From a virus: DNA of 32,501 bases. The DNA is taken from the IMG/VR virus record IMGVR_UViG_3300046167_000232, positions 1-32,501 of that record. One strand, given 5' to 3'. Positions 1-32,501 of this stretch are shown here, piece after piece. The position numbers and the translations under genes were made by a program. Positions within the stretch are counted from its first letter, which is position 1; the number at the start of each line of letters is the position of its first letter. The notes under the pieces were generated by a model. That model saw only the letters and a list, made by a program, of their open reading frames with translations. It made no database searches and was not told the origin of the DNA.

Positions 1-258
1 ACTAGCTAACATAGTACAGCCAGTTTTTAACCCCCTACCCCCTATGACAGCAATTCTACTCCTCTTTTACCTAGCCAAGATCTATCTGCACCTTGATGTC
101 ACCAGCTACCTGTACCTGTGACCTGTCTATCGGCTTGTACCCAGCCCGGTCCAGTAAATCCTTGCTCGCCTCTAGCTGAACGTACTCTGACTTAGCGCCC
201 ATGGCTAGCCTTCTCACCGTCCCAGCAGCTAGGGTAGCACTCAACCCGAACTCCTCGT
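1..258. repeat. Left copy of 258-bp terminal direct repeat
   Basis: Bases 1-258 are repeated at 32244-32501 with a single difference (C at 167, T at 32410). The difference falls in the third position of an alanine codon of the small terminase gene and is silent. A repeat of this size at both ends fits the direct terminal repeats of T7-like phages. It also fits the end overlap of a circular or circularly permuted assembly. It carries the 3' two thirds of the small terminase gene on the minus strand. Confidence 0.9.
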
Positions 259-452
259 TCATCCTCTGCATCAGATACTGCTGCACATGTGGTAGCTTCA
301 TCGTCTTGGTTGCAGTTACTCTTCCAGACTCACCAGCTACTATACCCAGCCAACTCTGCTGCCTTAGCTATCGTACACCCGTTTGCTACAATGGTGTCAA
401 CTAACGCTGTCTGTTTCGTAGTCAGCTTTCTTGTAATCGGAACATTACTCAT
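71..452 (-). CDS. terS: Terminase small subunit (TerS), interrupted by a +1 frameshift
   Basis: This is the DNA-recognition subunit of the packaging motor and the partner of TerL at 29054-30575. The first part (452-330, 40 residues) has the TerS helix-turn-helix start: LTTKQTALVDTIV, then AKAAELAGYSS. The second part (331-71) continues with ESGRVTATKTMKLPHVQQYL, the expected continuation, but in the +1 frame, because a TGA follows TGG at 332-330. Removing one base near 330-335, for example one G of the GGT on the minus strand, restores a 126-residue protein, a normal TerS length. The ATG at 301 would give only the C-terminal 76 residues and is probably not the true start. The gene is transcribed toward the left physical end, and its 3' part is copied in the right-end repeat. 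Confidence 0.75.
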
Positions 453-483
453 CCGTTCTTACCATCCTTTATCCTCATGCTTG

Positions 484-506
484 CCCCCCTCTCCCTCTCT
501 CCCCCC
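484..506 (-). other. G-rich polypurine tract upstream of TerS
   Basis: On the minus strand the tract has G runs of 6, 3 and 6 separated only by A/G bases. It lies about 30 bases upstream of the TerS start codon. G runs of this kind can form a quadruplex in DNA or in the TerS leader RNA, and the pure purine/pyrimidine asymmetry could also allow a triplex. The role is unknown, and homopolymer lengths here may be imprecise. Confidence 0.4.
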
Positions 507-539
507 AACAGGCACTATTTGGTCGGGCTATGTCAATAT

Positions 540-554
540 GTGACGTAGCGTCAC
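540..554. promoter_or_regulatory. Palindrome GTGACG-TAG-CGTCAC (operator-like site 1)
   Basis: The 6-bp arms are perfect and flank a 3-base centre. The core TGACG-N3-CGTCA recurs exactly at 4000-4012, 4659-4671 and 5634-5646. This copy lies in the divergent control region, about 90 bp from the TerS start and 350 bp from the first rightward gene, where a regulator site would be expected. As RNA it would be a 6-bp stem with a triloop. The binding protein is unknown. Confidence 0.55.
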
Positions 555-564
555 TACCTCATTT

Positions 565-580
565 AGGTATCATACTACCT
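565..580. promoter_or_regulatory. Palindrome AGGTA-N6-TACCT
   Basis: Perfect 5-bp arms (565-569 and 576-580) surround a 6-base centre. Outside them TTTA and, after two unpaired bases, TAAA extend the symmetry. It sits 10 bp after operator-like site 1 and just before a TTGACA hexamer, so a regulator-binding role is plausible. I found no second copy to support a defined motif. Confidence 0.3.
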
Positions 581-719
581 CTAAAAGCTGTTGACATGCT
601 AAACATACTATAACCAACATCGAGTGTAAGTATCGCTAATTCAGATACGCATTACGTCGTTCTCCTTGTCAATTCACCCAACCTCTTGCCTTGCCCTGCG
701 TGACAAGCTCCACAAAACA

Positions 720-884
720 TTCGCAACTACTTTCTATTTGTAGCTCATATCTCTGTGTGTGTGGGCTCTTCCTTGCCTAGTCCAACCTGCGCCTGTTGGA
801 GAAAGCAGTTGCGAACGTCATGCCCCGGCAAGCCGGGATTTGTGGGCATGTCTCTGGGTCTGCATCAAGAGGGTTGGCCTCTTG
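720..884 (+). promoter_or_regulatory. Structured 5' leader of the rightward operon
   Basis: Several inverted repeats follow one another before the first rightward gene. TTCGCAACT (720-728) pairs with AGTTGCGAA (807-815) and encloses TCCAAC/GTTGGA (781-786 and 795-800). CATGCCC (819-825) pairs with GGGCATG (844-850) and overlaps CCCGGC-AA-GCCGGG (824-837). CAAGAGG (866-872) pairs with CCTCTTG (878-884) directly before the AGGAGAAC ribosome binding site at 891-898. There is no T-run, so these are not ordinary terminators. The region could be a regulatory leader or a small structured RNA. It matches no RNA family I can name. Confidence 0.45.
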
Positions 885-903
885 ACTAACAGGAGAACTA
901 GAA

Positions 904-1320
904 ATGACTAAGGTATCTAAATTAGCTCAACTTAAACTAGAAGTTATCAACTATCATACTACAGATAAGCCATCAGCTGACGGCCCAATCATCAACGATA
1001 AATTCCTCATCGGCTTAGGACGTGATGCTTGCTACACATCAAACAACAGCCTCACCTTCAAGAAGAAACAGATTGCTGATTCACTCGCTGAATACGACAT
1101 CGCTGTAGATGAGAAGAATACATACGCTATGGAGCGGACAGAACGCTGGATCAACACGCTCCTCCCTGAGCTTGAAGAGCTTCAAGTCCGTCACAACGCA
1201 GACTGTGAAGTCTTCGCTGCACTGACAGGCGGTGAGGTCTGGACTCCAAACAAGCGCCCCGCACCTAACAAAGCTGCCAAGCCAGCTAACTTCAGCAAGC
1301 TCAGAGAGCAGGTGGCGTAA
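904..1320 (+). CDS. Hypothetical protein, first gene of the rightward operon
   Basis: This is a 138-residue soluble protein of unknown function. The start follows a good Shine-Dalgarno (AGGAGAAC, 891-898). The protein is mostly predicted helical, with charged segments around ERTERWINTLLPELEELQ, and ends in a Pro/Lys/Ala-rich tail. There is no signal peptide, no membrane segment and no catalytic motif I recognise. Its place directly behind the long structured leader and ahead of the recombination genes suggests that it is made early, perhaps in large amount. Early phage proteins in this position often act on the host, but that is inference from position only. Confidence 0.75.
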   Translation: MTKVSKLAQLKLEVINYHTTDKPSADGPIINDKFLIGLGRDACYTSNNSLTFKKKQIADSLAEYDIAVDEKNTYAMERTERWINTLLPELEELQVRHNADCEVFAALTGGEVWTPNKRPAPNKAAKPANFSKLREQVA

Positions 1321-1330
1321 GTCACCCCTC

Positions 1331-1352
1331 GAGGGGAGCTTCGGCTCCTCTC
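1331..1352 (+). other. Stem-loop with UUCG tetraloop after the first gene
   Basis: GAGGGGAGC pairs with GCTCCTCTC (one G-U pair) around a TTCG loop, a very stable C(UUCG)G hairpin. The overlapping CCCCTCGAGGGG is itself a perfect palindrome and offers an alternative fold. A T-run is absent. What follows is a 9-bp period repeat (CAACTCTAT, about 2.6 copies, 1353-1376). It may act as an mRNA 3'-end stabiliser or weak attenuator. Confidence 0.45.
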
Positions 1353-1386
1353 AACTCTATCAACTCTATCAACTAGGAGAAACGTC

Positions 1387-1474
1387 ATGGGCGATACGTG
1401 AAGACAAGCTAATCTTTGGACTATACATCGTAGTTCTTTTCGTAGTCACGCTCGGCATAGTATTCATGCCGTGA
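1387..1474 (+). CDS. Small single-pass membrane protein, frameshifted at its second codon
   Basis: A ribosome binding site (AGGAGA) lies 7 bases before ATG at 1387, but the frame read from this ATG stops after four codons. Dropping one G of the GGG at 1389-1391 gives a 28-residue protein, MAIREDK followed by one strongly hydrophobic segment (LIFGLYIVVLFVVTLGIVFM), ending at the TGA at 1472-1474. The hydrophobic stretch is read in a frame that is open well upstream but has no other sensible start. A single-base insertion error is therefore likely. Function is unknown. Small early membrane peptides in phages can affect the host envelope, but nothing here shows that. Confidence 0.45.
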
Positions 1475-1485
1475 CGTGGCGTAAC
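1471..1485. promoter_or_regulatory. Imperfect copy of the GTGACG-N3-CGTCAC palindrome
   Basis: GTGACG-TGG-CGTAAC differs from the perfect palindrome by one base in the right arm. It overlaps the stop codon of the preceding small membrane protein and lies about 50 bp upstream of the TATAAT box at 1532-1537, in a normal position for a regulator site. Being one mismatch away, it is supporting evidence only. Confidence 0.3.
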
Positions 1486-1510
1486 CTTGGGGGTTTTGCC
1501 ACCCCCACAC

Positions 1511-1537
1511 CTTACAAAAAGCGTCCGACCATATAAT
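1511..1537 (+). promoter_or_regulatory. Candidate sigma-70 promoter before the DUF932 operon
   Basis: A perfect TATAAT box lies at 1532-1537 in an intergenic stretch. CTTACA (1511-1516) matches four of six bases of TTGACA but with only 15 bases between, which is short. A start near 1544 would give a leader of about 36 bases before the gene at 1580. A GGGGG/CCCCC inverted repeat lies just upstream (about 1490-1507). Confidence 0.4.
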
Positions 1538-1579
1538 GTAATGGTTAAAGTTTAAATAAACTTCTGAAGGAGAACATGA

Positions 1580-1774
1580 ATGGAAATTGCTGCACACCGC
1601 GTCAATAACATCAGGGTTAAAGAAACAATCCATGACACATTTGTTGTCAAAGACATCAGCTTATTTGATGGCAACGGTAATGAATTAAAAATCAAACTGT
1701 TTGGTCAGAACCGGACAGCACTCAACTTTATTTACGAAGACATACTTGATGCAAGGGAGAACGAGTTATGCTAG
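1580..1774 (+). CDS. Hypothetical 64-residue protein upstream of the DUF932 gene
   Basis: This small soluble protein reads like one compact beta-rich domain (ETIHDTFVVKDISLFD, then ELKIKLFG). The ATG at 1580 is 7 bases behind AAGGAG. An out-of-frame ATG at 1576 closes after ten codons and is not used. The 3' end overlaps the next gene by 7 bases, so the two are probably translated together. No family is recognised. Confidence 0.7.
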   Translation: MEIAAHRVNNIRVKETIHDTFVVKDISLFDGNGNELKIKLFGQNRTALNFIYEDILDARENELC

Positions 1775-2616
1775 ACTTTCAATCCAACAGCTACAACTTT
1801 CCGGTTGAAGAGCAGCCTGTCTTTACTCAAGACGGTGAATTAATTCCAGATCATAAGTGTATCGTGCGCACTGACACAGGCAAAACGCTTGGCTTGCACG
1901 GCAGTAGATACAAGATGATACCACATGAAGATGTGGTTGAATCAATCGTTGACGGAGTTAAAGCAAGCAATCTTACTAGTGACTATGAGATCAGCGTTAA
2001 CGTAGCTGAAGATGGCCGTAAGCTAAGAGGTGAGATAATCTTTCCTGATCTAGTGCAAGAGCCAGTAGTCGGTGACTACACACAGTTCCGCGTCAGCTTC
2101 TTTAATAGCTACGATGGATCATGGCCCTTCTCTCAGCAAGCCAATGGTCTCAGGTTGTTTTGCTTGAACGGATGCACCACACCAGATGCTATTGCACGAT
2201 CACGCTTCAAGCACACAGCATCAGTCAACGTGGATGGTAGCGCAGCTAAGATTATAGGCGGGGCCGAACACTTCATGAGTCGCAGTAAAGAATGGCAGTC
2301 ATGGATGCAGACACGATTGAACAACGATCAAGTCGAACAGTTCTTTCGCTCAACCATATGCAAGGTAGTTACTAAACAAAAACAAATGGTTAAGACTAAC
2401 GAGAAGCAACTTGAGAATCTTATCTCTGGTTGGGATCGTGAGAAAGCAGATCTCGGTTGGAACAAATGGGCATTGTACAATTGCCTGACTCATTGGGCCA
2501 CGCATACTGATGACCTCAAGTCACCAGAGGTAGCCCGATACAATCGAGAGATTGCAATCAGCAATGCAATGAATCATCAACTGTTCACTTCGATGGTAGG
2601 TGAGAACGTAATCTAA
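1768..2616 (+). CDS. DUF932 family protein
   Basis: This 282-residue protein has features of the DUF932 (phage/plasmid-like) family: the early GLHGSRYKMIPHEDVVESI segment, the middle VGDYTQFRVSFFNSYDGS followed by LRLFCLNGCTTPD, and a helical C-terminal half. Proteins of this family are common beside recombination and replication genes in phages and plasmids. Their biochemical role is not established. The ribosome binding site (AGGGAG) lies inside the upstream gene, which overlaps by 7 bases. No catalytic motif is obvious. Confidence 0.8.
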   Translation: MLDFQSNSYNFPVEEQPVFTQDGELIPDHKCIVRTDTGKTLGLHGSRYKMIPHEDVVESIVDGVKASNLTSDYEISVNVAEDGRKLRGEIIFPDLVQEPVVGDYTQFRVSFFNSYDGSWPFSQQANGLRLFCLNGCTTPDAIARSRFKHTASVNVDGSAAKIIGGAEHFMSRSKEWQSWMQTRLNNDQVEQFFRSTICKVVTKQKQMVKTNEKQLENLISGWDREKADLGWNKWALYNCLTHWATHTDDLKSPEVARYNREIAISNAMNHQLFTSMVGENVI

Positions 2617-2626
2617 GGAGAGTGCT

Positions 2627-2830
2627 ATGCGCATGTCACGACAACACTATCAATTCTTAGCTGATAAACTTGGGCCACTTGTACCGTGGCCCACTCACCT
2701 TCATAGTATTGCTGATGAACTCGAGGCAACTAACCCAAAGTTTAACCGCGATAAGTTTATCAAACGTGGAACAGAAGCATGGGAAAAGAACTATGCTTCA
2801 CCAGTTATAGACGATGAGGTGCCGTACTAA
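2627..2830 (+). CDS. Hypothetical small protein with conserved WPTH segment
   Basis: A 67-residue acidic/aromatic protein with LVPWPTHLHSIADELEATNP and FNRDKFIKRGTEAWE, a pattern I associate with small conserved phage proteins of unknown role next to DUF932 genes. The AAGGAGAG ribosome binding site precedes ATG 2627. A second in-frame ATG two codons later is possible. Its stop overlaps the start of the next gene (TAATG), indicating translational coupling. Confidence 0.7.
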   Translation: MRMSRQHYQFLADKLGPLVPWPTHLHSIADELEATNPKFNRDKFIKRGTEAWEKNYASPVIDDEVPY

Positions 2831-3016
2831 TGAAAGTATTAAGAACAACAGTAGCATGTAAAGAATGCACAGGAGATGGGTTCATCGAGGTTGAGAGTAT
2901 GCCAATGAGAACCTCATACAATGATGCACCCTGAACCATATTGTGAGTCAGAACCTTGTGAAAATTGTAACGGCTCTGGTGAAATACAAATGGATGATGT
3001 TGACTTTGAGGATTAA
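2830..3016 (+). CDS. CxxC zinc-finger-like protein, interrupted by a +1 frameshift
   Basis: The first frame (2830-2934) gives CKECTGDG, half of a DnaJ-type CxxCxGxG zinc finger, then stops. The second (2921-3016) supplies the other half, CENCNGSG, and an acidic C-terminus. Dropping one A of the AA near 2920-2921 joins them into a 61-residue protein with a CxxC pair at each end of about 40 residues. This is a common design for small zinc-binding phage proteins. The start overlaps the preceding stop (TAATG). The role is unknown; zinc binding is inferred from the four cysteines. Confidence 0.6.
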
Positions 3017-3035
3017 CATGCTGCATTAGTGCAAT

Positions 3036-3320
3036 ATGAAATCGTATCTTCAAATACTAAATAAACAAGCTAAGGATGCTAACGTGTCCTTGCTTAGAGC
3101 GTTTAGTCGGGCAATGATTCCGACTTCAACATACTACAGAACAATCAAAGGCACGACTGAGATACGGTATGATACTGCGTTAAAGGTACACCATGCCATC
3201 GAACAAGTTCGTCAGATACAACAAGCCGTTGAAGATACCAAAGGATTACGGTCCAATGGTAAGCCAGTTAATAGACGCTCGATCAAAGCGAGAGTTAAGT
3301 CAAGAGGAACTAGCGCATAA
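3036..3320 (+). CDS. Helix-turn-helix (Cro/XRE-like) DNA-binding protein
   Basis: The N-terminal 55 residues look like a repressor-type helix-turn-helix: NVSLLRAFSRAMIPTSTYYR, then a domain ending in the helix DTALKVHHAIEQ. After about residue 65 the protein becomes basic (NRRSIKARVKSRG). That stretch overlaps the next gene in another frame, so the C-terminus as read here may be wrong if a base is missing. No strong ribosome binding site precedes the start. It is a plausible regulator of the early arm, possibly acting on the TGACG-N3-CGTCA sites, but that link is a guess. Confidence 0.6.
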   Translation: MKSYLQILNKQAKDANVSLLRAFSRAMIPTSTYYRTIKGTTEIRYDTALKVHHAIEQVRQIQQAVEDTKGLRSNGKPVNRRSIKARVKSRGTSA

Positions 3321-3441
3321 GATAGGATGCACCTCCTCATTGATTCACAAGTGGGAAACACACAAACGAATACCTTCTGGGTTTATGTTAATGTGTTGGC
3401 TGGATGCTTTAAGCTATGACATCACGGTCACAGAAAGGTAA
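3193..3441 (+). CDS. XRE-family helix-turn-helix regulator
   Basis: A near-consensus XRE domain is visible: LSQEELAHKIGCTSSLIHKW, followed by the usual E-x-x-x-R-x-P loop and a final helix. The domain is complete if translation starts at the internal ATG at 3256. The upstream ATG at 3193 adds 21 residues. It overlaps the preceding helix-turn-helix gene by 65 to 128 bases in a different frame and overlaps the next gene by 26 bases. It is one of several candidate transcription regulators in the early arm. The frame is secure because of the motif; the start is not. Confidence 0.65.
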   Translation: MPSNKFVRYNKPLKIPKDYGPMVSQLIDARSKRELSQEELAHKIGCTSSLIHKWETHKRIPSGFMLMCWLDALSYDITVTER

Positions 3442-3691
3442 AGCACACATCTGTGCAAGCTGTAAGATAGCAACTCACTTCTATGTTGCCATACTCAAAA
3501 CACACAGCGGACGTTCAACAGAAAAGCACTGGTTCATTTGCATGAGCTGTTACGTCAACGACAAATGGCAAGAACCAACGTCGAAAACAAAACCAAACAA
3601 AAAGATAATTAAAAAACCTAGCGTCAAGCTAAAGGCTGGCGCGTGGGAAGACAGCATCCAAGCAAACGTAAAGCCATCAACCGATTGGTAA
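3416..3691 (+). CDS. Hypothetical protein with two CxxC pairs
   Basis: This 91-residue protein has CASCKIATHF near the N-terminus and CMSCYVND about 30 residues later. The two CxxC knuckles could bind one zinc ion. The C-terminal third is lysine-rich (KTKPNKKIIKKPSVKLK), which suggests nucleic-acid contact. It starts inside the 3' end of the XRE gene with no clear ribosome binding site, so translation is probably coupled. Function is unknown. Confidence 0.6.
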   Translation: MTSRSQKGKAHICASCKIATHFYVAILKTHSGRSTEKHWFICMSCYVNDKWQEPTSKTKPNKKIIKKPSVKLKAGAWEDSIQANVKPSTDW

Positions 3692-3701
3692 GGAGATTGA
3701 C

Positions 3702-4172
3702 ATGCTCATCTATGGAATCGACCCCGGATTTACAGGAGCTGTCAGCATATATGACACAGAACTAGACAGCTTAATCATTCACGATATTCCTGTAGTTAAA
3801 TCCCCAAAGGGTAAGACGCTTATCAACTTGCCTGAGTTACTTTCAATCTTAAACAACACAGAAAATCAACCATCCCTCGCAGCCATTGAGCTTGTAAATG
3901 CCATGCCTAATCAAGGTGTTAGCAGTACATTCAGGTTTGGTCAGGGCTTTGGTCAACTGCAAATGGGGATCGTGGCATCAAAGCTACCCATAGAATATGT
4001 GACGCCACGTCAGTGGAAGAAATACTTTGACCTTACGAGAGACAAAGGTGAGAGTAGAAGACTAGCGAAGCTCTGCTTCCCTAACCACGCACACTATTTC
4101 AAACGAGTCAAAGATGATGGCCGAGCAGAAGCCGCACTCATTGGATTGTATGCAAAAGAAAACTTAATCTAA
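3702..4172 (+). CDS. RuvC-like Holliday junction resolvase
   Basis: This 156-residue protein has the RNase H-fold features of RuvC: GIDPGFTGAVSIYD with D7 in the first strand, AAIELVN with E63 in the third strand, the TFRFGQGFGQLQMG loop, and a C-terminal KDDGRAEAALIG with D138/D139 and E143 as candidate last acidic ligands. It would cut four-way or branched DNA, which fits the neighbouring exonuclease and annealing protein and the need to resolve concatemers before packaging. A good AAGGAG site precedes the start. A perfect copy of the TGACG-N3-CGTCA palindrome lies inside the gene (4000-4012). Confidence 0.85.
   Translation: MLIYGIDPGFTGAVSIYDTELDSLIIHDIPVVKSPKGKTLINLPELLSILNNTENQPSLAAIELVNAMPNQGVSSTFRFGQGFGQLQMGIVASKLPIEYVTPRQWKKYFDLTRDKGESRRLAKLCFPNHAHYFKRVKDDGRAEAALIGLYAKENLI
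3999..4013. promoter_or_regulatory. TGACG-CCA-CGTCA palindrome (site 2), inside the resolvase gene
   Basis: The 13-bp core at 4000-4012 is a perfect copy of the motif. The outer base pair (G...G) is not symmetric here. Its position in a coding region argues against a simple promoter operator and leaves open a role in replication, recombination or mRNA structure. Confidence 0.45.
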
Positions 4173-4182
4173 GGAGAACAAC

Positions 4183-4398
4183 ATGACTGTTACACAGAAA
4201 AATGAAATCAAATCTCATCTCAAGATGGGCTTTCGAATCACAGCAGTTGATGCACTAGATAAATTCGGATGCTTTAGACTAGCAGCACGAATCAAAGAAA
4301 TTAAAGACGAGGGTATGGAAGTTGACAAAGTGATGGTCAAAACCATTAACGGTACTCATGTCGCACAGTATTATAATCCATCAAAGGTACGCACATGA
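4183..4398 (+). CDS. Helix-turn-helix domain protein (HTH_39-like)
   Basis: This 71-residue protein has the layout of the small phage winged-helix family seen as HTH_39: IKSHLKMGFRITAVDALDKF, then CFRLAARIKEIKDEG, then a short strand pair ending HVAQYYNP. Such proteins are often small DNA-binding regulators. It has an AAGGAGAACAAC site and overlaps the next gene by 4 bases (ATGA). Confidence 0.75.
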   Translation: MTVTQKNEIKSHLKMGFRITAVDALDKFGCFRLAARIKEIKDEGMEVDKVMVKTINGTHVAQYYNPSKVRT

Positions 4399-4661
4399 CA
4401 TACAAAACAACCAAGCTCAGTGATGCAGCACGCCCTTCTATATGGGACGCACATGTCTCAAAGGCAGCAAGCTCTCCTGTTATGGCCCGTGAGTACAAGA
4501 AGTCTGGCTATGTCTTAGACAGTGATAAGATTATGGCGCAGCGTATCCGCAATGGTGAGGCTATCGGTGAGCCATACCTTAAAGGTGAAACTAAGAAGCG
4601 CCTCAAGAAATTCCAGAACCTCTCAGAAGAGCACTTCGAAAAGTACGGAAAGTACGAGTGA
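4395..4661 (+). CDS. Hypothetical 88-residue basic protein
   Basis: A soluble, lysine-rich protein with no motif I recognise. Its start overlaps the stop of the helix-turn-helix gene (ATGA), so the two are probably co-translated. The segment YVLDSDKIMAQRIRNGEAI and a basic helix (KGETKKRLKKFQ) suggest a small nucleic-acid-associated or adaptor protein, but this is weak. Its stop codon TGA is built into palindrome site 3. Confidence 0.65.
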   Translation: MTYKTTKLSDAARPSIWDAHVSKAASSPVMAREYKKSGYVLDSDKIMAQRIRNGEAIGEPYLKGETKKRLKKFQNLSEEHFEKYGKYE

Positions 4662-4672
4662 CGTAACGTCAC
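4658..4672. promoter_or_regulatory. Palindrome GTGACG-TAA-CGTCAC (site 3), upstream of the exonuclease
   Basis: A perfect 15-bp copy with the same outer pair as the site at 540-554. It begins at the stop codon of the preceding gene and lies about 60 bp upstream of the exonuclease start, a natural place for an operator or for an RNA hairpin between cistrons. Confidence 0.55.
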
Positions 4673-4677
4673 TTCGT

Positions 4678-4710
4678 ATTGCCTAAGCTGCACATAAGCA
4701 GTAGGCTAAT
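4678..4710 (+). other. Intercistronic stem-loop before the exonuclease gene
   Basis: ATTGCCTA (4678-4685) pairs with TAGGC-T-AAT (4702-4710, one bulge), then CTGC (4688-4691) pairs with GCAG (4698-4701) around the loop ACATAA. There is no T-run. It ends about 12 bases before AAGGAG, so it may tune translation or mRNA stability of the exonuclease gene. Confidence 0.4.
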
Positions 4711-4733
4711 AACTGATAACAAAGGAGAACAAC

Positions 4734-5525
4734 ATGGAACGCAAAGGTTTCATAGGTGGTTCCGACTGCGTAAAGATAATGCAGGGGAACTGGCTAGAGT
4801 TATGGCAGATCAAGACAGGTCGAGTTGAGCCTGAAGATTTGTCTCGCAATCTTGCAGTGCAGATGGGCATACAGACTGAAGAGTTTAATTTGCTTTGGTT
4901 TGCCAATGAGTATGACTGCACTCTTACTGACTTCCAGAAAACATTCGAAGAAAAGATTGGATCAGTACCAGTTAAGGGTACGGTTGACGCTATGGTCGGG
5001 GATTCTATTGAGGACTCTATCGTAGAAGCCAAGCACACCAACTCATACAATACTTTGGATAAAGTAATTGAGTATTACATGCCGCAAGTGCAGCTATACA
5101 TTCATCTAGCAAAAGCTGAAGGCGCTCATATGTCTGTTATCTTTGGCAATAATAAGTGGGAGTCAGCTCATGTCAGACGCAACGAAGAGTATTTCAATTC
5201 TATGTGGGCAGTGGTGTCAGACTTCTGGGGTTACGTTCTTCGCGATGAAGAGCCAGTTGGTAATGACCAGCCGATACAACTTAGCATTGACAAGGTGTCG
5301 GTGGACAACATGGTCAAGCGTGACGCCACGCAAGACAACCAATTCAATGACGCAGCCTACACTTACGTTACTCTAGAAGCAGATGCCAAAGCGTTTGAGT
5401 CAGCCAAAAAACAAATCAAAGAAATGGTTGGTGACAATGAGCGTGAAGTTTACTGCGATCACTTAACTGCAAAGCGCGACAAGCGTGGAGCAATTCGTAT
5501 TACAAGGAGAACAACCAATGACTGA
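4734..5525 (+). CDS. YqaJ-type (lambda exonuclease-like) viral recombinase nuclease
   Basis: This 263-residue protein has the PD-(D/E)xK nuclease layout of the YqaJ family. GGSDCVKIMQG is near the start, followed by a helix with MGIQTEEFNLLWF (E49/E50), then GTVDAMV with D85, then IVEAKHT with E98 and K100 as the catalytic E-x-K. The following segment YMPQVQLYIHLAK carries the usual glutamine helix. Such enzymes resect double-strand ends 5' to 3' and hand the single strand to an annealing protein, here the ERF gene that overlaps by 8 bases. The AAGGAGAACAAC site is strong. A palindrome and a stem-loop lie just upstream. Confidence 0.88.
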   Translation: MERKGFIGGSDCVKIMQGNWLELWQIKTGRVEPEDLSRNLAVQMGIQTEEFNLLWFANEYDCTLTDFQKTFEEKIGSVPVKGTVDAMVGDSIEDSIVEAKHTNSYNTLDKVIEYYMPQVQLYIHLAKAEGAHMSVIFGNNKWESAHVRRNEEYFNSMWAVVSDFWGYVLRDEEPVGNDQPIQLSIDKVSVDNMVKRDATQDNQFNDAAYTYVTLEADAKAFESAKKQIKEMVGDNEREVYCDHLTAKRDKRGAIRITRRTTND

Positions 5526-5959
5526 TACAGCAATCAAGGCGCTGCTCAAAGCGCAGCAAGCAATGGAGTCTGTAAAGAAAGACAGCCTCAACCCACACTT
5601 CAAGAACCGCTACGCCTCACTCGAAGCAGTGATTGACGCTACGTCAAAGGTGTTCCAAGAGAATGGGTTCGTTGTCATGCAGCCGTGTGGCCGTGACGAG
5701 CTTGGCATGTATGTCGAGACAAAGATACTTCACACCTCAGGAGAGGCGTTCTCAAGCAGGGTTTACCTTGTCTTGAGTAAGCAGGACATGCAGGGCTTAG
5801 GCAGCGCCATAACGTACGCTAGGCGCTACGGGACTACTAGGCATGGCTTGCCTTGCACCAGAGGATGATGACGGGAACATGGCAGCTAAACAATCCAGCG
5901 GTGTTCAAGTGACCAAAGGTCTATCATCAGAGAATCCATCTGCATCAGGCGGGTGGTAA
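5518..5959 (+). CDS. ERF family single-strand annealing protein, with a +1 frameshift
   Basis: The N-terminal part is typical ERF: SVKKDSLNPHFKNRYASLEA, then QDMQGLGSAITYARRYG. As written the frame leaves the family at the GGG of 5830-5832 and stops at 5868. Removing one G restores LLGMACLAPEDDDGN, the conserved ERF continuation, and runs to the TAA at 5957-5959, giving 146 residues. ERF proteins anneal complementary single strands and, paired with a YqaJ exonuclease, form a two-component recombination system. The start is ATG 5518 behind AAGGAGAACAACC, overlapping the exonuclease stop by 8 bases. A perfect palindrome copy lies inside (5634-5646). Confidence 0.85.
5633..5647. promoter_or_regulatory. 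Palindrome TTGACG-CTA-CGTCAA (site 4), inside the ERF gene
   Basis: A perfect 15-bp palindrome. Its 13-bp core is the exact reverse complement of the core of site 1 at 540-554 (centre CTA versus TAG). It lies in the early coding part of the ERF gene. Confidence 0.45.
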
Positions 5960-5968
5960 ACTAAGGGG

Positions 5969-5986
5969 GTTAATTCCCCAATTAAC
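5969..5986 (+). other. Stem-loop between ERF and the SSB-like gene
   Basis: GTTAATT pairs perfectly with AATTAAC around a CCCC loop. It ends about four bases before the AAGGAG site of the next gene, so it could limit ribosome access or protect the mRNA end. Too AU-rich and without a T-run to be a normal terminator. Confidence 0.4.
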
Positions 5987-6002
5987 ATAAGGAGCCAGAA
6001 GC

Positions 6003-6374
6003 ATGGCAGATACATACGACGATACCAACCGGGGCGCAGCGTTCACGCCGTTCCCTACACAGCAGATGATCTTGCAAGGTAAGCTCAACGTCGAGGGCAA
6101 TGACAAGAAAGTTATGCTGGTTAAAGATCAGACGCGAGACGGCAAGCCTGTCATTGAGATGTATGAAAAGATTGGCGTGTTCTTTGACAACGATAAGAAA
6201 GGTAACGAGTCAGCTCCCGACTACAGCGGCCCACTTGGTGACACAAAACGTCTTGCTGGGTGGAAGAAGATGAAGGATGGTAAGCCTTATATGTCGTTCC
6301 AAGTTAGCGAAAAGATGTCAGGTGGCAGCAAGCCAACAACTGATCCCTTGCAAGGTGATGACATACCGTTTTAG
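6003..6374 (+). CDS. Single-stranded DNA-binding-like protein with acidic tip
   Basis: This 123-residue protein ends in DPLQGDDIPF, closely resembling the acidic C-terminal tip by which SSB recruits partner proteins. The body (AGWKKMKDGKPYMSFQVSEK) resembles DUF736-type OB-fold proteins rather than classical SSB. Position directly after exonuclease and annealing protein supports a single-strand DNA-binding role. The AAGGAGCC site is good. A strong terminator follows at 6399-6425, so this is probably the last gene of the main rightward transcript. Assignment rests on the tail and the context. Confidence 0.6.
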   Translation: MADTYDDTNRGAAFTPFPTQQMILQGKLNVEGNDKKVMLVKDQTRDGKPVIEMYEKIGVFFDNDKKGNESAPDYSGPLGDTKRLAGWKKMKDGKPYMSFQVSEKMSGGSKPTTDPLQGDDIPF

Positions 6375-6398
6375 AAAGGAGGTGTTCTCCTATCAACT

Positions 6399-6425
6399 GG
6401 TCAGCCTTCGGGCTGGCCTTTTTTT
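6399..6425 (+). terminator. Strong rho-independent terminator after the SSB-like gene
   Basis: GGTCAGCC pairs with GGCTGGCC (one U-G pair) around a TTCG tetraloop and is followed by seven T. This is a textbook intrinsic terminator for rightward transcription. The gene at 6441 starts only 16 bases after the T-run, so its expression needs read-through or antitermination. Confidence 0.9.
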
Positions 6426-6440
6426 AACTGAGGAACAAAC

Positions 6441-7127
6441 ATGCAGGGAACAGAACTTAGCAAGTGCATTAACGCAGCAGAGATGGGGCTAACGCAGAAA
6501 GAAGCATCCACCTTATTAGACATACCTTATTCAACTGTTAAAGAACTTACAAATAAATATGGTATAAAATTCGTATGCCCCAGAAGGAAAGCCAATGAAA
6601 GAAGAAGCCTCCAAAGCCCTCGAAAGAGCGAAGCGTCTACTATCAATAATGATAAAGAAAGCAGACAGCAATCAACGCCCAAACCTAAAGCAAGAACTAG
6701 AAGAGATAAAAGCTCTGATAGAGATAGCGCAAAAAGAATAGATGAAATCTACAGCAGCGGCCTTCCTCGAACGGAGAAGTATGAGCTTCTATATGCTGAA
6801 GCAGTATGGACCTTCGAGCAGAAGATGATTGATCTAAAAATGCGGCCCCCGTTTCCTGTTAAGAAAAACTATACACCAGAGAATGCTTCTAATGCAGCAA
6901 TAAGAAAGCAACGAGAGCAGTCAATTCATAGACGCCAAATAATAATGGATTGCTTTAAGGGTAACGAAACAAGAGTAGCTGAAGACATTACGAGAAAGAC
7001 AAAGCTACCACTTCGTATATCCAGCCAGATGCTAGACCTTATGTATAGAGACGGAGTGCTTAACAGAGAGCGAGTTCAAGTTGGAAAGAACAAACGCAAC
7101 AGCGTCTATCATTACTCAAAGAATTAA
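6441..7127 (+). CDS. Open frame with N-terminal HTH and C-terminal winged helix; possibly three genes
   Basis: Read as one frame this is 228 residues: an N-terminal helix-turn-helix (GLTQKEASTLLDIPYSTVKE), a Ser/Arg/Lys-rich middle (about residues 50-105), and a C-terminal winged helix (RVAEDITRKTKLPLRISSQM to the end). The middle is low in hydrophobics, while another frame there encodes a convincing coiled-coil peptide (6595-6741). With one A added to AAAA near 6566-6569, the HTH gene would end at TGA 6596-6598, overlapping that peptide's ATG. With one A added to the AA near 6778-6779, a third gene would start at ATG 6742 with AAAFLERRKYELLYAEAV. I think three tightly packed genes are more likely than one. 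The start has a weak GAGGAAC site. Confidence 0.55.
   Translation: MQGTELSKCINAAEMGLTQKEASTLLDIPYSTVKELTNKYGIKFVCPRRKANERRSLQSPRKSEASTINNDKESRQQSTPKPKARTRRDKSSDRDSAKRIDEIYSSGLPRTEKYELLYAEAVWTFEQKMIDLKMRPPFPVKKNYTPENASNAAIRKQREQSIHRRQIIMDCFKGNETRVAEDITRKTKLPLRISSQMLDLMYRDGVLNRERVQVGKNKRNSVYHYSKN
6595..6741 (+). CDS. Nested coiled-coil peptide (48 residues)
   Basis: This frame lies entirely inside the 6441-7127 frame, shifted by one base. It has a good ribosome binding site (AGAAGGAAAG) at the right distance from ATG 6595. It encodes a highly helical, charged peptide (EASKALERAKRLL and LKQELEEIKALIEIAQKE) with regular hydrophobic spacing. Its TAG is followed directly by ATG 6742. The match of codon pattern, start signal and packing makes it likely to be a real gene. 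Whether it truly overlaps a coding frame or replaces it depends on the indels discussed for 6441-7127. Confidence 0.5.
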   Translation: MKEEASKALERAKRLLSIMIKKADSNQRPNLKQELEEIKALIEIAQKE

Positions 7128-7252
7128 TCGTGTGGGTGGCCGTTGATAGTTAAAAGTTGGCGCTTTTTGGTAGCAACGTCATCCGAGGTAAACAACCGCC
7201 ATCCCCGTGGATAAGCTGATTTGTATTGTGATGATAGCCACCCACTCGATTC
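7128..7252. other. Convergent intergenic region bounded by a 9-bp inverted repeat
   Basis: The two arms meet here. GTGGGTGGC (7132-7140) and GCCACCCAC (7237-7245) are perfect inverted repeats about 96 bases apart, close to the two flanking stop codons. Inside are a T5 run preceded by GCGC (about 7160-7168) and ATCC-CCGT-GGAT (7201-7212). It could be a large two-way terminator structure or a small RNA. No coding frame and no tRNA T-loop signature is seen. Confidence 0.4.
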
Positions 7253-7708
7253 TTATACTACTAACTCAAAATGAGGTCCATCAATAAATGGCCTCCGACC
7301 CTGTGATCTACGCAAATCAATATAACTATTCATTGCATCTTCCATATTGCCCTCACCATACTGAGCAATGTTTGGAACAGACCAAGCAGCGCCCCAGATA
7401 ATCGGAACATCAACAGCGCGGGCGCCCTCTGCCATAGCGTCAGCAATCTCATCATAGAGATTGAGCTCCCATCTGCCTCCATCAACGTAAGCCATGAGGT
7501 CAACAGCCAAGCCATCAATATGCTTAGACTTCATTGTTTGACTAGCACCCTTAGCAACAAGAGCCTTCTGCTCCTCGATCGTGCGCAGCCCACAGATCAC
7601 AGAGAAGTCTTGCCTAGTCACGTTGATTGCATACTTAACAACAGCAACCATACGTTCATCAACACCAATCAGCCTATCGAGACTGCGCTTACCTAACTTG
7701 TAACTCAT
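7253..7708 (-). CDS. Endolysin, peptidase M15 (L-alanyl-D-glutamate/VanY-like) family
   Basis: This 151-residue, single-domain enzyme is predicted to cut the peptide cross-links of the cell wall. The zinc site is visible: SKHIDGLAVD provides H63 and D70, and the C-terminal DGPHFEL provides H146. ICGLRTIEEQKALVAKGAS near residues 38-56 is the family's substrate-side segment. It has no signal peptide, so it needs a holin, and a holin-like gene overlaps its start by 4 bases (ATGA). It is the last gene of the leftward operon. Confidence 0.88.
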   Translation of the reverse strand: MSYKLGKRSLDRLIGVDERMVAVVKYAINVTRQDFSVICGLRTIEEQKALVAKGASQTMKSKHIDGLAVDLMAYVDGGRWELNLYDEIADAMAEGARAVDVPIIWGAAWSVPNIAQYGEGNMEDAMNSYIDLRRSQGRRPFIDGPHFELVV

Positions 7709-8050
7709 CGTTTGAATCCTCTCATTGTTCTAATTCCAAAGCTGGCAGCTATGCTGGCATAACAGCTCCATTGAAACCACTGAGGCGCAGCTTCAATATT
7801 AGCGAAGCCCTCCCTCATATAGGGCTGAAGCGGAGGCACGAATGAACATACAATTATAGCTATAAAGGCTATGGTCCACGCCTCGTCTTTCCAAGAATTA
7901 TTACTGGCTTGTATCGCAGCCTTGCTCCCAGCCTATCTCACCAGTAGCAATCTTCATTTTAGTTTCTGCTTCAGCTTTCTTAACGGCAGTCTTCCCATCA
8001 ATATAACTAGCAGCCAAACCGCCAAGCGATCCTATGATTTGACCAATCAT
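7705..8050 (-). CDS. Holin-like membrane protein, interrupted by a +1 frameshift
   Basis: The first frame (8050-7901, 49 residues) starts MIGQIIGSLGGLAASYIDGK, with a hydrophobic N-terminus and a charged helix. The rest, SWKDEAWTIAFIAIIVCSFV and a final hydrophobic helix, is in the +1 frame. Deleting one G of the GG on the minus strand (CC at 7920-7921) joins them into 114 residues. The order (N-terminal anchor, charged helix, NSWKDE, two C-terminal membrane segments) resembles the 3TM holin family. It overlaps the EF-hand gene upstream (ATGA) and the endolysin downstream (ATGA), as expected for a holin-endolysin pair. Confidence 0.65.
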
Positions 8051-8355
8051 TTCTTAGCCTCCATCGCATTGAATCCAAAGTAACCAACGACCACACCGCT
8101 AGCAGCCACCACATACACGCTTGCAATGTCAGCAATGAGATCAGCAGCAGTGTCTAAGCCCAACGCAGAGGCCCCTACAATAGCGAAAGGGTAGAGCAGC
8201 ATACCAGCAGCGCAAGCCATAGTTAAACGACGCTGTGTGTCCCGCTTTGCATCAGCATCAGAAAGCTCACGCCAACGATCTTCAAGCGCTAACTTCTGCC
8301 ACTCAACCTCGTCAATAGTGCCATCCTTATTTACGTCATACTTGTCAAACGTCAT
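8047..8355 (-). CDS. Membrane protein with N-terminal EF-hand
   Basis: This 102-residue protein begins with a textbook 12-residue EF-hand calcium loop, DVNKDGTIDEVE (residues 7-18, ligands D7, N9, D11, T13, D15, E18). Next comes a charged helix (ALEDRWRELSDADAKRDTQRR) and two hydrophobic segments (about 49-68 and 76-95). A single EF-hand on a two-helix membrane protein beside the holin is unusual. It may sense or bind calcium at the membrane, possibly to time lysis or stabilise a pore, but there is no direct evidence. The ribosome binding site is TAGGAG. It overlaps the holin-like gene by 4 bases. Confidence 0.75.
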   Translation of the reverse strand: MTFDKYDVNKDGTIDEVEWQKLALEDRWRELSDADAKRDTQRRLTMACAAGMLLYPFAIVGASALGLDTAADLIADIASVYVVAASGVVVGYFGFNAMEAKK

Positions 8356-8375
8356 TTTCTAAACTCCTAGCGTAG

Positions 8376-8589
8376 TTAATAGCGTAGTGTTTGTGATGCG
8401 TAATGATAACGACCCTGCCCTTCTTTGTCATACACAACATAATCACCCTTCTTATTTTGGTATAACCTCAAAGCAATACACCGTAGTCTGGCTTGTAGTT
8501 ATCAAGACCTTTGCATCCTCGAGAGCTTCTCTGCACTCGCCTTCAGTAGTGAACTGATTGAGTTGATAATGCTCAATGTTGTTATTCAT
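8376..8589 (-). CDS. Hypothetical small protein, probable +1 frameshift near its middle
   Basis: From ATG 8589 a 45-residue frame runs to TAA at 8452-8454 (FTTEGECREALEDAKVL, TTVYCFEV). If one T of the TT near 8469-8470 is dropped, the frame instead continues through KKGDYVVYDKEGQGRYHY to a stop at 8376-8378, giving 70 residues. That end sits just before the ribosome binding site of the EF-hand gene, which makes the longer version attractive. A third frame (MTKKGRVVITH...) is also open over the same end. Function is unknown. Confidence 0.5.
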
Positions 8590-8615
8590 AACTTGAAACC
8601 AAACTAAAAACCACA

Positions 8616-9089
8616 TCACCACTTACCCTGATAGCGCCCAAGATAATAAAAGCCTGTCACTATACCAGCCCCAGCAATGGCAAATATAATATGCCCAAGG
8701 GTATAGTTGATAGCGTTGTCTATCATCTCTTGTTTTTTGTAAGCCTCTTCCCTGCGTATCTTACGCATCTCACCCTCTATAGCGAGAACCTCCTCCCACG
8801 CAGAGGGGCCATACGTCCAGGAGATATGATCCTTAATCTCCTTACGCATAGCCTCCATCTTTTTTTTATGAGCAAAGATTTCAATAGCATTGGCGCTATT
8901 GTCAGACATCATCTTGTAGAATGGAGGGTTCTTTGTTTTGTCTTCAGCGTACTGAAAGTCAGAAAAAGCGGAGCCCCATTTAGCTAGGGTTCCGCTCATT
9001 TCTTGTATGTCCTTGCCAGCACTAATACCCTGCTTCAGAATATTAAATGCGCTAGTAGCTAGACCGACCGCTGTTACCGGGTCAATCAT
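8616..9089 (-). CDS. Conserved phage membrane-associated protein, unknown function
   Basis: The 157 residues start MIDPVTAVGLATSAFNILKQ, an amphipathic/hydrophobic N-terminus. A long charged helical middle (IEIFAHKKKMEAMRKEIKDH and ISWTYGPSAWEEVLAIEGEM) follows, and one clear membrane helix lies near the end (HIIFAIAGAGIVTGFYYLG). I recall similar proteins in marine podoviruses and cyanophages between tail and lysis genes, without a known role. Location in a run of membrane proteins suggests a part in lysis or envelope interaction. Confidence 0.7.
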   Translation of the reverse strand: MIDPVTAVGLATSAFNILKQGISAGKDIQEMSGTLAKWGSAFSDFQYAEDKTKNPPFYKMMSDNSANAIEIFAHKKKMEAMRKEIKDHISWTYGPSAWEEVLAIEGEMRKIRREEAYKKQEMIDNAINYTLGHIIFAIAGAGIVTGFYYLGRYQGKW

Positions 9090-9093
9090 TTTG

Positions 9094-9288
9094 TCAGCCC
9101 ATCTTTGTCAGCACGGCAACTAAGAGTGCAATGATAAAGCCTGTTGTGCCGATCATGATTGCTTCCATGCGCTTGACACGGCCAAACAGATCTTTGAATT
9201 GGATTCGCATTTCTGTTTGCATAGCAATCACTTCCTTTTCCAAGCCATCAATTCGCTCATGAGCCGAAGCCACTGTACGTTTATCCAT
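9094..9288 (-). CDS. XhlA-like small membrane protein (coiled coil plus C-terminal helix)
   Basis: From ATG 9288 the protein has 64 residues: a heptad-patterned helix (AHERIDGLEKEVIAMQTEMR, DLFGRVKRME) followed by one membrane segment (IMIGTTGFIIALLVAVLTK). This is the layout of haemolysin XhlA-like phage proteins that accompany holins. A longer frame reaches upstream, but its extra residues overlap the previous gene and look non-coding. The chosen start overlaps that gene's stop by 8 bases and has GAAGAAG before it. Confidence 0.65.
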   Translation of the reverse strand: MDKRTVASAHERIDGLEKEVIAMQTEMRIQFKDLFGRVKRMEAIMIGTTGFIIALLVAVLTKMG

Positions 9289-9499
9289 CTTCTTCTTCCG
9301 TTTGTTCCAATGATTCAGCCAGCATCTTAACAAAAGCATCACGGCCTACGTTAAGCTGATCCAAGTTAAACTGCGCAGAACCCAGCTTACGATCCAAATC
9401 ATTGATGTGGTTCAGCATAGTCTTCTGTGCGTCAGTCATGTCTTCGATGTTGTATTCGATGTCGTTGACGGTGATGAGGTTCTTTTCGTTTTTACTCAT
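9281..9499 (-). CDS. Small DUF6447-like protein
   Basis: From ATG 9499, behind AAAGGAG, this is a 72-residue acidic protein: ITVNDIEYNIEDMTDAQKTM, then an almost continuous helix (LNHINDLDRKLGSAQFNLDQ) and an acidic end. The pattern 'short strand pair, D-x-D-R-K-L helix, GRDAFVKML' is like a small conserved phage family (I believe DUF6447). The role is unknown. An upstream in-frame ATG at 9541 is less likely because the ribosome binding site lies after it. Confidence 0.65.
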   Translation of the reverse strand: MSKNEKNLITVNDIEYNIEDMTDAQKTMLNHINDLDRKLGSAQFNLDQLNVGRDAFVKMLAESLEQTEEEDG

Positions 9500-9515
9500 A
9501 ACGGTCTCCTTTAAA

Positions 9516-9737
9516 TTAAGAGTTGGCTGCGATTGCAGCATTAGCGGCAGTCATATCTTCTGTAGTCCAGAAGTCTTTGGCTACCATGATTTCCAGATGC
9601 TCAACATTACGAGCAACTGTGTCTGTCCAGTCAGCATCTTCCATGCCCTCTGGTTTGCCAGCATTTAGCAGGTCAACAGAGTGACCCAGTGCTGTGTAGT
9701 GTTGTGCGATTTCTTCTGTGGTTGGTGTATCCGTCAT
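9516..9737 (-). CDS. Small hypothetical protein after the tail fibre gene
   Basis: This 73-residue acidic protein has ADWTDTVARNVEHLEIMVAKDFW as its most distinctive part. It follows the S74-domain fibre gene in the same operon, where small fibre-associated or chaperone proteins are often found, but no function can be assigned. It is soluble, with no membrane segment. Confidence 0.65.
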   Translation of the reverse strand: MTDTPTTEEIAQHYTALGHSVDLLNAGKPEGMEDADWTDTVARNVEHLEIMVAKDFWTTEDMTAANAAIAANS

Positions 9738-9765
9738 GTCTTTATCCTTTTCTGACTGGTTACGA

Positions 9766-11334
9766 TTAAGCGTTTTCTAGGGCAGTGATCCGTGCCTCTA
9801 GTTCTTTTATTGTAGCGACCAAGAGTGGCACTAGCTTGCTTTGGTCAATGCCTTGGTATTCTGGATTACCGTCTGCATCGACTGCATCTTTTGTGCCTGT
9901 AATTGCCTCTGGTACAATGTCTTGAACTTCGTGAGCCAAGAAGCCATCAACAGTTGTGTCTGCGTCTGCAATGAAGTTGAAGCGTGATGGATTGAGTTGC
10001 TTGAGGCGATCTGTTGCGCCTGTCAACTCAACTACGTTTTCTTTTAGGCGATAGTCTGAGGAAGTGTTGTAGGATGTGGCACTGCCGTTTACTACTATCC
10101 CACCAATCTGACCATTTGGATTAAAAAACTCTGCAAGACCTTGGTTGCCCGTGGAAGCTGTGCCTAACTTGAGAATAACCCTACCGTTTGTGTTTGGATC
10201 AAACGCTGCGCCACCTGTGCTACTTGATGGAACTGCTGTGCCACCCGAGAATATTACATTAGCAGAACTGTCAATATACAATCTAGGATTACCATCCCCA
10301 TCCGACAGCACGATGTTGTTGCTTGAGGTGCGGATGTCCAAGCCGCCTTGGTTGCCTGTGAAGCGGCCTAAGATGGTGTTCTTGGAGCCAGTGGACATAG
10401 AAACGCCACTTGAAGCACCTATAAATGTATTTAGATTTCCAGTTGTGCCGTAACCTGCCGTATATCCAAGATACACGTTGCCATCAGATGTTGTTCCACT
10501 ATACCCCGCCTGATACCCCACCGCCGTGTTGTTGTTGGCGGTGGTGTTGGAGTAGAGAGCAGTTGAGCCATAAGCAGTGTTATAAGAACCTGTGTTGCTG
10601 TATAAAGCAGCCTCTCCAAACGCACTATTGTGAATGCCAGCAGTGTTACTATAACCTGCGCCTCTTCCTAAATAGTTATTCCAATTGCCAGTACTATTAC
10701 TATACCCAGCCTGATAACCAACAGCCGTGTTGTTAGAGGCGGTGGTGTTGGAGTATAGTGCAGATGCGCCAAACGAGGTGTTAAAGGAGCCTGTTGTGTT
10801 GCTAACAAGGCTTTCTTTTCCAAGCGCTGAATTTGACGCTCCCGTGGTCGTGTTATATCCAGCAGCATAACCAAAACCAGTATTTTCATTTGGTGTGGTT
10901 TGTGAGTAAAATGCCCTCCACCCGCCAGCAGTTAGTTGTGTACCAGTAGTATTACTATAACCAGCTTGATACCCAACGGCTGTGTTGTTGCTTGCGGTGG
11001 TGTTGGATTCAAGTGCAGAACGACCAATAGCTGTATTATAAGACCCTGACGTTGTACTACGCATAGTAGACCGACCAACTGACACATTGCTTGCGCCTGT
11101 CGTATTATTCTCTAATGAAAAATAACCAAGCCCAGTATTGTCACTCGCTGTATTTGCGGTCAAAGCGTTATTGCCAATTGCTGTATTTGCGTTTCCAGAA
11201 ACATTACTATCTAGAGCAGTATTACCCAACGCCACGTTGCCTGTACCAACAGGATAATTCCCGTCCAGCTTGATCGTGCCGCCATCGACTGATAGCGTCT
11301 TAGTGCTGTCTGCAATATCTCTTGCTCGTGTCAT
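9766..11334 (-). CDS. Tail fibre/spike with YadA-head-like repeats and S74 self-cleaving chaperone
   Basis: The protein has 522 residues. The N-terminus (MTRARDIADSTKTLSVDGGT) is a short attachment-type segment. The middle (about residues 30-320) is built of repeats such as NNTAVGYQAGYSN and SALYSNTT, which resemble the trimeric left-handed beta-roll of YadA-like head domains. A beta-rich stretch follows. The last 100 residues form a peptidase S74 chaperone: SDYRLKEN gives the Ser426/Lys431 pair expected for autocleavage, then GFLAHEVQDIVPEA and a C-terminal coiled coil. The chaperone would trimerise and then release the fibre. This is a likely receptor-binding protein. Confidence 0.85.
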   Translation of the reverse strand: MTRARDIADSTKTLSVDGGTIKLDGNYPVGTGNVALGNTALDSNVSGNANTAIGNNALTANTASDNTGLGYFSLENNTTGASNVSVGRSTMRSTTSGSYNTAIGRSALESNTTASNNTAVGYQAGYSNTTGTQLTAGGWRAFYSQTTPNENTGFGYAAGYNTTTGASNSALGKESLVSNTTGSFNTSFGASALYSNTTASNNTAVGYQAGYSNSTGNWNNYLGRGAGYSNTAGIHNSAFGEAALYSNTGSYNTAYGSTALYSNTTANNNTAVGYQAGYSGTTSDGNVYLGYTAGYGTTGNLNTFIGASSGVSMSTGSKNTILGRFTGNQGGLDIRTSSNNIVLSDGDGNPRLYIDSSANVIFSGGTAVPSSSTGGAAFDPNTNGRVILKLGTASTGNQGLAEFFNPNGQIGGIVVNGSATSYNTSSDYRLKENVVELTGATDRLKQLNPSRFNFIADADTTVDGFLAHEVQDIVPEAITGTKDAVDADGNPEYQGIDQSKLVPLLVATIKELEARITALENA

Positions 11335-11337
11335 AGC

Positions 11338-11589
11338 TTAGACCTCCTGTGAGGCTAGATGGGCTGCATAAGCATCCTTAACCGCTTGTGTGTGTACGGC
11401 TGCTGCGATTGCTTTTACTTCAGCACTCTCACCTGACACGTCTGCATCTGGTGCAACGACATGGCGGCTGAATGAGCGGCTGATCTCTACGCCATCACGT
11501 TCAATGACTGTGGCTGTGCGTACTTGGATGTGCTTAAAGTCACCGACAATTTCAATTTTGTCTTGTACCGTTTCTTCCGTTAGTGCCAT
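11338..11589 (-). CDS. Small hypothetical protein between the two fibre genes
   Basis: This 83-residue protein has a beta-rich first half (VGDFKHIQVRTATVIERDG) and an alanine-rich helical end (VKAIAAAVHTQAVKDAYAAH). It has a clear AAAGGAG site and sits three bases before the S74 fibre gene. A small protein wedged between fibre genes may be a fibre assembly factor or a structural adaptor, which is only suggested by position. Confidence 0.7.
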   Translation of the reverse strand: MALTEETVQDKIEIVGDFKHIQVRTATVIERDGVEISRSFSRHVVAPDADVSGESAEVKAIAAAVHTQAVKDAYAAHLASQEV

Positions 11590-11653
11590 CGTTTATCTCC
11601 TTTGATGGTTGGACTGTCCGACCCAAAGCTATGCAGTGGGTTATGCGTTTGCT

Positions 11654-14398
11654 TTATACGGTATATACAATAGTACCTATTAGTCGCCTACCATTAGACC
11701 AAGACACAGCAGTGCTGCCATCATACAGATACAGAATATTTGTATAAACATGACCACGAGTATTAGCTGGCATACCAGCATGCGCATAGCCTTGGATTAA
11801 GTTACCTGAGTTGCCTAAAGAAGTAGGTGAGGTAAAGGGTAAGCCGTGTACTTGAGACCCGCTTGTAGAGGTAGTACCTATTAAATCCATATTTAAAAAT
11901 ACCTGCCTTCCTATCTTAGTGTAGGCTTGAGACGCAGCGCCCTGCCCTCCGTAAGTGAAAGCGTTTCCTTGATAATCTGTAGGCGTCCAAGTCCCCTCCT
12001 CATAGTCATCCAGCTTGTTCGCCGCACCAGTGCCGCCAAGGAAGACACCGCCAGAAAGGTAGAGGTCTTTGAAGCGGTTGTTAGACGAGCCTAGATTAAA
12101 TGTGTTATCGCTATCTGCTCCCGTAGAAGTAGAAGGCTGTAAAACATTTGTGCCAAACTTTAAGTAAGCAGGATTGGCGGCACTGCCTAGCATTAAGTTA
12201 CCAGACTTAACCCCAATGCTGCCCACAACGGTGTTGTCTTTTGAGATTTCAACAACAGCGCCATCCGATGTCTTGCGATTAAATGTTGCAACTACGCCAG
12301 CACGTTTGCCATGTATTAAACCATCTGCACGGAGACCTACGCCATCATTATTTGTATTTGCAGAGGTCATACCCACCAACAGATTACCGCTGCTGTCTAT
12401 GCGCATACGTTCTGTGCTGTTTGCAGTGTCATAAATGCGAAGAACACCATGTGTGCTATCTGCTGTAGTAAGATTTTGCAGAAGATAACCACCATTGCCT
12501 GTATTTAAAGACAAGCCAGAGTGTCCAGATGCAGCGGTTGTCCCAGTGGTTTCTACTTTTAACTTTGTATCACCGCTAGATTGCACATGCAGTTTGTCGC
12601 TAGGCGAACTCGTGCCGATACCGACCTGACCGCTGCTATCCAGCGTTATCGCTGTGCTGGTGGCATTGTCGTCAATACCCAAAGAGGTAAAGCTGCCATT
12701 GAAAGTAACATTCCCGGCAAACGTACCACCGGCGCTGGCTGATACAGTGTCAGCTACAGTAAAGCTCTTAAACGCATACACGTTCAGCAAGTCACCTGTC
12801 GCTGCGCCAGAGGCTAAGACAACAGACGTACCATTTGTTGCTGTGTAATCTGATGGGTCAAGGATTACGCCGTTTAGCACGAATTGTGCGTTGCCAGTTG
12901 TATATCCAAAAGTAGCACCATTGTCATCAACACCAGAGAATGTGGTCTGACCATTCGTTGCTGTAAACTCATAAAGGATTAGAGATGCAGACCCAGCAGA
13001 TGAAGCAGCAATCCAGTTGGCGCCATCATAAACCCGCATTTCGTTGGCATCAGATGAAAAGAATAACGATCCCTCAACGAGTGCGTTCCCGTCATTGTCA
13101 GTAGTTGGGCCAGTACCGCTATCAGCATAACCCGTTTTACTACCAAGATACTTATCATCAAAGGAATCAAAAGCAGCAGCAGCCGCAGCAGCAGAATCAG
13201 AAGCAGATGTTGCAGATGCCGCAGCAGCAGAAGCGTTGGCCGCTGCGCCTTGAATTTCAGACAGGTTGTCAGTGACGTTTTGAAGGTTTGTTGTTTGACC
13301 TGCTACAATATTAATGTTTGTAGAGTTGCTAGCTACAGTAGAAACATTCGCCGAATTGTTAGCTACTGCTGTGACATCCGCTGAAATACCTGCAACTGTG
13401 CCAATATCTGCACCATCAGCAGCCACTGTTGTAACATCGGAACTAATCCCAGCAACAGTAGTTACATTTCCAGCAATTCCAGCAACCGTTGTAACATCAG
13501 AAGTAACATTAGAAACGGTAGTTACGTTAGCAGTAATTCCAGCAACAGAAGTAACATCACTTGAGACACCAGCAACAGTAGTTACATTGCTAGATATTCC
13601 AGCAACTGTAGTTATATTAGCATCATTGTCAGCGGCTGTAGTTACGTCTGAGCTAATTGCAGCAAGCGTTGTAACGTCTGACGATATTCCAGATACAGTA
13701 GTTACATTACCAGATATTCCAGCGACAGTAGTTACATTAGAAGAAACACCTGAGACTGTAGTAATGTCAGAAGCAATCGGCCCTAATGATGATATATGTG
13801 TACGAACTCCATTTACATTTGTAATTGCGTTAGTCTCAAGAGTCCCGTCTTCAATGTCAGCAAGCAACGCAATGTCTGCACTTACGTTGGCAAGGCTTTG
13901 AACATTAGCAATTTGAGGCCCAACCTCTACGTCACCTGACGTTGCATTAAAGGCAAGAACTGTTCCCTTACGTGTTTCTAAAAGCGGTAGGATATAAGAA
14001 GCGGTTGCGTCTGAATCAGCTGCGCGTATGGAACGAAAGGATGTATCTTGTACGTCTGCCGCTATAGCAATAATGCGATCTAACTCTGTGTTTAAAGCGC
14101 CAATCTGGAAAGGACCAGATGTTGGAAAGTCAGCTGTACGTTCAAGTGGAATCTCTCTAGTAATAACTACAGTAGACCCACCAGATGCACCTGTTACAGA
14201 AATTAATACTGAACCAGTAGCACCGTTACCACCCGTTGTTGTGTAATCTGTAGTTAAAGTCTTTAGAACACTATCTACATATACGTTTAAACTCTCTTCT
14301 GCAAAGAACTCAAACGGAACAGTAAAAGTAGACTGAGTTATGCCCTGCGCTACCGAATAAGATATTCGCGGAGAGTTATCAGAGAGATTGATAGTCAT
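11654..14398 (-). CDS. Tail fibre protein with decapeptide repeats
   Basis: The 914 residues start with a segment like the virion-attachment end of T7-type fibres (YSVAQGITQSTFTVPFEFFA). Residues about 205-370 consist of some 16-17 ten-residue repeats of the type SNVTTVAGIS. Next come an Ala/Ser-rich stretch (about 380-420), beta-rich modules with SGQVGIGTSSPSDKLHVQSS, and a C-terminal domain starting YEEGTWTP. The repeats should form a long trimeric shaft. No S74 domain is present, so this is probably the fibre fixed to the tail, with the S74 protein as tip or second fibre. The AAAGGAATG site precedes the start. Confidence 0.85.
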   Translation of the reverse strand: MTINLSDNSPRISYSVAQGITQSTFTVPFEFFAEESLNVYVDSVLKTLTTDYTTTGGNGATGSVLISVTGASGGSTVVITREIPLERTADFPTSGPFQIGALNTELDRIIAIAADVQDTSFRSIRAADSDATASYILPLLETRKGTVLAFNATSGDVEVGPQIANVQSLANVSADIALLADIEDGTLETNAITNVNGVRTHISSLGPIASDITTVSGVSSNVTTVAGISGNVTTVSGISSDVTTLAAISSDVTTAADNDANITTVAGISSNVTTVAGVSSDVTSVAGITANVTTVSNVTSDVTTVAGIAGNVTTVAGISSDVTTVAADGADIGTVAGISADVTAVANNSANVSTVASNSTNINIVAGQTTNLQNVTDNLSEIQGAAANASAAAASATSASDSAAAAAAAFDSFDDKYLGSKTGYADSGTGPTTDNDGNALVEGSLFFSSDANEMRVYDGANWIAASSAGSASLILYEFTATNGQTTFSGVDDNGATFGYTTGNAQFVLNGVILDPSDYTATNGTSVVLASGAATGDLLNVYAFKSFTVADTVSASAGGTFAGNVTFNGSFTSLGIDDNATSTAITLDSSGQVGIGTSSPSDKLHVQSSGDTKLKVETTGTTAASGHSGLSLNTGNGGYLLQNLTTADSTHGVLRIYDTANSTERMRIDSSGNLLVGMTSANTNNDGVGLRADGLIHGKRAGVVATFNRKTSDGAVVEISKDNTVVGSIGVKSGNLMLGSAANPAYLKFGTNVLQPSTSTGADSDNTFNLGSSNNRFKDLYLSGGVFLGGTGAANKLDDYEEGTWTPTDYQGNAFTYGGQGAASQAYTKIGRQVFLNMDLIGTTSTSGSQVHGLPFTSPTSLGNSGNLIQGYAHAGMPANTRGHVYTNILYLYDGSTAVSWSNGRRLIGTIVYTV
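13290..13800 (-). repeat. 30-bp (10-codon) tandem repeats inside the tail fibre gene
   Basis: The plus strand shows degenerate repeats built on the reverse complement of ACNGTNGTTACA-type units, one per ten codons. They encode the SNVTTVAGIS-like shaft. Several neighbouring units are nearly identical at DNA level, so the number could change by slippage or recombination. Confidence 0.75.
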
Positions 14399-14441
14399 GT
14401 GACATTCCTTTTTTCATCGACTAGCAAGCTGGCCGCACTTC

Positions 14442-14456
14442 ATCAACGCACAATTA
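14442..14456 (-). repeat. 15-bp element at a stop codon, copy 1
   Basis: TAATTGTGCGTTGAT (minus strand) begins with the TAA of the ejection-protein gene. The identical 15 bases begin with the TAA of the large terminase gene at 29042-29056. The function is unknown. Confidence 0.5.
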
Positions 14457-17400
14457 GTATCTACCGAAACCAGATGGACCATCATCAAGCTCAGTTTCTA
14501 GCATTCGCGTGTATTTATTAACGATATCATTCCACATCCACAGGTTAGAGAATGGCAGGGCGCGTATAAACTCTTTGCTTCCCTCTCCGACATTTCCGGT
14601 CAGCATATTAGCCATACCATTTGCATACTCCATGCCGATAGATGGGCCAGCACCAAGCAAGCCTGTAATAGCATCTGATGTACTAGGCTCCTGGGGGTAT
14701 CTAGGTTGCATAAAGCGCCACCAGTAATGTTTGGCCCACCTAAGAGCAAGACTTGTACTCATTGCAGTATAGAAAAGATCTGAGTGGAGCGCAGCGACAC
14801 CCGAGAAATCAAAGGCTCTAGCAAATTTATCTTGCGGAGAAAGCTCTACAAAGTCAGGAGTCTTTAATTCTAGAGTCATATACCCAAGACCCATAGCAAT
14901 GGCTGTTCCAAGGAAACGATTCTTTAATTGACCATGACCGTAAGCTGCGAGTGTTTTGTTTGTTGCCGCCAATGCGTAGCTATAGAACTGAAAGGGCAAA
15001 CCAAGCAAACCATTCTCTACTCTAGCGTAACCTGTGTACTTACTGTCTTCTTTCATGCCAAATTTTCTAGCAACGTGCATAGGAATGTAAGCTACACCAT
15101 CGGTAATAATCGGCTTATCAGCTGGTGTACCCATTAAGATTGTATTGGCTATGCCAGAGCTAAGAGCATTACGAAAAGATTGAACAGTCTCAGGAGAAAC
15201 TCTAGCTTGCTTTTCTATCTCGGCTACTGCCATATCGTTTATAGCGTTTTCGTAAGCAGCTTCATGGCCCTTTTTTCTTTTATCATACTTTTTAATCTTA
15301 ACTTTGCGAGTAACTTTTTCAAACTCAACACTGTCTTCGTAGATGACTTTTTTTTCTGGCTTGCCATCTCTAATAATCGTAGTTTCAGATTTAATTTTCT
15401 TTTTAGGAACAGAAACAACTTCATCAACAAAAAGATCTAAATCATTTGCCTTGTTAATTGAGTGCATGATTTCGTGCATCTTAATGAAGGTAACGTAATC
15501 GTCTGGCGTATTTATGATTCCCGGCTTAATTGGGTTTACGCCCTTTAATCTAGGATTTTCCCAACCACGATCTTGCCACATTACATCACGAATATAGTCT
15601 TCATCTATGCGTACTGTATTAGTATCACCATTGTAAAATGCTGGCTTATATCTTCCGCTTTTAGTGAAGGATTCAGTCGGACCGGTTACAATGTCAGCAG
15701 TAGTAGAAGGAAACTCAATTGTATTTGTCCAAGCCTCGGTGTTGGCCATATACATTCCTGCCTCAGACTTTTGCCAAGGCGCATTAGCAATCTTACCCGC
15801 TGTATCTAGGTCAATGCCATAACGAAGCAAATACTCTTGCTCCATCTTAGAGGCTTTGCCTTGAGTCCAGCGCACAGAGTAGTCAATGATAGTATGGCTA
15901 CGCATCATGCCATCAAAGTCTTTAAAGATACGAGTGATAGGCGCCAAACCATTGAGCGCGTAGAAAGCATTCTTGCTCTTGTCCATAAAGTTAGAGCGCA
16001 ATGGGTTGTTACCCATATCATCAACAAGCCGTAGATGAGAGGAGCCCATCAATATCTCTAGTGCTTCACCAGCAATCCTAGCTTCTTTGGCCCCCATTTT
16101 TAACTGAGAGTCGCTCAGTACACTAAACAAGCCTTTCATAGTCTTGCCTATACCATGCTCCATCATAATCTTAGCGGGCTCAGTAATTGTAGATACACCA
16201 GCAGCACCAAGATAACCAAGCTGCGCTGCGCTTCGTAACACCTCAGCAGCCCTTTGATTCATAGTGTCTGGCTCACGAACAACAGTACCAGCAACTCGAT
16301 CATACATATGACGTATATCTTTAGCAGCAGCATTAGCTTGATCTACAGTCATGCCAGACTGAATCATCTCAGACATCTTATCGTCAATTACATCATCAAT
16401 TTCTTGACCATCAAACTTTACTGAAAACTCATACTTAGCAGCAGTTCGCGCAGTGTATGCCTTCATAATAGAGACAGGATTGCGGTGCATGTAATCAAGG
16501 ACAAGCTTGTTAGGTATATCAATCCCACGATGCTTTAAGTGCTTAGACTTGCCGTATCCAAAGCTAGCAACGTCTAAATCGGTTACATCTCGCAAGCCAA
16601 GAATAGAGTCCACTGCATCTGACGCACGTTTTGCAATTGCACCTTCATCGGTAGAAAATGTTGTCTTAACGTACTTGCCCATATTGTTTCTGCCGTAGCC
16701 ATCTGGGTTTTGCCGAAACCAATCTGCCAAAATCTTTTCTAATCCAGAACGATCTTTTGCAATAGCGTCTTTGTCCCAATATCTAGGACGAAATATCTCT
16801 TCATTTGCAGGGGATGTAGGACCAGCAGCATCTATCTCTTCGAGTGTAGACTTGTGCTGTTTGATTACATCTGAGTTTTTATCAACGATACCCTTTAAGC
16901 GAGTGTACTCAGGCGTTCCACGATAACGCTCAATGCTAGAGTTAATGTTATCTATTTTCTTTTGACGTGCATCTATATCACGAATGTAGAAACCCTTATT
17001 GCCAATTAACCCCCTTTCGCTCAAGCGAGATTCCCACTTGCTGTAGAAGTTATTGATCTGATCCATAGCCTTAGCTTCAAAATCGTCTGCTGGCTTCTGA
17101 CCGCGCATTGCTTTTGAGTCAACGCTAGTTAACCACTCCTCAAAGTCAGAGCGTTTATACATGTAATCCAATGGCTTAACCACACCAGAACCTTGAGACT
17201 CACCCCAGATTGATACCATCTCATCGTAGGCTTGTACCCATTCGCCATCTCTTAGTTTTGCATTCTGGAAGACTGAGTTCTTAATTGCAAAACCCTGCTT
17301 GTTTGCTGCTAGCAAAATGCCAGCATCATTAGCAATATCAAGCATAGTTAGCTTAACTGAGTTGGGAACTGCTTTATCTTGGAGGACACGCTTCATTGGC

Positions 17401-18104
17401 GTTGTTACTGACTTAAACAACCATGAGTCAGTAAATGCGCTTGTTGCAATAGAGGGGTCTATCTCTACACCCTCAAGCGGCTCAATTGCTTGGCGTAAAT
17501 TTTCAATCTCAACTTCTGTTCTTTGTATTGCACTTGCCCTACGCGCTGCGGGTACAGATAGAGCTCCACCTAGAGCAGTACCTAAAACAAAAGCAGACCC
17601 AACATTGATTGCTGTTTCTGCTGTTGTTGCCAACGGATCAATGGGTGCTCGAATGGCCTCTTGAGCAGCGACAACACCGCCTGTCTGTAATCCAGATCGA
17701 AGAGCCGTTGCGCCTAGAGTAGTAAACCGCAGTGGGACAGCGATAAAGTTTACTGGATCAAATATTTCAGCAGCAAAGCTGGCTCCAAGACCAGAGCGAC
17801 TAAGAGTATCTCTAGTTTTAAGACCCTCTCTAAGACTATTAACTCTAAAATCCATATGCTCTTGATTGTTAGCTTGCATAAGATACGAGCCATATCCCTT
17901 TAAATCGTCTGGGATATTTTCTCTTGGATTGTAACCTTCATCACTAATACCCGGCTTACCAAATCTAGATGTTTCTGTAGCGAAGTCTAGTATTGGGTTA
18001 TATTTGTAAGCTAAAGAAGCCCCAACAGTTTCCATAAAACTTGGAGCTGAAACGGTTTCCCTTCCTACCTGTATATTCGGAGCGTATCTTAATCCTCTTT
18101 TCAT
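14454..18104 (-). CDS. Large internal virion (DNA ejection) protein with HExxH metallopeptidase motif
   Basis: This protein has about 1216 residues from ATG 18104; a start ten residues upstream at 18134 is also possible. Its length and place between the 1019-residue protein and the fibre gene match T7 gp16-type ejection proteins. There are hydrophobic Ala/Gly-rich segments near residues 150-190 and in the last quarter. HEIMH at residues 877-881 is an HExxH zinc-protease signature in a segment read as KMHEIMHSINKA. It is followed by a very basic stretch (KKKIKSETT, KVKIKKYDKRKK) and then GHEAAYENAINDMAVAEIEK, whose acidic residues could give the third ligand. A peptidase in an ejected protein could open the wall or process a host target. 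No lysozyme-type domain is seen. Confidence 0.75.
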   Translation of the reverse strand: MKRGLRYAPNIQVGRETVSAPSFMETVGASLAYKYNPILDFATETSRFGKPGISDEGYNPRENIPDDLKGYGSYLMQANNQEHMDFRVNSLREGLKTRDTLSRSGLGASFAAEIFDPVNFIAVPLRFTTLGATALRSGLQTGGVVAAQEAIRAPIDPLATTAETAINVGSAFVLGTALGGALSVPAARRASAIQRTEVEIENLRQAIEPLEGVEIDPSIATSAFTDSWLFKSVTTPMKRVLQDKAVPNSVKLTMLDIANDAGILLAANKQGFAIKNSVFQNAKLRDGEWVQAYDEMVSIWGESQGSGVVKPLDYMYKRSDFEEWLTSVDSKAMRGQKPADDFEAKAMDQINNFYSKWESRLSERGLIGNKGFYIRDIDARQKKIDNINSSIERYRGTPEYTRLKGIVDKNSDVIKQHKSTLEEIDAAGPTSPANEEIFRPRYWDKDAIAKDRSGLEKILADWFRQNPDGYGRNNMGKYVKTTFSTDEGAIAKRASDAVDSILGLRDVTDLDVASFGYGKSKHLKHRGIDIPNKLVLDYMHRNPVSIMKAYTARTAAKYEFSVKFDGQEIDDVIDDKMSEMIQSGMTVDQANAAAKDIRHMYDRVAGTVVREPDTMNQRAAEVLRSAAQLGYLGAAGVSTITEPAKIMMEHGIGKTMKGLFSVLSDSQLKMGAKEARIAGEALEILMGSSHLRLVDDMGNNPLRSNFMDKSKNAFYALNGLAPITRIFKDFDGMMRSHTIIDYSVRWTQGKASKMEQEYLLRYGIDLDTAGKIANAPWQKSEAGMYMANTEAWTNTIEFPSTTADIVTGPTESFTKSGRYKPAFYNGDTNTVRIDEDYIRDVMWQDRGWENPRLKGVNPIKPGIINTPDDYVTFIKMHEIMHSINKANDLDLFVDEVVSVPKKKIKSETTIIRDGKPEKKVIYEDSVEFEKVTRKVKIKKYDKRKKGHEAAYENAINDMAVAEIEKQARVSPETVQSFRNALSSGIANTILMGTPADKPIITDGVAYIPMHVARKFGMKEDSKYTGYARVENGLLGLPFQFYSYALAATNKTLAAYGHGQLKNRFLGTAIAMGLGYMTLELKTPDFVELSPQDKFARAFDFSGVAALHSDLFYTAMSTSLALRWAKHYWWRFMQPRYPQEPSTSDAITGLLGAGPSIGMEYANGMANMLTGNVGEGSKEFIRALPFSNLWMWNDIVNKYTRMLETELDDGPSGFGRY

Positions 18105-18105
18105 T

Positions 18106-21100
18106 CTAGTATCCCAACATACGGAAAAGTTCATTTGCTTGCGTTACTGGTTGCTGAAATCTCATAGCTTCTCTTTGCTTTCTTTTTTCTGCTACCAACT
18201 CTTGTCTATCAAGCTCTACTTCTTCTGCTGTACTTTTGTTAATTAAGGCTTGGGCGTCATAATCAGCTAGCTCGCTTTCATCCCACATAGGAATGTCTAG
18301 CTGGCCGTCAATTTCCATTATTAAAGGACGCAACTCATTGTTATCATCTACAAAATATGCGTAGTAGGATGGGCCAACTGTTGCCTCATTAGGTACAAGG
18401 TAAACATCTTTTGGCTTAGGCTGATCGCCTACCGCCCTTGCTGTTACACCTGACACTATTTCAAGGTCTAAATCTCCTTCCATTGCAATACCTGCTGGAA
18501 CTTCAATTGTGCTAGGAGTGCGCGTTGCATAGTTTCTAAGCCTGTATCCATCAGGCAACTCAGAAACAATTATATCTATAAAAGCATCGCGTCTTGCTTC
18601 ATTAGGAAACATTTTTTCAAGGCTGCGAGAGGTAAGTGACAGCTCGCCAACTGGAAACTTTGGGTCTTGGACAACTCTTGTCTTGTGGTAATATGTGTTA
18701 AAGATTTCGTCTATTCTTGTTATTACATCTTCTTTAGTCCCGCCCATTCTCGCAAGGCTTTCAGCTGTACTCGAAAGCTCTACTGCTACTAAGTCTCCAT
18801 ATTTTTCAGTTAAATACTGTGAAGGGCTTTGCTTCCCAAAAACTCTTTTAACATTTATATCAGATTTAGGATCATCCATTCTGGCCCTTAAAGCCATAGC
18901 AATCTCTCTAGCGTCACCGTCTTTTGTTGTGCTTCTAATTTCCATAACAGTTTTTAGGAAAGCAGTTTTCTCTGCGCTTATAGGAGCGCCCTCTCCTAAA
19001 CCAAGTCTGTTTACAAATAAACCAGTTGACGTAAGGTCATTTGACAAGACCGAAAACAAGTCAAGAAGAGCGTCGGCACCGGGAGTTTCAAGCCCTAAAG
19101 ATATATTGGTTAGCCCATCAATTAGTTCTTGGGATGCAGTTTCTCTTAACGCTTGCAGTAAATCAGCGCGTCTTTCCTCCGTCGCGTATGTAGACGGATC
19201 GGTTAAAACAAAACCCTGAGAAGATAGAATTTCATTTTGTAATACTCTATCTTTTTTATCTGTTACTTTACCGCCGCCTGCTCGGATTCTGTTTGTGTTA
19301 TCAATTTCTTCTTGAGCTTGTAAAATCTCTGCTTCTTTGCGGCTAACCTTTTCTCTAACAGAGTTGATATGATTAACTACAGAGCTTCGTTTGTCTTCAG
19401 GAACAGTTCCAAGTATTAGATTACCAGCCTTTGCTACAGCAACGCTTGTACCAAGAATTTCTTGACCACCGCTACTAACATAGTTTGCAAGAGCGTTCAT
19501 ATCAAACGAGCTCATATTTGCGGAAACAATGTTGGCAATACCTTTGCCAGCAGCAGAGCGCAGACCACCAGATAAGGAATCGTACTCGTTTGCGGTAATA
19601 TCACCACTTGCAAGCGCAGCTGCGGCAAGAGCCTCTGCTTCAGCAACAGCCTCTGAATCGTAAACTCCGTTTAGGAACCTAGTCGATTCATTTGAAACTT
19701 GAGTAAAGAGGTTTGCATTTCTTATCTCTCGATCAATTCTATCCTGAACTTCATTTTGAGTGCCGCTTAATAATGTACCTACATAATTACGATCTTCAGC
19801 TGGATCATAAAGCATAGAGCCTTGAAGCGTAATTAACGCAGCTTGTTGCAATGTGCTTAATCTAGCAATGTCTTGAGGATCGCCAGTAACTAATGCTTTC
19901 TTCAAGGCATCAATGTTGCCATCACTTGCCATGCCGATAATAGCTGCATCAAGACCAGCCCGTCTTGAGTCTTGCCTTAAAGCGTTTGACGCTTCAACGC
20001 CAAGACCCTTCTGCTGTGCAACACTAATTTCTTGTAGGCTTCTTTGATAGGCATCATTCGCAGCGTTGATTGAGCCAATAACAAAAGTTTGCTCACCAGA
20101 AGCCCAAGCATTTCTTGAGATTTTTGTAGCATTAGCTCGACTTGGCATAATGTCAGTCGCATTATAATTGCGACCAAACTCTAATGCTTGCTGTTTATAT
20201 ATCGCCGCCTGCTCACTAGCTTTTGCAGCAGTGATTGCGTTCAAGTTAGAAGATATAACGCCAGCTTCAGAAAGAATGGCTCTGGTGTTGTTTCTATCAA
20301 CATATCCGATAAACGGCTCAAGCGCTTCTCTTTGCGCTTGTGACATATCATCCGCTCCAATTAAGCCCTGACTGCCAATGTAGGCTTGCATAGCGGCTTG
20401 CTGCACTGGAGTAGAATTCTGCATAGCTACTTGGAGAGCCCCAGACATAGCCTGTGCGCCCAGAGTAGATTTTACTGTTGTCGAGTACCCCGGTTTGTAA
20501 AGCTCTGCCTTCTCGGCCTCTACAGAGGCTGTGATGCGCTCTTCTATCATTACAACAGAAGCCTCAAGCTGGCCTGACGCTGCTGTGTCATAGATTACTT
20601 CAGAGAATTCATCGTTAGTTGTAGCTACGTTTTGTGCAGCAGCCGCTCTGCTTTTAGCTCTAGCCGCATCGGCAAGCTTAATTTTAGTAGACCCCATGAC
20701 ATAAGAACCAGAGTCCATAATAACATTCTTAAAGCGGTCATCAGCGCCCTTAGCCATAGAGCCAAGATAAGACTCAAACATGTTTTGATACTGAACAGGG
20801 TCTTCATACTTAGAAGCAAGCTCGGCGGATTTTAGTCGGATGTCCTTATCAACAGAGTCAACGAAGCGGCGCTCAACCACTTGCTCAAATGCAGAAGCAG
20901 CAATGCTACCCATGCCCTCCATGCTAGACAGCACTTCTGGCTTACCAGTTGCTGAGTCAAAAACCTTTAAATCTTCTGTTTGAATAGACTGAGCCGCTTC
21001 TGTTCCAAACTTTTCGGCGTTTACTTGAGCGCGTTGATAAAACTCTTGCCCAGCTTTGTCGGCAAAGTTTGATATAGCGCGGCCAACATTCTGTTCACCA

Positions 21101-21165
21101 GTGTCAAAGCTGCGAACACCAATGGGCTGAGTAAATATTTTCCGTGTTTCGCGTATTACTGGCAT
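18106..21165 (-). CDS. Internal virion protein (gp15-like)
   Basis: This 1019-residue, largely helical, Ala/Ser/Glu-rich soluble protein has no catalytic motif I recognise. It starts PVIRETRKIFTQPIGVRSFD. Size, helical content and position (after the gp14-like gene, before the gp16-like gene) match the second core/ejection protein of T7-like phages, which forms part of the periplasm-spanning ejection tube. The identification is by synteny; sequence identity to T7 gp15 is not apparent by eye. Its stop is one base before the next gene's ATG, so the three ejection proteins are probably made together. Confidence 0.7.
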   Translation of the reverse strand: MPVIRETRKIFTQPIGVRSFDTGEQNVGRAISNFADKAGQEFYQRAQVNAEKFGTEAAQSIQTEDLKVFDSATGKPEVLSSMEGMGSIAASAFEQVVERRFVDSVDKDIRLKSAELASKYEDPVQYQNMFESYLGSMAKGADDRFKNVIMDSGSYVMGSTKIKLADAARAKSRAAAAQNVATTNDEFSEVIYDTAASGQLEASVVMIEERITASVEAEKAELYKPGYSTTVKSTLGAQAMSGALQVAMQNSTPVQQAAMQAYIGSQGLIGADDMSQAQREALEPFIGYVDRNNTRAILSEAGVISSNLNAITAAKASEQAAIYKQQALEFGRNYNATDIMPSRANATKISRNAWASGEQTFVIGSINAANDAYQRSLQEISVAQQKGLGVEASNALRQDSRRAGLDAAIIGMASDGNIDALKKALVTGDPQDIARLSTLQQAALITLQGSMLYDPAEDRNYVGTLLSGTQNEVQDRIDREIRNANLFTQVSNESTRFLNGVYDSEAVAEAEALAAAALASGDITANEYDSLSGGLRSAAGKGIANIVSANMSSFDMNALANYVSSGGQEILGTSVAVAKAGNLILGTVPEDKRSSVVNHINSVREKVSRKEAEILQAQEEIDNTNRIRAGGGKVTDKKDRVLQNEILSSQGFVLTDPSTYATEERRADLLQALRETASQELIDGLTNISLGLETPGADALLDLFSVLSNDLTSTGLFVNRLGLGEGAPISAEKTAFLKTVMEIRSTTKDGDAREIAMALRARMDDPKSDINVKRVFGKQSPSQYLTEKYGDLVAVELSSTAESLARMGGTKEDVITRIDEIFNTYYHKTRVVQDPKFPVGELSLTSRSLEKMFPNEARRDAFIDIIVSELPDGYRLRNYATRTPSTIEVPAGIAMEGDLDLEIVSGVTARAVGDQPKPKDVYLVPNEATVGPSYYAYFVDDNNELRPLIMEIDGQLDIPMWDESELADYDAQALINKSTAEEVELDRQELVAEKRKQREAMRFQQPVTQANELFRMLGY

Positions 21166-21175
21166 AGGTTACACC

Positions 21176-21652
21176 TTAATCTTTTGTTGGCGTGTAAGTT
21201 TTTGGCACATAGGTTTTAGAAAGATCAGCCCCAAGCTCAAAGAGCCGAGACAAATTATTTATTCTAGCAACAGATTTTGCACTAACACCACGCTGACGTT
21301 CAATCATTGCAGCAACACTTCTGCTAGAACCTTCTATTGCAGCAAGTCTTTGACTAGAGGCCACATCAGATGACATAGTTTCTCTTTGAAACCTTTCAAA
21401 GGCTGCAAGACTAGAGCTTTCACCGCCACCCAACTGAAAAGAGAACTGAGCATTGTTTGATGATCTTGCTAAGTTGTATTCAGAAATCCGTAGGTTTTGG
21501 GCCTCAAGGGCTTGGGCCTCCGCTAGCTTACGGTCAATCTCCATTTGACGTGCTTGCTGTTCAGCCCGAAGAGCTTCAGCATTAGCGGCTTTGTTTGATC
21601 CCATAAATCCAAGGAAGGTAGAAGCAGCTGTTAGGGCAAGAGGTATGCTCAT
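21176..21652 (-). CDS. Internal virion protein (gp14-like)
   Basis: The 158 residues have an N-terminal small-residue hydrophobic segment (LALTAASTFLGFMG), then a long charged coiled coil (AEQQARQMEIDRKLAEAQAL) and a Ser-rich region. This is the usual design of gp14-type proteins, which form the outer-membrane pore of the ejection apparatus. It overlaps the tail tube B stop (TAATG) and is followed by the two large ejection proteins. Confidence 0.7.
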   Translation of the reverse strand: MSIPLALTAASTFLGFMGSNKAANAEALRAEQQARQMEIDRKLAEAQALEAQNLRISEYNLARSSNNAQFSFQLGGGESSSLAAFERFQRETMSSDVASSQRLAAIEGSSRSVAAMIERQRGVSAKSVARINNLSRLFELGADLSKTYVPKTYTPTKD

Positions 21653-23889
21653 TAGAATGTTAACTCCGCTACTATGCCATTAACTTGCAATGCAAGCGGG
21701 GCAGATTGTGTAACTGTAATCTGTGGGTCTCTAGTGTAGCCCATTAGACGGAACTCTTTCTTACCAGTGAACGAGTTAACTTGTAATGAAAGATCGTCAG
21801 TCACGTTTCTTAGAACTAGGTTTGCGCCATTTACTGTAGCAGACAGGGTATTGTTAAGGTCAATTACTACGCTGCCTATACGACGAGGTGAACCAGTAAC
21901 CGGACCAGAACCAGTAGCAATATCTAAAGGATTTGTTATTAAAGTTACATCAAACTTTAACCCAATTTCAGCTTGAGTTAAGTTTGGATCAATAGCAGAC
22001 ACATCTATTTCTCCATTAGCAACAGTAAACTCACCAACATAGTTATTGCCGTCTACAACATTGAGCACTGCACCGTTTTCATAAAAATCAGATACATCGA
22101 AAACCCCAGCAGCCCCATTGTAAACACTGGAAACGTCAGTGTTATATCCCTCATCAAACTCACATATAGCAAACACTTCGACATTATCGCCCTGATCGTA
22201 TATCACGCTAGCAAATACACGATCGTCAATGGTCACAGTAGAATTAAAAAAGCCTTGAGTTGTAAACTCTGTCCACCCTGCACGCTCTTCCGCTCGGTTA
22301 GAGTTAAAAACTGAAATTGTTCCATTATAGTTTGTAACAAACACATAGCTTTCTGAACGACTCATAGCTCCATACATTGTGTTCATTTCAATTGGAGTTT
22401 TTATTAAATGAGAAGAAATAAGAGATATTGGATTTGCAACGTAAGCAGCCTCGCTGTCAGCAAATAGATACTCTCTTACAATTGCTCCACCTTTTTGAAC
22501 AAACAAGGTAGCGCCATCTAGTGCTTGAGGTCGAACAAAGTCACAGCCAAATGGAGTTTGCCTACGCACAATAATGTTTGTTGGCGTAATTGGCTGGTTG
22601 CTGAACGCTGGAACATACATTTCAGAAGTTGCTGTAAAGACTTGCAGGTCACGATTAGAAACCAAGTGACGAATCTGGTTAATTTCACCAACGCTTGCAG
22701 TAACGTGAATAGCTTCATCATCCTTTGCAGTACCAACATCAAAGTTATAATACTGCCCATTTCGGCTAAACCACATTGAATCCGGTTGAGATAATGTTCC
22801 CGCAAAAACTAAACGGTTTTGATGGAATGTAACTGCTCCCGGGAATCCTCGAAGAACAGAATATGATTGCTCTTCCCAAGACGTTGTTGGAGCTTTTGTT
22901 GTAATCTTTGGTGTGCCGCCGCCAATATCAGAGGCATTGGCATTAGCACCTGCTGTTATAACAAACTTATCATCATCTACAATTTCAGCAACGGTTCGAG
23001 CACCATTAATTTGATTATTACTAATTCCACCAACGCTACCTGCATGTGAAACCGTAACTGAATCATTAATAGATAAGCCATGCTTAACCATAGTTACTTC
23101 AATGTCAGCTTGGCCTTCTGTCGTGCTAAAAGCATTTATTCCTAACCTAACAGTTAGAGAATCAAAGATATTACCTGTAGCTTGAGTTGTGCTTTGTACT
23201 GACGTTATTTCTATTTCTGCCCCATGGTAACGAAGAGTGATCCCATCATGGTCTCCGTTTGTAGCAAAATATGGATCAGATGTAGTTAAGGTGACGCCAT
23301 TACCCTGCGTTGCTGAAACTTCTAGCGTAGTCCCTTGGCGATGAAAGTTGTAATAAGGTTGATATATTTTAGTTAAATCAGATCGAGCATCAAAAACAAA
23401 AGGCTCTACTTGAAAAGAACTAAGATCTGTACGGACAATTTGTTGAGGAATAAATGTAGGGTGACAGATGAACATAACATCACCAGCTTGAGCAAATGTA
23501 TACTCATGCAAAAAAGTGTCAGTAAATTTTAAAGGGTTACCGTTTATGTCTTGAGTTATTGTTGCAATAATATTTAGCACGCCAGTTATCGGATCAATAA
23601 AGAAGAACTTTATTTTTTCATGCTCAAGAGAAACAACATAACGCTCATCGTCTGAGAATATAAAAGGTAATAGACGTGACTGCTGGGTTTTAGTCGAGTC
23701 TATTACGATGTCATTTCTATAAACGGCTCTAAGTCCAGCCCTTTTAATTACCCCACCCTCTGCTCGAAGAAAGAAGTTTTCAATGCGCTGCGCTGATCCC
23801 GTGTAAACCGCAGAGTCGGTGCGGGAGTACAAAGAAGGGCTAACCTCTCCGTAAGAGAAGTTTGTTACTGGAACCCGTACCTTCTGCAT
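21652..23889 (-). CDS. Tail tubular protein B (nozzle, gp12-like)
   Basis: This 745-residue, beta-rich protein starts VPVTNFSYGEVSPSLYSRTD, a classic nozzle-protein beginning. It has FFLRAEGGVIKRAGLRAVYR and, in the middle, HQNRLVFAGTLSQPDSMWFS with QIRHLVSNRDLQVFTATSEM, all typical of tail tubular protein B. It forms the tail nozzle below the gp11-like adaptor, whose gene adjoins it with shared boundary bases at 23889. Size is normal for the family. Confidence 0.9.
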   Translation of the reverse strand: MQKVRVPVTNFSYGEVSPSLYSRTDSAVYTGSAQRIENFFLRAEGGVIKRAGLRAVYRNDIVIDSTKTQQSRLLPFIFSDDERYVVSLEHEKIKFFFIDPITGVLNIIATITQDINGNPLKFTDTFLHEYTFAQAGDVMFICHPTFIPQQIVRTDLSSFQVEPFVFDARSDLTKIYQPYYNFHRQGTTLEVSATQGNGVTLTTSDPYFATNGDHDGITLRYHGAEIEITSVQSTTQATGNIFDSLTVRLGINAFSTTEGQADIEVTMVKHGLSINDSVTVSHAGSVGGISNNQINGARTVAEIVDDDKFVITAGANANASDIGGGTPKITTKAPTTSWEEQSYSVLRGFPGAVTFHQNRLVFAGTLSQPDSMWFSRNGQYYNFDVGTAKDDEAIHVTASVGEINQIRHLVSNRDLQVFTATSEMYVPAFSNQPITPTNIIVRRQTPFGCDFVRPQALDGATLFVQKGGAIVREYLFADSEAAYVANPISLISSHLIKTPIEMNTMYGAMSRSESYVFVTNYNGTISVFNSNRAEERAGWTEFTTQGFFNSTVTIDDRVFASVIYDQGDNVEVFAICEFDEGYNTDVSSVYNGAAGVFDVSDFYENGAVLNVVDGNNYVGEFTVANGEIDVSAIDPNLTQAEIGLKFDVTLITNPLDIATGSGPVTGSPRRIGSVVIDLNNTLSATVNGANLVLRNVTDDLSLQVNSFTGKKEFRLMGYTRDPQITVTQSAPLALQVNGIVAELTF

Positions 23890-24482
23890 TAACTGCGCCT
23901 TTCAGCAATAAACCTTGATGTTGATAGCTTACGCGTTGTCTGCTGCTGTGAGTCTAGTGTCCGCGCCCGCATCATTGTTAGTTGAGCCTGCTGGCCCATG
24001 AGTTGTGCTAAACTAGCATCTTGCGCCAGAGAGGAAGCAAACACAGAGGCTAACTCAAACTGAACCGCTACTACAAAATATGATGGCCAGTCTTGTTCGC
24101 TTGCTCTGAATGTATAATCGAGGACTACCTCTGAGGTGTCACTCGTATCGCAGAATATCTTGTCGCCATAAGTCTGATATTCAATGTTAAAGTCATCAAC
24201 AGTAACAGCGTGAAGCATTAAAGAATCTGAAGGTATCTGATATGCGGCAGTATATCTACCAGTAGGCGAATTAGATAAACGGTTAAGAACTGATTGGTTT
24301 GTAGCGAAACGCCAACGGCAGTTTACTAATGCAGAACGAGCTATGTCTTCATACATATTAGCTGCAACTAACGCCTCGCTTGTTCCATCCTCAAAAGAAG
24401 TAATAGGCTCTGCACCAATTAAGATGAGAGCGCGACTAGATACGTCAATTGGGGTGTTAGCCGAGGTACTTAGGACAGCCAT
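23889..24482 (-). CDS. Tail tubular protein A (adaptor, gp11-like)
   Basis: This 197-residue protein has the usual gatekeeper/adaptor start SRALILIGAEPITSFEDGTS, then ARSALVNCRWRFATNQSVLN and a C-terminal helical half. It sits between portal and nozzle in the assembled tail. The gene lies just behind a terminator-like hairpin that follows the capsid gene. A GGAGG ribosome binding site lies between hairpin and start. Confidence 0.9.
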   Translation of the reverse strand: MAVLSTSANTPIDVSSRALILIGAEPITSFEDGTSEALVAANMYEDIARSALVNCRWRFATNQSVLNRLSNSPTGRYTAAYQIPSDSLMLHAVTVDDFNIEYQTYGDKIFCDTSDTSEVVLDYTFRASEQDWPSYFVVAVQFELASVFASSLAQDASLAQLMGQQAQLTMMRARTLDSQQQTTRKLSTSRFIAERRS

Positions 24483-24497
24483 GTAAATCCTCCAAAC

Positions 24498-24526
24498 GGA
24501 AAGAGAGGGGGAAGTTTCCTCCCCCC
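24498..24526 (-). terminator. Terminator-like hairpin behind the capsid gene
   Basis: On the minus strand GGGGGAGG pairs with CTTCCCCC (one G-U pair) around an AAA loop and is followed by the pyrimidine tract TCTCTTTCC. The tail is not a pure T-run, so it may be a leaky terminator or an mRNA-stabilising hairpin. T7 also places a leaky terminator right after its capsid gene, which lowers expression of tail genes relative to capsid. Confidence 0.6.
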
Positions 24527-24533
24527 AATCAAC

Positions 24534-25343
24534 TTAGTTGTTGTCGAGAACTTCGTAGACGCCGTTATCGTCGATAACAACAGCACCCATAGACATCATT
24601 GATGTTGCAAGGTGTGCGACTTTCTCAGGAACATAGTTAACTTCTGTCTTAACGTCAGCGTTAACGCCCAGACCAATTGCACGCATGTGGTAAGCAAAGT
24701 TTTTGCCACCAGCTACAGCAGACGTTGAGAAGATCTTGAAGCCCAAGAACTCTTTCATTGTCATGCCGCCAGCAAACGGAAGCTGCTGTGGGCCAACATA
24801 GTCAGATGAAGCGAACTCGTTAATGTTAAACAAGTCAGCAAAGCCAGCTGGGGACATAGCAAGATAGCGGTTGCCATCTTCTGGAATGTCTGCTGTGCCA
24901 AAGGTTTCGAACAAAGTCAGCAAGTCAGCTTTGCCAAGTGCGCCAGTAGCGTCAGCAATCTGAGTTGAGTTTGCACCAGCGTCCATTGCAGTAGCAATGA
25001 TTTCATCAGTCTTACGACCAAGTGCAGAAGCCGCAGACTCAGCAACAGCTTGACGCTCGTTGATGTTCATCTTCAGCTCGTCTAACTTGTCGATGTACTC
25101 AGCTGCGTAGAAGTCAGCCATAGTTGCTTCAACAGTTGTGTGCGCCAGCTCCATAGTGGTTACGTTGCCGTTGCGCGATTTAGTTGATGCCGCACCTGTG
25201 CCAATCTTCTGAAAGCGAGATACAGAAGCAGAGGTGTTTGTGGTACGAATTGTATTACGAAGCTTGGAACCCATGCGCTGATAAGCAAGATGCACATCGG
25301 TTTCAAACTGTTTGATAAATGCTACGTCAATTGTGTTAGCCAT
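24534..25343 (-). CDS. Major capsid protein
   Basis: This 269-residue protein has the features of the 'phage capsid protein' family used by small marine podoviruses: MANTIDVAFIKQFETDVHLA, a long extended segment, HTTVEATMADFYAAEYIDKL, and the domain around NRYLAMSPAGFADLFNINEF with a conserved C-terminal strand. It should have the HK97 fold. It lies after the scaffold and gp13-like genes, has its own 84-base upstream leader, and is followed by the hairpin at 24498-24526. Both fit high, separately tuned expression. Confidence 0.88.
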   Translation of the reverse strand: MANTIDVAFIKQFETDVHLAYQRMGSKLRNTIRTTNTSASVSRFQKIGTGAASTKSRNGNVTTMELAHTTVEATMADFYAAEYIDKLDELKMNINERQAVAESAASALGRKTDEIIATAMDAGANSTQIADATGALGKADLLTLFETFGTADIPEDGNRYLAMSPAGFADLFNINEFASSDYVGPQQLPFAGGMTMKEFLGFKIFSTSAVAGGKNFAYHMRAIGLGVNADVKTEVNYVPEKVAHLATSMMSMGAVVIDDNGVYEVLDNN

Positions 25344-25427
25344 TTGAACAGTCCTTGTTAAAGTTTATCGGGTTTGCATCTTGGGTATCCGCTCAACATC
25401 CTCAACGAAGGTATCCTTTCGGGCTTC

Positions 25428-25952
25428 TCAGTGCATTACGGGCCTTGATAATTTATCTGAAACATCTTTTTCCATCGGATTGCAACGCACAAACTCAATA
25501 TATTTAGAATTATAGTGCTCAGATATTCCAACAGGCTCGAAGCCAAGAGATGCTGCCCAGTTAAGCATTAAGGGAAAATCAGACAGTATAGACATACAAA
25601 GACGAGGATGTGTTTGATCGAATAGTCCCATTATCATGCGCGATCCAATTATAAGAAGACGCAAGTTTTTCTTTATTTCATTCGTAAACATACAGAAGAA
25701 CTGCGGTAATTCTATTGTAACATCAAAGGCTAACCCTGTTACGCATAGTATTGGACCGCCATCACTCTTAACAACATACGACTCAGAAATCTGCATCATC
25801 TCCAATAACGCTTCTTTGGGCGTATCATAGCCAAGGCTTCTAATATCATGAAGACCTTCTGGTGGAAGGTTCGAGCAAATCTCTTCTATATGGCTGTATT
25901 GCAATGGGGTAAGATAAAACTTACCCCGCTGCATAATTTTTATATCATCCAT
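25428..25952 (-). CDS. gp13-like internal virion protein (acetyltransferase-fold, DUF2833-like)
   Basis: From ATG 25952 this has about 174 residues. It reads like a GNAT-type fold: YVVKSDGGPILCVTGLAFDV, then TNEIKKNLRLLIIGSRMIMG, then MLNWAASLGFEPVGISEHYN, the usual late strands of the fold. T7 gp13 and relatives (DUF2833) have this fold but lie elsewhere in T7; here the gene lies between scaffold and capsid. Catalytic activity is not evident. The frame is open 15 codons further upstream, but that part overlaps the scaffold gene. With ATG 25952 the overlap is 8 bases. Confidence 0.65.
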   Translation of the reverse strand: MDDIKIMQRGKFYLTPLQYSHIEEICSNLPPEGLHDIRSLGYDTPKEALLEMMQISESYVVKSDGGPILCVTGLAFDVTIELPQFFCMFTNEIKKNLRLLIIGSRMIMGLFDQTHPRLCMSILSDFPLMLNWAASLGFEPVGISEHYNSKYIEFVRCNPMEKDVSDKLSRPVMH

Positions 25953-26685
25953 AAAGTTTCTTAAACCCAGACTGTACTTGCTTGACGTAGTTGTCATCTC
26001 TTACACGGGGGTTCCAGTATCTTTCATCTCGCATCATTTCATTTAAAGATGCTTCGCTAATAGAGTCAGCAGTCCCGGTCTCCACGTTCATTGATGGCTC
26101 TTTCATTGCGGCCATGATTGCCTCAAGCGCAATAATCCCATCAGCCCCTTCGCACATACGCTCAATCGCTGACATTGCATCTTCTGGAAAGAACTTGTTA
26201 GCAAACAGGGAAGCAGCCTCAATTCTGGCGTTTGCATTATCTCCAAGATGTTTTGCTTCTTCTTCTAAGTTAGGCTCTTCGGGCATTGACTCCATATAAA
26301 GCTCAATGCCTTTTTGAAACTCTTCTTGATTGTATCCATTCTCAAGGCAGTGATCTGCCCAGTTTTTAAGGGCATCGCTTTCGACTGCCTCTGCTTCATC
26401 AATAAAGTCTGGCAGCTCATACTCACCGGACGTAGCTGGCACGCCTTCTTTTGGAGCGCTCATTTCTTCTTTAAGTCGCTCACGAATAGCTTCTTCCTTT
26501 TCGCCTATCTTAGACTCAAGACTTTTGTACGCGCTTTCTAAGTCTTCTGCGCTTTTGTACTTACCTGCAAGCAGGGTCTCTTCTGATTGCGCTTCTGCTT
26601 CTGGCTGTGCCTCTGTCGTTTCCGTAGCGTCAACTTGAGCTTCGGTTTCTATTGGTTGTTCAAGAAGTGTGCTTTGTTCAGACAT
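25945..26685 (-). CDS. Capsid assembly scaffolding protein
   Basis: This 246-residue, very acidic, helical protein has an N-terminal Glu/Thr/Gln-rich disordered stretch (ETEAQVDATETTEAQPEAEA). Next come AGKYKSAEDLESAYKSLESK, the usual scaffold motif, helical middle segments, and a C-terminus with WNPRVRDDNYVKQVQSGFKK that should contact the capsid. It would guide procapsid assembly and then leave. It overlaps both neighbouring genes by 8 bases. Confidence 0.85.
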   Translation of the reverse strand: MSEQSTLLEQPIETEAQVDATETTEAQPEAEAQSEETLLAGKYKSAEDLESAYKSLESKIGEKEEAIRERLKEEMSAPKEGVPATSGEYELPDFIDEAEAVESDALKNWADHCLENGYNQEEFQKGIELYMESMPEEPNLEEEAKHLGDNANARIEAASLFANKFFPEDAMSAIERMCEGADGIIALEAIMAAMKEPSMNVETGTADSISEASLNEMMRDERYWNPRVRDDNYVKQVQSGFKKLYG

Positions 26686-26923
26686 CGTTTTTCACCTTAT
26701 GCGAATGATTAATACGAGACTCAATGAGGCCAACGATATAACGCTGACCTTCTAGGTGTCGTAACTCTTCTGTTGATACATTTGGGCCGTTAACCATTTC
26801 AATGGTAATCGACCTCAAGTATTGCAGGACTGCCTTACCAGATGGCTTCCCGAATACTTCAGCGACATTAAGACTGATCTCTCTATCCCGCTGCAATGGG
26901 CGCTGAATACCATCGACGCCCAT
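26678..26923 (-). CDS. Bbp19-like small phage protein
   Basis: From ATG 26923 this has about 81 residues. The segment NVAEVFGKPSGKAVLQYLRS followed by LEGQRYIVGLIESRINHSHK matches the small Bbp19-like domain usually found next to portal genes in podoviruses. The role is unknown, possibly in head assembly. A TTG start at 26944 with GGAG before it would add seven residues. The ATG has AAAGG before it. It overlaps the scaffold start by 8 bases. Confidence 0.75.
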   Translation of the reverse strand: MGVDGIQRPLQRDREISLNVAEVFGKPSGKAVLQYLRSITIEMVNGPNVSTEELRHLEGQRYIVGLIESRINHSHKVKNDV

Positions 26924-26947
26924 GTGAACCTTTGCTTTTTCCAAGCG

Positions 26948-28492
26948 CTACTCCAACTGTTGCGGTGCAGCTCCCATTCCAGCTTGTTGCTGTTGTGACA
27001 TTTGCTGCATCATTGCAACTATTTCTTTACGCTCTGATTCGTCACGAATCAAGTTATCTGGTACACCAAATTTTTTCGCAAGGTATGCAGCAGCCTCTTC
27101 TGAGTTGACTAGAACCTGTGTCATCTCTGGCCCAAAGGCAGATTGAGCAAGCTCCATAAAGCGAGAAATGGATGTAATATCAGAGTTTGCTTGGGCTTGA
27201 GCCAGTGGAGAAACAGAGCGAACCTTAACCTCTCTGCCATTCACGGTAGGTAGATCAATACGCCCCTGCTTCTTTAGAATATATATTACTCTTTGCAGTA
27301 CAGGCTGCACCAACTCAGCTTGCAGTCGACCAAATGCAGAGCCAACACGGCGAGATAGATCGGCCATACGCTCTGCAACCTCTGTAGCAGAAGCCGGAGT
27401 GCGATCTGGATTGCCAAGCATATCATTGTATAGAGCGCGTTTAATGTTTAGTCGCATATCTGACAGTATCAGCTGTGCCACATCAAAATTTCCCGCAGCT
27501 TGTATTGGCTGCAAGCCAGAAGACCCCATTGCTTTTGGTATGATCGTTCCCGGTACAAGATTAATCGTATCAGGATTGATAACGCCATCGTCTTCCATCT
27601 GATAAATGCCAGAGATTGCCATCTGTGCATTCTCAAGAATTAACTCAATAGTAAGATTAGTGGTCTTAATCGCAGACAAAGCATTAATTAACGGGCCTCG
27701 ACCATAAACTTCACCAGCGCACTTAGACCAGCGGAAGCAGATAAAGGGGTTTGAGCCTATGCCCTTCATGTTTTTTGAATACACTACACACTTAGTTGTC
27801 ATACAGATAGCGTAGCTAACGTAGGCCTCTTCGTTTAACTTACTGTAATCACGACAAACAATCTCAAGAATGGTTGTTGTTTTCTCGGGTGAGTTCTGCA
27901 CTTGGTTCATTAGGTCAGGTGGCATTTGAGCCTTTGGATATAGTACCATAATCTGACCGAACTTAATGTTCTTACGCTCACGGAACACATGGTCAATTTT
28001 ATCATCAGGCCCAGTATCCAACACAACATGTGGCAACGGAATTGCAGAGAAGCTAACTGGATTTATGGCGTCACCTTCTTCACAAACAAGAACACCAGTA
28101 CCTACCGCTAAGTCCATAAAGGACTCATGCACTTCCTGAGAAAAGTTAGAATTCTGTATAACTTCAAAGACATAATCGGTTACATCATCAAGGTCATTGT
28201 TGACTACGTCACGTTGATCCTTTGGTATCTCAGACCCTGCGGTAAGGTCAGCCCACCTAGCAAAGTTGGGTACGAGACCAGACTGCAATCTGGACGCAAA
28301 TTCCTGAACGCCAACCACTGCTGTTTCGTCGAAGATTCTATCATCTCGACGTTGACCAGTGGCTTCGTAGTAAAAAGATTCGCGCTGTGGTAGCGCATAC
28401 TCGTAACACTCATCGAACAGCGGAACAAAGTTTTCACGCTTTGCTTTTGCTGTATCGTACAGCTTCATGTACTTCTGCGCTACATTATCCAT
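26948..28492 (-). CDS. Portal protein (head-to-tail connector)
   Basis: This 514-residue protein matches the podovirus head-tail connector family: YALPQRESFYYEATGQRRDD and FDETAVVGVQEFASRLQSGL at the N-terminus, ALPHVVLD-type middle strands, FICFRWSKCAGEVYGRGPLI, and TPASATEVAERMADLSRRVG before the C-terminal helical crown. A Gln/Met/Ala-rich end follows. It forms the dodecameric vertex for TerL and the tail. It overlaps the preceding gene (TAATG). Length is normal. Confidence 0.92.
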   Translation of the reverse strand: MDNVAQKYMKLYDTAKAKRENFVPLFDECYEYALPQRESFYYEATGQRRDDRIFDETAVVGVQEFASRLQSGLVPNFARWADLTAGSEIPKDQRDVVNNDLDDVTDYVFEVIQNSNFSQEVHESFMDLAVGTGVLVCEEGDAINPVSFSAIPLPHVVLDTGPDDKIDHVFRERKNIKFGQIMVLYPKAQMPPDLMNQVQNSPEKTTTILEIVCRDYSKLNEEAYVSYAICMTTKCVVYSKNMKGIGSNPFICFRWSKCAGEVYGRGPLINALSAIKTTNLTIELILENAQMAISGIYQMEDDGVINPDTINLVPGTIIPKAMGSSGLQPIQAAGNFDVAQLILSDMRLNIKRALYNDMLGNPDRTPASATEVAERMADLSRRVGSAFGRLQAELVQPVLQRVIYILKKQGRIDLPTVNGREVKVRSVSPLAQAQANSDITSISRFMELAQSAFGPEMTQVLVNSEEAAAYLAKKFGVPDNLIRDESERKEIVAMMQQMSQQQQAGMGAAPQQLE

Positions 28493-28992
28493 TATTTTGC
28501 AAACCTATCATAATAACCTATGCCGCCACCAAGTCCTGTTATTAGGCTTCGTCGGCTACGTGAGCCAGAGCGACGAGAAACACGACCCCGTGTTGCTATT
28601 GACCCAAATTTTGAAATTCTTTGTTGACGTTGAGCAGCCATACTTAATGCAGGCCCTAAGTCTTTTCCTTTTTCAGCTTCTTGAGTTTGCTTTGTCATAA
28701 AGCCCTGTTGAGCCGAAAGTAAACTTTGTTGACTCGCCTGTAAGGACCGTATCAACTGGAGGGTTTCTGACGAATCTACAGTTTTATCGGACTCAGATTG
28801 GCGTTTAGCTTCTTGCTCTGCTTTGTAGACCTCGATTGCTTCAGCCCTAGCTTTCTCAATAGCCTCAGCTTGAGCTTTTTTTGCTGCTGCGTCAGCGGCC
28901 GCTTTTGCTTCTGCTGCTGCTGCCTCTTGCTTGGCTTGCTCCGCAGCTGTCTTTTGGGCTGCTTGTTGCGAGCCCTTCTTGCTTCCACACAT
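28492..28992 (-). CDS. Coiled-coil phage protein of unknown function before the portal
   Basis: This 166-residue protein starts MCGSKKGSQQ. A long Ala/Glu/Lys coiled coil follows to about residue 70, then a Gln/Ser-rich stretch and a C-terminal Arg/Ser/Gly segment (RRSGSRSRRSLITGLGGGIG). Proteins with this order are common between TerL and portal in marine podoviruses. I know no function. AAAGGAG precedes the start; a cysteine at position 2 alone is not a lipoprotein signal. Confidence 0.7.
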   Translation of the reverse strand: MCGSKKGSQQAAQKTAAEQAKQEAAAAEAKAAADAAAKKAQAEAIEKARAEAIEVYKAEQEAKRQSESDKTVDSSETLQLIRSLQASQQSLLSAQQGFMTKQTQEAEKGKDLGPALSMAAQRQQRISKFGSIATRGRVSRRSGSRSRRSLITGLGGGIGYYDRFAK

Positions 28993-29041
28993 GAAAAATC
29001 TCCTTTGCTTTATCCCTGCATATTCACAAAATCAAATTAAG

Positions 29042-29056
29042 ATCAACGCACAATTA
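29042..29056 (-). repeat. 15-bp element at a stop codon, copy 2
   Basis: The same TAATTGTGCGTTGAT as at 14442-14456, again starting with the TAA stop, here of the large terminase gene. The bases after the element differ between the two copies. Confidence 0.5.
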
Positions 29057-30575
29057 CATCCTAGACCAAAGACCTTGCCTACGCTGCGGCCTTTTCTTTG
29101 CAAATACATCAAAAGAACGGCCAGCAACGGTTGGTTGCGCTGGCTTCTGGCTATTCATCAACGCTCTACCTTCACCAGCGCCTAGCATCATGTACTGTAG
29201 AGCATCGTGAATGTGCGAATACATATTCTTATCGGGCTTATCAGCGTATCTTTCGCCAGAAACTTCCATGCGTTTATACTGATAGCCGCCCTCGAAGCCT
29301 TTAATTAGCTGCTGACATCTGGGGTCTATCAAGAACGCTGCTTTACCATCGCTCATTTTCTGTAGCTGGGACGCAACAGATTCAAGGCGCAAGTCAACTG
29401 AGTTAGAAGGGGCTGGGAACGCTCGTAGACCAGCACCTCGAAGTATATGGAACGGGGTGGCCTCGTCCGTTTGAGCGCGAAAGTCACCAGCAGGGTCGCC
29501 GTAGATAAATACTTCTGAGCATTCCGAAAAGCGTGTAGAAAGTTCTTCACGAAGCACCTCTGCAAAACGCACAATACCCATATCAAAGGCCACAAGCTCT
29601 GCTTGTATTAGCCATCTACCTCGAACCTTCTGTCCAATTGTAGCGGCTGGAGTAAGCCCAAAGTCCAAGCCCACATATACTGGTAATCCCGCTGCAATCG
29701 GAACTTCTTCTTTAGCAACGTGCATATCTCTGGCAAACATCTGGTAAATAGGCTTACCATCTTGGATAGAGCCCAGCTTGTTCATTACATAGACATCTAT
29801 CCAACTCTTAGTCTTACCACGAATAAGGTTAGAATAGTAATCTTTACGCATATACTTTGCGTTTTCTGCAACTTTGCTAGGCTTGTAATCATCAACCTCG
29901 CCATCGTCATCATAAACTTCAACCATTCCAGCGGGTTGCGTGTAGAACGACCAATTGTCTGGCTTCACCAGCATTCTTGCTTGCTCGCGCGGTATGTGAT
30001 CTGGGACGGGAACCTCACCTGACATGATCGGCCACCAGTGATCTTCCTCTGGCGCGTTGGTGTCGGCAATTACGCCCGTCCATGTAGCGCCGCCATCACG
30101 CATAGAAGGAAAACGCCCAACCCTCATGGTGCAAGCATCAATAATTGACTTGGGAACTTCCCTTGCCTCGTTAATCCAGATGCCAGTAAGCTCTAGAGAC
30201 AGAAGTTTCTTAACATCTTCGGGTCGATCAAGAGCTAAGAAGATAACCTCAAGCTCTAGGTCGCCCTTTTTAATGTTGTGGGTGTATGGAACCTGACCAT
30301 GTGAACCTACCCCAATCAGATTCAGGGAACCAATCAAGCCAAGTCTTAATGGTTGTGGTCTTTAGCTGCGGGTTTGTGTTCCGAATGATTGCCCATCGGC
30401 TACGGCGCAATCCATTCTTGTTGGGCTCTTGCGCTAGTGCGCGGCGGAATATCTCAACACAGCAAGAAACAGACTTACCAGAACCTACTGGACCTCTTAT
30501 GCCACGAAAGAAGGTGTTATCCTTCATAAACGCCTTAACCACTGCGCCATCTGGCTTGTACTTGAAGTCAGCCAT
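29054..30575 (-). CDS. terL: Terminase large subunit (TerL), interrupted by a +1 frameshift
   Basis: This is the packaging ATPase and nuclease. The first frame (30575-30270) has the Walker A segment GIRGPVGSGKSVSCC (residues 25-39) and RWAIIRNTNPQLKTTTIKTW, then leaves the family after TWS. The second (from about 30292 to 29054) resumes at VPYTHNIKKGDLE in the +1 frame. Dropping one G (the CC at 30292-30293 on the plus strand) gives 506 residues. The second part has GIWINEAREV (Walker B region) and the RNase H-like nuclease acids in VYVGLDFGLTP, IYGDPAGDF and HIHDALQYM. It starts 8 bases inside the previous gene. Confidence 0.9.
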
Positions 30576-31092
30576 CAGGTTTTAACAAACTTTTCTTAGA
30601 AGCCCCGCCAGACTTACTTCTTTTTTTAGCGGCATCCACTGCATTAGAAATAGAATCAAATCTAGGAAACTTTTTTCCCGTCCTTTGCTCGTAGGAAAAC
30701 GCTTCATTCCAAGCCTTATCGCCAGAAAGGAACTGAGGCTTTCCTGTTTCAGAATCAAACCATATTTGAGGTATATTCCAAGCGCTTCCCTCTGGTGAGC
30801 TTTCGCTGGCGAGGTACTCAGTGGCTTGCCTTCCCCCGGGCAAGCTAATCTTTTTATGTTTACTGGGATCAAAGGGGATTAAATCTGCCATTACCGTAGT
30901 CCTCTTGTCCACACCAAACTTAATCATGCGCTCAACGACCTCAGGGCCGATACTCTCAATGAGCTTGTCACACTCTTTGTCTGTAACAAAAGACTTACCG
31001 TGCTTTGCTTCAACATAGGCAAACTCAGTCTTCCGAACTATGCCACGAAGCAACTCTAGCTCCATGGGCTTTAAGGTACTGATAAAGCTCAC
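30568..31092 (-). CDS. Conserved protein next to TerL, unknown function
   Basis: This 174-residue protein starts at GTG 31092, overlapping the previous stop (GTGA), behind AAAGAAGAAG. The C-terminal half, YLASESSPEGSAWNIPQIWF then TGKKFPRFDSISNAVDAAKK and a basic SKSGGASKKSLL tail, is a pattern I associate with genes just before TerL in marine podoviruses. It may help packaging or head assembly, but no fold is recognised. It overlaps TerL by 8 bases, which favours linked translation. Confidence 0.7.
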   Translation of the reverse strand: MSFISTLKPMELELLRGIVRKTEFAYVEAKHGKSFVTDKECDKLIESIGPEVVERMIKFGVDKRTTVMADLIPFDPSKHKKISLPGGRQATEYLASESSPEGSAWNIPQIWFDSETGKPQFLSGDKAWNEAFSYEQRTGKKFPRFDSISNAVDAAKKRSKSGGASKKSLLKPDG

Positions 31093-31193
31093 TTCTTCTT
31101 TACCTTCACTGGTTTAGGCTTCTTTGTTGCGGCGGCTGCGGCCTTCATACCGGCTTTAGTGTACGGATATTTCTTACCAGCTACGTTAGGCAT
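31089..31193 (-). CDS. Very small basic protein (34 residues)
   Basis: From ATG 31193, behind AAGGAAG, it reads MPNVAGKKYPYTKAGMKAAA followed by a Lys/Pro/Ala tail. Almost a third of the residues are lysine. Short basic peptides of this form lie before TerL in related phages and could bind DNA. The upstream extension of the same frame has no start signal and overlaps the neighbour. Function is unknown. Confidence 0.6.
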   Translation of the reverse strand: MPNVAGKKYPYTKAGMKAAAAATKKPKPVKVKKK

Positions 31194-31425
31194 TGCGATA
31201 CTTCCTTGTTTTCTTGGCAATGGACTTGGGTTGAGCAACGAACTGCTTACCTTTGGCCTTACCTTTGCGTTTAGCTGCGGTTGTTGCAGCATACTCGGAG
31301 CTTGTCAGGGCTTTAATCGCCTTCTCTGGAAGATAACGCTCACCCGTCTCGCTAGATTTCTTGCCAGACTTAGTGCGCCACTTCTGTTTGCCCCAATTAA
31401 GAAGCGACTTTTGAGGAGCCTTCAT
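31186..31425 (-). CDS. Small basic conserved phage protein
   Basis: The 79 residues have WGKQKWRTKSGKKSSETGER, then YLPEKAIKALTSSEYAATTA and a KRKGKAKGKQFVAQPKSIAK tail. This pattern is widespread in phages and also in some large algal viruses, with no known function. Highly basic, so DNA contact is likely. It overlaps both neighbours (ATGA at its start, 8 bases at its end). Confidence 0.75.
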   Translation of the reverse strand: MKAPQKSLLNWGKQKWRTKSGKKSSETGERYLPEKAIKALTSSEYAATTAAKRKGKAKGKQFVAQPKSIAKKTRKYRNA

Positions 31426-31588
31426 TTGTATCCACCCCCAGCTGCCTTGTATCTCTTAGCAAGTAGCTGCGCCTTACGAGCGACCACTTACCAGCTGCTG
31501 TTCCCTGCACATTCGCGGCCTTAATCCGCTTGAACAAGGTCTTTCTCATACCCGGTTTGGTATAGTTACCCGCTGCGTTTACTGCCAT
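31422..31588 (-). CDS. Small basic protein, interrupted by a -1 frameshift
   Basis: It starts MAVNAAGNYTKPGMRKTLFK, a conserved phage small-protein beginning. As written the frame runs on into the next gene (to 31397) with a non-typical end. Adding one G to the single G of TCGCTC (about 31480-31482) restores ARKAQLLAKRYKAAGGGYK and a TGA at 31422-31424 that overlaps the next ATG, the packing used elsewhere in this cluster. This is a deletion, unlike the other indels here. Function is unknown; the protein is basic. Confidence 0.65.
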
Positions 31589-31817
31589 TTGCCTTAGCCT
31601 TAGCTTTCTTCTTAGGCTTAGAAAAAGCCTCGTTAATATCTGGCGTAGATGGATCATCACCTACTAACCGTCCATTGGTCTTGCGGGTACGGGTGGGGAC
31701 ATCACCTTCTACTAAACGCCGGGAGGACGCGTTGCGCGTTTTACCGCTGTAGGTTGTACCCGCAAGCTCGTGGGTGTCGCCTGTATAAAGCTCACCGCTA
31801 GTTAAATACCATGCCAT
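31566..31817 (-). CDS. Small hypothetical protein (YTG-T-H motif)
   Basis: From ATG 31817 this has 83 residues. It begins MAWYLTSGELYTGDTHELAG, a pattern seen in small phage proteins that share the YTG-T-H segment, and ends in a basic Lys/Ala/Ser tail. The frame is open further upstream, but the extra residues overlap the previous gene and look non-coding. It is the second gene of the run of basic proteins. Function is unknown. Confidence 0.65.
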   Translation of the reverse strand: MAWYLTSGELYTGDTHELAGTTYSGKTRNASSRRLVEGDVPTRTRKTNGRLVGDDPSTPDINEAFSKPKKKAKAKANGSKRSG

Positions 31818-31821
31818 TCTT

Positions 31822-32118
31822 CTATGCCTTCTTAGATTTGTTACGGGCACTAATGGACGCAGCCTTCTTCTTTGCATCAGCTTTGGACGAAGCGCCCCAT
31901 GCCTTTAAGCTGAGAAGAAGACGGGTGGGTTTGCCCTTGGCATCACGCTCAGGCCCCTTCATGCCGCCCATCCTAGCAAGAAACGAAGCCCGCCTAGGAT
32001 TGTCTCCGCTCTTAACCGGAGCCTTCAACGTACCCTTCTTATAAGAGGCACGCCCCTTGGCATTCAAGCCACCCTTCGGGTTCTTACCCTCTTTCCTTGT
32101 CCAAGCTGCTGTCTTCAT
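31822..32118 (-). CDS. Conserved basic phage protein (DUF6321-like)
   Basis: This 98-residue, very basic protein matches a widespread phage pattern: WTRKEGKNPKGGLNAKGRAS, then PVKSGDNPRRASFLARMGGM and LLLSLKAWGASSKADAKKKA. I believe this corresponds to DUF6321. It lacks any catalytic motif. It is the first leftward gene inside the right end of the molecule. After end-joining it follows TerS, so it is probably the second gene of the late operon. Confidence 0.75.
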   Translation of the reverse strand: MKTAAWTRKEGKNPKGGLNAKGRASYKKGTLKAPVKSGDNPRRASFLARMGGMKGPERDAKGKPTRLLLSLKAWGASSKADAKKKAASISARNKSKKA

Positions 32119-32162
32119 AATCGTACCCTATACCAGAAAAATATTTGCAGGAACCCTGTCCA

Positions 32163-32188
32163 ATGCTCCACATGCTCCACACGTCCAC
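32163..32188. repeat. Short tandem repeat near the right terminal repeat
   Basis: ATGCTCCAC occurs twice in tandem (32163-32171 and 32172-32180), followed by the related ACGTCCAC. It lies about 55 bp before the terminal repeat, upstream of the leftward small basic genes. It could be part of a packaging or cleavage signal or of a promoter region. Neither is proven. Confidence 0.4.
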
Positions 32189-32243
32189 AACAGCCAAGAG
32201 TATCCCTGCGAGCCTTTTTTAACTATCACTAGAGTGAGGGACC

Positions 32244-32501
32244 ACTAGCTAACATAGTACAGCCAGTTTTTAACCCCCTACCCCCTATGACAGCAATTCT
32301 ACTCCTCTTTTACCTAGCCAAGATCTATCTGCACCTTGATGTCACCAGCTACCTGTACCTGTGACCTGTCTATCGGCTTGTACCCAGCCCGGTCCAGTAA
32401 ATCCTTGCTTGCCTCTAGCTGAACGTACTCTGACTTAGCGCCCATGGCTAGCCTTCTCACCGTCCCAGCAGCTAGGGTAGCACTCAACCCGAACTCCTCG
32501 T
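32244..32501. repeat. Right copy of 258-bp terminal direct repeat
   Basis: Identical to bases 1-258 except T at 32410 (C at 167). The bases just outside, GAGGGACC before ACTAGC, are absent from the left end, so the repeat boundary here coincides with the start of the window. Confidence 0.9.
32314..32501 (-). CDS. terS: Terminase small subunit, partial copy in the right terminal repeat
   Basis: This is the C-terminal part of TerS, truncated at the window end, encoded by the second copy of the terminal repeat. The one base difference from the left copy leaves the protein unchanged (third base of an alanine codon). In a linear molecule this copy has no start. It becomes part of a whole gene only when ends are joined. 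Confidence 0.75.
   Translation of the reverse strand, partial: EEFGLSATLAAGTVRRLAMGAKSEYVQLEASKDLLDRAGYKPIDRSQVQVAGDIKVQIDLG

Follow-up and report, generated by a model that had tools for sequence, protein, structure and literature searches.

The packaged DNA of this phage most likely begins and ends inside its block of late genes. Taken as a whole, the observations are best explained by a direct terminal repeat at the ends, a cut just after terS and late transcription that crosses the joined ends, and we consider this combined explanation fairly probable.

The window (the whole analysed stretch of 32,501 bp) is a complete IMG/VR virus record of an uncultured marine phage. Its early genes lie on the plus strand from 904 to ~7127. 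The late genes lie on the minus strand, with terS (452-71) at the left end and the remainder running from the right end, 32118 down to ~7253. The following late genes frame the ends.

71..452, minus strand: terS, the first late gene, frame interrupted near 340 (gene calls, PHROG match, alignment).
29054..30575, minus strand: terminase large subunit (TerL), two overlapping frames, interrupted (gene calls, protein matches).
31822..32118, minus strand: DUF6321, the first late gene at the right end (gene calls and domain match).

The terS gene starts with ATG at 452 and has its stop at 71-73; the 71-301 part matches the PHROG terminase small subunit with E 5.5e-13. As read directly from the gene order, late genes of one strand flank the ends, terS on the left and all others on the right, which bears out the statement of the first-pass annotation that the late genes are divided by the genome ends. 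The same annotation had TerS reading off the left end; a transcript would do so, but the gene itself is whole, its stop being 70 bp inside.

Among named phages, nucleotide matches cover only a part of the tail-gene region and involve three Roseobacter phages (CRP-7, CRP-1, CRP-831); the similarity search gave none for window positions 14454-32501. By protein, the closest isolate is Pelagibacter phage EXVC031P Hodr (OQ414635), with identities of 63% for the head-tail connector, 61.5% for TerL and 49% for a part of TerS. The order terS, small genes, TerL, connector is the same in both phages. Unlike the window, the Hodr record was deposited as circular. A literature search found no paper combining Hodr with pelagiphage and none matching all late-operon terms together; the available part of the YA3 paper has no bearing on this case.

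The ends of the window carry two copies of one sequence.

1..258, no strand: left terminal-repeat copy; window position 1 is the probable left terminus (repeat; left end common to G024 and G025).
32244..32501, no strand: right terminal-repeat copy; contains the 3' part of terS but lacks the start of the gene (repeat; G024 ends at window 32481).

The copies form a direct repeat identical at 257 of 258 positions, the sole mismatch being C167 versus T32410. By itself the repeat is weak evidence, because relatives overlap at other places. Exact end overlaps elsewhere were observed in four short-read-type relatives (G009, 127 bp; G033, 77; G050, 127; G052, 61); among the compared relatives G061 (127), G047 (22) and G063 (128/129) also have overlaps, and most others have none. 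One record (G065, 34147 bp) differs from the other family members in having a long, imperfect overlap (312/320 over 320 bp) about 6 kb from TerS. Thus, end overlaps are frequent in this collection, are mostly of the k-mer kind and are located away from the window's ends, and the evidence for a true terminus is the shared position of the ends rather than the repeat alone.

These positions were observed directly. The record G024, a different strain with 84.5 mismatches per kb to the window, has its first base 1 bp left of window position 1 and its last base at window 32481, with an end repeat of its own (238/239) at the same place; G025 starts 6 bp left of window position 1. The left ends of G000, G024 and G025 hence fall within 6 bp, and a more distant relative from a third sample (L325/G056) terminates exactly 5' of the homologous GTCC. 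The repeat could be a mere assembly overlap, as the annotation had also allowed, the genome then being circular or permuted. The overlaps of other family members, including the imperfect one of 320 bp, speak for this reading. However, it would leave the shared end positions unexplained: G000, G024 and G025 have a common end, with a homologous one in L325, all at a conserved site, versus exact overlaps of 61-127 bp elsewhere in the relatives. We reject an assembly overlap as the whole explanation and consider it extremely improbable.

The conserved site consists of two elements.

32238..32251, minus strand: GGGACC/ACTAGCTA across the cut, on the late strand TAGCTAGT/GGTCCC, the slash marking the cut (17 close-clade records, alignment).
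31..42, minus strand, second copy at 32274-32285: G-rich block GGGGGTAGGGGG, candidate terminase recognition element (occurrence in relatives, spacing).

The cut falls at 32243/1; on the late strand of the window, 31 nt separate the G-rich block from the GTCCC that follows it. The sequence GGGACCACTAGCTA, spanning the cut, is present in exactly one copy in each of the 17 close-clade records (the window included), and in the alignment its flanks have diverged on both sides. Downstream of the terS stop and ahead of the following gene, the G-rich block was found in 66 of 76 relatives (0.7 in shuffles) and GTCCCY in 31 of them (2.1 in shuffles); this count took 76 of the 80 TerS loci, omitting L085, L086, L099 and L124, which end near or soon after the site. 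Measured from the end of the block, GTCY follows after 28-31 nt at 47 of 48 places (29 with 28 nt, three with 29, 11 with 30 and four with 31); the remaining one has 19 nt. Conserved non-coding sequence with rigid spacing beside terS is how a terminase recognition and cutting site is expected to look, and we infer that the site has this role.

A terminal repeat predicts that contigs end at the cut on one side only, because the sequence of the right end continues through the cut. Of the 27 contig ends scored in 1,030 nt, three fall within 8 nt of the predicted cut, with 0.40 expected from the remaining ends (Poisson P 0.008). The count included 90 contigs with the G-rich block and a known end on that side, the window itself being excluded. 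It drew on the TerS loci minus L099 and minus loci with at least 9,990 nt past TerS, and on 37 of the 73 loci of a further set, the others being duplicates or not reaching the contig end; for lack of a match to the block, 11 contigs were set aside. In the record of L099 (G038), a short stretch of the region is unread, and it was therefore not scored as an end. On the virion-gene side, 35 contigs were compared, and not one stops at the cut. The left end at window position 1 is, on this evidence, very likely a true terminus; the annotation's idea of a true terminal repeat is to this extent supported by the independent records G024, G025 and L325.

Cohesive ends at the cut, with the repeat being a product of ligation or assembly, would agree with the single precise cut position. 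They agree poorly with the repeats of similar length (258 and 238 bp) at that place in two strains and with the 0/35 contigs ending there from the virion side; the latter count is the reason why we do not favour cohesive ends, which we consider very unlikely.

A short direct terminal repeat is likely the best-fitting end type, with a right boundary (258 bp in the window, 238 bp in G024) that comes from two records only. The difference could reflect several right ends, as in N4, or a few bases lost in sequencing. The terminal repeat of T7 is 160 bp. Features in common with T7, P-SSP7 and N4 are the fixed left end, the shortness of the repeat and the circles in short-read assembly; unlike in these phages, the window shows no gene of the size of a phage RNA polymerase, and its late transcription unit is itself divided by the cut, beside terS. 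According to the PhageTerm paper, the shortest direct terminal repeats measure slightly more than a hundred bases, and the left end of N4 is accurate whereas its right end takes several positions; the 258/238 pair may suggest the same here. For P-SSP7, the first assembly gave a circle, and the phage later proved to have a 206-bp repeat, as stated in the P-SSP7 paper; given this precedent, circles from short reads are no objection to a terminal repeat.

The unequal right ends would also be expected from packaging of the pac-headful type in which the first cut is precise, at window position 1, right ends varying with head filling and the 258-bp repeat being headful redundancy. The late genes would then be split in the first-packaged genomes of a series and unsplit in those packaged afterwards. 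The PhageTerm paper describes cases in which the first cut is fixed and the second is distributed. Only 21 bp separate the total lengths (32,501 and 32,522), as against ~40 bp for the unique lengths; with repeats of 258 and ~239 bp, G024 is intermediate between the headful and the fixed-repeat predictions. However, both full-length records with ends in terS start at the cut, where a headful series would add permuted starts, and a redundancy of 0.8% with a spread of 20 bp would be unusually tight. Headful packaging hence seems unlikely to us, and the direct terminal repeat is retained below.

Three further records (L095, L128, L136) have their starts clustered within 10 nt, at the window-equivalent positions 299-308 inside terS. 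This cluster is possibly the right terminus in those strains; we do not claim it as such, as it comprises three ends and fits neither 258 nor 238.

Upstream of terS we observed a cassette of three elements.

541..553, no strand: palindrome TGACGTAGCGTCA, candidate operator (over-representation, upstream counts).
531..536, minus strand: TTGACA, candidate -35 of the late promoter (relatives; without a canonical -10).
484..506, minus strand: homopurine tract GGGGGGAGAGAGGGAGAGGGGGG, close to where the transcript is expected to start (single copy in the window; family-wide).

In the family, the cassette consists of the palindrome TGACGYNRCGTCA, 3-4 bp, TTGACA, ~25 bp and the homopurine tract. On the late strand of the window it reads TGACGCTACGTCA (553-541), 4 nt, TTGACA (536-531), 24 nt and the tract (506-484), followed by the terS ATG at 452. 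The palindrome occurs 5' of TerS in 48 of 57 relatives, as compared with 0.03 in shuffles. In 43 of these 48 loci we looked for TTGACA up to 12 nt after the palindrome, and in all 43 a match of at least 5/6 starts 3-4 nt after it (9% of random positions). The scan for TTGACA with the tract found at least 120 marine viral contigs. Among the 80 loci listed from it, TerS is located downstream in 74 and the other six end within 1-152 nt, so that the tract always precedes TerS where this could be assessed; in 41 of the 80, the palindrome in this form immediately precedes TTGACA. The cassette is one-sided: among 53 relatives the palindrome was found upstream of TerS in 44, in the TerS/repeat part in none and after the cut in none.

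The first-pass annotation had placed a single promoter near 450-600 to serve terS and the virion genes; the only family-conserved promoter-like cassette does lie there, at 484-553 on the TerS side, and judging from its conservation and position it would be the late promoter. The closest isolate, Hodr, likewise has a sigma-70-like site 5' of terS (TTGACA-17-TATACT, spacing read by eye), but its terS upstream stretch is without these palindromes. In the window, TTGACA is not accompanied by a canonical -10 at a spacing of 16-18 nt, a generic sigma-70 scan upstream of TerS gave no excess (17/53 relatives versus 21.2 in shuffles), and RNA folding of 440-530 gave no signal (z 0.18). The cassette may need an activator at the palindrome. 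The latter is enriched in the window, with 14 matches (both strands, one mismatch allowed) versus 0.77 expected, and is probably the binding site of a phage regulator. As it sits in the divergent intergenic region where the early genes also start, it may serve these genes.

The palindrome TGACGYNRCGTMA recurs in the early region, at 541, 1472, 4000, 4659 and 5634, partly inside coding sequence. The homopurine tract is nearly mirror-symmetric and almost invariant across the at least 120 marine viral contigs; it may act in the initial transcript, in pausing, as a triplex or G-quadruplex, or as an origin.

If the genes from 32118 own a promoter in 32119-32501, the ends would be as described and the split would be without consequence for expression. 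This rival view is compatible with the proposed termini, and the annotation had offered a form of it, with a promoter in the leader.

32119..32243, minus strand: leader, from the cut to the first virion-side late gene (scans, alignment).

The linear right end leaves 383 bp upstream of 32118, which is room enough for a promoter; phage promoters can deviate from the sigma-70 consensus, and an AT-rich stretch directly before 32118 is conserved in the relatives. However, positions 32151-32207, i.e. 57 of the 125 bp of the leader and nearly half of the stretch proposed as promoter, are missing in seven of the eight aligned relatives, being present in the window and G026, and we reject a promoter within them for this reason. 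The consensus scan detected no promoter-like site in 32119-32501 of the window, the generic sigma-70 scan after the cut found such sites in 4 of 53 relatives versus 12.2 in shuffles, and none of the 53 has the cassette palindrome beyond the cut. A promoter in 32119-32243 hence fares worse than the cassette, and an own promoter anywhere in 32119-32501 is doubtful in our view; the consensus scans and the missing cassette suggest that the virion side has no second promoter. A scan of 31000-32501 for terminator-like sites found none.

With the sole conserved promoter-like site and terS placed opposite the other virion genes, late expression probably waits for the joining of the ends. The proposed course of events would be as follows. 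The virion DNA would be a linear molecule whose left end is fixed at window position 1 and whose ends carry a short direct terminal repeat of roughly 240-300 bp. The terminase would cut the concatemer at the conserved site just 3' of terS, parting the late promoter region and terS (left) from the other late genes (right, 32118 to ~7250). After injection, the ends would be joined via the repeat by the YqaJ exonuclease and the ERF-type annealing protein, or by replication into concatemers, and a transcript from ~500-510 would then pass through terS, over the junction and into the packaging, head, tail and lysis genes. The crossing of the junction is predicted from the arrangement of genes and sites, and the gating of late expression by end joining appears to be a good inference from it.

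The late operon of lambda starts near one cohesive end and extends over the joined cos to the genes for terminase and head, and the dependence of late transcription on end joining is textbook there. The present phage is similar in having late genes of the same strand at both linear ends, with a promoter, here the candidate cassette upstream of TerS, at one of them. It differs in that the ends look like a terminal repeat (258 and 238 bp) rather than the cohesive ends of lambda, and in that only terS precedes the cut. Working in the manner of lambda without cohesive ends would make it a variant of a known arrangement.

Candidates for the joining are encoded in the early region.

3702..4172, plus strand: RuvC-like resolvase, weak match (0.013, below the cut-off; domain match).
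4734..5525, plus strand: YqaJ-type exonuclease (1.7e-10; domain match).
5485..5868, plus strand: ERF-type annealing protein (8.9e-18), frame interrupted near 5868 (gene calls, domain match).

Exonuclease, ERF and RuvC-like proteins had all been named in the annotation as a means of joining the ends; the first two are well matched, but the RuvC assignment falls below the cut-off. Overall, its interpretation is partly supported. In P22, an Erf-type protein joins redundant ends. The ERF-family protein and the exonuclease could do the same here, although the ends appear fixed, unlike the permuted ends of P22. More tentatively, the ends could serve as a topological switch: the operator-linked late promoter, its start marked by the homopurine tract, would make only TerS from the injected linear DNA, and the whole virion programme would follow from this one promoter after recombination of the repeat, so that end joining would order the packaging initiator and the virion genes in time.

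The metagenomic genomes of this phage group are mostly kept as circles or arbitrary fragments; a probable packaging site, termini and a late control region are now assigned for an abundant uncultured marine group. If late expression does depend on end joining, the phage's own recombination genes would help to time virion production, and the logic of lambda would be achieved via a terminal repeat in place of cohesive ends.

Several essential-looking genes of the window are interrupted by single-base frame changes: terS near 340, TerL at 30270-30337 and ERF near 5868. The break in terS is a 1-nt difference from the relatives; of 21 matching records, 19 have the gene as one open frame of 119-149 aa, and the other two matches are partial. 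Frame-shifting gaps amount to 0.92 per kb between the window and G002, and to 0 between G002 and G001. The frame breaks together with the intact terS of the relatives point to sequencing error in the record as the likely cause of the interruptions, perhaps from long reads.

The tail-fibre gene contains internal repeats of ~117 bp at 10487-11059, and the same region matches the Roseobacter phages CRP-7, CRP-1 and CRP-831, hinting at an exchange of host or receptor.

Follow-up and report, generated by a model that had tools for sequence, protein, structure and literature searches.

The 32,501-nucleotide virus stretch analysed here (the window) carries a palindromic box, with the full consensus GTGACG-Y-N-R-CGTCAC, that is best read as the operator of a dimeric regulator; on balance, we favour a fatty-acid regulator of the bacterial host that is recruited by the phage, probably as an activator. 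The same docking site is found, in the same position, next to the phage packaging promoter and at genes of the probable hosts for the uptake and burning of fatty acids, which suggests a borrowed host metabolic switch. More tentatively, a widespread marine roseophage group and several unrelated phages may place their packaging and late genes under the host regulator of fatty-acid degradation and so tie late transcription to the lipid or acyl-CoA state, with phages and host sharing the operator and even its 3-bp distance to the -35 element. Such a link would give a large, uncultured group of roseophages a specific and testable input into late gene regulation, and would connect control of phage packaging genes to the lipid metabolism of a bacterial family that matters ecologically.

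We counted the core of the box, TGACG-N3-CGTCA, across the whole 32.5-kb window. Perfect copies were present at 541-553, 4000-4012, 4659-4671 and 5634-5646 and nowhere else, which bears out the initial annotation's claim of four copies with none in the remaining 27 kb; 100 dinucleotide shuffles yielded a mean of 0.01 per window. Allowing one mismatch added two matches (1472-1484 and 19027-19039). Among all 5-N3-5 palindromes in the window, TGACG ranked first by repeat number (4 copies), and since four copies of any arm were reached in 1/300 Markov-simulated genomes, the excess holds after correction for "any palindrome".

The family divides into intergenic copies that are kept (540-554, 4658-4672 and the degenerate 1471-1485) and copies within coding sequence. 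We saw no evidence of function for the copies in the ruvC-like resolvase gene (4000-4012, codons VTPRQ) and the erf annealing gene (5634-5646, codons IDATS). Their codons are kept in close relatives, yet 21% and 12% of equal-length stretches of the respective gene match that, and functional constraint on these two copies was rejected as an explanation. Two near copies had also been noted: the one at 1471-1485 stood, being intergenic, kept and a single mismatch away at 1472-1484, whereas the one at 5320-5334 is weaker, with three mismatches to the long form, and is not conserved. Chance or coding coincidence fits the ruvC and erf copies as far as is visible, together with the near copy at 5320; as an account of the whole family it is hardly credible, because the shuffles and simulations contradict it and because conservation of the copies at 540-554 and 4658-4672 refutes it for these two.

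The first of them, operator O1 (GTGACGTAGCGTCAC, 540-554), is a perfect 15-bp palindrome and was present in 60/60 distinct terS-upstream regions of the phage group, among which the DNA beyond the box diverges completely while the box is kept. The leftward promoter for packaging (terS) has its TTGACA -35 box (531-536, minus strand) 3 bp from O1, and this element is invariant in aligned relatives; across the 60 regions, the distance to TTGACA was 3 bp in 53 and 2 bp in 4. At the inferred -10 position, 17 bp from the -35, stands the non-consensus GCCTGT (508-513, minus strand), and the relatives compared carry GCTATC, GCCTGT, GCTTGT, GTCCAA and others there. A G/A-rich leader at the inferred terS transcript start (GGGGGGAGAGAGGGAGAGGGGGG, 481-507, minus strand) is near-invariant in relatives. 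A second palindrome conserved among the relatives compared (AGGTATCATACTACCT, 565-580) occupies the place where other lineages carry a second operator copy, and the conserved block in the alignment ends at a TTGACA (591-596, plus strand) that resembles a -35 and belongs to the early, rightward arm.

Operator O2 (GTGACGTGGCGTAAC, 1471-1485) is a degenerate copy located after ORF 904-1320, in an interval that holds up to three operator copies, 22 bp apart, in the relatives compared. Tandem copies with this period occur at both O1 and O2, and doubling or tripling is frequent in the phage group. Operator O3 (GTGACGTAACGTCAC, 4658-4672) lies upstream of the recombination exonuclease gene, where the box was found in 24/52 distinct exo-upstream regions. 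The exo promoter consists of a weak -35 (TTGCCT, 4679-4684, plus strand), 6 bp from O3, and a -10 (TAGGCT, 4702-4707), with another palindrome, CTGCACATAAGCAG, in the spacer between them (4688-4701). The initial annotation had asked whether sites are conserved at the same places despite divergence of the flanking DNA; O1 and O3 both passed, and this conservation supports its suggestion of a sequence-specific regulator reading the site. Two of its other descriptions did not last. "Restricted to the rightward arm" does not fit, because O1 sits between both arms and the -35 that constantly accompanies it belongs to the leftward packaging promoter. The fixed 2-3 bp that separate the box from a -35 element contradict "rather than a simple promoter box". 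Judged by its layout, O1 is a box of the packaging promoter and no early-arm feature.

Among the matches listed from IMG/VR, >100 promoter stretches carry the box, and the same layout recurs in unrelated phage contigs (cobavirus-like L040, L044 and L066; L091; and L320, L340, L346, L360 and L365). Ten cultured phages, including eight roseophages, were without the site. As a clue to the host group, the tail-fibre DNA of the window phage shares 91% identity with Roseobacter phage CRP-7, and the bacterial hosts of the phage group are probably Rhodobacteraceae.

In Rhodobacteraceae, we found TGACGYNRCGTCA-N3/4-TTGAC in 27/298 genomes, against ~1 expected and 1 in a reversed-pattern control, and 14/15 of the matches that were fetched sit upstream of an OMPP1/FadL gene. 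The same search in Rhizobiaceae returned 1/121 genomes, namely the seed genome. When fadL genes were instead collected by protein search, the box stood 2-3 bp from TTGAC in 14/25 upstream regions, a spacing that phage O1 matches at 3 bp. Other fatty-acid degradation genes carry it as well: it is upstream of merR of the merR-fadE-fadA operon in 20/30 loci (two loci counted twice; 0.24 expected) and of another acyl-CoA dehydrogenase gene in 7/28 (0.1 expected). A strict genome scan for GTGACG...TTGACA had given 6 matches, not above chance; the fadL promoters emerged once the outer base and the last -35 base were relaxed and the search was confined to one family. The bare palindrome is not enriched genome-wide in hosts (34 matches vs 38 for the reversed control pattern), which makes the host regulon a narrow one. 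A coding origin of the host matches, through a D-A/V-A-S-x-I-D peptide, was rejected, as the reading frame is inconsistent and the sites lie ~60-130 bp before fadL.

Host and phage promoters share the half-site, the N3 spacing and the Y-N-R centre, and the host merR-fad operon and one fadL promoter (L371) also have tandem copies ~22 bp apart. The host arms are more degenerate than those of the phage, and the box of the merR-fad operon is followed by TTTACGTTAACGTCAA, a 16-bp variant with N4 spacing that was seen in none of the phage promoters examined. We describe a fad-regulon box for Rhodobacteraceae; in the literature searched, neither a published regulator for it nor an earlier description was found.

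Because the phage box equals the host fatty-acid gene box (fadL, fadE and the merR-fad operon) in the same geometry, a host regulator is the most likely recruit, and we infer its binding and host origin from this match. A host-encoded regulator of fatty-acid use would bind as dimers on one helix face, in keeping with the 22-bp repeats, at a putative operator that precedes the -35 of the leftward terS promoter by 2-3 bp and also stands ahead of the promoters that serve the DUF932 operon and the exonuclease/annealing operon. Perhaps the protein is of the MerR type: a gene of the MerR family, whose promoter itself carries the box, does adjoin fad genes. MerR activators, however, usually have their site between -35 and -10, and in the phage and fadL promoters the box is upstream of the -35. 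TGACGYNRCGTCA also fits the T-N11-A dyad of LysR-type regulators, as do many palindromes.

The initial annotation had instead proposed the phage's own HTH proteins (3036, 3193, 4183 and 6441), a reasonable list from which only ORF 3036 is left as a live candidate. The HTH_3 protein of ORF 3193 was disfavoured because it is missing from three operator-bearing contigs (L049, L053 and L114) and has homologues in operator-less Hodr-like phages. ORF 3036 (3036-3320, plus strand) encodes a Cro/C1-like HTH protein of 94 aa and is the best phage-encoded candidate. It is conceivable, though unlikely, that the box is the operator of this protein for the late and recombination promoters and that a different protein of like specificity reads the host fad boxes. 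The ORF is present in operator-bearing contigs of the group wherever the locus is covered, including the three that lack ORF 3193; a lambda-repressor-like fold is predicted, STYYR is invariant in the putative recognition helix, and homologues altered in sequence are found in Hodr-like phages without the box. But one Hodr-like set retains STYYRT and yet has no box, the unrelated box-bearing phages L066 and L091 have no recognisable ORF 3036, and a different conserved palindrome marks the ORF 3036 start codon. Moreover, the host fad promoters carry the same box and spacing, which points to a binder from outside the phage. No close homologues of ORF 3036 were found in bacterial genomes.

As to the sign of action, we infer that the bound regulator probably activates late and recombination promoters that would be weak without it. 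In exo promoters that carry the box, the -35 elements are farther from TTGACA than in those without (2.17 vs 1.15 mismatches; p=2e-7, shared descent ignored), which favours activation. Regulators of fatty-acid degradation and of the MerR/LiuR type are often repressors, and a dimer of host or phage origin that abuts the -35 could keep these promoters silent until fatty-acyl signals or functions of the phage lift the block. We regard such repression as possible but doubtful: the perfect sigma70 promoters on both sides of the L066 site fit it and argue against a need for activation there, but a strict 2-3 bp distance that leaves the -35 and -10 free of overlap, weak -10 elements, and weaker -35s in promoters with the box speak against it.

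A role as RNA triloop hairpins in the transcript, also raised initially, is very improbable. Every site could fold a 6-bp stem with a 3-nt loop, and the sites at 1471 and 4658, which start within stop codons, would be transcribed. However, 82 distinct promoter-linked sites showed no covariation of the arms; 26% of them have a disrupted outer pair and the loop-adjacent pair is C.A in 48/82, and O1 is upstream of both flanking promoters. Invariant arms without compensatory change indicate that DNA is read, not RNA, and boxB/nut-type or other RNA hairpins were rejected on compensatory change and transcription.

Known Rhodobacter boxes were compared as well. The RegA/PrrA box likewise spans 15 bp and contains an imperfect inverted repeat, with a preference for GCG-N-C ends (PMC5359404). 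It was rejected: on a score whose ChIP-defined training sites range from 2.9 to 16.3 bits (median 10.4), the phage boxes are at the low end (4.3-6.5) and the fadL boxes far below (-5.4, -6.2). CenR, an OmpR-family regulator of Rhodobacter sphaeroides, resembles the phage case in its Rhodobacteraceae host and in a TGACGC-type half-site that immediately precedes the -35 at promoters it activates, but it reads a direct repeat, TGA-N8-TGA, as against the inverted repeats of phage and fadL, and it too was rejected (PMC9275681). No matching motif was found in the RamB/ScfR and GafA papers. Phage promoters under a host transcription factor, as proposed here, are familiar from the LexA sites of coliphage 186 and CTXphi; unlike those cases, a fatty-acid regulon box would here serve a late, packaging promoter, in a phage whose examined parts showed no recognisable lysogeny genes. 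In P2 Ogr-type late promoters, a palindromic box for an activator likewise precedes the -35; it differs from the present one in sequence (TGT-N12-ACA) and in position (centred near -55).

As the initial annotation had claimed, the perfect palindrome TGACG-N3-CGTCA occurs exactly four times in the window, with starts at 541, 4000, 4659 and 5634; shuffled sequences gave an expectation of 0.01. TGACG was the most repeated of all 5-N3-5 palindromes in the window and, in the full count of chance palindromes, only 1 of 300 simulated genomes contained any palindrome as frequent; the excess therefore stands. We then judged conservation by alignment of 29 related contigs. The anticipated conservation despite diverged flanks was observed for site 1 (540-554) and site 3 (4658-4672), was partial for the near copy at 1471, and was absent for the near copy at 5320 in the relatives compared. 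The copies within ruvC (4000-4012) and erf (5634-5646) were kept in close relatives but are unexceptional, since 21% and 12%, respectively, of equal-length stretches in the same genes were kept as well. The operator consensus across relatives is GTGACG-Y-N-R-CGTCAC. At promoter-linked sites the arms are constant in their letters beyond mere pairing, 26% of sites have a mismatched outer pair, and the loop-adjacent pair is mainly C.A. Judging from these patterns, the box is read as DNA, and the RNA triloop hairpin proposed earlier was rejected.

The window ends share a 258 bp direct overlap (1-258 and 32244-32501, 99.6% identity), and we therefore regard the contig as a complete phage genome, circular or with terminal repeats. 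The left arm includes terS, terL, portal and major capsid protein genes, and the right arm encodes DUF932, a RuvC-like resolvase, a RecE-like exonuclease, Erf and SSB. The closest portal protein is that of Pelagibacter phage Hodr (63%). Because the tail-fibre DNA is 91% identical to that of Roseobacter phage CRP-7, the host probably belongs to the Rhodobacteraceae. In the window only, terS (71-455, minus strand) is frameshifted by a one-base indel around 345-350, which probably arose in sequencing or assembly and leaves an ORF at 71-301; relatives have an intact protein of ∼125 amino acids. The erf gene (5485-5868) is frameshifted too, with the end RRYGTTRHGLPCTRG in the window versus RRYGLLGMACLAPEDDDGN or a near-identical end in five relatives checked.

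Site 1 is flanked by two outward-facing TTGACA boxes. We infer the -35 and -10 elements of the phage promoters from sequence: a poor -10 lies 17 bp beyond the leftward TTGACA, and a G/A-rich leader, nearly unchanged among relatives, comes next. All 60 distinct terS-upstream regions (distinct if their DNA differs; counts unweighted by descent) contained the box, at exactly 3 bp from the leftward TTGACA in 53 and at 2 bp in 4; 16 of the 60 had at least two copies, and tandem copies are spaced 22 bp apart. A palindrome, AGGTATCATACTACCT (565-580), is kept in one lineage where the second operator copy would stand. An IMG/VR scan for the box followed by TTGACA after 2-3 bp returned at least 119 contig stretches, the majority from the window phage's group. 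Outside this group, three cobavirus-like contigs (L040, L044 and L066) carry the box between two perfect sigma70 promoters, and five other contigs (L320, L340, L346, L360 and L365) carry tandem copies spaced 22-23 bp apart; in contig L091, TTGACA lies 6 bp from the box. Hodr-like distant relatives have the terS promoter but lack the box, and none of ten cultured phages contained it. Two contigs (L007, 2257-2305; L030, 1693-1741) have two extra perfect copies, 33 bp apart, within the N-terminal coding part of a scaffold-like gene that runs leftward; these copies encode ESDATS/ESDVTS, and the homologue in the window lacks both copies.

At the exonuclease promoter the -35 starts 6 bp downstream of the box. 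The -35 hexamers differed from TTGACA by 2.17 mismatches at exonuclease promoters that carry the box versus 1.15 at those that lack it (p=2e-7, uncorrected for descent); weaker hexamers at box-bearing promoters would fit an activator acting at the box. Up to three box copies precede DUF932 in some relatives. A block, GCGTCCGACCATATAATG (1521-1540), and a downstream inverted repeat, AAGTTTAAATAAACTT, are also conserved upstream of the DUF932 operon.

We also found the box at fatty-acid genes of the probable host family. A strict genome scan appeared negative because it demanded TTGACA and the outer G; a family-level TTGAC search reversed that result. TGACGYNRCGTCA followed by TTGAC after 3-4 letters was present in 27 of 298 genomes of the family containing Amaricoccus macauensis (Rhodobacteraceae, assigned via one named seed genome), against ∼1 expected and 1 for a reversed-pattern control, and in 1 of 121 Rhizobiaceae genomes, the seed genome of that set. 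An OMPP1/FadL gene lay ∼60-130 bp downstream in 14 of 15 fetched matches. In a protein search blind to the box, 14 of 25 fadL genes had it 2-3 bp from TTGAC (hand count). There was no overall box excess in 51 genomes (34 matches versus 38 in the control); intergenic matches there include fadL, acyl-CoA dehydrogenase, a CoA-transferase-like gene and a MerR-family regulator. Box-blind tests placed the box upstream of the MerR-family gene at 20 of 30 loci (0.24 expected; two loci counted twice) and of the acyl-CoA dehydrogenase gene at 7 of 28 (0.1 expected). This merR precedes acyl-CoA dehydrogenase and thiolase-like genes, then apparently a fadB-like gene (fadA and fadB names come from reading the sequences, with no family search), and a second merR adjoins. 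In the bacterial locus L507 (3188-8540), such an operon has its two merR paralogues separated by an array of N3 and N4 TGACG palindromes, which resembles a control region of the fad regulon not described before. In Mesorhizobium, an equally spaced box (L311, 5664) precedes an alpha/beta-hydrolase (esterase-like) gene by 90 bp.

On the simplest interpretation, the phage box would be bound by a regulator that governs fatty-acid use in the host, and the packaging promoter would copy the architecture of the host fadL promoter; we tentatively favour activation over repression of the phage promoters. A possible MerR-type binder is suggested by the pair of merR paralogues and by an adjacent N4 palindrome that shares the half-site; the usual binding position of MerR proteins, between -35 and -10, counts against it. 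Neither RegA nor CenR fits. The most serious rival is that the phage's own ORF 3036 protein (3036-3320, plus strand, 94 amino acids) reads the box. It is a predicted lambda-repressor-like HTH protein that matches 434 Cro, DdrO and SinR weakly, and it accompanies the box in window-group contigs that cover its locus; however, L066 and L091 bear the box and have no recognisable homologue. Of the phage HTH proteins proposed initially, ORF 3036 stays a candidate, whereas the HTH_3 protein ORF 3193 was rejected, as it is missing from three box-bearing contigs (L049, L053 and L114) and present in box-less phages.

A second palindrome, of the CTGCA-N4-TGCAG type, differs from the TGACG box and lies in the exonuclease promoter -35/-10 spacer (4688-4701) and at the ORF 3036 start codon (3022-3033). 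It is possibly the operator of ORF 3036, and one clade has altered it symmetrically in both arms (TCGC/GCGA).
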